This document shows, piece by piece, positions 1 through 64,000 of a stretch of DNA of 64,000 nucleotides. Where the stretch lies: contig NZ_CP114901.1 in NCBI RefSeq assembly GCF_027497175.1, positions 3,038,001-3,102,000 of the forward strand. The letters are read 5' to 3'. This DNA comes from Verrucosispora sp. WMMD573 (GTDB lineage: Bacteria; Actinomycetota; Actinomycetes; Mycobacteriales; Micromonosporaceae). Position numbers and translations under genes: made by a program. Numbering within the stretch: position 1 is the first letter of the stretch; each line of letters begins with the position of its first letter. The notes beneath the pieces are model-generated. The model made no database searches. It was given only the letters and a program-made list of their open reading frames with translations, and was not told where the DNA came from.

Positions 1-1
1 C

Positions 2-3913
<3,912 letters not shown>

Positions 3914-3926
3914 CCCAAGTAAGCGA

Positions 3927-3960
3927 CGAGCCCCGGCCGGATCACACCGCCCGGGGCTCG
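3927..3960 (+). terminator. Hairpin terminator of nrdJ
   Basis: Perfect 10-bp inverted repeat CGAGCCCCGG / CCGGGGCTCG with a 14-nt loop, starting 13 nt after the nrdJ stop and followed by a T-containing stretch. Likely an intrinsic terminator. Confidence 0.75.
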
Positions 3961-3973
3961 TTCGTCTCTTGCG

Positions 3974-4019
3974 ATCTTGGACCGAAACCGCCGTTCCAGG
4001 GGCACTTCCGTACCAAGAT
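3974..4019. repeat. Degenerate palindrome, family A copy 1
   Basis: The left arm begins ATCTTGGACCGAAACCG and the right arm ends TTCCGTACCAAGAT. About two thirds of the 19 arm positions pair. The left arm matches that of the perfect palindrome at 4264-4309 in 15 of its first 17 bases, so the two look like members of one intergenic repeat family. It lies between nrdJ and the broken HIT gene, which converge. Confidence 0.7.
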
Positions 4020-4035
4020 TGGCTGCACCGACGCT

Positions 4036-4260
4036 TCATGGCGTGGGTTCGGTGGCGAGGTGGCCGCGCAGCTCGATGGCGAGGGAGTCCATGGTGGCCT
4101 CGGGGACACGTTCGTCGGGTGGCGCCTTCAGGTAGGCGGAGGCACGCGGGCCACGGTGGTCGAGCGGGATGTCCGCCGGGCGGGGCACCACGTGGAAGTG
4201 GACGTGCGCGAAGCCAGTCTGTTCGGCGTACATCCCCGCACCGTACCGAGCGACAACCAT
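4036..4260 (-). pseudogene. 5'-truncated HIT-family hydrolase fragment
   Basis: The 74 residues preserved correspond to the C-terminal half of a HIT protein, including the histidine-triad signature HVHFHVVPRP. Intact HIT proteins have some 60-70 more residues upstream carrying the first half of the alpha/beta domain and nucleotide-binding residues; these are absent. The sequence loses similarity exactly where the 20-bp palindrome at 4264-4309 begins, four nucleotides upstream of the first Met codon. A second related palindrome lies just past its stop. The simplest reading is a gene remnant cut by a repeat-associated rearrangement. Expression and function are doubtful. Confidence 0.75.
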
Positions 4261-4263
4261 GGG

Positions 4264-4309
4264 ATCTTGGTGCGAAACCGCCCCTCCGAGGGCGGTTTCG
4301 CACCAAGAT
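4264..4309. repeat. Perfect 20-bp palindrome, family A copy 2
   Basis: Left arm 4264-4283 (ATCTTGGTGCGAAACCGCCC) is exactly reverse-complementary to 4290-4309, with a six-base loop CTCCGA. It abuts the truncated HIT gene and precedes the DUF2332 gene by 66 nt. It could form a strong hairpin or cruciform and may act as a terminator for the fragment. Confidence 0.9.
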
Positions 4310-4375
4310 TTCGTGGCGAGCGGCGGCGATGGAGGTCACCGTTCACAGTGACCGTGTTGTTGGGATGATCGGGTT

Positions 4376-5326
4376 ATGACGATCGCGGAGCGCTACGTCT
4401 GGTTCGCCGAGCGCGAGGCTCGCGGGGTCTCTCCCTCGTACGAGCGACTGGCCCGCTCGGTCTCCCGAGACCAGGAACTGCTCGGCCTGCTGGGCACCCT
4501 GCCGGAGGCCAAGCAGCAGCCGAACCTGTTGTTCAGCGTGGTACGCCTGCTCGGCGGGCCGGTCGACGCACCGGACGCGTTTCATGACTACCTGGTGGCC
4601 AACTGGTCGACGGTGGAGGCGGAGGTCCGTACCCGGGTCACGCAAACCAACGAAGCCGGTCGCTGCGCCGTACTGCTGCCGTTGCTCGCGGCGCTCCCGC
4701 AGCCGCTTGCCTTGCTTGAGGTCGGTGCCTCCGCCGGTCTCTGCCTCTACCCCGACCGGTACGCGTACCGCTACGCCGGCAGCTCGCCCGGTGGCCACCT
4801 GATCGGCACGGGGGAGCCGGTGCTCGACTGCGTGGCCACCAACCTGACGCCGCCGGACCATCGGCCGGAGGTGGTGTGGCGAGCCGGCCTGGACCTGAAT
4901 CCGCTCGACTTGACCGATCCGGCCGACCTGACCTGGCTCGACGCCCTGATTTGGCCGGAGCACGAGCATCGCCGGGCCCGGCTGCGGTCGGCGGCGGCCA
5001 TCGCCGCAGCCGATCCGCCGCTGCTGGTCCGCGGCGACCTGGTCGACGACCTGCCGGCGCTGGCCGCGCAGGCACCGGCCGACGCCACCCTGGTGGTCTT
5101 CCACACGAGCGTGCTCTATATGGTGCCGACGCCGCGCCGGTCGGCCTTCGCCGAGGAGGTACGCCGGCTGCCCGGCCACTGGATCGCCAACGAGGGGCCG
5201 AGCGTGCTGCGGTACGCCGCACTGCCGCAGCCGCCGAGCGACGCGCACCTCAACGTGCTCGCGCTCGACGGGCAGCCGCTTGCCTGGACCCGCGGGCACG
5301 GTCAGGAGATCACCTGGTTCGGCTAG
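4376..5326 (+). CDS. DUF2332 domain-containing protein
   Basis: Cytoplasmic 316-residue protein of the DUF2332 family, which is widespread in actinobacteria and has no established function. Family-typical features are the N-terminal AERYVWFAEREARGVSPSYERLA stretch split around residues 4-26 and a glycine-rich LLEVGASAGLCLYPDRY segment near residue 115 that resembles a Rossmann or methyltransferase motif I. No signal peptide or membrane segment is visible. The ATG at 4376 follows the family palindrome by 66 nt. Its stop overlaps the stop of the convergent DUF6010 gene by four bases, so the two transcripts must overlap. Family call firm, function unknown. Confidence 0.9.
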   Translation: MTIAERYVWFAEREARGVSPSYERLARSVSRDQELLGLLGTLPEAKQQPNLLFSVVRLLGGPVDAPDAFHDYLVANWSTVEAEVRTRVTQTNEAGRCAVLLPLLAALPQPLALLEVGASAGLCLYPDRYAYRYAGSSPGGHLIGTGEPVLDCVATNLTPPDHRPEVVWRAGLDLNPLDLTDPADLTWLDALIWPEHEHRRARLRSAAAIAAADPPLLVRGDLVDDLPALAAQAPADATLVVFHTSVLYMVPTPRRSAFAEEVRRLPGHWIANEGPSVLRYAALPQPPSDAHLNVLALDGQPLAWTRGHGQEITWFG

Positions 5327-5730
5327 CTTGCCACGGGCTCGGCCGAGCGGAGGTGGAGCAGGTCCCGCAGTGACCAGCCACCGGTCAGGCACCAGAGCGC
5401 GATGACCGGGTCGCAGATCGCGCAGCCGAACGACGAGTCGTGGGCGAAGGGGATGATCGGGTTGCCCTTGAGGTGGTGTACGACGTCCCAGCCGGTGTGC
5501 AGCAGCCAGCCGACGCCGATCCACCGCCACGAATCCAGCCCCCGGAAGGCCACGTAGACCAGCACGGCCACGAACGGGAACTCCCACGCCCCGAGCCCAC
5601 CGCCGCTGAGGTAGGCCGCGCCCGCTCCCGCGATCATGATGGCGTTGAAGCGGCGGCGGTGCGGTTCCCGGATCAACGAGTTGAGGCAGACGTAGAGGAC
5701 GCCGATGAGCAGCGGCACGACGATGTTCAT
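5323..5730 (-). CDS. DUF6010 family membrane protein
   Basis: A 135-residue small integral membrane protein with about four hydrophobic segments (near residues 1-17, 30-45, 50-65 and 70-80, with a further one at 105-118). The conserved cluster HTGWDVVHHLKGNPIIPF followed by SSFGCAICDP places histidines and cysteines near the membrane and is typical of the DUF6010 family. No function is established for the family. It stands alone on its strand, convergent with the DUF2332 gene, with the two coding ends overlapping by four bases. The ATG at 5730 is the only good start. Confidence 0.82.
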   Translation of the reverse strand: MNIVVPLLIGVLYVCLNSLIREPHRRRFNAIMIAGAGAAYLSGGGLGAWEFPFVAVLVYVAFRGLDSWRWIGVGWLLHTGWDVVHHLKGNPIIPFAHDSSFGCAICDPVIALWCLTGGWSLRDLLHLRSAEPVAS

Positions 5731-5813
5731 GAGCGGTCAATCTAGGTACCGGCGGCGGCGTCGAGCAGGGGCCGGCGAGCCATCGACCGACGGGTTCTCG
5801 CCAGAATGGGCGG

Positions 5814-6752
5814 ATGCACCGAGTGGTGGTCGTCGCGTACGACGGGGTGGTTCCGTTCGACCTGTCCGTGCCGGTCGAGGTGTTCGGCCGGGTCCGGCTG
5901 GCCGGCGGTGGTGCCGCGTACCAGGTCCGGGTGTGCGGGGCGACCGACGAGGTCCGGGCCGGTGCGCTCGGGCTGCGGGTGCCGTACGACCTGTCTCTGC
6001 TGGACGAGGCGGACACGGTGGTCGTACCGGGGATGGCCGAACTGGACACACCGTTGCCGGAGGCGGTCCGCGCGGCACTGGCCGCCAGCCCGGCCCGGCT
6101 GCTCTCGATCTGTACGGGTGCCTTCGTGCTGGCCGCCGCAGGTCGGCTCGACGGGCGGCGGGTCACCACCCACTGGGCTGCCGCAGCCGAGCTGGCTCGC
6201 CGGTATCCGAGCGTCATCGTCGACCCGGACGTGCTGTTCGTCGAGGATGCGCCGGTGTTGACCTCGGCCGGTGCCGCCGCCGGGCTCGATCTCTGCCTGC
6301 ACGTGGTACGCCGCGACCATGGTGCCGCCGTCGCAGCCGAAACCGCCCGTGGCTGCGTGATGCCGTTGGAACGGGCCGGTGGGCAGGCACAGTTCATCGC
6401 GTACGAGCCACCCGCGCCGGCCGGGCACAGCCTGTCTTCGCTGCTGGAGTGGCTGACCGACAACCTGCACCGCCCGCTCACCCTGGCCGAGATGGCCGCA
6501 TACGCGACGATGAGCCCGAGGTCGTTGAGCCGGCACTTCCGAGATCAGACGGGCACCACGCCGATGCGGTGGCTCAGCCGGCACCGGGTCCGACGGGCCC
6601 AGCATCTGCTGGAGCGCAGCGACCAGCCGGTCGAGCGGATCGGCGAGCTGGTCGGCTTCACGTCGCCGACGGCCTTCCGGGCGTGCTTCCGGCAGCTTGT
6701 CGGCGTCAGCCCACGCGACTACCGGGCGGCCTTCCCGCCCGCGGTGGTCTGA
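5814..6752 (+). CDS. GlxA-type transcriptional regulator (DJ-1/PfpI plus AraC HTH)
   Basis: Two-domain regulator of 312 residues. Residues 1-170 form a DJ-1/PfpI amidotransferase-like domain with the nucleophile-elbow cysteine at position 100 (SICTGAFVLAAAG). Residues 205-310 form an AraC-type DNA-binding domain with two helix-turn-helix units (LTLAEMAAYATMSPRSLSRHF, then RIGELVGFTSPTAFRACF). Such GlxA-family proteins are usually activators or repressors responding to small nitrogenous or carbonyl ligands; the effector here is unknown. The ATG at 5814 gives the usual family N-terminus. The last 47 nt overlap the 3' end of the convergent ECF sigma gene. Confidence 0.93.
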   Translation: MHRVVVVAYDGVVPFDLSVPVEVFGRVRLAGGGAAYQVRVCGATDEVRAGALGLRVPYDLSLLDEADTVVVPGMAELDTPLPEAVRAALAASPARLLSICTGAFVLAAAGRLDGRRVTTHWAAAAELARRYPSVIVDPDVLFVEDAPVLTSAGAAAGLDLCLHVVRRDHGAAVAAETARGCVMPLERAGGQAQFIAYEPPAPAGHSLSSLLEWLTDNLHRPLTLAEMAAYATMSPRSLSRHFRDQTGTTPMRWLSRHRVRRAQHLLERSDQPVERIGELVGFTSPTAFRACFRQLVGVSPRDYRAAFPPAVV

Positions 6753-8034
6753 CCCGGGCATCGTCAGCGGGGAGCACCTCGCCGAGACGGGTGGTGAGGA
6801 AGTCGCGTTCGGCGTCGTTGTCCACCAGCTCCAGGGCATCCCGGTAGGCTCCCGCCGCCTCGGCGTCGCGGCCGAGCCGGCGCAGCAGATCGGCCCGGAT
6901 CGCCGGCAGGTAGTGGTAGCCGGCCAGCCGGTGGTCCTGGGCGAGGGTGTCGACCTCGGCGAGCGCCGTGGCCGGTCCGTCCACCATCGACACCGCCACC
7001 GCCCGGTTGAGTTTGACCACCGGGGAGGGCCAGCGGTCCAGCAGGGCGTCGTAGAGCCGGATGATCTGCGGCCAGTCGGTCGCCTGGTAGCTGGGCGCGA
7101 GGGCGTGCAGCGAGGCGATGGCGGCTTGCAGCGCGTACCGACCGGCGCGTCCGGTGCGGAACGCGTCGAGCACCAGGCGTTGTCCCTCGGCGATGGCGTC
7201 CCGGTCCCAGGCGGAACGGTCCTGGTCCTCCAGCCGCAGCAGCCGGCCCTCGGCGTCGATACGGGTGGCCCGGCGGGCGTCGGTGAGCAGCAGCAGTGCG
7301 AGCAGACCGGGTACCTCCGGCTCGTCGGGCAGCAGGGCCGCCAGCATCCGGGCCAGGTGCAGCGCGCGGTCGACCAGGTCGACACGGACCAGGTCGCCGC
7401 CGCTCGGCGCCGTGTGTCCGGTGGTGTAGAGCAGGTGTACGACGGTGAGCACCGCGTCGAGCCGTTCGGGCAGTTCGGCGGCTTCGGGGACCCGGTAGGG
7501 GATCCGGGCGGCGGCGATCTTCTTCTTGGCGCGGGTGATGCGTGCCGCCATGGTCGGCTCGGGGACCAGGAAGGCGTTGGCGATGTCGGCGGTGCTCACG
7601 CCGCAGACCAGGCGCAGGGTGAGCGCGACCTGCGCTTCCTGGGCGAGCGTCGGGTGGCAGCAGGTGAAGACCAGACGCAGCCGGTCGTCCGGCACGGCCA
7701 CCTCGTCCGGGACGTCCGGCTCCGCCTGGTCCGGTTCCACCAGCAGGGGCAGTTTGGTGCGCAGCACCTGCCGGCGGCGCAGCACGTCGAGGGCCTTGCG
7801 CCGGGCCGTGGCGGTGAGCCAGGCGCCGGGCCGCTCCGGTACGCCGTCGCGGGCCCAGGCGCCGAGCGCGGCCAGGTACGCCTCCTGGACGCTCTCCTCG
7901 GCGAGGTCGAAGTCACCGGCGACGCGAGCCGTGGCGGCGAGCACGAACGTCCACTCGCGGCGGTGCGCGTCCGCGACGGCCCGTTCGACCTCGGCGGTCG
8001 TGGCCGGCACGACGGTGCGCTCGCCGCCGCTCAC
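6706..8034 (-). CDS. ECF42-type RNA polymerase sigma factor
   Basis: Sigma factor of 442 residues, far longer than a normal ECF sigma. Residues 20-95 contain sigma region 2 (ESVQEAYLAALGAWARDGVPERPGAW split across the motif) and residues 115-185 region 4 (LRLVCGVSTADIANAFLVPE). The remaining 250 residues form the helical, TPR-like extension typical of the ECF42 group, which lacks an anti-sigma factor and uses this extension for regulation. The GTG start overlaps the stop of the upstream DGPF gene as GTGA, so translation is probably coupled. This pairing with a DGPF/YCII protein is the known ECF42 context. Its 3' end overlaps the convergent glxA-type gene by 47 nt. Confidence 0.94.
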   Translation of the reverse strand: MSGGERTVVPATTAEVERAVADAHRREWTFVLAATARVAGDFDLAEESVQEAYLAALGAWARDGVPERPGAWLTATARRKALDVLRRRQVLRTKLPLLVEPDQAEPDVPDEVAVPDDRLRLVFTCCHPTLAQEAQVALTLRLVCGVSTADIANAFLVPEPTMAARITRAKKKIAAARIPYRVPEAAELPERLDAVLTVVHLLYTTGHTAPSGGDLVRVDLVDRALHLARMLAALLPDEPEVPGLLALLLLTDARRATRIDAEGRLLRLEDQDRSAWDRDAIAEGQRLVLDAFRTGRAGRYALQAAIASLHALAPSYQATDWPQIIRLYDALLDRWPSPVVKLNRAVAVSMVDGPATALAEVDTLAQDHRLAGYHYLPAIRADLLRRLGRDAEAAGAYRDALELVDNDAERDFLTTRLGEVLPADDARVRPPRAGRPPGSRVG

Positions 8035-8372
8035 TCGGCGGGCGGCTCGAACAGCGGCCGGACCTCCACCCCGCCGTCGATGGTGGCCGGGTTCAGCTTG
8101 GCGATCCGCACAGCGGTGTCCAGGTCGGGCGCCTCCAGCACGAAGAACCCGGCGACGACCTCCTTGGCCTCGATGAACGGGCCGTCGGTGACGAGGTCAT
8201 CGCGTACCGCGGTGGCGGTGGTGCTCGGTTGCAGGGCGAAGCCCGTCACGATCTGCCCGCCGAGTTCCGCCACCTGCGCGGGGTACCGGTCCAGCAGGGC
8301 GATGTAGTCGGGGGTGAGGTCCATCGGGTCGGCCGGTGCCGGCGAGTAGATCAGGACTGCGTACTGAGCCAT
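8031..8372 (-). CDS. YCII/DGPF-domain protein, ECF42 partner
   Basis: Small cytoplasmic protein of 113 residues with a ferredoxin-like YCII fold. The signature DGPF is present (VTDGPFIEAKEVVAGFFVLEA split around residue 66). Proteins of this type are the most frequent neighbours and targets of ECF42 sigma factors; their biochemical role is not settled. The gene is first in a two-gene operon, and its TGA overlaps the GTG of the sigma gene. A possible promoter with CATCGA and CGATC elements lies upstream on the minus strand at 8384-8414, reminiscent of the ECF42 target motif but degenerate. Confidence 0.93.
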   Translation of the reverse strand: MAQYAVLIYSPAPADPMDLTPDYIALLDRYPAQVAELGGQIVTGFALQPSTTATAVRDDLVTDGPFIEAKEVVAGFFVLEAPDLDTAVRIAKLNPATIDGGVEVRPLFEPPAE

Positions 8373-8429
8373 GGTGTCTCCTTGATCGACTTCATCCTCT
8401 GTCCCATCGATGGACGGGGCCAGTGCGGA

Positions 8430-8456
8430 TTGACGCCGCCCGGGAAAACCTAGACT
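8430..8456 (+). promoter_or_regulatory. Candidate sigma-70 promoter, probably leaderless
   Basis: TTGACG at 8430-8435 and TAGACT at 8451-8456 with a short 15-bp spacer. The -10 ends 8 nt before the ATG of the DUF5522 gene, so the transcript would be leaderless or nearly so. Spacer length is below optimum, hence moderate confidence. Confidence 0.45.
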
Positions 8457-8463
8457 GCTCGGG

Positions 8464-8703
8464 ATGAGCGGAGAGCGACGGCCCCTGGCGGCACGGCCCC
8501 TGACCGAGCCGCACCCGTCGCGGCTGCCGCCCGATCATCCCGGCCGACAGCACATCCTCGCAGCGCACGCCGCCGCCCTGGCCGCCGGTGACGCCGGCTA
8601 CCTTGACCCGGACACCGGCCTGTTCGTCCTCACGGCCGGATTCCTGGCCCGCCGCGGCACCTGCTGCGGCCGGGGCTGTCGACACTGCCCGTACGAGAGC
8701 TGA
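8464..8703 (+). CDS. DUF5522 domain-containing small protein
   Basis: A 79-residue cytoplasmic protein. The C-terminus holds a dense cysteine cluster, TCCGRGCRHCPYES, preceded by a YLDPDTGLFVLTAGFLARRG core; this is the DUF5522 signature. The CC-x3-C-x2-C arrangement suggests metal binding, probably zinc, but no function is established. The ATG lies 8 nt after a candidate -10 element. It is divergent from the DGPF/ECF42 operon and convergent with ideR. Confidence 0.88.
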   Translation: MSGERRPLAARPLTEPHPSRLPPDHPGRQHILAAHAAALAAGDAGYLDPDTGLFVLTAGFLARRGTCCGRGCRHCPYES

Positions 8704-8715
8704 GATCGCTTCGGG

Positions 8716-9405
8716 TCAGGCGGCGGCGACGAAGACCCGAGAGGCGATCTCCCGGGGCAACCGGACGCTCTCGCCGGAGCGGTCGATCGACACGGAATCG
8801 CGCTCCTGCGCCACCGTCACCGTGGCACCCGGGTCGACCCCGGCCGCGTGCAGTTGACGGAGCACCTCGGCGTCGGTCTGTACGCTCTCGCAGATCCGAC
8901 GTACGACGACGGTGCCGGTCAGGCCGGGGAAGGCCAGGTTGCGCTCGCCGTCGATCGGCTCGGGCTCGGCCTGGCCGGGCGAGCCCAACTCGTCCAGCCC
9001 CGGGATCGGGTTGCCGTACGGCGACCGGGTCGGCCGGTTGAGCAGGTCGTAGACCCGCTTCTCGACCGCGTCGCTCATCACGTGCTCCCAGCGGCAGGCC
9101 TCTTCGTGGGCCTCCTCGTAGGGCATCCCGATCACGTTAACCAGCAGCAGCTCGGCGAGCCGGTGCTTGCGCATCACCGAGACGGCGGCGCTGCGCCCCT
9201 GCTCGGTGAGGCTGAGGTGCCGGTCACCTTCGACGGTGAGCAGGCCGTCGCGTTCCATCCGGGCGACGGTCTGACTGACCGTGGGGCCGCTCTGGCGCAG
9301 GCGTTCGGCGATCCGGGCGCGCAACGGAGGCACGCCCTCCTCCTCGAGCTCGAGGATCGTACGCAAGTACATTTCGGTCGTATCGACCAGGTCGTGAGAC
9401 TTCAT
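8716..9405 (-). CDS. ideR: Iron-dependent repressor of the DtxR/IdeR family
   Basis: Fe(II)-activated repressor of iron uptake and storage genes, 229 residues. The N-terminal winged helix (residues 5-65) is nearly identical to DtxR (LVDTTEMYLRTI, SGPTVSQTVARMERDGL). Metal ligands fall at DtxR positions plus two: Met12, His81, Glu85, His100, Cys104, Glu107 and His108. The cysteine (EACRWEHVMS) indicates an iron-type rather than manganese-type sensor. A C-terminal SH3-like domain follows from about residue 150. The start at the ATG 9405 (MKSHDLVDTTEMY) is chosen by alignment with DtxR; the frame is open further upstream. Presence near a SigB-type gene parallels mycobacteria. Confidence 0.96.
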   Translation of the reverse strand: MKSHDLVDTTEMYLRTILELEEEGVPPLRARIAERLRQSGPTVSQTVARMERDGLLTVEGDRHLSLTEQGRSAAVSVMRKHRLAELLLVNVIGMPYEEAHEEACRWEHVMSDAVEKRVYDLLNRPTRSPYGNPIPGLDELGSPGQAEPEPIDGERNLAFPGLTGTVVVRRICESVQTDAEVLRQLHAAGVDPGATVTVAQERDSVSIDRSGESVRLPREIASRVFVAAA

Positions 9406-9503
9406 GGTTTCAGCGGCCCTCCAGCCTTGATGGTACCCTCCCCCGCCCCGGACGTCTGTCGCCGAACCGTAGGGAATGTCACTCATGGTGTTGACTGTGG
9501 GCC

Positions 9504-10367
9504 ATGTCCGCTACTGAGGATCTTCTGGTCGAGGCCGAGCGGCTCGCCGCCGAACTCGAAGGAACCGACCCACCCACCCTGCTCGATGTCCGCTGGCGCC
9601 TGGTCGGGGCACCCGGACGGGACGACTACCTGGCGGGACACCTGCCGGGTGCCGTCTTCGTCGACCTGGACACCGCGCTGTGCGGCGCTCCCGGCCCGGC
9701 CGGACGGCACCCGCTGCCCGAACCGGCGGCGCTGGAGGCGGCGTTGCGGGCGGCCGGCGTGCGGGCCGGTCATCCCGTGGTGGTGTACGACGGCGGCGAC
9801 GGCATGTCGGCGGCTCGGGCCTGGTGGACGCTGCGCTGGGCGGGGCATCGGTCGGTCCGGCTGCTGCCCGGCGGCTACCCGGCCTGGACGGCGGCCGGCC
9901 TGCCGGTCAGCACCGAGCAACCCGCTCCGAGGTCGGGCGACGTGACCGTCCGCCCGGGAGCCCTGCCGGTGCTGGACGCGGCGGCTGCCGCCCGTCTGGC
10001 GGCCGGCGACGGTGTCCTGATCGACGTGCGGGCCGCGCCCCGCTACCGGGGCGAGCACGAGCCCGTCGATCCGGTCGCCGGCCACATCCCCGGCGCGGTG
10101 AATCTGCCCGCGTCCGAGTACGTCGCCGAGGGACGCTTCCCGGCTGCGGAGGCGCTGCGGGACCGTTTCGCCACTGCCGGTGTGGCCGCCGAGGCACCGG
10201 TCGGGGCGTACTGCGGATCCGGGGTGACCGCTGCGCAGGCCGTGCTCGCGCTGCATCTGGCCGGCCGCACGGACGCCGCGCTCTACGTCGGCTCGTGGAG
10301 CGACTGGGTGGTCGACCCGGCCCGACCGGTGGCCACCGACCCCCAGCCGGAACGGCCCACCGCCTGA
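9504..10367 (+). CDS. Two-domain rhodanese-type sulfurtransferase
   Basis: Sulfurtransferase of 287 residues with two rhodanese domains, of the thiosulfate or 3-mercaptopyruvate sulfurtransferase class (SseA/CysA type). The C-terminal domain carries the catalytic loop YCGSGVTA with Cys237. In the N-terminal domain the equivalent position reads VVYDGGDGMSAAR and lacks cysteine, so it is structural, as is usual. CRADDRF-like entry sequences (GRDDYLAGHLPGAVFVDLD, around residue 38) are conserved. No signal peptide is visible, so it is cytoplasmic. It is divergent from ideR. The exact sulfur donor cannot be told from sequence. Confidence 0.93.
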   Translation: MSATEDLLVEAERLAAELEGTDPPTLLDVRWRLVGAPGRDDYLAGHLPGAVFVDLDTALCGAPGPAGRHPLPEPAALEAALRAAGVRAGHPVVVYDGGDGMSAARAWWTLRWAGHRSVRLLPGGYPAWTAAGLPVSTEQPAPRSGDVTVRPGALPVLDAAAAARLAAGDGVLIDVRAAPRYRGEHEPVDPVAGHIPGAVNLPASEYVAEGRFPAAEALRDRFATAGVAAEAPVGAYCGSGVTAAQAVLALHLAGRTDAALYVGSWSDWVVDPARPVATDPQPERPTA

Positions 10368-10487
10368 CCGGAGGCATCGGCGGTATGGCCGGCGCCGACC
10401 CGGTGCGGGGACTGACCGGTGTGACGGCTGACCAGCGCGCGGCCCGGCGGCCGAGCCGCCGACCCGCCCCCGTGCGACCATGGGCAG

Positions 10488-11669
10488 ATGTCCGACGACA
10501 CGCTGGTGGTGTGGGACGAGTCGCTGCTCGCCTACGACCTCGGTGACCACCCGCTCGATCCGGTGCGGGTGGAGTTGACCATCGCCCTCGCTCGGGAGCT
10601 GGGCATCCTGGAGCGGGCCGGGGTGCGGCTGGTGCCGCCGTCGCCCGCCGACGACCACCTGCTCACCCGGGTGCACGACCCGCGCTACCTCGACGCGGTG
10701 CGGATCGCGCCACGCGACCCGCTCTTCGCCGGGTTCGGTCTGGGCACTTCGGACAATCCCGTCTTCGACGGGATGCACGAGTCCAGCGCGCTGGTCGCCG
10801 GAGCGAGCGTGATCGCAGCCGAGGCGGTGTGGCGGGGCACGGCCCGTCGGGCGGTAAACGTCGCCGGCGGTCTGCACCACGCGATGCCGGCCCGCGCCGC
10901 CGGCTTCTGTGTCTACAACGACCCGGCGGTGGCCATCGCCCGGCTGCTCGACCTGGGCGCTGAGCGCATCGCGTACGTCGACGTCGACGTGCACCACGGC
11001 GACGGGGTGCAGCAGATCTTCTGGGACGACCCACGGGTGCTGACGGTAAGCCTGCACGAGACACCGCTCGCCCTGTTCCCCGGCACCGGCTTCCCGGACG
11101 AGACAGGCGGCCCGAACGCCGCCGGCACCGCGGTCAACATCCCGTTGCCGCCCGGGGTCGAGGACGCCGGTTGGCAGCGCGCCTTCCACGCGGTCGTGCC
11201 GTCGGTGCTGCGGGCGTTCCGTCCACAACTTCTGTTCACCCAGTGCGGGGCGGACGCCCACCGCGTCGACCCCCTGGCCGACCTGCACCTGTCCGTCGAC
11301 GGGCAGCGCGCCACCTACCTGGCGTTGCGGGCGCTCGCCGACGAGTTGTGCGACGGGCGCTGGGTGGCCACCGGCGGTGGCGGGTACGCCCTGGTCGAGG
11401 TGGTGCCCCGGGCCTGGACGCACCTGCTGGCGGTGGCCACCGGCGTGCCGTTGGATCCGGCGACGCTGACCCCGCCGGCCTGGCGGTCACTGGCCATGGC
11501 CCGTCGGCCCGGCTTCGACGTACCGCTGCGGATGACCGACGACGTCGACCCGGGCTACGAGCCGTGGCAGCCGACCGGGGAGCCGAGCCCGGTGGACCGG
11601 GCGATCGCGGCAACCCGGAAAGCGGTCTTCCCGCTGCTCGGCCTCGACCCGCACGATCCGCGTGACTGA
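10488..11669 (+). CDS. acuC: AcuC-type protein deacetylase (histone deacetylase family)
   Basis: Zn-dependent lysine deacylase of 393 residues. HDAC hallmarks are the His-His pair at 130-131 (GGLHHAMPARAAGFC), the metal-binding DVDVHHGDG around 165-172 with Asp167 and His169, and the third ligand in QCGADAHRVDPL. In other bacteria AcuC removes acetyl groups from acetyl-CoA synthetase and restores its activity. The next gene, 27 nt downstream, encodes a Pat-type acetyltransferase, so the two probably form a reversible acylation pair. The C-terminus beyond residue 330 is the usual family extension. Substrate identity is inferred. Confidence 0.93.
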   Translation: MSDDTLVVWDESLLAYDLGDHPLDPVRVELTIALARELGILERAGVRLVPPSPADDHLLTRVHDPRYLDAVRIAPRDPLFAGFGLGTSDNPVFDGMHESSALVAGASVIAAEAVWRGTARRAVNVAGGLHHAMPARAAGFCVYNDPAVAIARLLDLGAERIAYVDVDVHHGDGVQQIFWDDPRVLTVSLHETPLALFPGTGFPDETGGPNAAGTAVNIPLPPGVEDAGWQRAFHAVVPSVLRAFRPQLLFTQCGADAHRVDPLADLHLSVDGQRATYLALRALADELCDGRWVATGGGGYALVEVVPRAWTHLLAVATGVPLDPATLTPPAWRSLAMARRPGFDVPLRMTDDVDPGYEPWQPTGEPSPVDRAIAATRKAVFPLLGLDPHDPRD

Positions 11670-11696
11670 CTGAGCCGGCCGGGAGGGCCGTCCGAG

Positions 11697-14255
11697 GTGA
11701 CCACAGCCGAACACGCCGTGGACGTGCTGCTCAGCGACGGCAGCACGGTCCAGTTGCGACCGATCCAGCCGTCCGACGCGCCCGAGATCGTGGCGATGCA
11801 CTCGCGGTTCTCCGAACGCACCCGCTACCTGCGCTACTTCTCGCCGTACCCACGGATCCCGGAGCGGGACCTGCGCCGCTTCGTCAACGTCGACCACCGT
11901 GACCGGGAGGCGTTCGTGGTCCTGGCCGGCGACCGGATCGTCGCTGTGGGCCGCTACGAACGGCTCGGCCCGGCCTCGCCCGACGCCGAGGTGGCCTTCG
12001 TGGTCGAGGACGCCTACCAGGGGCGGGGCATCGGATCGGTGCTGATGGAGCATCTCGCCGACGCCGCCCGCCGGGCCGGGATCGTCAACTTCGTGGCCGA
12101 GGTGCTCCCGGCCAACGGGCAGATGCTGCGGGTCTTCGCCGACTTCGGGTACCAGATCCAGCGCCAGTTCGCCGACGGTGTGGTGCACCTGAGTTTTCCG
12201 ATCGCGCCCACCGAGACGACCCTGGAGGTGCAGCGCGGACGGGAGCACCGTACCGAGGCGCGGTCCATCGCCCGGCTGCTCGCCCCGCGTGGCGTCGCCG
12301 TCTACGGCGCCAGCGCCACCGGCCAGGGGGTCGGTGCGGCGGTGCTCGGGCACCTGCGCGACGGCGGGTTCACCGGGTCGGTGGTGCCGGTGCACCCGAG
12401 CGCCGCGCGGGTGGCCGGGCTGCCCGCGTACCCGTCGGCTGCCGAGGCCGGACTGCCGGTCGACCTGGCGGTGGTGGCGGTGCCCCCGGAGGCCGCCGCG
12501 TCGGTGGTCACCGACGCCGCGGCGGCCGGGGCGCACGGACTGGTCGTGATCTCCGCCGGCTTCGCCGAGGCCGGTGTCGAGGGCGCCGCCGCGCAGCGTG
12601 CGCTGGTCCGCGCGGCCCACGCCGCCGGCATGCGGGTGATCGGCCCGAACTGCCTGGGGGTGGCCAACACCGACCCGGGCGTACGCCTCAACGCCACCCT
12701 CGCCCCGCGCCTGCCGGTGCCGGGCCGGGTCGGCATCTTCAGCCAGTCCGGTGCGTTCGGCGTGGCGCTGCTGGCCGAGGCGGACCGGCGGGGGCTCGGC
12801 CTGTCCAGCTTCGTCTCGGCCGGCAACCGGGCCGATGTCTCCGGCAACGACCTCTTGCAGTACTGGCAGGACGACCCCGGCACCGACGTGATCATGCTGT
12901 ACCTGGAGACCTTCGGTAACCCGCGCAAGTTCGCCCGGCTGGCCCGGCGGATCGGCCGGGACAAACCGGTGGTGGCGTTGGCCTCACCGGCCCGCCCGTC
13001 GGGTGTCGGTGACGTCGCCGGCCCGGACGCCACGGCGGTCAGTGCGCTGTTCGCCCAGTCCGGGGTGATCCGGGTGGACACCGTCGGTGAGCTGCTCGAC
13101 GTCGGGGTGCTACTGGCCAACCAGCCGCTGCCGGCCGGTGACCGGGTCGGCGTGGTCGGCAACTCCTCGGCGCTGACCGGGCTCGCGGCCACCGCCTGCG
13201 CAGCCCAGGGGCTCACCGTCGCCGACGGCTACCCGCGGGACGTCGGTCCGAGGGCCAGCGCGGCCGAGTTCGCCGAGGCGCTGGCCGCAGCGGCCACCGA
13301 CGATGCGGTCGACGCGCTGGTGGCGTTCTTCGCCCCGCCGCTGCCCGGCCAGTTCACCGGCACCGAGGCCGATTTCACCGCCGCGGTGCCTGCCGCTCTC
13401 TCCGGTGGCAAGCCGGTGGTGGCCACCTTCCTGGTCGGCCGTGCCCCGGCCGGGATGCCCTCCTACCCGAGCGTGGAGGAGGCGGTCCGGGCGCTGGCCC
13501 GGGTCACCGCGTACGCGCAATGGCTGCGTCGGCCGACCGGGACCCTGCCGGAGCTGTCCGGCGTCGATCCGGCGGCGGCGCAGGCGGCGCTGCGGGCGGA
13601 CGACACCGATGCGGAGGCGCTGCTGGCCGCGTACGGCATCGACGTGGTCGAGTCGGTGCCGGTCTCGTCGGTCGACAAGGCCGTCGAGGTGGCCACCCGG
13701 CTCGGGTTTCCGGTGGCGCTCAAGGCCGCGGCCCCGGGGTTGCGGCACCGCCTCGACCTCGGTGCGGTCCGGCTCGACCTGCCGGACGCCGCCGCCGTGC
13801 GCCGCGCCGGTGCGGAACTGGTGGCGGCCTTCGGCCCGGACGTCCTGGTGCAGCCGATGGTGCCGCCCGGCGTGGCCTGTGTCGTGGAGTTGGTCGAGGA
13901 TCCGGCGTTCGGGCCGGTGGTCGGATTCGGGCTGGGTGGGGTCGCCACCGAGCTGCTCGGCGATCGGGCGTGGCGGGCGGTGCCGCTGACCGACCGGGAC
14001 GCGGCCGAGTTGGTCGACGCACCCCGGGCGGCACCCTTGCTTCGTGGCCATCGGGGGGCCGCGCCGGTCGATCGCGCCGCCCTGGCCGACCTGCTGTTGC
14101 GGGTCGGTCGCCTCGCCGACGACCAGCCCCGGGTCCGGGCGCTGACGTTGAACCCGGTGCTGGCCCGACCCGATGGCCTGTCGGTGCTGCACGCGAACGT
14201 CCGGATCGGCTCCGCCGCTGTGCCGCGCCCCGACACCGGTCCCCGTCGATTGTGA
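11697..14255 (+). CDS. Pat-type protein lysine acetyltransferase (N-terminal GNAT plus NDP-forming acyl-CoA synthetase-like domain)
   Basis: An 852-residue two-domain protein. Residues 15-165 form a GNAT acetyltransferase with the acetyl-CoA loop (EDAYQGRGIGSVLM). The rest resembles an NDP-forming acetyl-CoA synthetase: a CoA-binding Rossmann segment (GVAVYGASATGQGVG), succinyl-CoA ligase-like domains, and a C-terminal ATP-grasp part. The GNAT-first order matches Streptomyces lividans PatA and is the reverse of Salmonella Pat. Where ADP-forming synthetases carry the phosphorylated histidine (SHTG-like), this protein reads DVAGPDATAVSALF with no His, so the large domain is probably regulatory. 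It starts at GTG, 27 nt after acuC; co-transcription is likely. Confidence 0.92.
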   Translation: MTTAEHAVDVLLSDGSTVQLRPIQPSDAPEIVAMHSRFSERTRYLRYFSPYPRIPERDLRRFVNVDHRDREAFVVLAGDRIVAVGRYERLGPASPDAEVAFVVEDAYQGRGIGSVLMEHLADAARRAGIVNFVAEVLPANGQMLRVFADFGYQIQRQFADGVVHLSFPIAPTETTLEVQRGREHRTEARSIARLLAPRGVAVYGASATGQGVGAAVLGHLRDGGFTGSVVPVHPSAARVAGLPAYPSAAEAGLPVDLAVVAVPPEAAASVVTDAAAAGAHGLVVISAGFAEAGVEGAAAQRALVRAAHAAGMRVIGPNCLGVANTDPGVRLNATLAPRLPVPGRVGIFSQSGAFGVALLAEADRRGLGLSSFVSAGNRADVSGNDLLQYWQDDPGTDVIMLYLETFGNPRKFARLARRIGRDKPVVALASPARPSGVGDVAGPDATAVSALFAQSGVIRVDTVGELLDVGVLLANQPLPAGDRVGVVGNSSALTGLAATACAAQGLTVADGYPRDVGPRASAAEFAEALAAAATDDAVDALVAFFAPPLPGQFTGTEADFTAAVPAALSGGKPVVATFLVGRAPAGMPSYPSVEEAVRALARVTAYAQWLRRPTGTLPELSGVDPAAAQAALRADDTDAEALLAAYGIDVVESVPVSSVDKAVEVATRLGFPVALKAAAPGLRHRLDLGAVRLDLPDAAAVRRAGAELVAAFGPDVLVQPMVPPGVACVVELVEDPAFGPVVGFGLGGVATELLGDRAWRAVPLTDRDAAELVDAPRAAPLLRGHRGAAPVDRAALADLLLRVGRLADDQPRVRALTLNPVLARPDGLSVLHANVRIGSAAVPRPDTGPRRL

Positions 14256-14266
14256 GTGGGGGCCGG

Positions 14267-14674
14267 TCAGGCTCGGCTGGAGATCTGCTGCACCGCCCAG
14301 GCGTTGCCGTCGGGGTCGGCGAAGTAGATGAAGCCGACATTGTCCAGCGGCTCCGGCACCGGACGCGGATTCTCGCCGAGCACCTGGATCTCGCTCACCT
14401 CGACGCCGCGTTCGAGCAACTCGGCGCGGGCCTTGCCGAGGTCCGGCACGACGAGTTGCAGGCCCTTCAGCGACCCCGGCGGCATCTGCGGCACGGCGCC
14501 CTTGCCGATGACGATCGAGCAGCCCGACCCGGGTGGGGTCAACTGCACGATGCGTACGTCGTCGCCGATCACGGTGTCGTGGTCGACGGCGAAACCGAGC
14601 TGGTCCTCGTAGAAAGCCTTGGCCCGGTCCACGTCGGAGACCGGTACGACCACCACTTCCAGCGTCCAGTTCAC
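14267..14674 (-). CDS. VOC family protein (glyoxalase/bleomycin-resistance fold)
   Basis: A 135-residue single-chain vicinal oxygen chelate protein with paired beta-alpha-beta-beta-beta units. Typical segments are VVVVPVSDVDRAKAFYEDQLGF near the N-terminus (split around residue 12) and GFIYFADPDGNAWAVQQ at the end. No assigned substrate. The GTG start at 14674 is supported by a strong AGGAGG six nucleotides upstream and overlaps the TGA of the SRPBCC fragment (GTGA). VOC and SRPBCC genes are commonly paired in actinobacteria, so this gene was probably the second cistron of an operon whose first gene has decayed. Confidence 0.9.
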   Translation of the reverse strand: MNWTLEVVVVPVSDVDRAKAFYEDQLGFAVDHDTVIGDDVRIVQLTPPGSGCSIVIGKGAVPQMPPGSLKGLQLVVPDLGKARAELLERGVEVSEIQVLGENPRPVPEPLDNVGFIYFADPDGNAWAVQQISSRA

Positions 14675-14964
14675 TGCTGTCCTCCTGTTCTCGTCGCCAA
14701 CAGTTCGGCGAGTCGGGTGAAGCTTTCGGTGACCCCACGGACCATCGGGTACCGCAGGGCGATGTCGCGTCCCTCGGGGGTGGCGTAGCGCAGGGTGGTG
14801 GTGACGGTGGTCCGCCCGGCCAGCTCGGTGGACGTGTGGCTGACCAGGGTGTCGCCCGGGTACGACTGGTCGTTGAAGCGTTCGGTGCAGACGAGTCGGT
14901 GCGCCATCGTGATCGTCCGGTTTGTACCTGCTTGGTGGCCGCGCGTCAAGCGGCACGCACGCAT
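14671..14964 (-). pseudogene. 5'-truncated SRPBCC (AHSA1-type) gene
   Basis: Only the C-terminal half of an SRPBCC domain is left: RLVCTERFNDQSYPGDTLV, TTTLRYATPEGRD and the terminal helix VTESFTRLAELLA. The first 60-80 residues of the fold are missing. The first Met of the homologous part is at 14907, and upstream sequence runs straight into the 14-bp terminator hairpin of the sigma gene. There is no space for the lost part or a promoter between 14965 and 15008. It remains translationally linked to the VOC gene by a GTGA overlap. Could be transcribed only by read-through. Confidence 0.75.
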
Positions 14965-14992
14965 CGGCCCCGGCGAACCGCCGGGGCCGATG
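14962..14992 (-). terminator. Strong hairpin terminator behind the SigB-like gene
   Basis: Perfect 14-bp stem (CATCGGCCCCGGCG / CGCCGGGGCCGATG) with a three-base loop, beginning 16 nt past the sigma gene's stop on the minus strand. No U-tract, as is common in actinobacteria. Confidence 0.85.
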
Positions 14993-15007
14993 GCCGGGAC
15001 GCTCAGC

Positions 15008-16018
<1,011 letters not shown>

Positions 16019-16125
16019 CTCAGTCTCTCCCCGTGTCCACGTCCGTGCCGTGTCCGCCGGCCAGTTGCGCCGGTGACAAACAGCTTGGCCGTCGGGGCGT
16101 AAAACGGGAGTGAGGCGATCGGGGA

Positions 16126-16149
16126 ACCGACAGTCGGTGCGCGACTGTC
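16126..16149. promoter_or_regulatory. Inverted repeats in the sigB/spoOM divergent promoter region
   Basis: The 299-nt intergenic region 16019-16317 has no convincing gene. It contains ACCGA-CAG-TCGGT at 16126-16138 and, overlapping it, GACAGTC (16129-16135) facing GACTGTC (16143-16149). These look like operator half-sites for one or both divergent genes. No regulator can be named. Confidence 0.35.
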
Positions 16150-16317
16150 AGGACAATTCGCCCGGGCTGCCCGACGACCGCTGAGTCGGCACTCGGCGAC
16201 GCGGTGGCCCGGCGGTTCGGCCGGCTCGGCTTGTCGGCGCCGGTTACCGTGCCAGCGGTCGGCCGTCGGGCCGGCGTACCCGCCCGGGTGCCGGGCGATC
16301 GAGCGACGGAGGCAATC

Positions 16318-17106
16318 GTGGTGTTCAAACGGCTCATGCAGGCGATGGGAGTCGGTGGTCCGTCGGTGGAGACGGTGCTGTCGAATCCGAACTGCCGGCC
16401 GGGCGGCCACCTGGAGGGCAGCATCGCGGTCACCGGCGGTGACCACGGCGTCGACGTGTCCTACGTGGCCCTGGGGCTGCTCACCCGGGTGGAGGTGGAG
16501 AGCGGCGACAACGAGTACGCCACCAACCAGGAGTTCCAGCGGCAGCAGGTCACCGGCCCGTTCCGGCTGGAAGCGGGGCAGCGCTACGACGTCCCGTTCC
16601 GGTTCGAGGTGCCGTGGGAGACCCCGCTCACCGAGCTGTACGGGCAGCACCTGCACGGGATGACCATGGGTCTGCGTACCGAACTGGAGGTGGCCCGCGC
16701 CGTCGACAAGGGTGACCTGGACACGGTGGCGGTGCACCCGCTGCCGGCCCAGGAGCGCCTGCTGGAGGCGCTGCTGCGGCTCGGGTTCCGGTTCGCGCGA
16801 GCCGACGTGGAGCGCGGGCACATCTACGGCGTCCACCAGACGTTGCCGTTCTACCAGGAGATCGAATTCTTCCCGCCCCCGCAGTACGCGGGCGCGATGA
16901 AGCAGCTGGAGGTCACCTTCGTCACCGACCCCCGGCAGGTGCAGGTGGTGTTGGAGTTGGACAAGCGGGGTGGGCTGTTCACCGAGGGCCGCGACGTCTT
17001 CGGTCGCTTCGCCGTCGAGCACGCCTCGGCGGCCAACACCGACCTTGTCGCCCAGCTCGACGGCTGGTTGCGTCAGTCGCTGCAACGCCGCGGCCTCTTC
17101 GGCTGA
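16318..17106 (+). CDS. SpoOM (sporulation-control) family protein
   Basis: Cytoplasmic arrestin-like protein of 262 residues. The family hallmark N-terminus is present (VFKRLMQAMGVGGPSVETVL), followed by beta-sandwich sequence with RPGGHLEGSIAVTGGDHGVDV and, near residue 90, YDVPFRFEVPWETPLTELYG. In Bacillus Spo0M influences sporulation and cell-cycle events; its molecular action is unclear, and actinobacterial homologues are uncharacterised. The start is set at the first of two adjacent GTG codons (16318), five nucleotides after GGAGG. Divergent from the SigB-like gene. Confidence 0.92.
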   Translation: MVFKRLMQAMGVGGPSVETVLSNPNCRPGGHLEGSIAVTGGDHGVDVSYVALGLLTRVEVESGDNEYATNQEFQRQQVTGPFRLEAGQRYDVPFRFEVPWETPLTELYGQHLHGMTMGLRTELEVARAVDKGDLDTVAVHPLPAQERLLEALLRLGFRFARADVERGHIYGVHQTLPFYQEIEFFPPPQYAGAMKQLEVTFVTDPRQVQVVLELDKRGGLFTEGRDVFGRFAVEHASAANTDLVAQLDGWLRQSLQRRGLFG

Positions 17107-17129
17107 ACTCCGCGATCCCGCGCCGTACC

Positions 17130-17570
17130 TCAGTGCCAGTTGCTGATCTGTACGTCGTTCGGCGCGGGCTCGCCCTCACCGGTCTCGACCAGCCGCTTGA
17201 GACTCATCAGGTAGATCGCCCACTTGGTGCTGCAGTGGTACATGAACTCCACCGGCTCCCGCCAACCCTCGTGGCGGAACAGCACGATCGTGAAGTCGTC
17301 CTCCCGCTTCAGCTCGAAGCGGACCCTGGTGCCGATCCACTCCTCGGGGCCGTCGACGACCTCCCAGAGCACCAACTCGGCCGGGCGGCTCTCCAGGACC
17401 TTCATGTCGAAGCCGCCCGGGACGAACCGGAATCGGAGCACTCCGCCGACATCCCCGTCGCCGTCCGTGTCCTTCGTCCACCAGTTCGCGAGCTCCTCGA
17501 CGGTGGTCAGGGCCGCGTACACGTCCTCGGGATCCGACGTGACGCCGACCCGGTGCAGGATTTCCAGCAT
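17130..17570 (-). CDS. SRPBCC (AHSA1-like) domain protein
   Basis: A 146-residue single-domain protein with a START/Bet v1-like hydrophobic cavity. Family segments include EDVYAALTTVEELANWWTKD near the start, VLRFRFVPGGFDMKV in the middle and the terminal helix WAIYLMSLKRLVETG. Role unknown; such proteins bind small hydrophobic ligands or act as chaperone-activator-like domains. It is the third gene of an operon, 88 nt behind an ArsR regulator, with another SRPBCC gene in first position. The ATG at 17570 (MLEILHRVG) aligns with relatives. Confidence 0.9.
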   Translation of the reverse strand: MLEILHRVGVTSDPEDVYAALTTVEELANWWTKDTDGDGDVGGVLRFRFVPGGFDMKVLESRPAELVLWEVVDGPEEWIGTRVRFELKREDDFTIVLFRHEGWREPVEFMYHCSTKWAIYLMSLKRLVETGEGEPAPNDVQISNWH

Positions 17571-17658
17571 CTTGATACCTCTCTTCTTGGTGAGCGGCCC
17601 GAATATGGGCAGGGTGAGTCGCGCCGCGCGGACATGGCGGCGATTCGTACGCTGTGGT

Positions 17659-17997
17659 TCAGCTCTGCTGGCCGCGCTGGATCGCCTCGGCGATCCGCTT
17701 GATCCGGCGCAACCGTGCGTCCCAGGTCGCGCCGACCGCTGACAGCTGTGCGACCGCGCGGGCGAGTTGTGCCTCGTCGACCTCGTAGCGGCGTTCCCGC
17801 CCGGCCGGCGTGCCGTGCACGAGTCCGACCCGGCCGAGTACGCCGAGGTGTTTGGCGACCGCCTGGCGGGTGACCGGCAGTTGATCGCTAAGCGTGGTCG
17901 CCGTACCGCCGCCGTCGGCCAGTAGCAGGTCGAGCATCCGCCGGCGGGTCGGGTCCCCGACGGCGGACCAGAGGTCGTCGTCGACGCCGACACTCAT
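17659..17997 (-). CDS. ArsR/SmtB-family transcriptional regulator
   Basis: Winged-helix repressor of 112 residues. The HTH is TLSDQLPVTRQAVAKHLGVL (residues 36-55), preceded by WSAVGDPTRRRMLDLLL and followed by a basic wing RERRYEV. No cysteine metal site is present, so it is of the non-metal subtype that usually accompanies SRPBCC genes. It overlaps the upstream SRPBCC gene by ATGA and is followed by another SRPBCC gene. Two perfect GCAACC-N3-GGTTGC palindromes in the promoter upstream of the operon are very likely its binding sites, giving autorepression. Confidence 0.93.
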   Translation of the reverse strand: MSVGVDDDLWSAVGDPTRRRMLDLLLADGGGTATTLSDQLPVTRQAVAKHLGVLGRVGLVHGTPAGRERRYEVDEAQLARAVAQLSAVGATWDARLRRIKRIAEAIQRGQQS

Positions 17998-18452
17998 CGA
18001 GCCGACACCAGCCGGGCCACGTAGTCGACGAGGCGGGGCAGGAAGTGATCCCAGCCGGTGGCATGGTCACGGTAGTGCTCTTCGAGCACGGCGGCCTCCC
18101 AGCCCCGTTCCCGGAACCCGGTCTCGGTGAGGCGCAACAGCGTGCCCGTGCCCGACGGAACCAGTTCGAAGGTCACCAGGAGCGAGTTGGTCGGCGCCGC
18201 GACGGCGAGTTCGTCGTACACCCAGCGGAACGAGAAGCGCCGGGGCGGGTCGGCCGCCACCACGGTCAGCGGCAGAACCTCGGCGTTGGGTGTCTCGCCG
18301 AACGAGATGGTGCCGGTGGCGCCGGGGACCGGATCGAGATCGGCGTCGTCCGGCCACCACTGCCGGAGATGTTCGGGTGCCGTGACGACCTCGTAGACCA
18401 CCTCGGGTGTGGCGTCGATCCGGATCTCCCGTTCGATGCTGCCGTACTCCAC
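17994..18452 (-). CDS. SRPBCC (AHSA1-like) domain protein, operon leader
   Basis: A 152-residue cytoplasmic Bet v1-like domain: IEREIRIDATPEVVYEVVTA at the N-terminus, LRQWWPDDADLD near residue 30, and the C-terminal helix GWDHFLPRLVDYVARL. Ligand unknown. First gene of the SRPBCC-ArsR-SRPBCC operon. Its stop overlaps the start of arsR by four bases, implying coupled translation. A sigma-70 promoter with two operator palindromes lies immediately upstream. Close coupling with ArsR suggests the protein responds to the stress or compound sensed by the regulator. Confidence 0.92.
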   Translation of the reverse strand: MEYGSIEREIRIDATPEVVYEVVTAPEHLRQWWPDDADLDPVPGATGTISFGETPNAEVLPLTVVAADPPRRFSFRWVYDELAVAAPTNSLLVTFELVPSGTGTLLRLTETGFRERGWEAAVLEEHYRDHATGWDHFLPRLVDYVARLVSAR

Positions 18453-18468
18453 GTGTTCCTCCAGACAT

Positions 18469-18528
18469 GCAACCTGTGGTTGCGTCTGACTCTAGGGCTC
18501 GTGACCGAGATGTGCAACCATCGGTTGC
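18469..18528 (-). promoter_or_regulatory. Promoter with two ArsR operators
   Basis: Two perfect copies of GCAACC-N3-GGTTGC at 18469-18483 and 18514-18528, centres 45 bp apart. Read on the minus strand, TTGCAC (18512-18517) and TAGAGT (18489-18494) form a -35 and -10 with a 17-bp spacer. The distal operator covers the -35 and the proximal one lies just after the -10 near the start of transcription, an arrangement ideal for repression. Confidence 0.85.
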
Positions 18529-18529
18529 T

Positions 18530-18952
18530 CTATAGGTCCAGGAGGATGGTGCGTGGACCGACGTTGACGCTCTCCACCAGCATGTGCGCGCGGAAGCGGC
18601 CGGTCTCGACCGTCGCGCCGCGCTGGCGCAGCGTGCGGACCGTCTCCTCGACGAGCGGTTCCGCCACCTCGGCCGGAGCGGCTGCGGTCCAGCTCGGCCG
18701 GCGGCCCTTGCGGGCGTCGCCGTAGAGGGTGAACTGGCTGACCACGAGAATCGGCGCGGCCATCTCCGCCGCCGACCGCTCGTCGTCCAGGATGCGCAGC
18801 TCGTGCACCTTGCGAGCCATCGTCCGGGCGGTCTCCGGGGTGTCGGTGTGGGTCACCCCGAGCAGCACCAGCAGCCCGTCGCCGATCGCGCCGACCACCT
18901 CGCCGTCGACGGTCACGCTGGCCTGGCCGACCGTCTGCACCACCGCCCGCAT
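18530..18952 (-). CDS. dtd: D-aminoacyl-tRNA deacylase
   Basis: Hydrolyses D-aminoacyl-tRNAs (and Gly-tRNA-Ala), recycling tRNA. 140 residues, the normal length. Signatures are the N-terminal [20 protein letters not shown] split at residue 14, [16 protein letters not shown] around residue 78 and a C-terminal Gly-cisPro-like motif NVGPRT. The usual motif is NDGPVT; here it reads NVGPRT, a modest deviation at the active-site edge. The ATG at 18952 is the family start. The stop lies two bases from the distal ArsR operator of the next operon. Confidence 0.93.
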
Positions 18953-19004
18953 CAGGCGACCACCCGCGCGGGAGCGCTTGCCGAGCGTGCCGGCACCGGC
19001 CGCC

Positions 19005-20474
19005 TCACGGCTGCACCGGCGCGATGAAGCCCCGCTCCACCAGGTGCGCCACGATCGGTCCGGCGGCCTCGGCCAGCTCCTCGGCAGCGACGTCGTGAGC
19101 CACGGCGAGCAGTGCCAGCTGGTCCCGCAGCGGCAACCGCCCGTCGGCCCCGCCCGCCAGAGCCAGCACCAATGGGTCGATCTCCTCGGTCCAACGCAGC
19201 CCGTCCGGCAGGGCGAGGACCTGTCGGTCCACCCCCCAGCCCTCGGAGCCCATCGTCGCCTCCTGGCGCAGCTGGAGTCCGTCGGCGGCGCGGTAGCGCG
19301 CGGCCAGCAGACCGTCGGTGTCACGGCCGCGCAGCCAGTCCTGCCGGTCGAACCATTCGGCGATCCGGTCACCCATCGGGGGTTGCACCCGCTGGCGCAG
19401 ATCCTCCACCCGCAGCACCGGGTCGGCACGGTCGCCGCGGCGCAGCGAGACGATGCCGAAGCCGATCGCTTCCACCTTGTGCGCGTCGAACCAGTCGAGC
19501 CAGTCCGCCATCCGTTGCGGGTCGGTGGCCTCCCCCACATCGGTCAGCCAAAGATTGACGTACGCCATCGGGTCGGCGACCTCGCGCTGGACGACCCAGG
19601 CGTCCAGGCCGGTGCCGGTGAACCAGCCGGCGACCCGGTCGCCCCAGTCCTCGCCGGCCACGTGCACCCAGTTGGCGAGGTACTGCATGGTGCCGCCCTC
19701 GGTGAGCAGGCCCGGGGCGGCGGCGGCCAGCTCGGCGCCGATCGCGTCGCCGACCCGACCGGAGTCGCGGTAGACATGGGTGGTGGTGCCCGGCCCGACC
19801 ACGAAGGGCGGGTTGCTCACCACGAGGTCGAACCGCCGGCCGGCGACCGGAGCCACCAGATCGCCGTGCAGCAACTCCCAGTCCTGGCCGTTGAGGGCGG
19901 CGGTGGTGGCGGCGAAGCGCAGCGCCCGCCGGGACACGTCGGTGGCGGTGACCCGCCGGGCGTGGGTGCCCAGGTGCAACGCCTGCACGCCCGAGCCGGT
20001 ACCCAGATCCAGCGCGCTGTCCACCGGTCGCCGGACGGCCGCGCCGATCATCGTCTGCGTGGCCCCGCCGATGCCGAGCACGTGTTCGGCGTGCAGCGGG
20101 CGGCCGGGACGGGCGCTGGCCGGGACGTCCGCGAGGACCCACCAGTCGTCGCCGTACGGCTCCAGGTCCATGCCCATCCGTAGTCCGTCGCCGTCCCGTT
20201 CGACAAGTCCCGCGTCGAGCGCCTCGGTGAGCGGCAGTGGCGCCAGCGCGGCGGCGACCGCGCTCTCCGGCTCGGTCTGCTCGCAGATGAACACCCGGAT
20301 CAGGGTGGCGAGGGGATCCCGGTCCTCGGTGGCGCGCAGCGCGGCTCGGAAGTCGTTGCGGGCGACACCGCCGGTCGCCTGCGGGCCGAGCCGGGTGGCG
20401 ATGCCGTTGGTGGTGAAGGCGGCCTCGGTCAACGCGGTCCGCAGCGCTTCGACGCCGGCGGGGGAGAGCAGCAT
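19005..20474 (-). CDS. Class I SAM-dependent methyltransferase (NPPF type)
   Basis: A 489-residue cytoplasmic protein. After an N-terminal helical region, residues 150-290 form a Rossmann-type methyltransferase domain with motif [18 protein letters not shown] and motif [10 protein letters not shown]. The NPPF tetrapeptide is typical of enzymes methylating amino or amide nitrogen in nucleic acids or proteins (HemK/RsmC-like). A C-terminal winged-helix-like domain follows. The family is conserved in actinobacteria with no proven substrate. Start taken at the ATG 20474 ([12 protein letters not shown]); an in-frame GTG 15 nt upstream is an alternative. Confidence 0.85.
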
Positions 20475-20579
20475 GTCGTGTCCGTCCACACCGTCATCCT
20501 GCCTGGTGACGTCGGTCCGGAGACTACCGCCCGTGACACTGCCAATCAATCGACAAACGTTGCTGTTATATCCGTCGAT

Positions 20580-20612
20580 CTAGCGCTAGCATTCCTCCAA
20601 CTCAGTTGGAGG
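20580..20612. promoter_or_regulatory. Two palindromes upstream of the subtilase gene
   Basis: CTAGCGCTAG at 20580-20589 and the perfect 8-bp inverted repeat CCTCCAAC-TCA-GTTGGAGG at 20594-20612, in the 5' region of the secreted protease gene. The second could be an operator or a leader hairpin that sequesters a pseudo ribosome-binding sequence. No clear -10/-35 could be assigned. Confidence 0.5.
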
Positions 20613-20665
20613 GTGCGGACCGCCCGGCCAGAAGCCCGGTCGGCCGCCCAGGTAAGGGAGGCACG

Positions 20666-21886
<1,221 letters not shown>

Positions 21887-21902
21887 TCCTCAAATGATCG
21901 AC

Positions 21903-21939
21903 CGGCCCGGCGGACGGTGCGAACCGACCCGCCGGGCCG
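21903..21939 (+). terminator. Hairpin terminator after the subtilase gene
   Basis: Perfect 11-bp inverted repeat CGGCCCGGCGG / CCGCCGGGCCG with a 15-nt loop, 17 nt after the stop codon. Confidence 0.75.
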
Positions 21940-22026
21940 AGTCACGTCTTCGGCCCGCCCGGACCGGTTCGGGTCGAGGTGGGTGTCAGCGCACGTCCCG
22001 ACCCCGGGTACGGGCAGGATGAGGGC

Positions 22027-22608
22027 ATGACGCTCGTACTGCCCATCGACCCGGAGGCGAACCAGCTGCTGGCCCGCGACCCGCTGGCCCTGCTCGTCGG
22101 CATGGTGCTCGATCAACAGGTCTCGATGGAGAAGGCATTCTCCTCGCCGTACGTGCTGGCCCAGCGGCTCGGCCACGACCTGGACGCCCGGGAGCTGGCC
22201 GACTTCGATACCGAGGCCCTGGTGGCCATCTTCGCCCAGCCACCGGCGCTGCACCGCTTTCCCAAGGCGATGGCGGCCCGCGTGCAGGAGGTGTGCCGGG
22301 TGCTGGTCGAGCGCTACGACGGTGATGCCGCCCGGCTCTGGGCTGACCCGGCCGACGGCCGCGAACTGCTCGGGCGGCTCACCGCCCTGCCCGGATTCGG
22401 CCGGCAGAAGGCCCAGATCTTCCTCGCGCTGCTCGGTAAGCGGTTCGAGGTGCAGCCGCCGGGTTGGCGGGAGGCGGCCGGCCACTATGGCGATCCGGAG
22501 GCCCACCGTTCCGTCGCCGATGTGACCGATGTCGAGTCACTGCGTCTCGTTCGGGAGTACAAACAGCAGATGAAGGCGGCGGCGAAGGCGGGCGCGCGGG
22601 CGGACTGA
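22027..22608 (+). CDS. HhH-GPD family base-excision repair protein
   Basis: A 193-residue DNA glycosylase-like protein. The helix-hairpin-helix motif is LTALPGFGRQKAQIFLALLGKRF (split near residue 125), preceded by the helical core MVLDQQVSMEKAF. The region that would hold the catalytic aspartate reads VQPPGWREAAGHYG and shows no clear Asp, as in a conserved actinobacterial subgroup, so catalysis is uncertain. Cytoplasmic. The ATG at 22027 is preferred over upstream in-frame codons because it matches the family N-terminus. It is followed after 34 nt by ltrA. Confidence 0.85.
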   Translation: MTLVLPIDPEANQLLARDPLALLVGMVLDQQVSMEKAFSSPYVLAQRLGHDLDARELADFDTEALVAIFAQPPALHRFPKAMAARVQEVCRVLVERYDGDAARLWADPADGRELLGRLTALPGFGRQKAQIFLALLGKRFEVQPPGWREAAGHYGDPEAHRSVADVTDVESLRLVREYKQQMKAAAKAGARAD

Positions 22609-22642
22609 CCGGGCTGCCTGCGACGATGGCAGGGGGCGGTCG

Positions 22643-23869
22643 ATGGCGCAGCGGGGCGGCGCGCTGCTGCGTGGTGGGAACGGAACATCGCGGGCCACCT
22701 TCCTGGAACTCTTTCTCGACCTGGCCTTCGTCTTCGCGCTGACCCGGGTCTCGGTCCGTTTCATCGACGAGGTCGAGCACGGGCTGACCGTGCTGAGCTT
22801 CCTGGAGACCTTGATCCTCTTCCTCGCGTTGTGGCACGTCTGGACATTGATCAATTGGGTCACCAGCCGGTACGAGCCGGACGCCCTGACGATCCAGCTC
22901 GTCGTGGTCGGGACGATGTTCGGCAGCCTGGTGATGGCCGTCACCGTGCCCCGCGGGTTCGAGGAGCGGGCGCTGGCGTTCGTGGTGGCCTACCTGGTGA
23001 CGGTGATCGGCCGTCCGCTGGTCATCGCCGCCGTGCTCGGCCGGCATCCGCGTCGTACCGTGCCGTGGCGGCTGGCCGCGTGGGCGGCGGGTTCGGGGGT
23101 GTTCTGGCTGGCCGGTGCGCTCGGGCCGGCCGACCTGCGGTTCGGGCTGTGGGCGCTGGGCATCACCATCGACATGGCCGGATACCTGTTGGGTTGGCCG
23201 GTGCCCGGGCTGGGACGGGCGCCGGTCTCGGCCTGGCGGATCGCCGGCGAGCACATTGCGGAGCGCTATCAGCAGATCTTTCTCATCGCGCTGGGCGAGA
23301 CGATCCTGGTCATCGGGATCACCTACAGCGGTGAGGGGTTCGGCTGGTTGGCGGCGGCGGCCTTCACGGTCGCCTTTCTCACCACCGCGCTGCTTTGGCG
23401 GATCTACTTCCACCGGGCCGGTCACCTGCTCGTCGAGGCGCTGCGGATCGCCCGGTCGCCCGGTCTGCTCGGCGCCTCCGCCTCCACCACGCACCTGGTC
23501 ATGGTGCTCGGCGTGCTGCTCACCGGAGTGGGTTACGAGTTGGTCATCGTGAAGCCGTTCGACCGGGTCGAGCCGGCGTGGCTGATCTTCATCGTCGGAG
23601 GGCCCGCCCTGTTCCTGCTGGGGCGGACCCGTTTCGAGTACGAGATCTTCGCCCGGGTCTCCCGCCGACGGGTGTTGATGATGCTCGTGCTGGTCGGGTC
23701 TGCCCCGCTGCTCCCGCTCGGAACGCCGATGCTGGCGCTGTCCGTGGTCGCCGGTGGGCTGGCCGTGGTGGCCGTCTTGGACGGGTTGCGCGCTCGTGAC
23801 CAGCCGATGGAGCCGTCGGCCTCCCCGCTGGACCGCCCGGATCCGGGTGACGCCGACTTCCCGGCCTGA
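22643..23869 (+). CDS. Low temperature requirement protein A (LtrA) family membrane protein
   Basis: Polytopic membrane protein of 408 residues with 10-12 hydrophobic segments. The family signature ATFLELFLDLAFVFALTRVS stands close to the N-terminus, and the central AERYQQIFLIALGETILVIG is the other LtrA hallmark. In Listeria LtrA is needed for growth at low temperature; the transported or bound molecule is unknown. A proline/aspartate-rich hydrophilic tail ends the protein. Likely read together with the preceding glycosylase gene. Family call is solid, function open. Confidence 0.9.
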   Translation: MAQRGGALLRGGNGTSRATFLELFLDLAFVFALTRVSVRFIDEVEHGLTVLSFLETLILFLALWHVWTLINWVTSRYEPDALTIQLVVVGTMFGSLVMAVTVPRGFEERALAFVVAYLVTVIGRPLVIAAVLGRHPRRTVPWRLAAWAAGSGVFWLAGALGPADLRFGLWALGITIDMAGYLLGWPVPGLGRAPVSAWRIAGEHIAERYQQIFLIALGETILVIGITYSGEGFGWLAAAAFTVAFLTTALLWRIYFHRAGHLLVEALRIARSPGLLGASASTTHLVMVLGVLLTGVGYELVIVKPFDRVEPAWLIFIVGGPALFLLGRTRFEYEIFARVSRRRVLMMLVLVGSAPLLPLGTPMLALSVVAGGLAVVAVLDGLRARDQPMEPSASPLDRPDPGDADFPA

Positions 23870-23920
23870 CCCGCGAGCCATGGACCGCCGGGTGGCCACC
23901 GAGGGTGGTAGACGATCCCG

Positions 23921-24232
23921 TCAGGCAGCGCTCGGATGAGCGAGGGAGGCGATTGCCCGCCGGACGTCGGCCAGCGAGACGGTCGCCGAGTCATCCAGGT
24001 CGGCCAGGCCCGCCTCGATCCACTGCCGCATCAGCGTCGTCACGCCGATGCCCCGGGCGTCGGCGGCGGCCCGGACCCGTTCGTACGTCTCCAGTGGCAG
24101 CCGGACCGACCGGCTGACCATCGGGGTCTCGGTGTCGGGGGCGGGCAGCCCCACCGCCTGGCTCTCGTCGATCAGATCGGCGATCCGGTCGCCGCCGCCG
24201 TGGAACTGCTTGATCGCGTCGTGACGGTCCAT
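23921..24232 (-). CDS. Ribbon-helix-helix antitoxin
   Basis: A 103-residue protein with a central ribbon-helix-helix segment SRSVRLPLETYERVRAAADA and, after it, GVTTLMRQWIEAGL, characteristic of CopG/BrnA-like antitoxins that bind DNA as dimers through the beta-strand. It starts two nucleotides after the stop of the upstream toxin-like gene, on the same strand, forming a two-gene toxin-first module. The flanking N- and C-terminal parts probably contact the toxin. ATG at 24232 chosen; an upstream frame exists but has no coding character. Confidence 0.8.
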   Translation of the reverse strand: MDRHDAIKQFHGGGDRIADLIDESQAVGLPAPDTETPMVSRSVRLPLETYERVRAAADARGIGVTTLMRQWIEAGLADLDDSATVSLADVRRAIASLAHPSAA

Positions 24233-24234
24233 CG

Positions 24235-24534
24235 TCACCGCCTCCTCGTCTCCGGAGAATTCCGCACGGCCTCGTCGTAGCGTTTCGCCTCGACGTCGCT
24301 CAACTCGCGGGCGGAGAGGACATCCCAGTCGTTGTCGGCGCCGTCGGTCTCGGCCAGCAGCACAGCCACCCGGCGTCCGCGGGCGGTGGGAGCGTAGACC
24401 ACCATCACGTCGTCGCCGAGGTGGCGGATCACCCGCCGCCCGCTGTGCAGCGCCTCCCAGACTTCCCCCGGCGTGACGTCGTAGACCCGCAGATTGGCCA
24501 GCGCCTCGTCGGTGAAGCTGAACCTGCTGCCCAC
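24235..24534 (-). CDS. BrnT-like toxin of a type II toxin-antitoxin pair
   Basis: A 99-residue protein beginning at GTG 24534 (GSRFSFTDEALANLRVYDVTP). The C-terminal pattern WDVLSARELSDVEAKRYDEAV parallels the end of BrnT-type RelE-fold ribonucleases (ISAR-x-ERxxYE). The N-terminal segment has the A-NL--Y-V-P-EV pattern also seen in BrnT-like proteins. It precedes an RHH antitoxin by two nucleotides, the gene order found in brnTA. mRNA interferase activity is inferred from fold resemblance and context only; catalytic residues cannot be assigned with certainty. Confidence 0.68.
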   Translation of the reverse strand: MGSRFSFTDEALANLRVYDVTPGEVWEALHSGRRVIRHLGDDVMVVYAPTARGRRVAVLLAETDGADNDWDVLSARELSDVEAKRYDEAVRNSPETRRR

Positions 24535-24645
24535 GCGGCCGAGCGTACCACGGGCGTAACACGAAATTCGCTGGCGACGAAGCTCGTCGCTCGCCCGGTC
24601 AGAGTGACAGGATGGAGTGCGACCCCTCCGGAGGAGGTACCACGG

Positions 24646-25008
24646 GTGAAGCGTCAGGCTTACCAGCCGATCCTCATCACCGACGCCTCCCGCAGCCAGG
24701 ATGATCAACTGACCAGCCGGCAGCGGCGTTACGTCGTGATGATGGGCGTCCGCGTCGCCTGCGTGATCGTCGGCGCGATCCTGGTCGGCGTGGGGGCACC
24801 ACTGCTCTGGCTCTGGCTGCCCCTGGTCGCGCTGGGCATGGTGCTCATCCCGTGGCTCGCGGTGCTGCTGGCCAACGATCGGCCGCCCAAGGAGCGCCAC
24901 CGCCTCGCCAGCCGCTACTCGGCCCGCCCGGCCACCGAGGCGGCACCGCCCCCGATGAGCCTCGCCGCCGAGGAGCGGCCACACAAGATCATCGACGCCG
25001 AGCCCTGA
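24646..25008 (+). CDS. DUF3099 domain-containing membrane protein
   Basis: Small membrane protein of 120 residues with two transmembrane helices (about residues 29-50 and 55-75). The N-terminal ITDASRSQDDQLTSRQRRY is the DUF3099 signature. A charged proline-rich C-terminal tail lies in the cytoplasm if the usual topology holds. Function unknown. The GTG start at 24646 is supported by GGAGGAGG about eight nucleotides upstream. It is divergent from the toxin-antitoxin pair and convergent with the PfkB kinase. Confidence 0.9.
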   Translation: MKRQAYQPILITDASRSQDDQLTSRQRRYVVMMGVRVACVIVGAILVGVGAPLLWLWLPLVALGMVLIPWLAVLLANDRPPKERHRLASRYSARPATEAAPPPMSLAAEERPHKIIDAEP

Positions 25009-25023
25009 CCCGCCCGGCGCGGC

Positions 25024-25950
25024 TCAACCGGACGGCCGGGCACCTACCTGCGCGACCGCCGCCGCACCGAGATCGGCGGCCCGGGCCAGGGCGGCGTCGG
25101 GAGCCGCCCCGGCCAGCCAGGCGCCCAGCAGGCCCGCCGCGAAGGCGTCACCCGCCCCGGTCACATCCCGCACCGCCACCCGATGCGCCGACGAGGTGAC
25201 GACCGTGTCGTCCCGGTCGACCCAGACCGCGCCGGCAGCCCCGAGCTTGACCACCACCCGGCGGGCCACGGCGACAAGGGCCCTTCCCTGCGCCGCCGGT
25301 TCCAGCCCTCCGGCCAGCACAGTGGCCTCGTCGACGTTCACCAGCAGCAGGTCGACCTCGCGTACCCAGCCCAGAAAGGCCGCCGGCCCGACCGCCCGCA
25401 GCGGTGCCGCGGAGGCCGCGTCGACACTTGTGGTGAGGCCGCGCCGGCGAGCGCCGGCCAGCGCCCGCAGGCCGGCCGGTCGGGAGTCCGCGTCCAGCAG
25501 GGTGTACCCGGACAGGTGCAGGTGCGTCGCGTCCGGCGCAGCGTCCAAGGCCGCATCCACGTGGTCGGGACGCAGCCTTACGTTCGCCCCGCGCTCGGTG
25601 ACCATCGTGCGCTCGCCACCGGCCGTCAGCACGATCACCGTGCCGGTGGCGACCCCGACGATCCGCTGCACCGCGCAGTCGACCCCGGCGCTGATCAACT
25701 CCGTCACCCGGTCACGGCCGGGGCCATCGTCGCCGACCGCGCCCACCAGGGTCACCGCTGCTCCCTCGGCGGCCAGCCAGGACGCGGTGTTGGCCGCCTG
25801 CCCACCTCCGGTGGACCTGATCGCCGCCGGGGTGTCTGATCCGGGCGCCAACGGGCCGGCGAGCACCGCCACCACGTCCGTGACCACGTCACCGACGACC
25901 AGGACGCGGCCGGTCCCGGCTCGGCCCGCCCCGCTGCTGTTCCCGGTCAC
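25024..25950 (-). CDS. psuK: PfkB-family carbohydrate kinase, probable pseudouridine kinase
   Basis: Ribokinase-fold kinase of 308 residues. The glycine-rich substrate motif [15 protein letters not shown] (near residue 47) and the PfkB signature 2 [18 protein letters not shown] with catalytic Asp (near residue 262) are present. The GTG start overlaps the stop of psuG (GTGA), so the two are co-translated. In other bacteria PsuK phosphorylates pseudouridine and PsuG splits the product into uracil and ribose 5-phosphate. The substrate is inferred from this pairing. Confidence 0.86.
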
Positions 25951-26882
25951 GCCGATGCGTCGGCCCGGCGCTGGGCAGCCGCGACTGCGATCCGGGCGGC
26001 CAGGTCGGCGTTGCGCAGGATGATCCGGACGTTGACCGCCAGGCTGGCACCCTGCGTCGCGGCGTGGAAATGGGCCAGCAGGTACGGCGTGACGGCCTTG
26101 CCGGTCACCCCGTCGCGCTCCAGCCGGGCCAGACCCTCGGCGAGCGTACGGTCGTGCAGGTCCGGGTCGAGTTGCTCGTCGGTGGGCAGCGGGTTGGCGA
26201 CGATCAGCCCACCGTGGTGTGCGCGGTGCTGCTCGCGGGCGGCCAGCACGTCGGCGACCAGTTCCGGGGAGTCGACCGACCAGTCCAGGTCGAAACCGCC
26301 GTCGGTGATGAAGAAGCCCGGAAACCGGCGGGTCCGGTAACCGACCACGGCCACCCCCAGGGTCTCCAGCCGTTCCAGGGTCGCGCCGACGTCGAGGATC
26401 GACTTCACGCCGGCACAGACCACCGCGATCGGCGTACGCGCCAGGGTGACCAGGTCGGCGGACTCGTCGAAGGTCTGCGCCGCCTCGCGGTGCACCCCGC
26501 CCAACCCGCCGGTGGCGAACACGCCGATGCCCGCCGCGGCCGCTACGGCACTGGTCGCGGCCACGGTGGTCGCACCGTCCGCGCCGGTGGCAGCGGCCAC
26601 CGCGAGATCGCGTACGGAGAGCTTGGTCACCCCGTCGGCGGTGGCCAGCCGGGTCAGCTCGGCGTCGTCGAGCCCGACCACGAGTTCGCCGGCGACCATG
26701 CCGATCGTGGCCGGCACCGCGCCGGCGTCCCGGACGGCCTGTTCGATCTCCCGGGCCACCCGAAGATTGTCCGGCCGGGGTAGGCCGTGCGAGACGATGG
26801 TGCTCTCCAGAGCGACCACGGGCCCCTGCTCGCGCAGGGCCCGGGCCACTTCGGTGCCGTAGCGAAGGTGAAAGTCGGTCAC
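25947..26882 (-). CDS. psuG: Pseudouridine-5'-phosphate glycosidase
   Basis: Cleaves the C-C glycosidic bond of pseudouridine 5'-phosphate to uracil and ribose 5-phosphate. 311 residues, normal length. Family landmarks are [17 protein letters not shown] near residue 24, [11 protein letters not shown], the catalytic lysine in [17 protein letters not shown], and NPLPTDEQL. Cytoplasmic. First gene of a two-gene operon with the PfkB kinase, which supplies its substrate. Together they recycle modified RNA nucleosides as uracil and sugar phosphate. Start at ATG/GTG 26882 by family alignment. Confidence 0.95.
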
Positions 26883-26970
26883 AATCGCTCACCGTACGCC
26901 CGCCACCCGGGTCACCTCAGGTGGACCGGGTGAGGGTGACCTGCCAGACTTGTCGGTTGGAGGTGCAGAC

Positions 26971-27189
26971 GTGAGTACACAGATTCTTGAGCGTCCCGAG
27001 CTGAAGGACGCCGACACCGGTCCGGAGATGTTCCACTACGTCCGGAAGGAAAAGATCGCCGAAAGTGCCGTCATGGGCACCTTCGTCGTGGCGCTGTGCG
27101 GGGAGACCTTCCCGGTGACGAAGACGCCGAAACCGGGTTCGCCGGTCTGCCCGAAGTGCAAGGAGATCTACGACTCGTACCGCGAGTGA
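26971..27189 (+). CDS. DUF3039 domain-containing protein
   Basis: A 72-residue cytoplasmic protein with family motifs MFHYVRKEKIAESAVMGT and CGETFPV, ending in a CPKCKEIYD zinc-knuckle-like site. The earlier Cys and the CxxC may together bind zinc. DUF3039 is nearly universal in actinobacteria, function unknown. The GTG start at 26971 is preceded by GGAGG at 26959-26963. Divergent from psuG; the 88-nt gap holds the promoter region. Confidence 0.9.
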   Translation: MSTQILERPELKDADTGPEMFHYVRKEKIAESAVMGTFVVALCGETFPVTKTPKPGSPVCPKCKEIYDSYRE

Positions 27190-27228
27190 CACCCGCGGCC
27201 CGCGCGGCGGCCCGCGTAACCTGCGGCG

Positions 27229-27882
27229 GTGACCACCTCCACCGCCCTTCTCCTGGCTGACCTGGCCGGGGTCGCGGTCTTCGCCGCCTCAGGGGCCTCT
27301 GCGGCGGTGGCCAAGCGGCTCGACCTCTTCGGAGTGGTCTTCGTCGGCTTCGTCGCCGCCCTCGGCGGCGGGATAGTCCGAGACCTGGTCATCGACGAGG
27401 TACCGCCGCTGGCCTTCGCCGACTGGCGCTACGCGGGCACCGCCGCCGTGACCGCCGCGGCGATCTTCTGGCTGCATCCACAGTTCGCCCGGCTGCGCAC
27501 CACCGTCCTGGTGCTGGACGCTGCCGGGCTCGGCCTGTTCACCGTCGCCGGCACCCTCAAGGCCCTCGACGCCCAGGTCCCGGCGGTCGGCGCCTGCCTG
27601 ATCGGCATGATCACCGCGATCGGTGGCGGTCTCGTCCGCGACCTGCTCACCGGCGAGATACCGGTGGTACTGCGGCGGGAGATCTACGCCGTCGCGTCGC
27701 TCGTCGGTTCGATCGTGGTGGTGCTCCTTCACGGCCTCGGCCACACCGGGCCGATCCCGCTCACCGCCGCCGTCGTGCTGGTCTTCGGCGTACGCCTGGT
27801 GGCCCTGCGTCGCCGCTGGTCGGCGCCGGTGGCGACGGTCCGACCACCGCGAACCGGTCTGCCGGGGCCACCGCCGCAGTGA
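27229..27882 (+). CDS. Trimeric intracellular cation channel (TRIC/UPF0126) family protein
   Basis: Membrane protein of 217 residues with seven predicted transmembrane helices arranged as an internal duplication. Each half contains the glycine signature: GGGIVRDLVIDEVPP near residue 45 and GGGLVRDLLTGEIP near residue 130. Prokaryotic TRIC proteins form trimeric monovalent cation channels. The C-terminal tail is basic and proline-rich. The GTG start follows DUF3039 by 39 nt, so co-transcription is possible but no functional link is known. Confidence 0.93.
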   Translation: MTTSTALLLADLAGVAVFAASGASAAVAKRLDLFGVVFVGFVAALGGGIVRDLVIDEVPPLAFADWRYAGTAAVTAAAIFWLHPQFARLRTTVLVLDAAGLGLFTVAGTLKALDAQVPAVGACLIGMITAIGGGLVRDLLTGEIPVVLRREIYAVASLVGSIVVVLLHGLGHTGPIPLTAAVVLVFGVRLVALRRRWSAPVATVRPPRTGLPGPPPQ

Positions 27883-28075
27883 GCAGGCAGTGGCGAACGG
27901 CACCCCGGTGACGGGAGTGGCGTCGCGTGGGCAGCCCGGCGGCTGCTGGTTATGCTGAGTCGGCCTTCGCGGCTCGGCTGCGCGGAGGCATTTTCGTGGG
28001 GCGACCGCCGTGCCCCTCGGCCCGGGTCCGCCGGCCTGCGGCCGGGACATCCCGTGGCCGGAGAGGAGCGAACGC

Positions 28076-29806
28076 GTGGCAGTCCGGACGCCGCCGCTCG
28101 AGACGTTCCCGCCCCTGCGCTCCTGGCAGCGCAAGGCTCTGGTGGAGTACCTGCGCCGCCGGGCCGACGACTTCACCGCGGTCGCCACCCCGGGGGCCGG
28201 AAAGACCACCTTCGCCCTGCGGATCGCCGCCGAACTGCTCGCCGACGGCAGCGTGGAGGCGGTCACCGTGGTCGCGCCGACCGAGCACCTGAAGACGCAG
28301 TGGGCGGAGGCGGCGGCCCGGGTGGGCATCCAACTGGATGCCGCGTTCCGCAACGCCGACCTGCACTCCGCGGCGGACTTTCACGGCGCTGTGGTGACCT
28401 ACGCGCAGGTCGGGATGGCACCCCAGGTGCACCGACGGCGCACCATGACCCGCCGGACCCTGGTCATTCTCGACGAGATCCACCACGCCGGTGACTCGCG
28501 TACCTGGGGTGACGGGGTGAAGGCGGCTTTCGAGCCCGCAGTGCGCCGGCTGATGCTGACCGGTACGCCCTTCCGGTCCGACGACAACCCGATCCCGTTC
28601 GTCAGCTACGAACGGGGTGGCGACGGCCTGCTGCGTTCCCGGGCCGACTCGGTCTACGGCTACAGCGATGCGCTGCGCGACGGCGTGGTGCGGCCGGTGC
28701 TGTTCCTGGCGTACTCGGGGGAGACCCGGTGGCGGACCAACGCCGGGGAGGAACTGGCGGCCCGGCTGGGCGAGCCGATGACGCAGGATCTCATCGCGCA
28801 GGCGTGGCGCACCGCCCTGGATCCGGCCGGCGACTGGATGCCTCAGGTGCTGCGGGCGGCCGATGCCCGGCTGACCGTGCTGCGGGAGGCGGGCATGCCC
28901 GACGCGGGCGGCCTCGTCATCGCCAGTGACCAACAGGCGGCCCGCTCGTACGCCAAGCTCATCGAGCAGGTCACGGGGGAGCGGGCGGCCGTCGTACTCT
29001 CCGACGATGTGGGTGCTTCGGCCCGGATCGCGACGTTCGCGGCGTCCGAGCAACGGTGGCTGGTCGCGGTGCGGATGGTGTCCGAAGGCGTCGACATCCC
29101 CCGGCTGGCCGTCGGGGTGTACGCGACAAGTGCCAGCACCCCGCTGTACTTCGCGCAGGCGATCGGGCGGTTCGTCCGGGCCCGACGCCCCGGGGAGACC
29201 GCGTCGGTCTTCCTGCCCAGCGTGCCGCACCTGCTCGGGCTGGCCAGCGAGATGGAGGCCGAGCGGGACCACGTGCTCGGCAAGCCCAAGGACCGCGAGG
29301 GCTTCGACGACGAGTTGCTGGACCGGGCCCAGCGTGATGAGCAGGCCAGTGGTGAACTGGAGAAGCGTTTCGCCGCGTTGTCCGCCACCGCCGAGCTTGA
29401 TCAGGTGATCTTCGACGGTGCCTCGTTCGGTACGGCGGCTCAGGCCGGCACCCCCGAGGAGGAGGAGTATCTGGGCCTGCCCGGGCTGCTCACCTCGGAA
29501 CAGGTGGCGTCGTTGCTCGCCAAGCGGCAGGCCGATCAGCTCGCCGCCCAGCGACGCCGGGCGACCGAGCGGACGACGCAATCCGCAGCGCCCGCGTCCG
29601 CTCCGCCGGCACCGATGAGCGCCGCACAGCGCCGGGTGGCCCTGCGTCGCCAGCTCAACGCCCTGGTCGCCGCCCAGCACCACCGCACCGGCCAGCCCCA
29701 CGGAAAGATCCACGCCGAGCTGCGCCGGATCTGCGGCGGCCCTCCCAGCGCCCAGGCCACCATCGAGCAACTGGAAGAACGCATAGCCACCGTGCAAACC
29801 CTCTGA
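28076..29806 (+). CDS. DEAD/DEAH-box (XPB-like SF2) helicase
   Basis: ATP-dependent nucleic-acid helicase of 576 residues. Motifs in order: Q-like SWQRKALVEYL, Walker A ATPGAGKTTFA (near residue 43), Walker B DEIHHAGD, motif III LTGTPFR, motif V VSEGVDIPRL and motif VI QAIGRFVRARRPG. The C-terminal 130 residues form a charged, partly coiled-coil region ending in a conserved helical domain (RRQLNALVAAQHHRTGQPHG). Likely a DNA repair or RNA-processing helicase; substrate unknown. The GTG at 28076 is favoured by GGAGAGGAG eight to sixteen nucleotides upstream. The 193 nt before it contain no other gene. Confidence 0.92.
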   Translation: MAVRTPPLETFPPLRSWQRKALVEYLRRRADDFTAVATPGAGKTTFALRIAAELLADGSVEAVTVVAPTEHLKTQWAEAAARVGIQLDAAFRNADLHSAADFHGAVVTYAQVGMAPQVHRRRTMTRRTLVILDEIHHAGDSRTWGDGVKAAFEPAVRRLMLTGTPFRSDDNPIPFVSYERGGDGLLRSRADSVYGYSDALRDGVVRPVLFLAYSGETRWRTNAGEELAARLGEPMTQDLIAQAWRTALDPAGDWMPQVLRAADARLTVLREAGMPDAGGLVIASDQQAARSYAKLIEQVTGERAAVVLSDDVGASARIATFAASEQRWLVAVRMVSEGVDIPRLAVGVYATSASTPLYFAQAIGRFVRARRPGETASVFLPSVPHLLGLASEMEAERDHVLGKPKDREGFDDELLDRAQRDEQASGELEKRFAALSATAELDQVIFDGASFGTAAQAGTPEEEEYLGLPGLLTSEQVASLLAKRQADQLAAQRRRATERTTQSAAPASAPPAPMSAAQRRVALRRQLNALVAAQHHRTGQPHGKIHAELRRICGGPPSAQATIEQLEERIATVQTL

Positions 29807-29836
29807 CCGATCCCTGCCTCCCACCGTCCCCGTCGG

Positions 29837-29955
29837 GTTGATCATGAAGTTGTTGCGGTGGGTAAGCGCTTGCCGGGGCAATAACTTCATGATCGGCCTG
29901 AAGGTGGGGGGTTGGGCCGGGTGGGGGTGGGGGTGGGGTGGGGGGTTGGTTCGGG
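29837..29955. repeat. Family B palindrome with adjoining G-rich tract, copy 1
   Basis: Arms 29840-29856 (GATCATGAAGTTGTTGC) and 29878-29894 pair with one mismatch around a 21-nt spacer. A G-rich tract of repeated GGGGT/GGGGGT follows at 29903-29955, able in principle to form a G-quadruplex. The unit sits just after the helicase stop and before a terminator, between convergent genes. The same composite recurs at 45611-45736. Confidence 0.85.
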
Positions 29956-29962
29956 TGTGCGA

Positions 29963-30005
29963 AAAGCCGGCCGGAGACATCCTCAAGATGTCTCCGGCCG
30001 GCTTT
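29963..30005. terminator. 19-bp bidirectional hairpin terminator
   Basis: Perfect arms AAAGCCGGCCGGAGACATC (29963-29981) and its complement (29987-30005) with a five-base loop, A-run on one side and T-run on the other. It separates the helicase gene from the convergent DUF7455 gene and can terminate both. Confidence 0.9.
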
Positions 30006-30022
30006 GTCGGGTTGCTGGGCCC

Positions 30023-30256
30023 TCAGTTGGCCATCAGGTCAGCGCCGCGCCAGGTGAACTCCGGGTCCGTCGCATACCGTACGGTGATCTTGACGAGATC
30101 CTCGGCGTACTTGTTGGCGTGGTGCCCACAGAACACCAGTTCACTGCCACCCGCCAGGGTGATCCGGAGCTTGCCGGCGGCATTGCAGCGGTCGCACCGT
30201 TCATCGGCGGCCGGGGGGCTCACCGTCTCGGGCGGCGGCGTGAGGGTCGGGGTCAT
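30023..30256 (-). CDS. DUF7455-type small zinc-ribbon-like protein
   Basis: A 77-residue cytoplasmic protein with CDRCNAAGKL and CGHHANKY motifs, giving a C-x2-C...C-x-H-H set likely to bind zinc. The terminal WRGADLMAN is typical of the actinobacterial family. Function unknown. The ATG at 30256 is preceded by AGGAGG. The family is often located near sigma genes in actinobacteria, and here it lies just downstream of rpoD on the same strand, separated by 244 nt without another gene. Confidence 0.83.
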   Translation of the reverse strand: MTPTLTPPPETVSPPAADERCDRCNAAGKLRITLAGGSELVFCGHHANKYAEDLVKITVRYATDPEFTWRGADLMAN

Positions 30257-30500
30257 CGCCTTCCTCCTCTGGTCGTCACCGATGAACACTCTCTTCGGTC
30301 TTGGTCACCTATCGTGCAACACCCTTGTCGGGCCTCGCCTTCCCTGTGTGCCCGCGGGGGACCGAGGTCACACCTGGCACGGATAGTGTGCCGTGCACCC
30401 AGGGTGCCACGTCAACGATCACATTCGTGCAACCACCTGATCACCATCCGACGTTGTACGCCAGGTGGTCAAAACGGCACGATCAGTTGACGGATGCTGA

Positions 30501-32102
<1,602 letters not shown>

Positions 32103-32247
32103 GAATGACCTTCCGGAGGCGAAGAGCGAGCACGGCCGGGTTCGTCCGACGCAGCGTGGGGCACCGCGCCGGGCGATGTGGTTGAGGAACCCCCGTGTCC
32201 CGTGCCGGCCGGTTGTCGGGCGGCCCGTGGCGCGTGGGCAGGGGTGA

Positions 32248-32253
32248 ATTGTA
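32248..32253 (-). promoter_or_regulatory. Candidate -10 element for rpoD
   Basis: On the minus strand TACAAT occurs 146 nt before the rpoD start, in the 287-nt divergent region 32103-32389, which otherwise holds no gene. No convincing -35 lies 17 bp upstream, so this is tentative. Confidence 0.35.
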
Positions 32254-32389
32254 ACGCCGTCTGCGGCGATCATCCTGCGCCGCACGGCTGATCGGCGGCC
32301 GGGACCGCCGATTCGGTGCGCTTTTGGACTTTGTAAGGATGATACCTGCGCGGACGCCGGATACCTGGCCGTGCGGGAAGGGGACGGAC

Positions 32390-33211
32390 ATGGAGCGCTC
32401 GGCGCCACCGCCACCGCAGCTGCTGGAGATCGCGATCGAGGTGGCCCGGGGCGCTGCGGCCACCGCGTACCGGATGCGCACCGAGGGCGTCTCGGTGGCG
32501 GCGACCAAGAGCACCGTCACCGACGTGGTGACCGCAGCCGACCGGGCCGTGGAGCGCCAGATCACCGCCGAGCTGCGCCGGCTGAGGCCGGACGACGCCG
32601 TGCTGGGCGAGGAGTACGGCGCCGCGGCGAATGGCGACGGCCCCCGCCCCCGGGTGCGGTGGATCGTCGACCCGATCGACGGCACGGTCAACTACCTGTA
32701 CGGCCTGACGCACTGCGGCGTGTCGATCGCCGCCGAGGTGGACGGCGAGGTGGTGGCGGGTGTGGTGCGCAACGTCCACACCGGCGAGGAGTGGACTGCG
32801 ACAGTCGGCGGGGGCGCCTGGCGCGAGGGCCGGCGGTTGCAGTGCTCCACCGAGACCGAGCTCGGTCAGGCGCTGGTGATCACCGGCTTCGGCTATGACG
32901 CCGCGCGTCGGGTGCACCAGGCCCGGGTGCTGGCCGAACTGATCCCGCACGTACGCGACATCCGCCGCCTCGGCGCCGCTGCCGTCGATCTCTGCCTGGT
33001 CGCCGAGGGGCGGGCTGACGCCTTCTACGAGAAGGGCCTGGCGGCCTGGGACCAAGCCGCCGGCGCGCTGGTGGCAACCGAGGCCGGCCTGCGGGTTGGC
33101 GGGCTCAAGGGGCTGGCTCCCGGGCCGGAGATGGTCCTCGCCGCGCCGCCGACCCTGTTTGACGCGTTGCACGACCACCTGGCCGCGTTGGACGCCTCCG
33201 GCGGCCCCTGA
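32390..33211 (+). CDS. suhB: Inositol monophosphatase family protein (SuhB-like)
   Basis: Mg-dependent phosphatase of 273 residues acting on inositol or related sugar phosphates. The metal-binding motif [15 protein letters not shown] (near residue 90), the upstream GEE (LGEEYG), and the second motif [15 protein letters not shown] (near residue 222) are all present. Actinobacteria need inositol phosphatase for phosphatidylinositol and mycothiol. It is divergent from rpoD, the same arrangement seen for suhB and sigA in mycobacteria. The ATG at 32390 fits the family N-terminus. A hairpin lies between it and the convergent cei-like gene. Confidence 0.93.
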
Positions 33212-33310
33212 GGCGGCCTGGTACCCGCTCGGCGGCCGAGGCGGGACCCGCGAGGCGGGACGCCGTCCGCGGCCCGTCAGCAGTCGGTCCGGGGCCGCAC
33301 TGGTGGCCCG

Positions 33311-33335
33311 CCGTCGGCCGACAGCGGGCCGACGG
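33311..33335. terminator. Hairpin between convergent suhB and cei-like genes
   Basis: Nine-base perfect arms CCGTCGGCC / GGCCGACGG with a seven-base loop, ending directly at the stop codon of the minus-strand gene. Probably ends transcription from suhB, 100 nt after its stop. Confidence 0.65.
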
Positions 33336-33884
33336 TCAGTTGTCGACCACTACCGGGCAGGAGCCGGGCGGTGCCACCGGGGCGCCGAGGTCGCCCAACG
33401 ACTGGTTGACCTCGGTCGTGGTGGCCAGCTGCTGGAAGTTGCCGCCCAGCACCACGTCGACGATGTCGTCCTCGCGCTTGGGGTTGTACTCCAGCTCGGC
33501 GTCGCCGAGGAAGTACGCCCGCAGCAGGTGCGCCGAGCCGACCCCCTTCGGGCCGTAACGCAGCACCGCCACGTCGTCGATCTTCTTCTTCTGGGTGGCT
33601 TCCTTCTGCACCTGGAAGTCGCGGTTGCGGAAGTCGCCCCCGACGTCGGCGGCCAGGCCGGGTCGGTCCGTACCGTTGAGCACGTTGATCTTGACGTTCA
33701 TGCGGTCGCGGAGGGTGACGTCGGCGCGCGGCCAGTCGTCCGGGCAGCCCTCGCCGGCGCCGGCGTTACTCTGGGTGTCCCTGACCAGGGCCATGACCAC
33801 GAAGACCAGGGCGATCACCGCCAGCAGGCCGACGACAACGAGTGCTCGCACTCGCGCAAAGCTCATCAGGGAACTCCCGGGCAT
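33336..33884 (-). CDS. LytR C-terminal-domain membrane-anchored protein (Cei-like)
   Basis: A 182-residue protein with one N-terminal transmembrane helix (residues 13-33, VRALVVVGLLAVIALVFVVMA split) and an extracellular LytR_C domain (MNVKINVLNGTDRPGLAADV, then DIVDVVLGGNF). In M. tuberculosis the gene at this place (Rv2700, cei) supports cell-envelope integrity, and position plus domain suggest the same role. A cysteine pair at the two ends of the domain could form a disulfide. The ATG at 33884 is used; MSFARVRAL at 33866 is an alternative. Confidence 0.88.
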   Translation of the reverse strand: MPGSSLMSFARVRALVVVGLLAVIALVFVVMALVRDTQSNAGAGEGCPDDWPRADVTLRDRMNVKINVLNGTDRPGLAADVGGDFRNRDFQVQKEATQKKKIDDVAVLRYGPKGVGSAHLLRAYFLGDAELEYNPKREDDIVDVVLGGNFQQLATTTEVNQSLGDLGAPVAPPGSCPVVVDN

Positions 33885-34279
33885 CGGTGGGTGGCAGCGG
33901 CCGGCGATCGGGCCGTTCGTCGGCCGTCGGGTACGCCGCTGAGGTTAACGGGTGTCCGACCGTCGCGTGGAAACAGTCCGACATGCCGGCGCGCCACCGG
34001 AGAACGGGGTAGTACTACCCCTATCTTCGTGTCGCCTGAGTCACATTGGGAACAACTTCCCGTGCAGGGGCGTACATCTCAGCCACGAGGGCGGTATACA
34101 TGCCTCGCCCAAAGGGGGGGTAGGGTTCCGCGCTCGCCGGGGAGATCCTCTGGCGGTCTGGTCCGAGCGGTCGTCGGGTCAGGTGGCCGACACAAGCGGT
34201 GGCCGGCCAGCGGAACCGAAACAGCGTCGTCCGGCGTTACAACCGGAAGCGACAACATCGAAATGGGAGAGTGAAACCG
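33885..34279. promoter_or_regulatory. Gene-free 395-nt region with a 16-bp perfect palindrome
   Basis: No open frame with coding character is seen between the divergent cei-like and DUF4193 genes. The region contains the perfect 16-bp palindrome GGGGTAGTACTACCCC at 34006-34021 and a weaker GGGAA-CAAC-TTCCC about 25 nt further on. The first looks like a binding site for a dimeric regulator serving one or both genes. The regulator is unknown. Confidence 0.6.
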
Positions 34280-34576
34280 ATGGCCACCGACTACGACGCC
34301 CCGCGCCGCGACGAGGTCGATCTCGGCGAGGACAGCCTGGAAGAGCTCAAGGCCCGGCGCGTCGACTCGCAGTCGGGCGCCGTGGACGTCGACGAGGCCG
34401 AAGTGGCTGAGAGCTTCGAGTTGCCCGGCGCCGACCTTGCCGACGAGGAACTGACGGTCAAGGTGCTACCGATGCAGCAGGACGAGTTCCGCTGCGCCCG
34501 CTGCTTCCTGGTGCACCACCGCAGCCAACTGGCGGTGGAACGCAACGGCGAGCTGATCTGCCGTGAGTGCGTCTGA
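34280..34576 (+). CDS. DUF4193 domain-containing protein
   Basis: A 98-residue acidic cytoplasmic protein. The N-terminal half is rich in Asp/Glu (DYDAPRRDEVDLGEDSLEEL), and the C-terminal half holds a zinc ribbon, FRCARCFLVHHRSQL and LICRECV (two CxxC pairs). This is the DUF4193 family, conserved across actinobacteria next to suhB/dut; a link to RNA polymerase or transcription is suspected from the zinc ribbon but not shown. ATG at 34280 with GGGAGAG upstream; an in-frame GTG three codons earlier is possible. A strong terminator follows. Confidence 0.92.
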   Translation: MATDYDAPRRDEVDLGEDSLEELKARRVDSQSGAVDVDEAEVAESFELPGADLADEELTVKVLPMQQDEFRCARCFLVHHRSQLAVERNGELICRECV

Positions 34577-34600
34577 TCGCAGGGCGACGACCACGACCAG

Positions 34601-34629
34601 GGCGGCGACTCCCGAGTGGAGTCGCCGCC
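34601..34629 (+). terminator. Hairpin terminator after the DUF4193 gene
   Basis: Perfect 12-bp stem GGCGGCGACTCC / GGAGTCGCCGCC with a five-base loop, 25 nt after the stop, without a U-tract. Confidence 0.8.
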
Positions 34630-34678
34630 GCCCGGCTCGGCGAGCGCCACGCCGCACAACCTGGTTGACTCGGTAGCC

Positions 34679-34723
34679 ATGAGCGAGCGAATCGGCCGGC
34701 TCGGTGCCGTGGTGCGGTCATGA
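34679..34723 (+). CDS. Possible 14-codon upstream ORF
   Basis: ATG at 34679 opens a short frame, [14 protein letters not shown], whose TGA overlaps the ATG of the next gene (ATGA). It could couple translation into that gene or be a chance frame. No ribosome-binding site is evident; only the exact overlap supports it. Confidence 0.25.
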   Translation: MSERIGRLGAVVRS

Positions 34724-35514
34724 GCGAGCACTCCGAGCGTGCCGAGGATCCGGACGAGCTGGGGAAGACCGTGGCGGCACTTACCGCCGACGAGATCGAG
34801 CCGGCGAAGCGGCGTCAACTGCTCACCCGCCTGGTCGGGCAGGCTCGGGCCCGTGGGGTCGGCGACCTGTTCAAGCCGAGGGCCGCGCTGCGCTGGATGG
34901 TGGACACGGTGGCGGAGATCGCCCCGCACGTGCCTGTCCGGGACCTGGCCACCCTCCGTCGGCATTTCCCCGGGCTGACCGACGAGGAACTGGCCGACCG
35001 GCTGGTCCGCAACGCGTCGCGGGCCACCGCGGGGGTCGGTGCTGCCGGCGGCGGAGCCTCGGCGGTGCAGTGGACGGTGACCCCGACCCTGCTGTCCGCC
35101 CCGGTACTGCTCGCCGCCGAGACGGTCGCGGTGGTGGCGGTGGAGCTGAAGTTGACCGGCGAGTTGCACGAGGTCTACGGCGTACCGCTGCCGGCCGGCG
35201 GCACCGAACGGACGATCGCGTTGGTGCAGGCCTGGGCCAGCCAGCGTGGCGTCAACCCGATGGTGCCGGGCGTCGGCGTGGGCGCCGTGCTGGGCACGGC
35301 CGCCCGGAACGAGCTGCGGGACACCCTGCTCAAGCGGTTCGGCCGCAACCTCACCACGCTGGGCCCCTTCCTGACCGGAGCCGCGGTGGCGAGCTACCTG
35401 AACCGGCGAGCCACCCGGACGTTGGCCGAACAGCTCCGCGGCGACCTGCGCCGGCAACGGCGTGTCCTGCCCGGCACGCCGCCCGCGCCGCCGGCCCTGC
35501 CCGGCTCGTCCTGA
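34720..35514 (+). CDS. Conserved protein of unknown function
   Basis: A 264-residue protein I do not recognise as a named family. It has a helical N-terminal region ([19 protein letters not shown]), a central hydrophobic hairpin (residues 105-140: [14 protein letters not shown] and [20 protein letters not shown]), a glycine-rich [15 protein letters not shown] segment, and another hydrophobic stretch near residue 210. The pattern [22 protein letters not shown] recalls EcsC-like peripheral membrane proteins, a weak resemblance only. A proline-rich tail follows. It begins with ATG overlapping a tiny upstream frame and stands alone between DUF4193 and DUF3093. Confidence 0.75.
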
Positions 35515-35565
35515 TCGTCGACCGGGCGCTGTCGGCGGAAGCGCCGTCGGTCAGACCTGGTCGGA

Positions 35566-36057
35566 TCAGCGTGCCGCGTCCCGCGCGGCCAGCAGGGCTT
35601 CGGCCAGTTCCACCGGGTGTCGCGAACTGATCACCCAGAACGGCGTAGGGTCGTCCGGATCGTTCAGGACCACCTGGACGGCACCGGGCACCCACGGGCG
35701 CTGGACGACGAACGCCAGCGGATCGGCGCCGACACCGAGCACCTCACGGCGACCCTCGGCATCCAGCGCGACGGCGTCGGCGACGAACCGGACGGGCAGC
35801 CGGGCGTCGTCGACCCGCAGCTCCCCGTCGGCCACCGCGACCCGGATCCGGCCCAACCAGGCCAGCCCGGCGACGGCGGCCGGCAGCAGCAGCGCGAAGG
35901 GCAGCCAGGCGCGCACACCGGCCGCGCCCATCCACACCTCCACCGCGAGCAGGCCGGCGGCCGCGAGCCCGGCGAACCACAACCACCAGGGCAACCGCAG
36001 ACGCTCGGCGTACGCCGGGGGCGCCGAGACTGACGAGGGTGACGGTGACTGGCTCAC
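35566..36057 (-). CDS. DUF3093 domain-containing membrane protein
   Basis: A 163-residue protein with two adjacent transmembrane helices (residues 24-42 and 48-66) and a cytoplasmic beta-rich domain with [16 protein letters not shown] and the signature [29 protein letters not shown] split at residue 120. DUF3093 is always near dut in actinobacteria, divergent from it, as here. No biochemical role is known. GTG at 36057 is the start by family alignment. Confidence 0.9.
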
Positions 36058-36142
36058 TCGTGCCAGGGTACGGCGCGGCGGCCCCCGGGTACCGGGCAGG
36101 ATGACAGGGTCACCCCAGCGGAACGGACGAAAGAGGGACATC

Positions 36143-36673
36143 GTGACCGACGTGGTGCCCGTGCCGGTCCGGCGGCTCGATCCCGAGCTGCCGATGCCGA
36201 CGTACGCCCATCCCGGTGACGCCGGGGCCGACCTGGTGGCGGCTGCCGACGTGGAGCTGCCTCCCGGCGGTCGGGCGTTGGTGCCGACCGGCGTGGCGAT
36301 CGCCCTCCCCGAGGGATACGTGGGCCTGGTCCATCCACGATCGGGGCTCGCCGCCAGACTCGGCGTGACGGTGCTCAACGCGCCCGGTACGGTCGACGCC
36401 GGCTACCGGGGCGAGATCCTGGTCAACCTGATCAACCATGATCGGGTCGCGTCGGTGAAGATCTCCCGGGGCGACCGGATCGCGCAGCTGGTTGTGCAGC
36501 GGGTGGAACGGGCGGTCTTCCAGCCGGTGGCCGAGCTGCCCGCGTCCGGACGCGGGACCGGTGGGCACGGCTCCACCGGCGGGCACGCCGGGCTGGTACC
36601 GCCGCCGGCCATGGACGGCGCGAACGGAAACGATGGCACCGTGAGTGCGAACAGCGGAGGTTGGACGCAGTGA
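36143..36673 (+). CDS. dut: Deoxyuridine 5'-triphosphate nucleotidohydrolase (dUTPase)
   Basis: Hydrolyses dUTP to dUMP and PPi, keeping uracil out of DNA. 176 residues; homotrimer expected. All five motifs are seen: [36 protein letters not shown] (catalytic Asp), DRIAQLVVQ and the P-loop-like [12 protein letters not shown] non-conserved tail of about 25 residues follows motif 5, longer than usual. GTG start; its TGA overlaps the GTG of the DUF3710 gene, so translation is coupled. It begins a run of co-oriented genes that extends to DUF3159. Confidence 0.95.
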
Positions 36674-37356
36674 TCTTCTCCCGAAAGCGGGCCGCGGGAC
36701 GGCACGCCCTTGACGAGCGGGCCACCAACATGCCCGAGACCGTCGAGGACGTCCCCTCGACCCCGGCCGAGCCGGCGCGCGGGCCGTACGACGTCACCGA
36801 GGCTCCGGCCGGGGTGCAGCGGCTCGACCTGGGCAGCCTGCAGATCCCGGCGGTGCCCGAGGTCGAGGTACGGGTGCAGGCCGACCAGCAGGGGGTGGTC
36901 CAGCAGATCGTGCTGGTGCACGGCCAGAGCGCCCTGCAACTCGGTGTCTTCGCCGCCCCGCGGTCCGAGGGGATCTGGGACGAGGTGCGCGAGGAGATCC
37001 GCCAGTCGCTGTTCGCCGACGGTGCCGCCGCTCAGGAGGTCACCGGTGAGTACGGCACGGAGTTGCACGCCCGGGTACGCACCGAGGACGGGCTGACCGA
37101 TCTGCGGTTCGTCGGCGTCGACGGCCCGCGCTGGATGGTCCGTGCGGTCTACCAGGGCGCGGCGGCCACCGACCCGACCGCCGCCGGCCCGCTGGCCACC
37201 TGCTTGGACGGGTTGGTCGTCGACCGAGGGGTGGAGGCCAAGCCGGTACGTGAGCCGCTGCCGCTGCGGTTGCCACGCGAGGCGGGCGAGCAGGCCGCGG
37301 CGGGCGATTCGGCCACCGGACAGGCTGACGCCGCGTCGGCGTCCGGAAGCCGCTGA
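36670..37356 (+). CDS. DUF3710 domain-containing protein
   Basis: A 228-residue cytoplasmic protein. The DUF3710 core runs from about residue 38 ([20 protein letters not shown]) through [19 protein letters not shown] and [14 protein letters not shown] to [11 protein letters not shown]. The N-terminus starts MIFSRKR, typical of the family. Function unknown; always linked with dut and the OB-fold gene in actinobacteria. The GTG start overlaps the dut stop. An alanine-rich, low-complexity tail ends the protein. Confidence 0.92.
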
Positions 37357-37529
37357 CCGGCCAACGGCGGCCTGGCACCGGCGCGGGTGCCGGCGCGGCC
37401 GAACGAGCGCTTCCGTCGCGCCGGGAGGGGCCGTTCCGGCGTACGCTGACGGGTGCCGTGCCGGCGGTCGCCCGGCGGCGGTGGCTTCCGGCGCCAGCCG
37501 GCCGGCGTGGAGAGGATGACGCGGAGCTG

Positions 37530-37910
37530 ATGACCACCGACGAGGGTCGGGGTTCGCTGCGGCGGATGTTGCGACGGCTGACCGCGAGCGAGGCCGAGAT
37601 CGAGGCGCAGCAGTTGCAGCGGGAGAGCGCCCGCTGTGGCGCGGTGCCGGTGTTGCAGTGCGGGCGGGGGCAGGTGGTCTCGGTAAGCGGCCGACTGCGT
37701 ACCGTCGTCTACACCCCGCGCACCAACCTGCCGGCGCTGGAGGCGGATCTCTACGACGGCAGTGACGTCGTGACCCTGGTCTGGCTCGGGCGGCGGCACA
37801 TCGTCGGCATCGAGCCGGGGCGGCACCTGACGGCCCGCGGGCGGGTCGCGGTGCGCGACGACCGCAAGGTGATCTACAACCCGTACTACGAGCTGGAGCC
37901 GTCAAAGTGA
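37530..37910 (+). CDS. OB-fold nucleic-acid-binding domain protein
   Basis: A 126-residue protein with an N-terminal helix (RRMLRRLTASEAEIEAQQLQ) and an OB-fold core (GQVVSVSGRLRTVVYTP, LEADLYDGSDVVTLVWLGRR, LTARGRVAVRDDRKVIYNPYYEL). It resembles the RecG/RecQ-type OB modules and actinobacterial stand-alone homologues. Nucleic-acid binding is inferred from the fold. It lies between DUF3710 and DUF3159 in the conserved block; the 173-nt gap to DUF3710 has no other gene. ATG at 37530 follows GCGGAG. Confidence 0.88.
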   Translation: MTTDEGRGSLRRMLRRLTASEAEIEAQQLQRESARCGAVPVLQCGRGQVVSVSGRLRTVVYTPRTNLPALEADLYDGSDVVTLVWLGRRHIVGIEPGRHLTARGRVAVRDDRKVIYNPYYELEPSK

Positions 37911-37941
37911 ACCTGCGGGCGTTGCGGATGGACAGCGGGCG

Positions 37942-38664
37942 ATGACGACCGGACAACACCCGGCGACCCAGCCGGAGACCGGGCCGGCGGACGAGGAGCG
38001 GCTGCCCACCGTCGCCGAGCAGATGGCCGACCAGCTCGGCGGCTGGCGAGGGCTGGCCGAGTCCAGCATTCCGGTGGTGGTCTTCGTGATCGCCAACATC
38101 GTCACCGACCTGCGGCCGGCCGTGATCGCCTCGGTGGCGGTGGCGGTGCTGATCGGCGGGCTGCGGCTGGCTCAGCGCCGGCCGGTGCGGCACGCGGTCA
38201 ACGGACTGTTCGGCATCGGGATCGGTGCCGCCATCGCCTGGCGTACCGGCGATGCGCGCGACTTCTACCTGCCGGGGATCCTCTACGGCATCGGCTACGG
38301 CCTGGCTCTGCTGTTGTCGGCAGTGATCCGCCAACCGCTGGTCGGCTGGATCTGGTCGGTGCTGGTGGCCAAGGGCAGCTCGCAGTGGCGTGACGATCCC
38401 CTGCTGGTCCGCACCTTCACCCGGCTGACCGTGCTGTGGGGAGTGGTCTGGCTGGCCAAGGTCGGCGTGCAGGCCGGCATCTACCTGGCGGCCCGCCGGT
38501 TCGACCAGCTCGGCGACGAGGCCGCCGCCGCCGACATGGAGACCGCCCTCGGGGTGGCACGGCTCGCGCTGGGCTACCCGCCCTATGTGCTGCTGTTGCT
38601 GATCACGGTCTGGACGGTGCGGCGGGTGACCCGCGAGCACCGGACGGAGCCGCTGCCGAGCTGA
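37942..38664 (+). CDS. DUF3159 family membrane protein
   Basis: A 240-residue membrane protein with about six transmembrane helices starting near residue 43. Family landmarks are EQMADQLGGWRGLAESSIPV near residue 27, the GIGIGAAIAWRTGDARDFYLPGIL loop split near residue 95, and SSQWRDDPLLVRTFTRLT. The sequence vaguely resembles intracellular septation protein A/YciB but the family is specific to actinobacteria. Function unknown. It starts 31 nt after the OB-fold gene and ends the co-directional run. Confidence 0.9.
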   Translation: MTTGQHPATQPETGPADEERLPTVAEQMADQLGGWRGLAESSIPVVVFVIANIVTDLRPAVIASVAVAVLIGGLRLAQRRPVRHAVNGLFGIGIGAAIAWRTGDARDFYLPGILYGIGYGLALLLSAVIRQPLVGWIWSVLVAKGSSQWRDDPLLVRTFTRLTVLWGVVWLAKVGVQAGIYLAARRFDQLGDEAAAADMETALGVARLALGYPPYVLLLLITVWTVRRVTREHRTEPLPS

Positions 38665-38732
38665 ATGCCCGCCAGGCAGCAGTACCGCAACGGGTTGGCG
38701 GCGCGGCGGACCCTGCGCTCACAGCTTGGGCA

Positions 38733-39428
38733 TCAGCGTGATTCCCGGGTGCGCTCGACGCTGTCCGGGCCGAGCACCACCGCCCGTACGGCGTCTTCCA
38801 CCTCGGCGGTACAGACGAAGACCAACTCGTCGCCGGCCTCCAGTGGGTCGTCCGGGCTGGGCACCAGGACGCGCTTGCCGCGCAGGATCGCCACCAGCGC
38901 GGAGTCCCGGGGCAGTGGCACCTCACGCAGCGGGTGCCCCACGTAGGGCGCGGTCGGCGGCAAGGTGATCTCGACCAGGTTGGCCTCGCCCTGCCGAAAC
39001 GTCATCAGGCGGACCAGGTCGCCGACGGTCACCGCCTCCTCGACCAGCGCGGCCATCACCCGTGGCTTGCTGACCGCCACGTCCACGCCCCACTGCTCGG
39101 TGAACAGCCACTCGTTCTCGGCCCGGTTGACCCGGGCGACCACCCGGGGCACCGCGAACTCGGTCTTGGCCAGCAGCGAGACCACGAGGTTGACCTTGTC
39201 GTCGCCGGTGGCCGCGACCACCACGTCGCAGCCGGCCAGCTCCGCCTCCTCCAGGCTGGCCAGCTCGCAGGCGTCGGCCAGCACCCACTCCGCATCCGGC
39301 ACCCGGGCCGGCCGCAGCATCCGGGGCTGCCGCTCGATGAGCATCACCTGGTGGCCGTTCTCGATCAGCTCCTGGGCGATGGAGCGGCCCACGTTGCCGG
39401 CACCGGCGATGGCGACCCGCATGATCAC
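38733..39428 (-). CDS. TrkA-family potassium-uptake regulatory protein 2
   Basis: RCK-type protein of 231 residues: an N-terminal Rossmann NAD-binding fold (VAIAGAGNVGRSIAQELI, then VVVAATGDDKVNLVV) and a C-terminal TrkA_C domain (from about residue 140, LVEITLPPTAPYVGHPLREV). Such proteins gate potassium transporters in response to nucleotides or c-di-AMP. The GTG start overlaps the stop of the other TrkA gene (GTGA), matching the ceoB-ceoC pair of mycobacteria. Likely partner of the divergent APC permease. Confidence 0.92.
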   Translation of the reverse strand: MIMRVAIAGAGNVGRSIAQELIENGHQVMLIERQPRMLRPARVPDAEWVLADACELASLEEAELAGCDVVVAATGDDKVNLVVSLLAKTEFAVPRVVARVNRAENEWLFTEQWGVDVAVSKPRVMAALVEEAVTVGDLVRLMTFRQGEANLVEITLPPTAPYVGHPLREVPLPRDSALVAILRGKRVLVPSPDDPLEAGDELVFVCTAEVEDAVRAVVLGPDSVERTRESR

Positions 39429-40087
39429 TGACCCCCTTCCGGCGTCGCCGCCGCCGATGTGACCGTCGCCACCAGGTCGTCGGTGACCAGCATGAAAATC
39501 TGGTCACCCTCCTGCACGACGCTGGACGCGGTGGGCAGCGTGCCGATGCCGAAGCGGATCAGGTACGCCACGCGGGCGCCGGTCGCCTGCTCCAGGGCCC
39601 GCACCGGGCGGCCGATCCAGTCCTTGTGCACCGGCACCTCGACGATCGAGACGGTGCTGGTGGGATCACGGAAGATCTCCACGTTGCCTTCGGGCAGCAG
39701 GTGCCGCAGCATCCGGTCGGCCGTCCACCGGACGGTGGCCACGGTGGGGATGCCCAGCCGTTCGTAGACCTGCGCGCGGCGCTGGTCGTAGATGCGGGCC
39801 GCAACCCGCACCACGCCGAAGGTCTCGCGGGCCAACCGGGCCGAGATGATGTTGGAGTTGTCGCCGCTGGAGACGGCGGCGAAGGCGTCGGCCCGTTCGA
39901 TGCCGGCCTGGCGCAGCACGTCGCCGTCGAAGCCGGCACCGGTGACCGTGACACCGGCGAAGTCGGGCCGCAGCCGGCGGAAGGCGTCGGCGTCCTGGTC
40001 GATGACCGCGACCGAGTGCCCCCGGGCCTCCAGGTTGTGAGCCAGGGTCGACCCGACCCGGCCACAACCCATGATCACGACATGCAC
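39425..40087 (-). CDS. TrkA-family potassium-uptake regulatory protein 1
   Basis: RCK-type protein of 220 residues with an N-terminal dinucleotide-binding fold (VVIMGCGRVGSTLAHNLEA, acidic VIDQDADAF) and a TrkA_C domain near the C-terminus (VPVHKDWIGRPVRALEQ). First gene of the trkA pair, transcribed away from the APC permease gene. Start set at GTG 40087, four bases after GGGAGG, because VHVVIMGCGRVG is the conserved N-terminus; a GTG at 40099 is also in frame. Probably forms a hetero-oligomer with its paralogue. Confidence 0.92.
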   Translation of the reverse strand: MHVVIMGCGRVGSTLAHNLEARGHSVAVIDQDADAFRRLRPDFAGVTVTGAGFDGDVLRQAGIERADAFAAVSSGDNSNIISARLARETFGVVRVAARIYDQRRAQVYERLGIPTVATVRWTADRMLRHLLPEGNVEIFRDPTSTVSIVEVPVHKDWIGRPVRALEQATGARVAYLIRFGIGTLPTASSVVQEGDQIFMLVTDDLVATVTSAAATPEGGQ

Positions 40088-40239
40088 GCTGCCTCCCACG
40101 GTGCGTACCGCTGCGCCTCGTCGCCTGCGAGCCTGCCACGTCGGGACCGCGGACGGGGACCGACGGTACTCCCGCTCCAGATCCGCCCGTACCCGGCCAC
40201 CCCACGTGCCCGTTGTCGGTGGTCGTACGCTTGGCCGTT

Positions 40240-42303
40240 GTGGCCCGATCCACCTCCCTGCTGAAGCGGCTGCTCGTCGGCCGGCCGTTCCGGTCCGACC
40301 GGCTCAAGCACACCCTCCTGCCGAAGCGCATCGCCCTGCCCGTCTTCGCCTCGGACGCGCTGTCGAGCGTGGCGTACGCGCCGGACGAGATCCTGCTGAT
40401 GCTCTCCATCGCGGGTGCCTCGGCGTTCGTGTTCTCGCCGTGGGTCGCCCTCGGCGTGGTCGTGGTCATGCTGACCGTGGTGGCCAGCTACCGGCAGAAC
40501 GTGCACGCCTACCCGTCGGGCGGCGGCGACTACGAGGTGGCCACCGTGAACCTCGGCCCGCGTGCCGGGGTGGGGGTGGCCAGCGCGCTGCTTGTCGACT
40601 ACGTGCTGACCGTCGCGGTGTCGGTCTCCTCCGGGGTGGCCAACCTCGGCTCGGTGATCCCCTTCGTGGCGACCCACAAGGTGCTCATCGCGGTCACCGC
40701 CGTGGTGCTGTTGACCGCGGTCAACCTGCGCGGGATCAGGGAGGCGGGCAGCGCGTTCGCCATCCCCACGTACGGTTTCATGATCGTTATTGTCGGCATG
40801 ATCCTTACCGGGTTGGTCCGGATCGTCGTACTCGGCGAGGACCTGCGCGCCCCCAGCGCCGACCTGGTCATCGCCGCAGAGTGGCACGACACCACCGGCT
40901 GGGCGATGGCGTTCCTGCTGCTGCGCAGCTTCTCCTCCGGCTGCGCCGCGCTGACCGGCGTGGAAGCGATCTCCAACGGCGTGCCGGCGTTCAAGGCGCC
41001 GAAGAGCCGCAACGCCGCCACCACGCTGCTGATGCTGGGCCTGGTCGCGGTGACCATGCTGGTCGGCATCGTCTGGCTGGCCCGGCTCACCGGGCTGCAG
41101 TTCGTCGAGAACCCGGCCCTGCAGGTCGTTTCCGGACCCGAGGGGTACGTGCAGAAAACGGTCACCGCGCAACTCGGTGAGACGATCTTCGGGCCGGGCT
41201 CGGTGCTGCTGTTCCTGGTCGTCGGGGTGACCGCCACGATCCTGTTCGTCGCCGCCAACACGGCCTTCACCGGCTTCCCGGTGCTCGGCTCGATCCTCGC
41301 CCAGGACCGCTACCTGCCCCGGCAACTGCACACCCGGGGCGACCGGCTCGCCTTCTCCAACGGGATCCTCTTCCTGGCCGGTTTCGCGATCCTGTTGATC
41401 ATCGGCTTCCAGGCCGAGGTGACCAAGCTCATCCAGCTCTACATCGTGGGCGTCTTCGTCTCGTTCACCCTCTCCCAGGCCGGGATGATCCGGCACTGGA
41501 ACCGGCTGCTGCGCAACGAGCGCGACCCGCAGGTGCGCAGCCGAATGCTCCGGTCCCGGGCGATCAACACCTTCGGCATGGCGATGACCGGCGCGGTGCT
41601 GGTGATCGTGTTGATCACCAAGTTCCTGCTCGGCGCCTGGATCGCCATCGTCGCGATGGGCCTGATCTACGTACTGATGCTGGCCATCCGCCGGCACTAC
41701 AACCGGGTGGCGGTCGAACTGGCCCCGGACGACGGACGGCCGGTACTGCCGGCCCGCAACCACGCGATCGTGCTGGTCAGCAAGTTGCACCAGCCCACCC
41801 TGCGGGCGGTGGCGTACGCGCAGGCCACCCGGCCGGACACCCTCACCGCGGTGACCGTCAACGTAGACGACCACGACACCCGCCAGTTGCAGGCCGACTG
41901 GGACCGGCGGGAGGTGCCGATCCCACTGACCGTGATCGACTCGCCGTATCGGGAGATCACCCGCCCGATCCTGAACTACGTGGCCGGGGTACGCCGGGAG
42001 TCGCCGCGCGACGTGGTCACCGTCTTCATCCCCGAGTACGTCGTGGGTCGCTGGTGGGAGAACCTGTTGCACAACCAGAGCGCGCTGCGGCTCAAGGGCC
42101 GGCTGCTGTTCGAGCCCGGGGTGATGGTGACCAGCGTGCCGTGGCAGCTCGCCTCGACGGCCGGCAAGGACCTGGACCGGATGGACGCCACGCTCGGCCG
42201 TGGGCCGGTCCGTGGTCCCCGGGCGGCGCGCGGTGCCACCCTGCCCCCGTCTGCTCCGCCGCCGGGCCCGGAACGCGAACCGTCGGACGGGGAACCCCGG
42301 TGA
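40240..42303 (+). CDS. APC-superfamily permease, probable KimA-like potassium transporter
   Basis: Polytopic membrane protein of 687 residues: about 12 transmembrane helices in residues 25-460 and a soluble C-terminal domain. The first-helix motif FASDALSSVAYAPDEILLML and AYPSGGGDYEVATVNLGPRAG are shared with the KimA (YdaO) group. Its neighbours are two RCK/TrkA proteins, and Bacillus KimA is a high-affinity K+/H+ symporter, so potassium transport is more likely than amino-acid uptake. The C-terminal region HAIVLVSKLHQPTLRAVAYA resembles the KimA cytoplasmic domain that binds c-di-AMP. GTG 40240 is the best start. Its TGA overlaps the next gene's GTG. Confidence 0.85.
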   Translation: MARSTSLLKRLLVGRPFRSDRLKHTLLPKRIALPVFASDALSSVAYAPDEILLMLSIAGASAFVFSPWVALGVVVVMLTVVASYRQNVHAYPSGGGDYEVATVNLGPRAGVGVASALLVDYVLTVAVSVSSGVANLGSVIPFVATHKVLIAVTAVVLLTAVNLRGIREAGSAFAIPTYGFMIVIVGMILTGLVRIVVLGEDLRAPSADLVIAAEWHDTTGWAMAFLLLRSFSSGCAALTGVEAISNGVPAFKAPKSRNAATTLLMLGLVAVTMLVGIVWLARLTGLQFVENPALQVVSGPEGYVQKTVTAQLGETIFGPGSVLLFLVVGVTATILFVAANTAFTGFPVLGSILAQDRYLPRQLHTRGDRLAFSNGILFLAGFAILLIIGFQAEVTKLIQLYIVGVFVSFTLSQAGMIRHWNRLLRNERDPQVRSRMLRSRAINTFGMAMTGAVLVIVLITKFLLGAWIAIVAMGLIYVLMLAIRRHYNRVAVELAPDDGRPVLPARNHAIVLVSKLHQPTLRAVAYAQATRPDTLTAVTVNVDDHDTRQLQADWDRREVPIPLTVIDSPYREITRPILNYVAGVRRESPRDVVTVFIPEYVVGRWWENLLHNQSALRLKGRLLFEPGVMVTSVPWQLASTAGKDLDRMDATLGRGPVRGPRAARGATLPPSAPPPGPEREPSDGEPR

Positions 42304-43550
42304 GCGAGCGGGTCGTCGGGCTCGGCGTGACGAGCGGGTTGGAGGAGGCCGAGCGGGTCGAACTGACCGTGGCGGCGGTCGCCCCCGGTGGACACTGCGT
42401 GGCCCGGGTGGACGGCCAGGTGGTCTTCGTCCGGCACGCCCTGCCGGGCGAGCGGGTGTTGGCAGAGGTGACCGAGGTGCACCGCGGTTTCGTCCGGGCC
42501 GACGCGGTCACCGTGCTGGAGGCGGCACCGGAGCGGGTCGACCCGCCCTGCCCGTACGCGCGACCGGGGCGCTGCGGCGGATGCGACCTGCAACACGTCG
42601 CCCCCGACGCCCAGCTGCGCTGGAAGGAGGCGGTGGTCCGCGAGCAGCTCGTCCGCCTCGGCGGGCTGGACGAGGCCCGGTGTGACGAGCTGGACCTGCG
42701 GGTGACGGCGTTGCCGGGCGGTCCGCTCGGCTGGCGGTCCCGGGTCCGCTACGCGGTCGACGCGGCGGGTCGTGCCGGGCTGCTCAAGCACCGCTCCCAC
42801 GAGGTGGTGCCGGTCGACCGCTGTCTGATCGCCCATCCGGCGATCCAGGAGCTGCCGGTGCTCACCGCCGCCGGGGTGAGCTGGCCGGACGCCGAGGCGG
42901 TGGAGACCGTCGCCAGCACCGGCGGGGACGTGGCCGTGACCGCCGTGGCGGCCGGGGTCGGTCGCCGGGTCAGCGGCCCGGAACGGATCCGGGAGCGGGC
43001 CGCCGGCCGCGAGTGGGTGCTGCCCGCCCCGTCGTTCTGGCAGGTGCACCCCGCCGCCGCGGACGCCCTGGTCGACGCGGTGCTGGAGCTGGCAGCCCCC
43101 CGGCCGGGGGAGCGGGCCTGGGATCTCTACGGTGGCGCCGGCCTGTTCGCTGCCGCGCTTGCCGGTCGGGTGGGCGAAACCGGGCGGGTCACCCTGGTCG
43201 AGGCGGCCGGTGACGGCGTCGCGGCGGCCCGGGAGAACCTGCGCGACCTGCCCACCGTCGAGGTGGTGGCGGCCCGGGTGGAGACCGCTCTGGCCCGTCG
43301 CCGCATCACCGGCCCGGTCGACGTGGTGGTGCTCGATCCGCCCCGGACGGGGGCCGGCGCGCGGGTGGTACGCGACGTGGTGGCCGCCGGGCCGCGCGCG
43401 GTGACGTACGTCGCCTGTGATCCCGCCGCGTTCGCCCGGGACGTACGGGTCTTCGCCGAGTTGGGGTGGCGACTGGCGGCGTTGCGCGGGTACGACCTGT
43501 TTCCGATGACCCGGCACGTGGAGCTGGTCGGGCTGCTGGTGCGGGACTGA
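42300..43550 (+). CDS. TRAM-domain 23S rRNA/tRNA (uracil-5) methyltransferase, TrmA/RlmD family
   Basis: SAM-dependent RNA methyltransferase of 416 residues. It has an N-terminal TRAM domain ([19 protein letters not shown]), a cluster of cysteines for an iron-sulfur centre ([16 protein letters not shown]), a SAM-binding motif ([16 protein letters not shown]) and the catalytic motif [12 protein letters not shown], with Cys as nucleophile. DPPRTGAG is the expected motif IV. Target base not predictable. The GTG start overlaps the permease stop; the pairing with APC permease and TrkA genes is conserved in mycobacteria (Rv2689c-Rv2692). Confidence 0.92.
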
Positions 43551-43621
43551 CCAGGCGCTCAGTCCCGATGGTCGCCGCGCCCGGGCTGCGAGGTGCGCGA
43601 GTGCCGATAGACTCTGCGGTC

Positions 43622-45568
43622 ATGAGTGTTGAAGAGGACACGGCCAACCACGGCCGGCTGCTGGCCACGGTGCACGGTCCCCAGGACGTCAAGCGGATGT
43701 CCGCCACCGAACTGGACATCCTCGCCGCCGAGATCCGCGACTTCCTGATCGCCAAGGTGTCGCGTACCGGTGGGCACATCGGGCCCAACCTGGGCGTGGT
43801 GGAACTCACCCTGGCCCTGCACCGGGTCTTCGACTCTCCCCGGGACCGGCTGCTGTTCGACACCGGCCACCAGGCGTACGTCCACAAGATCGTTACCGGC
43901 CGGCAGGGCGGGTTCGACCAGCTGCGCCAGCGGGGCGGGCTCTCCGGTTACCCCAGCCAGGCCGAGAGCGAGCACGACCTCATCGAGAACTCGCACGCCT
44001 CCACCGCCCTGTCGTACGCCGACGGGCTGGCCAAGGCGTACGCGCTGCGCGGCGAGTCGCGCAGCGTCGTCGCCGTGGTGGGTGACGGGGCACTGACCGG
44101 CGGCATGTGCTGGGAGGCGCTGAACAACATCGCCGCCACCGACAACCCGCTGGTCATCGTGGTCAACGACAACGGCCGCTCGTACGCCCCGACGATCGGC
44201 GGTCTGGCCCACCACCTCTCGACGCTGCGGCTCAACCCCGGCTACGAGAAGGTCCTGGACGCCGTCAAGGACGCCCTCGGGTCGACCCCGCTGGTCGGCA
44301 AGCCGATGTACGAGGTGCTGCACGCGGTCAAGAAGGGCATCAAGGACGCGGTCGCCCCGCAGGCGATGTTCGAGGACCTCGGCATCAAGTACGTCGGCCC
44401 GGTCGACGGGCACGACCTGGCTGCCGTCGAGACGGCCCTGCGGGCGGCGAAGAACTTCGGCGGCCCGGTGATCGTGCACGCGGTGACCCGCAAGGGCTAC
44501 GGCTACCGCCCCGCCGAGGAGGACGAGGCGGACTGCTTCCACAGCCCGGGCGCCTTCGACATCGCCGACGGCAAGGCCACGGCCGCACCATCGGTGAAGT
44601 GGACCCACGTCTTCGCCGACGAGCTGGTCGCGATCGCGGACCAGCGGCCCGACGTGGTGGGCATCACCGCGGCGATGGCCGAGCCGACCGGCATCGCGAA
44701 GCTGGCCCGCAAGTACCCGGAGCGCACCTACGACGTGGGCATCGCCGAGCAGCACGCCGCCACCTCGGCGGCCGGCCTGGCACTCGGCGGGCTGCACCCG
44801 GTGGTGGCGGTCTACGCGACCTTCCTCAACCGGGCGTTCGACCAGGTCGTGCTGGACGTGGCGATGCACAGGCTGCCGGTGACCTTCGTCCTGGACCGGG
44901 CCGGGATCACCGGCCCCGACGGGCCGAGCCACTACGGCATCTGGGACATGTCGGTCTTCGGGGTGGTACCGGGCCTGCGGATCGCGGCGCCCCGGGACGC
45001 CGCCACGCTCCGCGAGGAGCTGCGCGAGGCGGTCGCCGTGGACGACGGCCCCACCATCGTCCGCTTCCCGACCGGTGCGGTCGCCGCCGATCTGCCCGCC
45101 GTGCGGCGGGTCGGGCCGGTCGACGTGCTGGCGGAGTCGGCGCGTACCGACGTGCTGCTGGTCGCGGTGGGTGCCTTCGGTCAGCTCGGCATGGAGGTCG
45201 CTGCCCGGGTCGCCGAGCAGGGTTACGGGGTCACCGTGGTCGACCCGCGCTGGGTGCGTCCGATCCCGGCGGAGCTGGTCGAGCTGGCCACCGAGCACCG
45301 GCTGGTGGTCACGATCGAGGACGGCGTACGGTCCGGCGGGGTGGGCGACGCGCTTGCCCAGGCCATGCGGGACGCCGACGTCCGGGTGCCGCTGCGGGAC
45401 CTGGGCGTGCCGCCCGGGTGGTATCCGCACGGTTCCCGCAACCAGCTCCTGACCGACCTCGGCCTGACCGCCCAGGACGTGGCCCGCGACGTCACCGGCT
45501 GGATCTCCCGCCTCGACACCGAGCCGGTCGACCCACCCCACCTCGCCACCAACCCCACCCCCAACTGA
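43622..45568 (+). CDS. dxs: 1-deoxy-D-xylulose-5-phosphate synthase
   Basis: First enzyme of the MEP isoprenoid pathway: condenses pyruvate and glyceraldehyde 3-phosphate, using thiamine diphosphate. 648 residues. Landmarks: [18 protein letters not shown], catalytic-region [14 protein letters not shown]/Mg motif [17 protein letters not shown], and the C-terminal [18 protein letters not shown] and [10 protein letters not shown]. Cytoplasmic dimer expected. The last 15 residues are proline/threonine-rich and are encoded by a C-rich stretch that mirrors the G-rich tract beyond the stop. Start at ATG 43622 ([11 protein letters not shown]). Confidence 0.97.
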
Positions 45569-45610
45569 CCCACCCGCCCCCGCCTCCCTGCCCCGCGCGG
45601 GTGCCGCGCG

Positions 45611-45736
45611 GCGTTGATCATGAAGTTGTTGTCACTGCGTCCGGCGTGGCGCGACAACAACTTCATGATCAACGCGTGCGGACGGAGGGGGGGTGGGGGA
45701 GGTGGGGGAGGGGGGTGGGGTGGGGTGGGGGAGGGG
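45611..45736. repeat. Family B palindrome with adjoining G-rich tract, copy 2
   Basis: Perfect 23-bp arms at 45611-45633 and 45653-45675 (core ATCATGAAGTTGTTG) around a 19-nt spacer. An almost pure G tract with runs of four to seven G follows at 45681-45736 and reaches the stop of the convergent lipoprotein gene. C-rich sequence on the other side (about 45538-45600) could pair with it, making a long extended hairpin. Same composite layout as 29837-29955. Confidence 0.9.
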
Positions 45737-46936
45737 TTAGCGGTGGGGGGAGCCGGTGGAGCGGTAGTGGGTCTTTTCGTCGGCGGCGAGGCTGAAGGTT
45801 TCGCGGCGCTCGGGCAGTGGGGCCACCACCAGTCCGGGGCGGTCGACCAGGCGGGTCGTGTCCGGCGGCACCGACAGCGTGGTGTCCTTGGTGGCACGCC
45901 AGCTCAGCACGACCAGCGGCTGGTCCGGAACCGGCAGCTCGTAGACCTGCAACGGGTTCGTCCGGTCGGCGGGGGAGAGCACCACCGGGCCGTCGTCGGC
46001 GGGTCGGTACACCACCGCGCTCATCGTGCCCTCGGCGCTCTCCCAGGTGAGCTGCTCCAACTCGGCCGGCTCGCCACCGTCGAGCGACAGCTCGCCGAGC
46101 GTACGCACGGCGAGTTTAGCCATCGGCCAGGACGCCGGCACCGACTGCGGCACGTCCCGGTCACCGGCACGCCGGAGGATGCTGCCGAACGGGCCGTCCT
46201 CGCCGGCCAGCAGGCAGGTGTCGAGGCCGGTCAGGGCGCGCCGGCCGGAGCCGCTCTCGTCGCGTACCAGCGGGTAGCGGGGGGCGGTGATGCCGGTGCC
46301 GAGGTCGAGTAGCCGATCGGTGGCCCGGCCCCGGGGCAGCGACTCGGTGGAGCGCAGGGTGGCGGTGACGGTCACCGCTCGGCACCGGGGCACCTCGACC
46401 GGGTCGGTCAGGCCGTCGCGGTCGGACAGGATGCGGCCGCTCGGCCCGACCAGTCGCCGAACCCGCTCGGAGGTCAGATAGCGTCGGCCGTCGGCGGCTT
46501 GGACCGGCAACACGTCGGAATAGACCAGGTAGCCGGGATCGGTGTACTCGGTGGCGTGACTGACCGTGTACCGGTCGCCGTCGCCGGTGAGTTGAAGCAG
46601 CCAGGACGCGGCCTCACCGGGCACCGACGCGGCGACCAGGGCCAACGGCCTGCCGTCGACCGCACCGGAGAAGAGGATCCCGGACGAGGGTACGTGCACC
46701 CGGTCGTCCACGGGCGAGCGCCAGTCGCGTACCGCCTCGGTGACGGCGGCGGTCGCCGCGGTGTCCTCGGCGAGTGAGCCGCGGGGCGGCCACACCGTCA
46801 GGGAACCGTCCATGCTGTCATAGCCGACCCGCAGGTCCCGTGCCTGACGCTCGACGACCGGCCCGCAGGCGGTGGCGGCGATCAGCAGGGTGGACAGGCC
46901 GGTGGCGGTCAAGCCGCGCCAACGGGCTGGAGCCAC
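45737..46936 (-). CDS. Putative secreted lipoprotein of unknown function
   Basis: A 399-residue exported protein. The N-terminus has a signal sequence ending in a lipobox, STLLIAATAC (Cys24), so it is probably lipid-anchored outside the membrane. The rest is beta-rich without recognisable domain motifs; segments such as GILFSGAVDGRPLALVAAS and PLVVLSWRATKDTTLSVPP suggest a beta-propeller or sandwich. It is divergent from the first of three large membrane paralogues, with a 169-nt promoter region between. I do not recognise the family. Confidence 0.78.
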   Translation of the reverse strand: MAPARWRGLTATGLSTLLIAATACGPVVERQARDLRVGYDSMDGSLTVWPPRGSLAEDTAATAAVTEAVRDWRSPVDDRVHVPSSGILFSGAVDGRPLALVAASVPGEAASWLLQLTGDGDRYTVSHATEYTDPGYLVYSDVLPVQAADGRRYLTSERVRRLVGPSGRILSDRDGLTDPVEVPRCRAVTVTATLRSTESLPRGRATDRLLDLGTGITAPRYPLVRDESGSGRRALTGLDTCLLAGEDGPFGSILRRAGDRDVPQSVPASWPMAKLAVRTLGELSLDGGEPAELEQLTWESAEGTMSAVVYRPADDGPVVLSPADRTNPLQVYELPVPDQPLVVLSWRATKDTTLSVPPDTTRLVDRPGLVVAPLPERRETFSLAADEKTHYRSTGSPHR

Positions 46937-47062
46937 CTGTCACGCCCCCGATCGGATCGCGTCGTCGTGTCGGAGGGCAATAGTACGAGACGTTCCGTCG
47001 CCGCTTCGGGTCGCCATACGCTGCGTCGCGTGGCCACCACACCGACCACAGGGGACACCGCG

Positions 47063-47096
47063 TTGACTTGGGGCATTTTCCCCACTCGGGTAGACT
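47063..47096 (+). promoter_or_regulatory. Candidate promoter of the first membrane paralogue
   Basis: TAGACT at 47091-47096 is preceded by TTGGGG (47068-47073) with a 17-bp spacer; TTGACT at 47063-47068 lies further out. A GGGG-CATTTT-CCCC inverted repeat overlaps the spacer. Transcription would begin about 3 nt before the GTG, giving an almost leaderless mRNA. Confidence 0.5.
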
Positions 47097-47105
47097 CCGC
47101 CGACT

Positions 47106-49253
47106 GTGACGCCTGCCGAGACCCGCGCCGCCGCGCTGCCGAGATCCGCCGACGTCGCCGACTCTCCCTCCGAAGTCGTCACCGTCGGTGATCAGCCGCA
47201 CGACCGCGTGCGGTCCGCGCCGGGGGCCACCACGTCCGCCGCCGAGCCGGCCGTGGCGGAGGCCGCAGCGATCGACGGGGCGGCACCCGCGACCGAGGCC
47301 CCGGCACCCGCGACCGAGGCCCCGGCACCCGCGACCGAGGCCCCGGCACCCGCGACCGAGGCCCCGGCACCCGCGACCGAGGCGCCGGTCACGGAGGCGC
47401 CGATCACCGAGGCACCCGCGACCGGGGGTGGGACGGACCGGCAGTTGACGGAGACCGCACCGGCCGACGGTACGCGGGGCGCCGATGCCGCCGATGCCGC
47501 TCCGGAGCGCCGACGCCGGTGGACGCCCCGGCGACGGGACCTCGCGGTCTTCGGCGGGTTCCTGCTGACCGCGCTCTGGGTGACCAGCCAGATCTGGATG
47601 GACCCGGCCGGTCGGGTGGCCTCGCTCTACAGCAGTGACCCGGCGCAGGTGCAGTTCTTTCTCGCCCACTCGGTGCGGGTGGTGCTGCACGGGGAGTTTC
47701 CCTTCTTCACCGAGCAGTTCAACTATCCCGACGGGGTCAACCTGATGGCCAACACGGCCATCCTCGCCCTGGGTATCCCGATGGTGCCGGTGACCCTGCT
47801 GTTCGGGCCGGCCGTGACGTTCGTACTGCTGGTGACGCTCGGTCTCGCCGGGACCGCCTCGGCCTGGTATTTCGTGCTGTCCCGGCACGTGGTGCGCAAC
47901 CCGCTCGCCGCGGTGGTGGGTGGCTGGTTCTGCGGCTTCTCACCGGCGATGTTGTCGCACGCCAGCTGGCACCCGAACATCATCAGCCAGTTCCTGCTGC
48001 CGTTCATCGTGTGGCGGGTCATGGTGATCACCCGATCGACCCGGCCGTACCGGGACGGCGCGCTGCTGGCCCTGCTGGTCACCGCCCAGGCGTTCATCAA
48101 CGAGGAGATCCTGCTCTTCACCGCGATGGGCTGCGGGATCTTCCTGATCGCGGTGGTCGTCCAGCGGCCCGGGCTCTGGTCGGCGGCCTGGCGGCCGTTG
48201 GTCAAGTCGCTGGTCACCTGCACGGTGATCGCCGGCGCGCTGTTGGCGTACCCGCTGTACATCCAGTTCGCCGGCCCGATGGCGTACCACGGGCTCAGCG
48301 ACGCCGTCCGTGACTACGGCAACGACATCGCCGCGTACTTCGCCCCCGGTTCGCCCACAATCGGCGGCAACCAGCGGGCGAACGTCAATCTCGCGCCGAA
48401 CTACTCCGAGGAGAACGCCTTCTTCGGGTGGAGCCTGGCGTTGATCGCGGTCGGCATCGTGCTCTGGCTCCGACGGGAGGTGCTGATCCGGGCGCTCGCC
48501 GCGACCGCCGCCTTCTACACGATTCTGTCCCTCGGTGAGCGGATCAGCTGGTGGGACCGGGAACTGGTCGTCGGGCCGTGGGAGTGGCTGGTCCGGCTGC
48601 CGCTGCTCGACGCGGTGGTGCCGACCCGGTTCGGCATGATCACCGGCGTGGTGGTGGCGATCCTGCTGGCTCTGGCCATCGAGCGGACCAGCACCCTGTC
48701 CATGGACCGGCGGACCGTGCGTACGCTCACCGCCGCCGGTCTGGTGCTCGCGTTGCTGCCGATCACCCCGATGCCGCTGCCGATGACCTCCCGCCCGCCG
48801 GTGCCGGACTTCATCACCTCCGACCGGTGGCGCGCCTACGTCGGGCCTGACCAGACCCTGGTGCCGATCCCGGTGCCGAGCATGGGCAACACCCACGGCA
48901 TGCGCTGGGCCGCCGCCACCAACCTCGACTTCAAGATCCCCGGTGGCTACTTCCTCGCCCCACGTAACGGCAACACCGGCGACCCGGGTCGCTTCGGTGG
49001 CCGGCCCAGCGGCATCGGGAAGCTACTGGAAGAGGTCGCCACCACCGGCCGGACGCCGCAACTGGACGACCGGCAGCGGCGTCGGTCCCTGGACGAGTTG
49101 CGGCACTGGCGGGCGGCGATCCTCGTGCTGCCGGTCCGGCAGCCGCACTCGGAGCCGCTGCGGCAGACCGTCGAGCAACTGGTCGGACCGGCCCGGCTCG
49201 AACTGGACGTCTGGGTGTGGGACGTACGGTCACTCACCGACCCCCGGGTCTGA
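47106..49253 (+). CDS. Polytopic membrane protein, GT-C glycosyltransferase-like, paralogue 1
   Basis: A 715-residue membrane protein. Residues 1-135 are hydrophilic and include a (ATEAPAP)n low-complexity run encoded by a 21-bp tandem repeat. About 11 transmembrane helices follow from residue 150, then an extracytoplasmic domain of about 170 residues. It shares with its two paralogues here the loop NYPDGVNLMANT, the acidic FINEEILLF motif, ENAFFGW and VVPTRFGMI. An early acidic loop and the topology recall GT-C membrane glycosyltransferases or YfhO-like proteins, but no enzyme motif is decisive. Its TGA overlaps the ATG of paralogue 2. Confidence 0.8.
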   Translation: MTPAETRAAALPRSADVADSPSEVVTVGDQPHDRVRSAPGATTSAAEPAVAEAAAIDGAAPATEAPAPATEAPAPATEAPAPATEAPAPATEAPVTEAPITEAPATGGGTDRQLTETAPADGTRGADAADAAPERRRRWTPRRRDLAVFGGFLLTALWVTSQIWMDPAGRVASLYSSDPAQVQFFLAHSVRVVLHGEFPFFTEQFNYPDGVNLMANTAILALGIPMVPVTLLFGPAVTFVLLVTLGLAGTASAWYFVLSRHVVRNPLAAVVGGWFCGFSPAMLSHASWHPNIISQFLLPFIVWRVMVITRSTRPYRDGALLALLVTAQAFINEEILLFTAMGCGIFLIAVVVQRPGLWSAAWRPLVKSLVTCTVIAGALLAYPLYIQFAGPMAYHGLSDAVRDYGNDIAAYFAPGSPTIGGNQRANVNLAPNYSEENAFFGWSLALIAVGIVLWLRREVLIRALAATAAFYTILSLGERISWWDRELVVGPWEWLVRLPLLDAVVPTRFGMITGVVVAILLALAIERTSTLSMDRRTVRTLTAAGLVLALLPITPMPLPMTSRPPVPDFITSDRWRAYVGPDQTLVPIPVPSMGNTHGMRWAAATNLDFKIPGGYFLAPRNGNTGDPGRFGGRPSGIGKLLEEVATTGRTPQLDDRQRRRSLDELRHWRAAILVLPVRQPHSEPLRQTVEQLVGPARLELDVWVWDVRSLTDPRV
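47281..47385 (+). repeat. 21-bp tandem repeat, five copies, coding
   Basis: Five consecutive 21-bp units beginning CGGCACCCGCGACCGAGGCC; the first four are identical and the fifth differs near its end. They encode repeats of ATEAPAP in the hydrophilic N-terminus of the membrane protein. Exact identity suggests recent expansion and likely copy-number variation between strains. Confidence 0.93.
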
Positions 49254-51079
49254 TGTCGCTCGGTACCGTCGAGCGGGACGTGCCGGCCCGCACCACCGGT
49301 CGCCGTTGGCGGCTCCGCCCGCGTACGCCCGACCTGGTGGTGGTGGCCGGCTATCTGGCGCTGGCCGGCTGGCTGACCAGCCGGCAGTGGGGCCGGCCGG
49401 ACCGGCTCTTCCACCAGGCCGGCGACCAGATCCTCTTCGAGTGGATGCTGGCCCACGCCGCCCGTGCGGTGGCCGGCCTGGACAATCCGCTGTGGAGCGA
49501 CGCGCTGAACGCGCCCGGGGGGTTGAACTTGATGGCCAACACCTCGGTGCTCGGCCTGGGCGTCCCGTTGGCCCCGGTCACGCTGCTGTTCGGCTCGCAG
49601 GTGGCGTTCGCGGTGGCGGTGGTCGGCTGCCTGGCCGGCACGGCCACCGCCTGGTACGTGCTGCTGCGCCGCCGCCTGGTCGAGTCCCGGCTGGCCGCCG
49701 CGCTCGGCGGGCTGGTCTGCGGCTTCGCCCCGGGCATGGTCGCGCAGGCCGGATCGCACCTGCACATGGCCGCCCAGTTCCTGGTGCCGGTGATCCTGGC
49801 ACTGGTGTTCGCGCCCGTCCCGGCAGATCCGACAGCGGCACCGATGGGCGCCTGGGCACGGGTGTGGCGGCCCGGTGCGCTGCTCGGTCTGGTCGTGACG
49901 TACCAGGCGTTCCTCGGCGAGGAGGTGCTGCTTCTGGTGGCGCTCGCCGCCGGTGTCCTCGTTCTCGGGTACGCGCTGGCCGACCGGGCCGCCGCACGCC
50001 GGCTCGCCCCGGTCACGGCCGGCCGGATCGCGGTCGGTGCGGTGGTCGCGACGGCCCTGCTGGCCTACCCGCTGTGGTTCCAGTTCTTCGGCCCCGGCCA
50101 CTACCGGGGGATGCCGTTCCACGCGTACGGCTTCCAGTTGGACGCCGCCTCGTTCACCGCCACGGCCCGGCAGACCGTCTTCGGCGACCATCGCCTGCCC
50201 GCCCTGTTGGCCCCCAACGCGACCGAGGAGAACTCCTTCTTCGGGCCGGGTCTGCTGGTGTTGGCCGTGGTCGTGACGGTGTGGCTGTGGCGTCGACCGC
50301 TGGTCCGGGCCCTCGCCGCCTGCGGGCTGGTGTTCGCCCTGCTCTCCCTCGGCCCCCGGGTACGCCTCGACGGATCGTTGACGGAGCTGCCCGGTCCGTA
50401 CCGGCTGATCGCCGAGCTGCCGCTGCTCGACCATGTGGTGCCGGCCCGGTTCGCGCTGGTCTGCGTGCCCGTGCTGGGCATCCTGCTCGCCCTCTCGGTG
50501 GACCGGGTACAGCGGCAGTCGACCCCCGCCGGCGCGCAACCGGACGCGGTGCCGGTGCGACTGCTCTGGGCCGGTGCGGTGGCCGCCGCGCTGCTGCCGT
50601 TGGCACCGACCCCGATCCGCACCGTGCCGAATTGGCAGGTCCCGGCGTTCGTGGCGGAGGGGACCTGGCGGGCGTACGTGCCGGCGGGGCGGACGGTGGT
50701 GCCGGTGCCGCCGGTGACCAACGCGGGTCAGAGCCCGGCGATGCTCTGGTCCGCCCGGACCGGGCTGGCCTTCACCGCTCCGGGTGGATTCTTCATCGGC
50801 CCTCGTTCCCCGGACGATCCGACGGCCCGCTGGGGCGCGCCGGACCGGCCCACCTCATTGCTGTTGCGCCGGGTGGCCGACACCGGCGAGATGCCGCCGA
50901 TCAGCGAGACCGACCGCCGGCAGGCGGTGGCCGACCTGCGGCACTGGCGGGCGGCCGTGGTGGTGCAGGGTGGACTGCACCACGGTGACCCGGTGCGCCG
51001 GACGGTCGAGGCCCTGCTCGGGCCCGCCCGGGAGATCGGCGGCGCGCTCGTCTGGGACGTCCGGCCCCTCGTGGGTTGA
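49253..51079 (+). CDS. Polytopic membrane protein, GT-C glycosyltransferase-like, paralogue 2
   Basis: A 608-residue membrane protein with about 11 transmembrane helices from residue 28 and a C-terminal soluble domain. Paralogous to its neighbour: NAPGGLNLMANT, the acidic FLGEEVLLLVAL, ENSFFGPG and HVVPARFALV occupy corresponding places. The soluble domain ends VWDVRPLV, as VWDVRSL in paralogue 1 and LWDVRDQ in paralogue 3. It lacks the repetitive N-terminus of paralogue 1. ATG at 49253 overlaps the previous stop, so the two are co-translated. Function not established; cell-envelope glycan assembly is a guess from topology. Confidence 0.8.
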   Translation: MSLGTVERDVPARTTGRRWRLRPRTPDLVVVAGYLALAGWLTSRQWGRPDRLFHQAGDQILFEWMLAHAARAVAGLDNPLWSDALNAPGGLNLMANTSVLGLGVPLAPVTLLFGSQVAFAVAVVGCLAGTATAWYVLLRRRLVESRLAAALGGLVCGFAPGMVAQAGSHLHMAAQFLVPVILALVFAPVPADPTAAPMGAWARVWRPGALLGLVVTYQAFLGEEVLLLVALAAGVLVLGYALADRAAARRLAPVTAGRIAVGAVVATALLAYPLWFQFFGPGHYRGMPFHAYGFQLDAASFTATARQTVFGDHRLPALLAPNATEENSFFGPGLLVLAVVVTVWLWRRPLVRALAACGLVFALLSLGPRVRLDGSLTELPGPYRLIAELPLLDHVVPARFALVCVPVLGILLALSVDRVQRQSTPAGAQPDAVPVRLLWAGAVAAALLPLAPTPIRTVPNWQVPAFVAEGTWRAYVPAGRTVVPVPPVTNAGQSPAMLWSARTGLAFTAPGGFFIGPRSPDDPTARWGAPDRPTSLLLRRVADTGEMPPISETDRRQAVADLRHWRAAVVVQGGLHHGDPVRRTVEALLGPAREIGGALVWDVRPLVG

Positions 51080-51123
51080 CGCGTCCGGCGGGGGCTCCGG
51101 CGGCAGGTGGCACACTCGTCGGG

Positions 51124-51789
51124 GTGAGTGACGTGGCCGCATCGCCGGCGGAGGGCGAGCTGGAGAGTGTCAGTCTGGTGGAGCTCGCCGTCTCCCGGTT
51201 GACCCAAGAGATTCTCAGCGGTCGCAGTGATCCCGGTGAACGGCTGGTGGAGGAGCAACTGACCCGGCGGCTCGGCATCAGCCGGGCACCGCTGCGCGAG
51301 GCGCTGCGGCTGCTGGCGCAGCGGGGGCTGGTCGAGCACGTGCCGCGCCGGGGCGTCCGGGTCGCCACCCTGTCGGACCGCGACGTGCGAGAGCTGTACG
51401 AGCTGCGCGACGTGCTGGAACGATTCGCGGTCCGGTCGGCGATCCCGGTGCAGCGGGAGAGCGATCTGGCCGGGCTGCGGGCGGCGTTGGACCAGATGCG
51501 GGAGGCCACCAGGACCGGTGACCGACTGGCGGTCGCCGAGTCGCATCGGGCGTTCCACGTCGCGCTGGTGGCGCTGGCCGGCAATCGACAACTCTCCGCG
51601 GTGTACGACTCGATCCTGGTGAAATTGCAGCTCTACATGGCGATCAACCTGCGTCGCGAGGCAGAGGTGGCGCAGCCGCACGACGGCGTCCACCGGCACG
51701 AGCGACTCTGCGAGGCGGTCGCGGCCGGTGACCCGGAGCTGGTGCTCGCCGTGCTGTCCGAGCACGGGGCACGGTCGTACCTCGGGTAG
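51124..51789 (+). CDS. GntR/FadR-type (FCD) transcriptional regulator
   Basis: A 221-residue regulator: N-terminal winged helix with ERLVEEQLTRRLGISRAPLREALRLLA (split near residue 45), then an FCD effector domain with metal-binding-type histidines (HRAFHVALVALAGN and HDGVHRHERLCEAV). FCD regulators usually respond to organic acids or similar metabolites. It precedes the allophanate-hydrolase operon by 75 nt on the same strand and most likely controls it. GTG start at 51124; little space to the preceding membrane gene. Confidence 0.92.
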   Translation: MSDVAASPAEGELESVSLVELAVSRLTQEILSGRSDPGERLVEEQLTRRLGISRAPLREALRLLAQRGLVEHVPRRGVRVATLSDRDVRELYELRDVLERFAVRSAIPVQRESDLAGLRAALDQMREATRTGDRLAVAESHRAFHVALVALAGNRQLSAVYDSILVKLQLYMAINLRREAEVAQPHDGVHRHERLCEAVAAGDPELVLAVLSEHGARSYLG

Positions 51790-51847
51790 CTGCACCGGCT
51801 GGCCGTCACGGCGTCGTTACGTACCGCGCGGCTCGCCGAAACACAAC

Positions 51848-51864
51848 TGTCGACAATCGACTGT
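51848..51864 (+). promoter_or_regulatory. Possible GntR operator at the allophanate-hydrolase start
   Basis: The palindrome TGTCGACA at 51848-51855, followed by ATCGACTGT, lies directly before the ATG. TGTCGACA-like sites are plausible for FCD-type GntR proteins, and the position would block transcription or initiation. Inference only. Confidence 0.35.
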
Positions 51865-53802
51865 ATGCCAGAGCGGATCGGATCGATCTCGGAGTTGCGG
51901 TCGGCGTACCGCCGCGGCGACCTGACCCCGACCGACCTGGCGGAACTGGTCCTGGCCGGGCTGTCCGGAGCGGACGGTGGGCCGGTCTGGATCAGCACCG
52001 TGTCGGCCGGCCAGCTCCTCGCCCGCGCCGAGCGGCTGACCGCCACCACCGATCCCGCGACCCTGCCGCTGTACGGGATTCCGTTCGCGGTCAAGGACAA
52101 CATCGACGTCGCCGGCATGATCACCACGGCCGGCTGCCCCGACTTCGGGTACTCAGCCGCCGAGGACGCGCCAGTGGTGCGCCGGCTGCTCGACGCCGGT
52201 GCCCTGCTCGTCGGGAAGACCAACCTCGACCAGTTCGCCACCGGCCTGACCGGGGCACGGTCCCCGTACGGCAGCTGCGAGAGCGTCTTCGGTGGTGGGC
52301 TGATCTCCGGCGGCTCCAGCTCCGGCTCGGCCCTCGCGGTCGCCGTCGGCCAGGTCAGCTTCGCGCTGGGTACGGACACCGCCGGCTCCGGCCGGGTGCC
52401 GGCGGCGCTGAACGGGATCGTCGGCCTCAAGCCCACCCGGGGCCTGCTCAGCACCGCCGGCGTGGTGCCGGCCTGTCGTTCGCTCGACTGCGTCTCGGTC
52501 TTCACCACCAACGTCGCGGACGCGGTGGACGTGCTGCACACCGCGCGCGGGGTCTCGGCGGCCGACCCCTGGGGGCGTCCGCTGCCGGCGGAGCGGGTGG
52601 TGGCCCGCATGCCGGGCACGCTACGCCTCGGCGTACCCCGCGCAGAAGACCTGGAGTTCTTCGGCGACGCGGGACAGGCGGTCCGATTCGCCGTGGGCGT
52701 GCAGGCGCTGCGGGGTCTGGTCAGCCAGGTCGGCTCGGTACCGTTGCAGAGCTTCTTCGAGGCGGGAGAGCTGCTCTACCAGGGGCCGTGGGTGGCCGAG
52801 CGACTCGCCGGGCTGGACGGCTTCCTGCGGGAACATCCCGAAGCTGTCCTGGCGGTCACCCGCAGCGTGCTGGAGACCGGCCGGCGCTACGACGCGATCG
52901 ACGTCTTCCGTGGCCAACACCGGTTGCGCGAGTTGCGGGCCCGGGTCGACCAGCTGTGGCACGAGGTCGACGTGCTGGTGGTGCCCACCGTCGGTACGAC
53001 CTTCACCCTCGACGAGATCGCCGAGGACCCGATCGGCCGCAACATGACGCTCGGCCGCTACACCCAGTTCGCCAACCTGCTCGACCTGGCGGCGGTGACC
53101 GTGCCCAACGGGTTCACCGCGGCGGGCCGGCCGGCGAGCCTGACCCTGCTCGGCCCCGCGTTCAGCGACACCACCCTGGCCCACCTCGCCGCCGCCCTCA
53201 CCGCTGCGACGCAGGCGACCCCCGACGCCGCCGCGACCCGAGCCACCCCCGAGGCCGCCGCCGGGCGAGCCGCCACCGGGGTCGCCGCCGGCACCGTCCC
53301 GGATCAGCCCGCGCCCGAGGCGGTGTCGACGCCTGTCACGGTCGGGGTCCGCTCGCCGGCCGCGGGCACCGCCTCGGCGACCGGGCCGGCGCAGGTGCTG
53401 ATCGCCGTCGTCGGACGGCACCTGGCCGGCGAGTCCCGCAACCGGGAGTTGACCGAGCGGGGAGCAACCCTCGCCGGTGCCGCGCGTACCGCGCCGCGCT
53501 ACCGGCTCTACCGCCTGGAGACGGCCGACGGCGAAGGGCTGCCCGGCCTGGTCCGGGTCGCCGACACCGACCCGGACGGACATCCGATCGAGGTCGAGCT
53601 GTGGCGACTGCCGGTGGCCGCCGTCGGCGAGCTGCTGTCCGGGGTGCCGGTGCCGCTCTCGCTGGGCTGGGTCCGGCTGCACGACGGGCGGGACGTGCTC
53701 GGCTTCCTCTGCGAGGCGTACGCCGTCGACTCGGGAGCCGAGGACATCAGCGCTGCCGGCGGGTGGCGGGCCTACCGCCGGGCCACCGCACACCGGAGTT
53801 GA
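51865..53802 (+). CDS. atzF: Allophanate hydrolase (AtzF type)
   Basis: Hydrolyses allophanate to ammonia and carbon dioxide. 645 residues. The N-terminal amidase-signature domain has Lys77 (AVKDNID), Ser151 (ISGGSSSGSA) and Ser175 (DTAGSGRVPA); spacings of 74 and 24 residues equal those of the AtzF triad Lys91/Ser165/Ser189. The C-terminal domain (from about residue 510, QVLIAVVGRHLAGESRN) is the allophanate hydrolase C-terminal domain. Between them lies an alanine/threonine/proline-rich linker of about 60 residues with repeats of ATPxAAA. No biotin-dependent urea carboxylase is next to it. First structural gene of the operon. Confidence 0.94.
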   Translation: MPERIGSISELRSAYRRGDLTPTDLAELVLAGLSGADGGPVWISTVSAGQLLARAERLTATTDPATLPLYGIPFAVKDNIDVAGMITTAGCPDFGYSAAEDAPVVRRLLDAGALLVGKTNLDQFATGLTGARSPYGSCESVFGGGLISGGSSSGSALAVAVGQVSFALGTDTAGSGRVPAALNGIVGLKPTRGLLSTAGVVPACRSLDCVSVFTTNVADAVDVLHTARGVSAADPWGRPLPAERVVARMPGTLRLGVPRAEDLEFFGDAGQAVRFAVGVQALRGLVSQVGSVPLQSFFEAGELLYQGPWVAERLAGLDGFLREHPEAVLAVTRSVLETGRRYDAIDVFRGQHRLRELRARVDQLWHEVDVLVVPTVGTTFTLDEIAEDPIGRNMTLGRYTQFANLLDLAAVTVPNGFTAAGRPASLTLLGPAFSDTTLAHLAAALTAATQATPDAAATRATPEAAAGRAATGVAAGTVPDQPAPEAVSTPVTVGVRSPAAGTASATGPAQVLIAVVGRHLAGESRNRELTERGATLAGAARTAPRYRLYRLETADGEGLPGLVRVADTDPDGHPIEVELWRLPVAAVGELLSGVPVPLSLGWVRLHDGRDVLGFLCEAYAVDSGAEDISAAGGWRAYRRATAHRS

Positions 53803-53820
53803 CCAACGGAGGAGGAGAGG

Positions 53821-54510
53821 ATGGGCAGGATCGGGCCGGTAACGGCGAACCCCTACCCGTGGCCGTACGACGGCTCGGCCGACACCGCGCGTACCGCACT
53901 GCTCTGCATCGACTGGCAGACCGACTTCTGCGGCCCGGGCGGCTACGTCGACGCGATGGGCTACGACCTCGGCCTCACCCGGGCCGGTCTGCCGGCCACC
54001 GCCCGGCTGCTGGAGCATGCCCGGTCGCTCGGCATGCTTGTCGTGCACACCCGGGAGGGCCACGACCCCGACCTGTCCGACCTGCCGGCGAACAAGCGCT
54101 GGCGGTCCGCGCAGATCGGTGCCGAGATCGGCGCGGCCGGCCCGTGCGGCCGGATCCTGGTGAAGGGCGAGCCCGGCTGGGAGATCGTGCCCGAGGTCGC
54201 CCCGGTGCCCGGCGAGGTGATCGTCGACAAACCCGGCAAGGGTGCCTTCTACGCCACCAATCTCGACCTGGTGCTGCGTACCCGGGGCATCACCCACCTG
54301 ATCCTCACCGGCATCACCACCGACGTCTGCGTACACACCACGATGCGTGAGGCGAACGACCGGGGCTACGAGTGCCTGATCCTCGCCGACTGCACCGGGG
54401 CGACCGACAAGGACAACCACGACGCCGCGCTGCACATGGTGACCATGCAGGGCGGCGTCTTCGGCTGCGTCGCCACCTCCGACGCCGTCATCGCCGCCAC
54501 GACCAGGTGA
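53821..54510 (+). CDS. Cysteine hydrolase, isochorismatase-like, biuret/triuret hydrolase-like (1)
   Basis: A 229-residue amidase. The catalytic triad is Asp31 (CIDWQTDF), Lys137 (DKPGKGAF) and Cys170 (TDVCVHTT). The separations 106 and 33 equal those reported for biuret hydrolase BiuH (Asp36/Lys142/Cys175). The TREGHDPDLSDLP segment is typical of this hydrolase subgroup, which also includes triuret, guanylurea and ureidoacrylate hydrolases. Sits 18 nt behind atzF, with AGGAGG before the ATG. Its product would be allophanate or a precursor that AtzF can use. Exact substrate undetermined. Confidence 0.88.
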   Translation: MGRIGPVTANPYPWPYDGSADTARTALLCIDWQTDFCGPGGYVDAMGYDLGLTRAGLPATARLLEHARSLGMLVVHTREGHDPDLSDLPANKRWRSAQIGAEIGAAGPCGRILVKGEPGWEIVPEVAPVPGEVIVDKPGKGAFYATNLDLVLRTRGITHLILTGITTDVCVHTTMREANDRGYECLILADCTGATDKDNHDAALHMVTMQGGVFGCVATSDAVIAATTR

Positions 54511-54518
54511 GGTGAGCC

Positions 54519-55211
54519 ATGTTGACAGTTGCCGCAGCGCGGCCCTTCCCGTACACCTTCGACCCTGCGACCACCGCGCTGCTCGTCATCGACATGCAGC
54601 GCGACTTCCTGGAGCCCGGCGGCTTCGGTGAGAGCCTGGGCAACGACGTCGGCCAGCTGCGGCGGACCATCGCACCCCTGACGGCGCTGCTGGCCGGTGC
54701 CCGCGCCGCCGGGCTGACGGTCGTGCACACCCGGGAGGGGCACCTGCCCGACCTCTCCGACTGCCCACCGGCCAAGCTCAACCGGGGCCTGCCGAGCAAA
54801 CGCATCGGCGACCCGGGGCCCAAGGGGCGGATTCTCATCCGGGGAGAGTACGGCCACGACATCGTCGACGAGTTGGCGCCGTTACCCGACGAGCCGGTCG
54901 TCGACAAGCCGGGCAAGGGCGCCTTCCACGCCACCGGCCTGGACGCCCTGCTCGCCGGGCGGCACATCCGGAGTCTGCTGGTCACCGGGGTCACCACCGA
55001 GGTGTGCGTGCACACCACGGTCAGGGAGGCCAACGACCGCGGGTACGAGTGCCTCGTGCTCGCCGACTGCGTCGGGTCCTACTTCCCCGAGTTCCACCGG
55101 GTGGGGCTCGACATGATCGCCGCCCAGGGCGGCATCTTCGGGTGGGTGGCCGACTCGACGGACGTGCTCGCCCTGCTGCCCACCACCCCCGTGTTGCAAT
55201 CCTCCTCCTGA
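54519..55211 (+). CDS. Cysteine hydrolase, isochorismatase-like, biuret/triuret hydrolase-like (2)
   Basis: A 230-residue paralogue of the preceding gene, eight nucleotides downstream. Triad Asp25 (VIDMQRDF), Lys130 (DKPGKGAF) and Cys163 (TEVCVHTT). Long stretches match the first copy ([21 protein letters not shown]), but the central loop differs: [19 protein letters not shown] instead of LPANKRWRSAQIGAEIG, which suggests a different substrate. Two such enzymes in sequence fit a two-step path, for example triuret to biuret to allophanate. This is inference; duplication with overlapping specificity is the alternative. Confidence 0.87.
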
Positions 55212-55223
55212 CCGGGAGCAGCC

Positions 55224-56924
55224 ATGGTCCCCACCCGCCCCTCCGTCGTGCCACTGCCGTACTGGGTGCGCGGCGACACCAACGCGTTCTTCGGCTTCGG
55301 CGTCAACGTCCTGGTCAACGTGCTCACCCTGACCGGGCTCTGCCTCTTCGTGGTGAACCTGCCCGAGCGGGAGGTGTTCGGCACGATCCTGCCGGCCCTC
55401 GGTATTGCCCTGGTCGCGGGCAACATCTACTACACCCACCTGGCCCGTCGGCTGGCCCGTAGGGAGGGCCGCTCCGACGTGACCGCCCTGCCGTACGGGC
55501 CGAGCGTGCCGCACATGTTCATCGTCATCTTCGTCATCATGCTGCCCATCTACCTCAGCACCGGTGACCCGGTTCGTGCCTGGGAGGCGGGGCTGGCCTG
55601 GGCCTTCATCATCGGCGTGATCGTGCTGATCGGCGCGTTCGTCGGCCCGTACATCCGCCGCTACACGCCGCGTGCGGCGCTGCTCGGCACGCTCGCCGGC
55701 ATCTCCATCACCTTCATCTCGATGAATCCGGCGGGCCAGATGTGGCGGCTGGCCTGGATCGCCCTGCCGGTCCTCGCGCTGCTGCTGATCGGTCTGCTGA
55801 CCGACGTGAAACTGCCGTTCAATTTCCCGATCGGGCTGGCCGCGCTGCTGCTCGGCACGGCGATCGGCTGGATCGGCGGGGCGATGTCGGTGCCGGACGT
55901 CACCTCGGCGGCCCGGGACATCGCCTTCGCCTTCCCCACCTTCCAGCTCGATCTGCTGCTGCGCGGGCTCTCCGACATGGCACCGCTGCTGGCGACCGCG
56001 ATCCCGCTGGGGGTCTACAACTTCACCGAGGCGATGACCAACGTGGAGAGCGCGGCCACCGCCGGGGACAACTACAACCTGCGCAGTGTGCTACTCGCCG
56101 ACGGGGCCGGCGCGGTCATCGGCTCCGCCCTCGGCTCGCCGTTCCCGCCGGCGGTCTACGTCGGCCATCCGGGTTGGAAGGCCGCCGGTGGGCGTACCGG
56201 CTACTCGATGGCGACCGGGATCGTCATCGCGCTGCTCTGCTTCCTGGGCATGTTCTCCCTGCTCGGGGCGATCTTCCCGACTGCGGCGATCGTGCCGATC
56301 CTGCTCTACATCGGGTTGCTGATCGGTGCCCAGGCGTTCCAGGCGACGCCCCGGGCACATGCTGCGGCGGTGGTGGCGGCCCTGATACCCAACATCGCCG
56401 CGTGGGCGACCGGGCAGATGAACAACGCCCTGGCAGCGGCCGGCACCACCGCCGCCGAGGTCGGCGACGAGGCGTTGGCCGGCGCCGGGGTGGTCTACGA
56501 CGGCCTGCGGATCCTCGGCGAGGGCGCCATCCTCGCTGGTCTGGTGCTCGGCGCGATCGTCGCCTTCATCATCGACAAACGCTTCGTCCAGGCGGCGATC
56601 TTCGCCGCCTCGGGCGCGGTGCTCGCCTTCATCGGTCTGATCCACGGCGAGGAGGTGCGGTGGAACGCCAACGGACAGGTGGCGCTGGGCTACCTCTTCG
56701 TGGCGGTGATCTGCGCGATCTTCGCGCTCGGCAAGTACCCACCCCGGGTGCCCGACCCGGAGGAGGCCGAACTGGACCGCCTGCACGGCGGCAACGCCTC
56801 GACGCCTCCCACGGCTCCGGCCACCACCGTCACGGCCCCGGACGCCACTGCGCCGGCGGCGACAGGTGAGCCGGTCAACGAGTCGGCCGGCGGTGACAAG
56901 CGCGAGCCGGCGGTGAACGGCTGA
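55224..56924 (+). CDS. NCS2-type nucleobase/imide permease
   Basis: A 566-residue permease with about 12-14 transmembrane helices. The N-terminal RGDTNAFFGFGVNVLVNVLT and the central YNFTEAMTNVESAATAGDNYN (split across the motif) are family traits of NCS2/AzgA-related carriers, which import xanthine, uracil and similar N-rich rings by proton symport. The C-terminal 60 residues are a hydrophilic Thr/Pro/Ala tail. It is 12 nt downstream of the second hydrolase and therefore probably imports the substrate of the pathway. Substrate unknown. Confidence 0.88.
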   Translation: MVPTRPSVVPLPYWVRGDTNAFFGFGVNVLVNVLTLTGLCLFVVNLPEREVFGTILPALGIALVAGNIYYTHLARRLARREGRSDVTALPYGPSVPHMFIVIFVIMLPIYLSTGDPVRAWEAGLAWAFIIGVIVLIGAFVGPYIRRYTPRAALLGTLAGISITFISMNPAGQMWRLAWIALPVLALLLIGLLTDVKLPFNFPIGLAALLLGTAIGWIGGAMSVPDVTSAARDIAFAFPTFQLDLLLRGLSDMAPLLATAIPLGVYNFTEAMTNVESAATAGDNYNLRSVLLADGAGAVIGSALGSPFPPAVYVGHPGWKAAGGRTGYSMATGIVIALLCFLGMFSLLGAIFPTAAIVPILLYIGLLIGAQAFQATPRAHAAAVVAALIPNIAAWATGQMNNALAAAGTTAAEVGDEALAGAGVVYDGLRILGEGAILAGLVLGAIVAFIIDKRFVQAAIFAASGAVLAFIGLIHGEEVRWNANGQVALGYLFVAVICAIFALGKYPPRVPDPEEAELDRLHGGNASTPPTAPATTVTAPDATAPAATGEPVNESAGGDKREPAVNG

Positions 56925-57033
56925 GCCGATGCCGTTCGGCCGGGCGGCGGTGCGCCCGCACCAGCCCGCCGCCGCCCGGCCGGATGCCCCCGCCCACACG
57001 ACGACGTCCCGCCAGCCAGGAAGGAACCGCCGG

Positions 57034-57423
57034 ATGGAGATCGACCGGACGGACGTGGTCGCCGAGGTGACTGCCGCCTTCGCCGGCTACGAGCAGGCGC
57101 TGGTGGCCGGCGACGTCGACCGGATCTGTGGATACTTCTGGGACGCCGAGGCCACCGTGCGCTTCGGCCTCGCCGACCACCAGTACGGGCTCGACGAACA
57201 GCGCAAGTGGCGGGCCGCGCAACCACCGCTGCCGCCGGGCCGCCGGCTGGTCGACACGGTGGTCACCGCCTTCGGCCCGGACCTCGCGGTCGTCACGACC
57301 CGATTCGGGTACGCCGACGCCGCCACGACCGGCCGGCAGACCCAGACCTGGGTACGCCTACCGGAGGGCTGGCGCATCGTCACCGCCCACGTCTCCGAGC
57401 CGCTGCCTCCTGACGTCGAATGA
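57034..57423 (+). CDS. AtzH-like protein (DUF3225, SnoaL superfamily)
   Basis: A 129-residue protein with a SnoaL/NTF2-like alpha+beta cone. AtzH of Pseudomonas sp. ADP, a DUF3225 protein, was reported to convert 1,3-dicarboxyurea to allophanate, with Tyr22 and Arg46 needed. Here Tyr19 (GYEQAL) and Arg43 (ATVRFG) lie exactly 24 residues apart, as in AtzH. The gene ends the operon: GntR, AtzF, two hydrolases, permease, AtzH. ATG at 57034 follows AGGAAGGA. Its stop is seven bases from the stop of the convergent membrane paralogue. Activity is inferred. Confidence 0.87.
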   Translation: MEIDRTDVVAEVTAAFAGYEQALVAGDVDRICGYFWDAEATVRFGLADHQYGLDEQRKWRAAQPPLPPGRRLVDTVVTAFGPDLAVVTTRFGYADAATTGRQTQTWVRLPEGWRIVTAHVSEPLPPDVE

Positions 57424-57430
57424 CAGCCCG

Positions 57431-59281
57431 TCACACCTGGTCGCGTACGTCCCAGAGCCAGACGTCGTCGACGCGTTGCGGGCCACCGAGCAGCGCGGTC
57501 AGCAGTTCCCGCAGCACCGGCTCGCGGGGATGCGCGCCCAGCACCACCACCGACGCCCGCCAGAAGCGCAGGTCCTCCACCGCCTGCCGGCGATTCTCGT
57601 CGCTGATCTCGGGCAGCTCACCGGCGTCCATGGTCTGGTAGATCAGGGTGCTGGTGGGCCGGTTCGGTGCGCCGAAGACACCTTCGCCGTCCTCGTTCGG
57701 GCCGATGAAGTAGCCGGCCGGAATCGCGAACTCGTGCCCGGTGAGCGCGCTCCACCGCAGCGTGGACAGGCCGTGCACGTTGCTCGGGATGGGCACCGGC
57801 ACCAGCGTGCGGCCCTTCGGCACGTACGGCCGCCAGGCGCCCGAGGTGATGAAGGTCGGCGGCGGGTCGACCGGCTCGGCCGGCAGTGGACGGGGCAGCA
57901 GCGGCAGGAGGGCGAGAGTGATGGCGGCGTACCCGACGAGGTGCTGCCAGCGGGGACGCCGCCGGGTGGGAGCCACCCCCTCCGGTGCGCGCGGAGCCGG
58001 CACCGGCGGTCGGTGGCGGCCGGCCACCGCGTCCCAGGCAAGTGCCAGCAGTACGCCGAGCGCGGCGGTGGTCACCAGGGTCAGCCGGGTCGGCATCATC
58101 ATCTCGACCAGCGGCAGATCCTCCGGAATGTACGACCACGGGCCGGCGATACCGGTCAGCTCCCCGTTGAACCGGATCTCCGGTCCGAGCGCGGCGACCG
58201 AGAAGACCACCACCAGCACGGCCAGGATCCGGGCCAGCAGCGAGCGGCGGACCAGCAGGGCCAGGGCCACCACCGACAGCAGCACCAGCGGCCAGCCGAA
58301 CCAGGTGTTCTGTTCGGTCATACCGATGGTCGCCTCCACCGCCTCGTCACCGGCGATGGTGTCGCGGGGGAAGGTGACGAAGGCGACGATGTCCTCGCCC
58401 CAGCTGTGGAACACCCCGCCCTGGAGTCCCCGGTAGGACTGCGGCCCGTTGAACTGGAACCAGATCGGGTACGCGGTCAGCAGCAGCGCCACCGCTCCAC
58501 CGAGGCCCAGCCCGGCCGCGAACGTGCCGGCCCGCGCCCACGCCACGCGGGGACGCATCGCCGCGTACGCGATCACGACGACCAGGCAGGCCATCGCGGT
58601 GAGCAGCAGCATCTCCTCGTTGATGAAGATCTGGTACGCCACCAGCAGCCCCAGCACCAGCCCGTTGCGCCGCCAGCGGCCCGGCTCGACCAGCCGGAAC
58701 ACCCGCACCACGATCAGCGGCAGCAGGAAGTTGGAGACGAAGTTGGGCTGACCGTTGGCGTGGTGCACGATGCCCGGGGCGAAACCGAGGAACGCGCCGC
58801 CGACGAAGGCCGCCGCCCGGGAGCGCACCAGGTGCCGCGACAGCATCCAGTACGAGGTGCCCGCTGTCGCGGCCAACGCCCCGCCCAGGTAGAGCGCGTA
58901 CACCACCTGGGGGCCGAGCAGCATGGTCAGTGGGGCCAGCGGCAGGGTCACCCCGAGCAGCGAGGTGTTGGCCATCATGTTCACCCCGTCCGGGGCGTTC
59001 TGCCGGGCGGTGAAGAGCGGATTCTCCAGGTGCTGCACCGAGTACGCGCCGTGCGCGAAAAGCCACTCGAACCAGCTGTGGTCGGTGGGCAGGTGCGACG
59101 AGACCCGGTTGTTCACGTCGGCCCAGTAGTTGAGGCAGACGATGACGCCGAGTAGCACGTAGGCTCCGATGGCCAGCGCGTCGGCGCGTGTCGGCCGTCG
59201 CCGGGCACGGGTTGTCGTTGATCGCGTCTCGACGGTCTCGGAGACGGGGTTCAGCGAGGGATTCACCACCGGCACAGCCAC
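57431..59281 (-). CDS. Polytopic membrane protein, GT-C glycosyltransferase-like, paralogue 3
   Basis: A 616-residue membrane protein with about 11 transmembrane helices and a C-terminal soluble domain. Shared motifs with the paralogues at 47.1 and 49.3 kb: NAPDGVNMMANT, FINEEMLLLTA, QNTWFGWP, MMMPTRLTLV, and the ending VWLWDVRD. Oriented opposite to them, on the far side of the ureide-type operon. The first 30 residues are basic and cytoplasmic. Start at GTG 59281. Function unknown; the three genes clearly descend from one ancestor. Confidence 0.8.
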   Translation of the reverse strand: MAVPVVNPSLNPVSETVETRSTTTRARRRPTRADALAIGAYVLLGVIVCLNYWADVNNRVSSHLPTDHSWFEWLFAHGAYSVQHLENPLFTARQNAPDGVNMMANTSLLGVTLPLAPLTMLLGPQVVYALYLGGALAATAGTSYWMLSRHLVRSRAAAFVGGAFLGFAPGIVHHANGQPNFVSNFLLPLIVVRVFRLVEPGRWRRNGLVLGLLVAYQIFINEEMLLLTAMACLVVVIAYAAMRPRVAWARAGTFAAGLGLGGAVALLLTAYPIWFQFNGPQSYRGLQGGVFHSWGEDIVAFVTFPRDTIAGDEAVEATIGMTEQNTWFGWPLVLLSVVALALLVRRSLLARILAVLVVVFSVAALGPEIRFNGELTGIAGPWSYIPEDLPLVEMMMPTRLTLVTTAALGVLLALAWDAVAGRHRPPVPAPRAPEGVAPTRRRPRWQHLVGYAAITLALLPLLPRPLPAEPVDPPPTFITSGAWRPYVPKGRTLVPVPIPSNVHGLSTLRWSALTGHEFAIPAGYFIGPNEDGEGVFGAPNRPTSTLIYQTMDAGELPEISDENRRQAVEDLRFWRASVVVLGAHPREPVLRELLTALLGGPQRVDDVWLWDVRDQV

Positions 59282-59351
59282 GACGGGCCATCGTACAGGC
59301 GGAACCCCGCCCGCCCGCCGCGCGTCTGGTGTGTGTCAGGGGAGGACAGGC

Positions 59352-60650
59352 GTGACGTTGATCGACCTCGGTGAGCTGACCGAGCCGACCGATCCGCCGC
59401 CGGCACAGCGCCGCCGCTCCGGGCCGGGTGGCCGCCGGGTGGCGGTCGTGTTGGTGGCACTCGTCGCGCTGCTGACCTTGGCCGGCGGCGCACCGCCGGC
59501 CCGGCGGATCCACGCGGTCGTGCCCGCTGCCCTGGGCAGCGACCTGTTCATCGCCGCCGACCAGATCTTCACGGTTTCCCCGATGCCCGGCGTCACCGAC
59601 GGTAGCCAGGAGCTGCTCGCCTATCCACGGCCCGACCGTCCCACCGTCGCGCCGCAGCGGCTGACGCCGTTGTGGCGGGTACCCGTGCCGCTGGGCAACC
59701 GGGTCTACCGGGTGCAGCCGGTCGCCGACGCCGGGCTGCTGGTCGCCATGGGTCGCCAGGACACCGGCACCAGCCAGACCGTACGGTTGGACACGTACAC
59801 CGGCGCGGAGCGTTGGCGGGTGCCCGGTATCGCCATCCTGGAGATGCCCGACCGGGCGCTGTTGCGCACGTTCAGCGACAGCGAGCCGAACGTACTACGG
59901 ATGATCGATCTAGCGACCGCCGACGAACTGTGGTCCATCACCTTGTCGGCGGCCAGTGTCGACCACTGGCAGCGGGAAGACGGAACGCTCGACAGCATCG
60001 TGCTGGCGACGGTCGACGGCGAGGTCCAGCTGATCGACCCGATGACCGGGACGGTGCGGCACCGCCTTCCCCCGCCCGCCGACCATTCGAGCAGCTACCA
60101 GCAGGCGTACGTGGCCGGCGATCTCGTGACGGTGGTGCGCAATTCCCGTACCATTGCCGCGCTCACCGTCGATGATCTGGCCGAGCGCTGGCAGGTGACC
60201 GTGCCGACGGCGACCTACGTCACCGGCTGCGGGCCACTGCTCTGCGCCGGGCTGGCCGGCGGTGGGTTGCAGGTCCTCGACCCGGCCACCGGGGAGGTGC
60301 GCTGGAGCAGCGAGGAGATTCTCGACATCGTGCTGGTGGGTGACGGCAACGCCCTCGCGGTGGCCCGGAACACCAACGAAATCGTCACGCTCGCCCTGAG
60401 CACCGGTGCGACGGTGACCGAGCACGGGTCGTGGAACATGGTTGCCCGCTACGAGTACGCGCCGCAGGTGCTCATGGTGCGTGCGGTGGCCGAGGAGGGG
60501 CTGGTGCTGGCCCGGCTCGGCCCCACGGGGGCACCGGCCCGCCGGCTCGATGTGCTGCCGGGCGCCGGCGGTGACTGCCAGACCCGGTACGACCTCGTCG
60601 GCTGCCGTCTGTCCAACGGTGGCTACGGCATCTGGCAACTGCCCGACTGA
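59352..60650 (+). CDS. Membrane-anchored PQQ-like beta-propeller protein
   Basis: A 432-residue protein: short cytoplasmic N-terminus with RRRSGPGGRR, one transmembrane helix (residues 31-46), then an extracellular domain built of beta-propeller blades (TYTGAERWRVPG, LATADELWSITL, DPMTGTVRHRLP, DPATGEVRWSSE). The repeats are of the PQQ/Kelch-like kind found in BamB-like scaffolds; no cofactor residues are evident. A cysteine pair (CGPLLC) may be a disulfide. The GTG at 59352 follows GGAGGA. It is divergent from membrane paralogue 3, and a functional link is possible but unproven. Confidence 0.83.
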   Translation: MTLIDLGELTEPTDPPPAQRRRSGPGGRRVAVVLVALVALLTLAGGAPPARRIHAVVPAALGSDLFIAADQIFTVSPMPGVTDGSQELLAYPRPDRPTVAPQRLTPLWRVPVPLGNRVYRVQPVADAGLLVAMGRQDTGTSQTVRLDTYTGAERWRVPGIAILEMPDRALLRTFSDSEPNVLRMIDLATADELWSITLSAASVDHWQREDGTLDSIVLATVDGEVQLIDPMTGTVRHRLPPPADHSSSYQQAYVAGDLVTVVRNSRTIAALTVDDLAERWQVTVPTATYVTGCGPLLCAGLAGGGLQVLDPATGEVRWSSEEILDIVLVGDGNALAVARNTNEIVTLALSTGATVTEHGSWNMVARYEYAPQVLMVRAVAEEGLVLARLGPTGAPARRLDVLPGAGGDCQTRYDLVGCRLSNGGYGIWQLPD

Positions 60651-60769
60651 CAGGCCCGTCACGGCGGCTGGCTCGGCTTTCTCCGGGCCGGTCAGGCCGG
60701 ACCCGTCACGGGTGGCTTGGTCGGCGGCGTTACGTTGTCGATGGTCGGTGGGCGGACAAAGGGGCGGGC

Positions 60770-61438
60770 ATGCGGGTACTGGTGGTCGAGGACGAACGCA
60801 ACCTCGCCGACGCGATCGCGCGAGGGCTGCGCAAACGGGGCATGGCGGTGGACGTCGCGTACGACGGCGACAGCGGCCACGAGATGGCGTTCGTGACCCG
60901 GTACGACGTGGTGGTGCTCGACCGTGACCTGCCCGGCCGGCACGGCGACCAGATCTGCGCGGAGTTGGCCGCGTCCGGCGAATTGACCCGGGTGCTGATG
61001 TTGACCGCCAGCGGCACGGTCGCCGACCGGGTCGAGGGCCTGCAACTCGGTGCCGACGACTACCTGCCCAAGCCGTTCGCCTTCGACGAACTGGTCGCCC
61101 GGGTGCAGGCACTGGGCCGACGGGCAACTCCGGCGGCCCCGCCGGTGTTGGAAATCGCCGACCTGGTGGTCGACCCGGCCCGCCGTACCACCACCCGGGG
61201 CGGAGTGCCGGTGGAGCTGACCAACAAGGAGTTCGGTGTGCTCTGCGAACTGCTCAAGGCCCGGGGAGCCGTGGTGTCCAGTGAGGAACTGCTGGAACGT
61301 GTCTGGGACGCCAACACCGACCCCTTCACCACAATCGTCCGGGTCACCGTGATGACGCTGCGCCGCAAGCTCGGCGACCCACCGCTGATCGAGACCGTGG
61401 TCGGTGCCGGCTACCGGACGGCCGAGGTGGTGCAGTGA
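60770..61438 (+). CDS. OmpR/PhoB-family response regulator
   Basis: A 222-residue two-component response regulator. The receiver domain has the acidic pocket Glu7/Asp8 (VEDE), the phosphorylation site Asp51 (VVLDRDLPG), and Lys101 (YLPKPF). The C-terminal winged-helix domain (residues 130-220) includes LTNKEFGVLCELLK and TIVRVTVMTLRRKL. Close in type to the CutR regulators of streptomycetes. Its TGA overlaps the GTG of the sensor kinase, giving a coupled pair. Target genes unknown. Confidence 0.95.
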   Translation: MRVLVVEDERNLADAIARGLRKRGMAVDVAYDGDSGHEMAFVTRYDVVVLDRDLPGRHGDQICAELAASGELTRVLMLTASGTVADRVEGLQLGADDYLPKPFAFDELVARVQALGRRATPAAPPVLEIADLVVDPARRTTTRGGVPVELTNKEFGVLCELLKARGAVVSSEELLERVWDANTDPFTTIVRVTVMTLRRKLGDPPLIETVVGAGYRTAEVVQ

Positions 61439-62625
61439 CGGGCGTCGCGCGTCGCTGGCTGCCCGCGTTGCGGCGGCCCTCCCTGCGGCTACGTCCCACG
61501 CTGCGGCTGCGACTGACCCTGCTCAACGGCGTGTTGCTGGTCGGTGCCGGTGCGATCCTGATACTGCTGGCCTGGCTGCTGGTGCGGGACGCGTTGCGCC
61601 CCACCGACGAGCTGTTGCCCGGCACCACAGTGGTGCTCGCGGACGGGAGCACGTTGGAGGCCGCCGCATGGCAACAGCGGCTCGTCGACGCGGCCTCCGG
61701 GGAACTGCTGGCCAAAGGGCTGGCCGCGCTGCTGGCGATCGGCGTGGTCGGCGTGGTCGGGGCGTACGCGGTCGCCGGGCGGGCGCTGCGCCCGCTGCAC
61801 CAGGTCACCGCGACCGCCCGCCGGCTCGGCGAGACCACGCTGGACCAGCGGATCGGCTACTCCGGGGCGAACGACGAGGTGGCCGAGCTGGCCGACACCT
61901 TCGACGCCATGCTGGACCGGATCGCCGCCGCGTTCGAGGCGCAGAGGCGGTTCGTGGCCAACGCCTCGCACGAACTGCGGACGCCGCTGGCGGTGATGCG
62001 TACCGAGATCGACGTGACACTCAGCGACGACGAGGCGGACACCGGCGAGTACCGCCGGATGGCGACAGTGGTACGCGACGCCTCCGAACGCGCCAACGGG
62101 CTGGTGGACGCACTGCTGGTGCTGGCGCGCAGCGAGGCGCAGACCGGTCAGCGGCTCGGCCGGCGCAGCGAGTGCGACCTGGCCGCCGGCACCGTCAACG
62201 CGCTCTCCGCCGTACGCCGCGAGGTGGAGCGGATCAAGCTGGCGGTCCAGACGTCGCTGGAGCCGGCGCCGGTGGTGGGCGACCCCGGGCTGCTGGACCG
62301 GCTGGCCGGCAACCTGATCGAGAACGCGGTCCGCTACAACCACCTGCACGGCCGGCTCTGGGTGCGCACCGGCTCGGACGGGCAGCGATCCTGGCTGGTG
62401 GTGGGCAACACCGGCTTCGAGGTGGACCCGGCCGACGTGCCGGGGCTGTTCGAGCCCTTCCGGCGGGGCGGCCGGGAGCGTACCGGGGCGCGCGGCTCGG
62501 GCCTGGGCTTGTCCATCGTGCGGGCGGTCTGCGACGCCCACTGCGGCACGGTGACCGCCGTCGCGCAGCCCGGTGGCGGCCTGGAGGTGACCGTCAGCCT
62601 GCCGGCTGCGCAAGCCGCCCGCTGA
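61435..62625 (+). CDS. Sensor histidine kinase, CutS-like
   Basis: A 396-residue membrane kinase. Two transmembrane helices (about 28-50 and 93-115) enclose a short extracellular loop of about 42 residues. HAMP domain 116-168, HisKA with the phospho-acceptor His179 (NASHELRTPLAVM), and an HATPase domain with N-box NLIENAVRYN and G-box GSGLGLSIVRAV. The usual D-box is replaced by NTGFEVDPADVP, a form common in actinobacterial CutS-like kinases. Cognate regulator directly upstream, overlapping by four bases. The very small sensor loop suggests sensing in or near the membrane. Confidence 0.94.
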   Translation: MTGVARRWLPALRRPSLRLRPTLRLRLTLLNGVLLVGAGAILILLAWLLVRDALRPTDELLPGTTVVLADGSTLEAAAWQQRLVDAASGELLAKGLAALLAIGVVGVVGAYAVAGRALRPLHQVTATARRLGETTLDQRIGYSGANDEVAELADTFDAMLDRIAAAFEAQRRFVANASHELRTPLAVMRTEIDVTLSDDEADTGEYRRMATVVRDASERANGLVDALLVLARSEAQTGQRLGRRSECDLAAGTVNALSAVRREVERIKLAVQTSLEPAPVVGDPGLLDRLAGNLIENAVRYNHLHGRLWVRTGSDGQRSWLVVGNTGFEVDPADVPGLFEPFRRGGRERTGARGSGLGLSIVRAVCDAHCGTVTAVAQPGGGLEVTVSLPAAQAAR

Positions 62626-62769
62626 CCCGTCGCCCGTCAGCCGCGGATCGTCGGCTGGGTGCGCCGTGCGCAGCCCATCGCGGAGGTACGGTGCATGGGG
62701 TGCGTGGCGACGATCAGGCGGCAACGCCCAGACCGCTCCGAGGCCGGCGACGGTGACGCGACTCAGCGA

Positions 62770-62796
62770 TGTCACAGCCGAGGCCCGGCTGGTGTC
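62770..62796 (+). promoter_or_regulatory. ECF41-type target promoter
   Basis: TGTCACA at 62770-62776, a 16-bp spacer, then TGTC at 62793-62796. ECF41 sigma factors were reported to use TGTCACA-N16-CGTC; the -35 matches fully and the -10 in three of four bases. It lies 56 nt before the carboxymuconolactone-decarboxylase gene, the usual ECF41 partner. The rest of the 227-nt gap 62626-62852 shows no gene. Confidence 0.8.
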
Positions 62797-62852
62797 TTCA
62801 TGGCATGGCGGTCCACCAACCCGTCGGACCGGCCACCGACGCAGGAGGAGAC

Positions 62853-63443
62853 ATGGAGCCCTCGACCCGCATTCCCCCGGCCGAGATCACCGGCGTCAAG
62901 GGAGCGTTGATCAAGCGGATGATCGAGAAGAAGCTGGGCAGGGTGCCGACGGCGGTGGGCGTCTACTGGCACAACCCCAAGGTGCTGTTCGCCAGCTTCG
63001 GCCTCGGCGGCAAGCTGCAGAAGTGGAACGCCTGCGACGAGGGCTTGAAGTCGTTCGCCCACATGGCGGTCGCGTCGCTCGTGGGCTGCACGTGGTGCCT
63101 GGACTTCAACTACTTCGAGGCCCGCAACAGGGGACTCGACGTGGAGAAGGCACGCGAGATCCCGCGGTGGCGCGAGGTGGACGTCTTCACTGCGCTGGAG
63201 CGGGACGTCCTGGAGTACGCCGAGGCGATGAGCCAGACGCCACCGACAGTGACCGACGAGCTGGTGCGCCGGCTGCACGCTGAGCTGGGAGCTGCCGCGA
63301 TGGTGGAGCTCACCTCGGTGATCGCGTTCGCGAACATGACCACGCGGGGCAACGTGGCGCTCGGCATCGAGTCCGACGGCTTCGCCGCCACGTGCGGCTT
63401 GAAGCCGCTGGCCGAGCGACCGGGAGTAGCGTCCGCGTCATGA
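62853..63443 (+). CDS. Carboxymuconolactone decarboxylase (AhpD-like) family protein, ECF41 partner
   Basis: A 196-residue helical protein of the CMD/AhpD superfamily. The CxxC-like active site is GCTWCLDFNYFEAR near residue 78, where related peroxidases have C-x2-C-x3-H; the distal His is replaced in this subgroup. ATG at 62853 preceded by AGGAGGA. The stop overlaps the ATG of the ECF sigma gene (ATGA). CMD-type genes are frequent partners and targets of ECF41 factors. Role probably in detoxification or redox, but not established. Confidence 0.9.
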   Translation: MEPSTRIPPAEITGVKGALIKRMIEKKLGRVPTAVGVYWHNPKVLFASFGLGGKLQKWNACDEGLKSFAHMAVASLVGCTWCLDFNYFEARNRGLDVEKAREIPRWREVDVFTALERDVLEYAEAMSQTPPTVTDELVRRLHAELGAAAMVELTSVIAFANMTTRGNVALGIESDGFAATCGLKPLAERPGVASAS

Positions 63444-64000
63444 GCGAAGACCCCTTCGTCGCCCACCGCAGCCTGCTGTTCACTGTCGCCTACGAGATGC
63501 TCGGCTCGGTCTCCGACGCCGAGGACGTGGTGCAGGAGACCTGGCTGCGGTGGGCGGCCCTGGCCGACGCCGGGCGCGGCCAGGTGCGGGAGCCTCGGGC
63601 GTACCTCGTTCGGATCGTGACCCGGCTCTGCCTCAACCGGATGCGCACGCTCGCGCGCCAGCGCGAGGATTACGTGGGCGAGTGGCTGCCCGAGCCGGTG
63701 TTGACCAGCCCGGACGTCGCCGAGGACATCGAGCTTGCGGAGAGCGTCTCGATCGCCATGCTTGCGGTACTGGAGACGCTGCTACCGACGGAGCGGGCGG
63801 TCTTCGTGCTCCGCGAGGTCTTCGACGTGCCGTACGACGAGATCGCTGCGGCGCTGGACAAGTCGCCGGCGGCGGTGCGGCAGATCGCGACGCGGGCTCG
63901 CAAGCACGTGGCGGCACGCCGGCCCCGGATGTCGGTGAGCCGCACCGAGCAGGAGCAGGTGGTCGAGCGGTTCCTCGCCGCCCTGACCACCGGCGACGTG
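63440..64000 (+). CDS. ECF41 (SigJ-like) sigma factor, 5' part
   Basis: An extracytoplasmic-function sigma factor cut by the right edge; 187 residues are visible. Region 2 is seen in HRSLLFTVAYEMLGSVSDAEDVVQETWLRW (split around residue 20) and region 4 in LLPTERAVFVLREVFDVPYDEIAAAL, ending with AAVRQIATRARKHV. The frame then enters QEQVVERFLAALTTGDV, the start of the SnoaL-like C-terminal extension that defines ECF41 and replaces an anti-sigma factor. ATG overlaps the upstream CMD stop. No stop codon before the edge. Confidence 0.93.
   Translation, partial: MSEDPFVAHRSLLFTVAYEMLGSVSDAEDVVQETWLRWAALADAGRGQVREPRAYLVRIVTRLCLNRMRTLARQREDYVGEWLPEPVLTSPDVAEDIELAESVSIAMLAVLETLLPTERAVFVLREVFDVPYDEIAAALDKSPAAVRQIATRARKHVAARRPRMSVSRTEQEQVVERFLAALTTGDV

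What the first reader, a model, noticed from the sequence alone, without database searches (positions are those of the whole stretch)
51124..57423. Putative imide/ureide nitrogen-scavenging operon lacking AtzD, AtzE and AtzG
Six co-oriented genes with short gaps: GntR regulator, AtzF-type allophanate hydrolase, two biuret-hydrolase-like enzymes, an NCS2 permease and an AtzH-like protein. Known cyanuric acid catabolism uses AtzD-G-E-H-F. Here ring opening (AtzD) and the AtzE/AtzG amidase are missing and two isochorismatase-like hydrolases take their place. This suggests import and stepwise hydrolysis of an open-chain imide such as triuret or biuret to allophanate, then ammonia. I know of no described pathway combining AtzH with BiuH-like enzymes, but could not search.
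Basis: partly seen in the sequence, partly recalled or inferred. Interest (0 to 1): 0.82.

Follow-up and report, generated by a model that had tools for sequence, protein, structure and literature searches.

The report
Triuret-scavenging operon with AtzH decarboxylase
A soil bacterium related to Micromonospora carries a six-gene cassette that looks built to import triuret, a fertilizer impurity, and break it down to ammonia; the pathway is known, but one protein, a relative of an enzyme from herbicide breakdown, seems to stand in for a different known enzyme.

Summary
The six genes are real. The two isochorismatase-like hydrolases are not AtzE substitutes: one is a biuret hydrolase (BiuH, over the curated cut-off), the other a triuret hydrolase (TrtA) with the seven published TrtA-type residues I checked. 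With AtzF this is the published triuret pathway (Tassoulas 2020): triuret, carboxybiuret, biuret, allophanate, ammonia.

What looks new is the arrangement. In some published triuret clusters TrtB decarboxylates carboxybiuret. Here no TrtB-like cupin was found, and an AtzH-family protein sits in the operon. In 150 Micromonosporaceae genomes, 45 of 45 with TrtA have AtzH within 3 kb and 0 of 105 without TrtA have a strong match. In 137 TrtA loci AtzH and the cupin never occur together. BiuH-linked AtzH falls on one side of the tree and lacks two pocket arginines kept in 12 of 18 AtzE-linked rows. I infer that it decarboxylates carboxybiuret; untested.

Also found: a permease without Pfam match but with a UraA-like predicted fold, beside TrtA in 107 of 137 loci; a conserved palindrome at the first catabolic gene; and an empty site in 9 of 9 same-genus relatives examined.

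The parts
51124..51789 (+). GntR-family (FCD) regulator, proposed regulator of the operon
   Evidence: PF00392 and PF07729 over cut-off; of 13 NCBIfam matches none reached its cut-off; 90% and 87% identical proteins in L022 and L023
51847..51863 (.). operator-like palindrome CTGTCGA-CAA-TCGACTG directly before the atzF start codon (one mismatch between the arms)
   Evidence: core GTCGACAATCGAC with at most 1 mismatch at the first catabolic gene after the regulator in 41 of 45 Micromonosporaceae loci, and a 2-mismatch form at the same place in the other 4; exact 16-mer found once in the 6.5 Mb genome, with 10 further sites at 1-2 mismatches against 3 for the reversed control pattern
51865..53802 (+). 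AtzF, allophanate hydrolase with its C-terminal domain
   Evidence: TIGR02713 669.7 bits against cut-off 511.05; PF21986 AH_C; PDB 4gyr E 5e-148
53821..54510 (+). BiuH, biuret hydrolase
   Evidence: NF050097 416.4 bits against cut-off 370; PDB 6xjm 'Biuret hydrolase' E 2.5e-119; BiuH-type Tyr, Tyr, Asp, Thr, Val at the discriminating positions, but Ala where the BiuH consensus is Ser
54519..55211 (+). TrtA, triuret hydrolase
   Evidence: best PDB match 6xix (Herbaspirillum TrtA) E 1e-82, 62% identity; below the BiuH cut-off (263 against 370); keeps F35, N41, A134, E160, Y187, Q202, I205 and the triad D24, K129, C162 (numbering)
55224..56924 (+). permease with UraA-like fold, outside Pfam and NCBIfam, proposed triuret importer
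57034..57423 (+). AtzH-family (PF11533, DUF3225) protein, proposed carboxybiuret decarboxylase
   Evidence: PF11533 143 bits; Tyr22, Arg46, Arg63, Arg73, Gln106, Gln108 kept, Arg66 to Gln and Arg96 to Tyr
51080..57430 (.). whole cassette, placed between two convergent paralogous membrane-protein genes
   Evidence: the matches to the flanking genes lie 19-232 bp apart in 9 of 9 same-genus relatives examined and 6366 bp apart here

Best explanation
A triuret-scavenging operon. The UraA-fold permease brings triuret in. TrtA removes one ammonia to give 1-carboxybiuret. The AtzH-family protein takes CO2 off carboxybiuret to give biuret, the step attributed elsewhere to TrtB. BiuH turns biuret into allophanate and ammonia. 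AtzF turns allophanate into two CO2 and two ammonia. The GntR regulator acts at the palindrome just before the first catabolic gene. Shown here: gene identities by profile and residue, gene order, co-occurrence, palindrome, empty site. Established elsewhere for homologues: TrtA, BiuH and AtzF chemistry. Inferred: the AtzH step, the permease substrate, the regulator-operator pairing. I put about 0.9 on the TrtA-BiuH-AtzF assignment and about 0.55 on carboxybiuret being the AtzH substrate.
For: TrtA and BiuH assigned by profile cut-off, PDB match and published discriminating residues (PMC7948467). TrtA product is carboxybiuret, spontaneous half-life about 20 min, so a decarboxylase has work to do. 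AtzH follows TrtA: 45 of 45 TrtA-positive and 0 of 105 TrtA-negative Micromonosporaceae genomes. BiuH-type loci without TrtA: 0 of 8 (L010, L073-L079) have AtzH or a TrtB-like cupin in the 14.6-19.9 kb held. AtzH and cupin: 0 of 137 TrtA loci have both (unchanged with a better cupin profile). BiuH plus TrtA loci: 53 with AtzH, 9 with cupin, 9 with neither, 1 with AtzE and AtzH. BiuH+AtzH also occurs in three Nevskia loci with no AtzE in the locus and no AtzG in the genome. BiuH-linked AtzH is one side of a branch of the AtzH tree. All 14 genomes whose TrtA locus lacks AtzF carry AtzF elsewhere, which fits a route through allophanate.
Against: No biochemistry for this AtzH subfamily was found. 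Published AtzH is assigned to 1,3-dicarboxyurea, not carboxybiuret. Loss of Arg66/Arg96 is not a clean marker: 6 of 18 AtzE-linked AtzH (all Verrucomicrobiota) lack them too, and published Arg66 and Arg96 variants were not among those reported as weakened. The context split is one event on the tree, one independent pair, support 82. Nine of 72 BiuH-plus-TrtA loci have neither AtzH nor a clear cupin (one, L090, has a weak 36-bit cupin match at its contig end), so the step can be spontaneous or the seeds missed something. The exclusion of AtzH and cupin is weak by itself: 5 joint loci would be expected if independent, about 2.4 outside Micromonosporaceae. That the cupin beside trtA in Rhizobium is TrtB is my inference.
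Confidence: 0.6

Rival explanations
1. BiuH acts directly on carboxybiuret to give 1,3-dicarboxyurea, and AtzH does its published job, dicarboxyurea to allophanate. Biuret is bypassed, as in Pseudomonas sp. ADP, with BiuH in the place of AtzEG.
For: Matches the published AtzH substrate. Other TrtA loci carry AtzE and AtzH and would run this way if AtzE does what ADP AtzE does (15 loci); AtzG was found in 15 of 15 AtzE-bearing genomes or records examined.
Against: The BiuH here is an ordinary one, over the cut-off with the published biuret-site residues, and BiuH with the same three marker residues pairs with the cupin elsewhere. BiuH-linked AtzH lacks two arginines of the pocket described for a doubly charged substrate in 53 of 53 rows, though 6 of 18 AtzE-linked rows lack them too.
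Confidence: 0.2
2. AtzH decarboxylates allophanate to urea, which urease then uses, so AtzF is a second outlet.
For: The genome has urease alpha; 14 of 45 Micromonosporaceae TrtA loci lack AtzF.
Against: AtzF is elsewhere in all 14 such genomes (in one, G057, split over two frames and below cut-off) and absent in the 2 TrtA-less genomes examined. [quoted passage not shown]
Confidence: 0.07
3. The second hydrolase acts on another ureide (for example oxalurate, guanylurea or a ureido acid) and the operon is a general ureide scavenger.
For: TrtA-like proteins also sit beside AllF/AllG genes of oxalurate breakdown (13 loci without BiuH), so not every TrtA-like protein need act on triuret. AtzH here just passes the HpxZ (oxalurate) cut-off, 135.8 against 135.
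Against: All seven TrtA-type residues checked are kept and characterised TrtA is almost exclusive for triuret. No AtzE-type (HpxY) or AllF/AllG gene near the window operon.
Confidence: 0.08

Closest known systems
TrtA-BiuH-AtzF triuret pathway of Herbaspirillum sp. BH-1 and Rhizobium leguminosarum (Tassoulas 2020, PMC7948467)
   Same: Same three enzymes, co-located, same residue signatures; a GntR gene stands near the Rhizobium cluster L008 too.
   Different: No cupin (presumed TrtB); AtzH instead; a UraA-fold permease instead of the BMP-type ABC transporter seen in L008.
AtzDGEHF cyanuric acid operon of Pseudomonas sp. ADP (PMC6219798; L160)
   Same: AtzF and an AtzH-family protein.
   Different: No AtzD or AtzE found, no room for AtzG in the cassette; AtzH lies on another side of the tree and lacks Arg66 and Arg96.
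TrtA-permease-AtzF-AtzG-AtzE-AtzH clusters (Terrarubrum L003; Paroceanicella L002, which lacks AtzF), found here
   Same: TrtA, same permease family, AtzH.
   Different: AtzEG in place of BiuH.
HpxZ of the Klebsiella hpx cluster (L161)
   Same: Same Pfam family; many AtzH relatives are named HpxZ in public records.
   Different: HpxZ sits beside HpxX and an AtzE-family protein and keeps Arg66 and Arg96.

Membership tests
Triuret hydrolase TrtA (54519-55211) | catalytic triad Asp24, Lys129, Cys162 | tested here: met
   aligned with 6xix; numbering
Triuret hydrolase TrtA (54519-55211) | F35, N41, A134, E160, Y187, I205 (TrtA consensus against BiuH consensus) and Q202 | tested here: met
   all seven present in the alignment; positions. 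Q202 is shared with BiuH
Triuret hydrolase TrtA (54519-55211) | activity on triuret, little on biuret | not testable with these tools
   needs enzyme assay
Biuret hydrolase BiuH (53821-54510) | score over the NCBIfam equivalog cut-off NF050097 | tested here: met
   416.4 against 370; the TrtA ORF scores 263.2 and fails it
Biuret hydrolase BiuH (53821-54510) | biuret-site residues Asp36, Phe41, Lys142, Lys145, Gln215 and BiuH-type Tyr47, Tyr53, Asp173, Val218 | tested here: met
   alignment to 6azo and to TrtA; numbering (Tyr47 by alignment)
Triuret degradation operon | TrtA, BiuH and AtzF together | tested here: met
Triuret degradation operon | trtB decarboxylase gene (said to be absent from comammox clusters in PMC12625717, so not treated as defining) | tested here: not met
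   no cupin hit in window 44000-60500 with seeds or profile; that the cupin is TrtB is inferred
AtzDGEHF cyanuric acid operon | AtzD cyanuric acid hydrolase | tested here: not met
   no hit in the own genome (controls silent) or in window 44000-60500
AtzDGEHF cyanuric acid operon | AtzE | tested here: not met
   over cut-off in 0 of 150 family genomes, own included; 22 genomes have matches of 305-336 bits below the cut-off of 425.75; one of 14 controls passed it
AtzDGEHF cyanuric acid operon | AtzG | tested here: inconclusive
   no gap in the cassette exceeds about 109 bases, so none in the operon; the rest of the genome was not searched for AtzG
AtzH (PF11533) | profile match and Tyr22/Arg46 | tested here: met
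   143.2 bits against cut-off 27; residues
AtzH (PF11533) | dicarboxyurea or carboxybiuret decarboxylation | not testable with these tools
   substrates unstable; needs assay
HpxZ (oxalurate catabolism) | NF033625 cut-off | tested here: met
   135.8 against 135, marginal
HpxZ (oxalurate catabolism) | neighbouring HpxX and HpxY (AtzG/AtzE-type) | tested here: not met
   no AtzE-type hit near the operon and no room for HpxX in the cassette
NCS2 (UraA-type) permease | UraA-type fold (shared with SLC26 and SLC4 transporters) | tested here: met
NCS2 (UraA-type) permease | NCS2 rather than SLC26 membership | tested here: inconclusive
   UraA and UapA rank first by Z (23.2, 22.1), SLC26Dg follows at 19.9; Foldseek ranks the bicarbonate transporter BicA first
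NCS2 (UraA-type) permease | match to a curated transporter profile | tested here: not met
   best Pfam E among 40 members 0.084, to an unrelated family; none in NCBIfam; no PDB sequence match

The most novel reading that the evidence does not exclude
A distinct AtzH subfamily is a carboxybiuret decarboxylase that replaces the unrelated cupin TrtB, so that bacteria process the carboxybiuret made by TrtA with three interchangeable modules (TrtB+BiuH, AtzH+BiuH, AtzEG+AtzH), fed by an uncharacterised UraA-fold triuret permease.
Probability: 0.5. Interest if true: 0.55.

Novelty: new variant of a known kind. Interest (0 to 1): 0.45.

Why it matters
It would assign a function to proteins that public records often name 'oxalurate catabolism protein HpxZ', and to a permease family named 'regulator' or 'xanthine permease' with no Pfam match. 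It would extend triuret use to 30% of the sampled Micromonosporaceae (45 of 150). It would show that carboxybiuret is a junction at which unrelated enzymes are swapped. Triuret is an impurity of urea fertilizer (PMC7948467), so the organisms that can use it matter for the fate of fertilizer nitrogen.

Tried and rejected
AtzE substitution by two hydrolases: rejected, because the hydrolases have their own published roles. Own-genome cyanuric acid use: no AtzD found, but no control genome rang, so weak. Arg66/Arg96 loss as a marker of BiuH linkage: a prediction that held in 53 of 53 BiuH-linked rows, but 6 of 18 AtzE-linked rows break the converse. I first thought those six might lack AtzG and so have no true AtzE; the genome search found AtzG in all of them. 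Independent-contrast test: only one independent pair, so the 71 rows are one event. One BiuH-linked row (L040) has Arg at the Tyr22 position; not explained. The family of TrtB could not be read in its source paper. AtzG seeds found AtzG in only 3 of the 15 AtzE-bearing genomes or records where the Pfam profile found it; an AtzG profile built was spoilt by a long frame that also covers TrtA, and its matches were discarded. A cupin profile found the same ten loci plus a weak match in L090. Alignment A5 had two rows taken with wrong coordinates and was not used. Some long frames with an AtzH-like domain were not followed up. Rows dropped before the counts: ten short duplicate loci (L012-L021), loci with no TrtA call (L001, L010, L073-L079), and loci whose TrtA end was identical to one already counted. 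The 137 loci were chosen by similarity to TrtA (one search was a capped list: best 80 of 574) and 48 come from one family, so the counts are not a random sample; many loci are cut by contig ends. The AtzH threshold for one search was set after seeing the scores; at E 0.001 56 genomes match and 48 pass the Pfam cut-off, but the extra ones score about 30 bits or less, and any cut between 31 and 97 bits on the best match gives the same 45 genomes. The Fisher value ignores relatedness. The palindrome core with 1 mismatch also occurs at unrelated places in a few loci.
Full report
The AtzH gene probably begins at 57034, where GGAAGGA precedes the ATG. The window lies in a 6.5 Mb genome whose proteins are closest to those of Micromonospora and Verrucosispora.

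The two hydrolases are BiuH and TrtA. The first passes the curated biuret hydrolase cut-off (416 against 370 bits) and is closest to the solved biuret hydrolase 6xjm. The second fails that cut-off (263 bits) and is closest to 6xix, which PMC7948467 describes as triuret hydrolase of Herbaspirillum. That paper (parts 1 to 4 of 6 read) names positions that separate TrtA from BiuH. The window TrtA has the TrtA letter at F35, N41, A134, E160, Y187 and I205, and the shared Q202. The window BiuH has the BiuH-type letters Tyr, Tyr, Asp, Thr and Val; at the A134 position it has Ala, where the BiuH consensus is Ser. With AtzF (669.7 bits against 511.05) the published triuret pathway is complete: triuret to carboxybiuret to biuret to allophanate to ammonia.

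The AtzH place is the unexplained part. The paper says carboxybiuret decays to biuret with a half-life of about 20 minutes and that TrtB catalyses this in some organisms; PMC12625717 (passages) says comammox clusters lack trtB. The text I saw does not give the family of TrtB; in two Rhizobiaceae loci a cupin gene follows trtA (L008, L011), and I take that as TrtB. AtzH of Pseudomonas ADP was assigned to the decarboxylation of 1,3-dicarboxyurea, the AtzEG product (PMC6219798, passages).

I collected TrtA loci from plasmid records, from 150 genomes of the window's family and 396 of its phylum (fetched) and from named genomes of many phyla (best 80 of 574), and annotated them with one set of seeds. 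In 137 non-redundant TrtA loci the companions fall into modules. BiuH with AtzH and no AtzE: 53 loci, of which 3 are Nevskia, 2 Streptomyces and 48 Micromonosporaceae. BiuH with the cupin: 9. BiuH with neither: 9, two of them with AllF/AllG; one of the nine (L090) has a weak cupin match. AtzE with AtzH: 15; AtzE alone: 2; BiuH, AtzE and AtzH: 1. AllF/AllG without BiuH: 13. Cupin without BiuH: 1. None of these: 34. AtzH and the cupin never occur together, also with a better cupin profile; about 5 joint loci would be expected if independent, 2.4 outside Micromonosporaceae, so this alone is weak. Eight BiuH-type loci without TrtA have neither AtzH nor cupin in the sequence held (L010, L073-L079).

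Within Micromonosporaceae the link is complete. TrtA was found in 45 of 150 genomes, each with a BiuH-type second match beside it. A strong AtzH match (97 bits or more) was found in the same 45, within 3 kb of TrtA, and in none of the other 105 (Fisher p 2e-39, which ignores relatedness). AtzE over the cut-off: 0 of 150, with 22 genomes having weaker matches. Where AtzF is not in the TrtA locus it is elsewhere in the genome: 14 of 14, one of them (G057) split over two frames; a fifteenth genome searched, G090, has it some 7 kb from TrtA. The two TrtA-less genomes searched have none. This speaks against AtzH serving a urea outlet.

AtzH residues (71 distinct rows): Tyr22, Arg46, Arg63, Arg73, Gln106 and Gln108 of the published pocket are kept in all rows, apart from Tyr22 in one (L040). 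Arg66 and Arg96 are both kept in 12 of 18 AtzE-linked rows and in 0 of 53 BiuH-linked rows (Gln and Tyr in actinobacteria, Ala or Leu with Ala in Nevskia). This fits a substrate with one carboxylate instead of two. Against it: six AtzE-linked rows from Verrucomicrobiota have lost them too, although AtzG is present in those genomes, and Arg66 and Arg96 variants of ADP AtzH were not among those reported as weakened. On the tree the BiuH-linked rows are one side of a branch with support 82, so this is one evolutionary event.

A palindrome CTGTCGA-CAA-TCGACAG lies at the start of the first catabolic gene after the regulator, whether AtzF or BiuH. In the window it is 51847-51863 with one mismatch between arms, directly before the ATG. 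Core with at most one mismatch: 41 of 45 Micromonosporaceae loci; the other four have a 2-mismatch form at the same place. In those 45 loci two further hits lie elsewhere. The exact 16-mer occurs once in the genome; ten more sites have 1 or 2 mismatches, against three for the reversed control. It also stands after the GntR gene in L066 and near the operon in L067, two loci of another family of the same order. I propose that it is the operator of the GntR protein.

The cassette was inserted as a unit. The membrane-protein genes that flank it have convergent neighbours at 19-232 bases between the matches in 9 of 9 same-genus relatives examined, seven without TrtA and two with the operon elsewhere; here they are 6366 bases apart. 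That the neighbour in the relatives is the orthologue of 49217-51079 rests on similar scores only.

Conclusion: a new variant of the known triuret pathway, with AtzH most likely in the place of TrtB. The hydrolase assignments are firm; the AtzH reaction, the permease cargo and the operator are predictions. Literature searches found no account of AtzH with TrtA or BiuH, within an open-licence library that lacks the TrtB paper.

Noticed in passing
L007 5995-11553 (E. coli IncF plasmid), L070, L071, L072, L101, L102, L107, L116, L135, L139: TrtA-type proteins (63% identity to the window TrtA in L007, marker residues F, N, E) sit beside AllF/AllG and, in most of these loci, carbamate kinase genes. 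Of 285 plasmid records matched by the window TrtA at E 1e-40, 78 are Escherichia. This suggests another route or another substrate.
   Followed up: partly
L002 7540-11939 and L003 9022-15137: TrtA, the same permease family, AtzG, AtzE and AtzH together without AtzD: a possible triuret route through dicarboxyurea that I did not find described in the papers searched.
   Followed up: partly
window 47106-49253, 49217-51079, 57431-59281: Three paralogous large membrane proteins (37-42% identity to one another, no Pfam match over cut-off) flank the operon; the genome holds seven matches to one of them, itself included. Function unknown.
   Followed up: no
G031:C1:9601310-9601648, G095:C86:25621-25962: Second, more divergent AtzH-like matches (87 and 77 bits) inside long open frames in two TrtA-positive genomes; similar ones in G436, G464, G362, G491. 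Fusion or chance long frame not checked.
   Followed up: no
L010 7010-7645: A BiuH-like hydrolase on a conjugative Pseudomonas plasmid from a wastewater plant, beside ABC transporter genes and a nucleoside deaminase; possibly the guanylurea hydrolase type (recalled, not tested).
   Followed up: no
PMC12625717 abstract: The abstract lists 'trtA, biuH, and atzH' for nitrifiers while the passages I saw name atzF and trtB; probably a slip, but worth checking in its gene maps.
   Followed up: partly
G000:C1:4902659-4903018: The own genome encodes urease alpha, so urea from spontaneous allophanate breakdown would not be a dead end.
   Followed up: no
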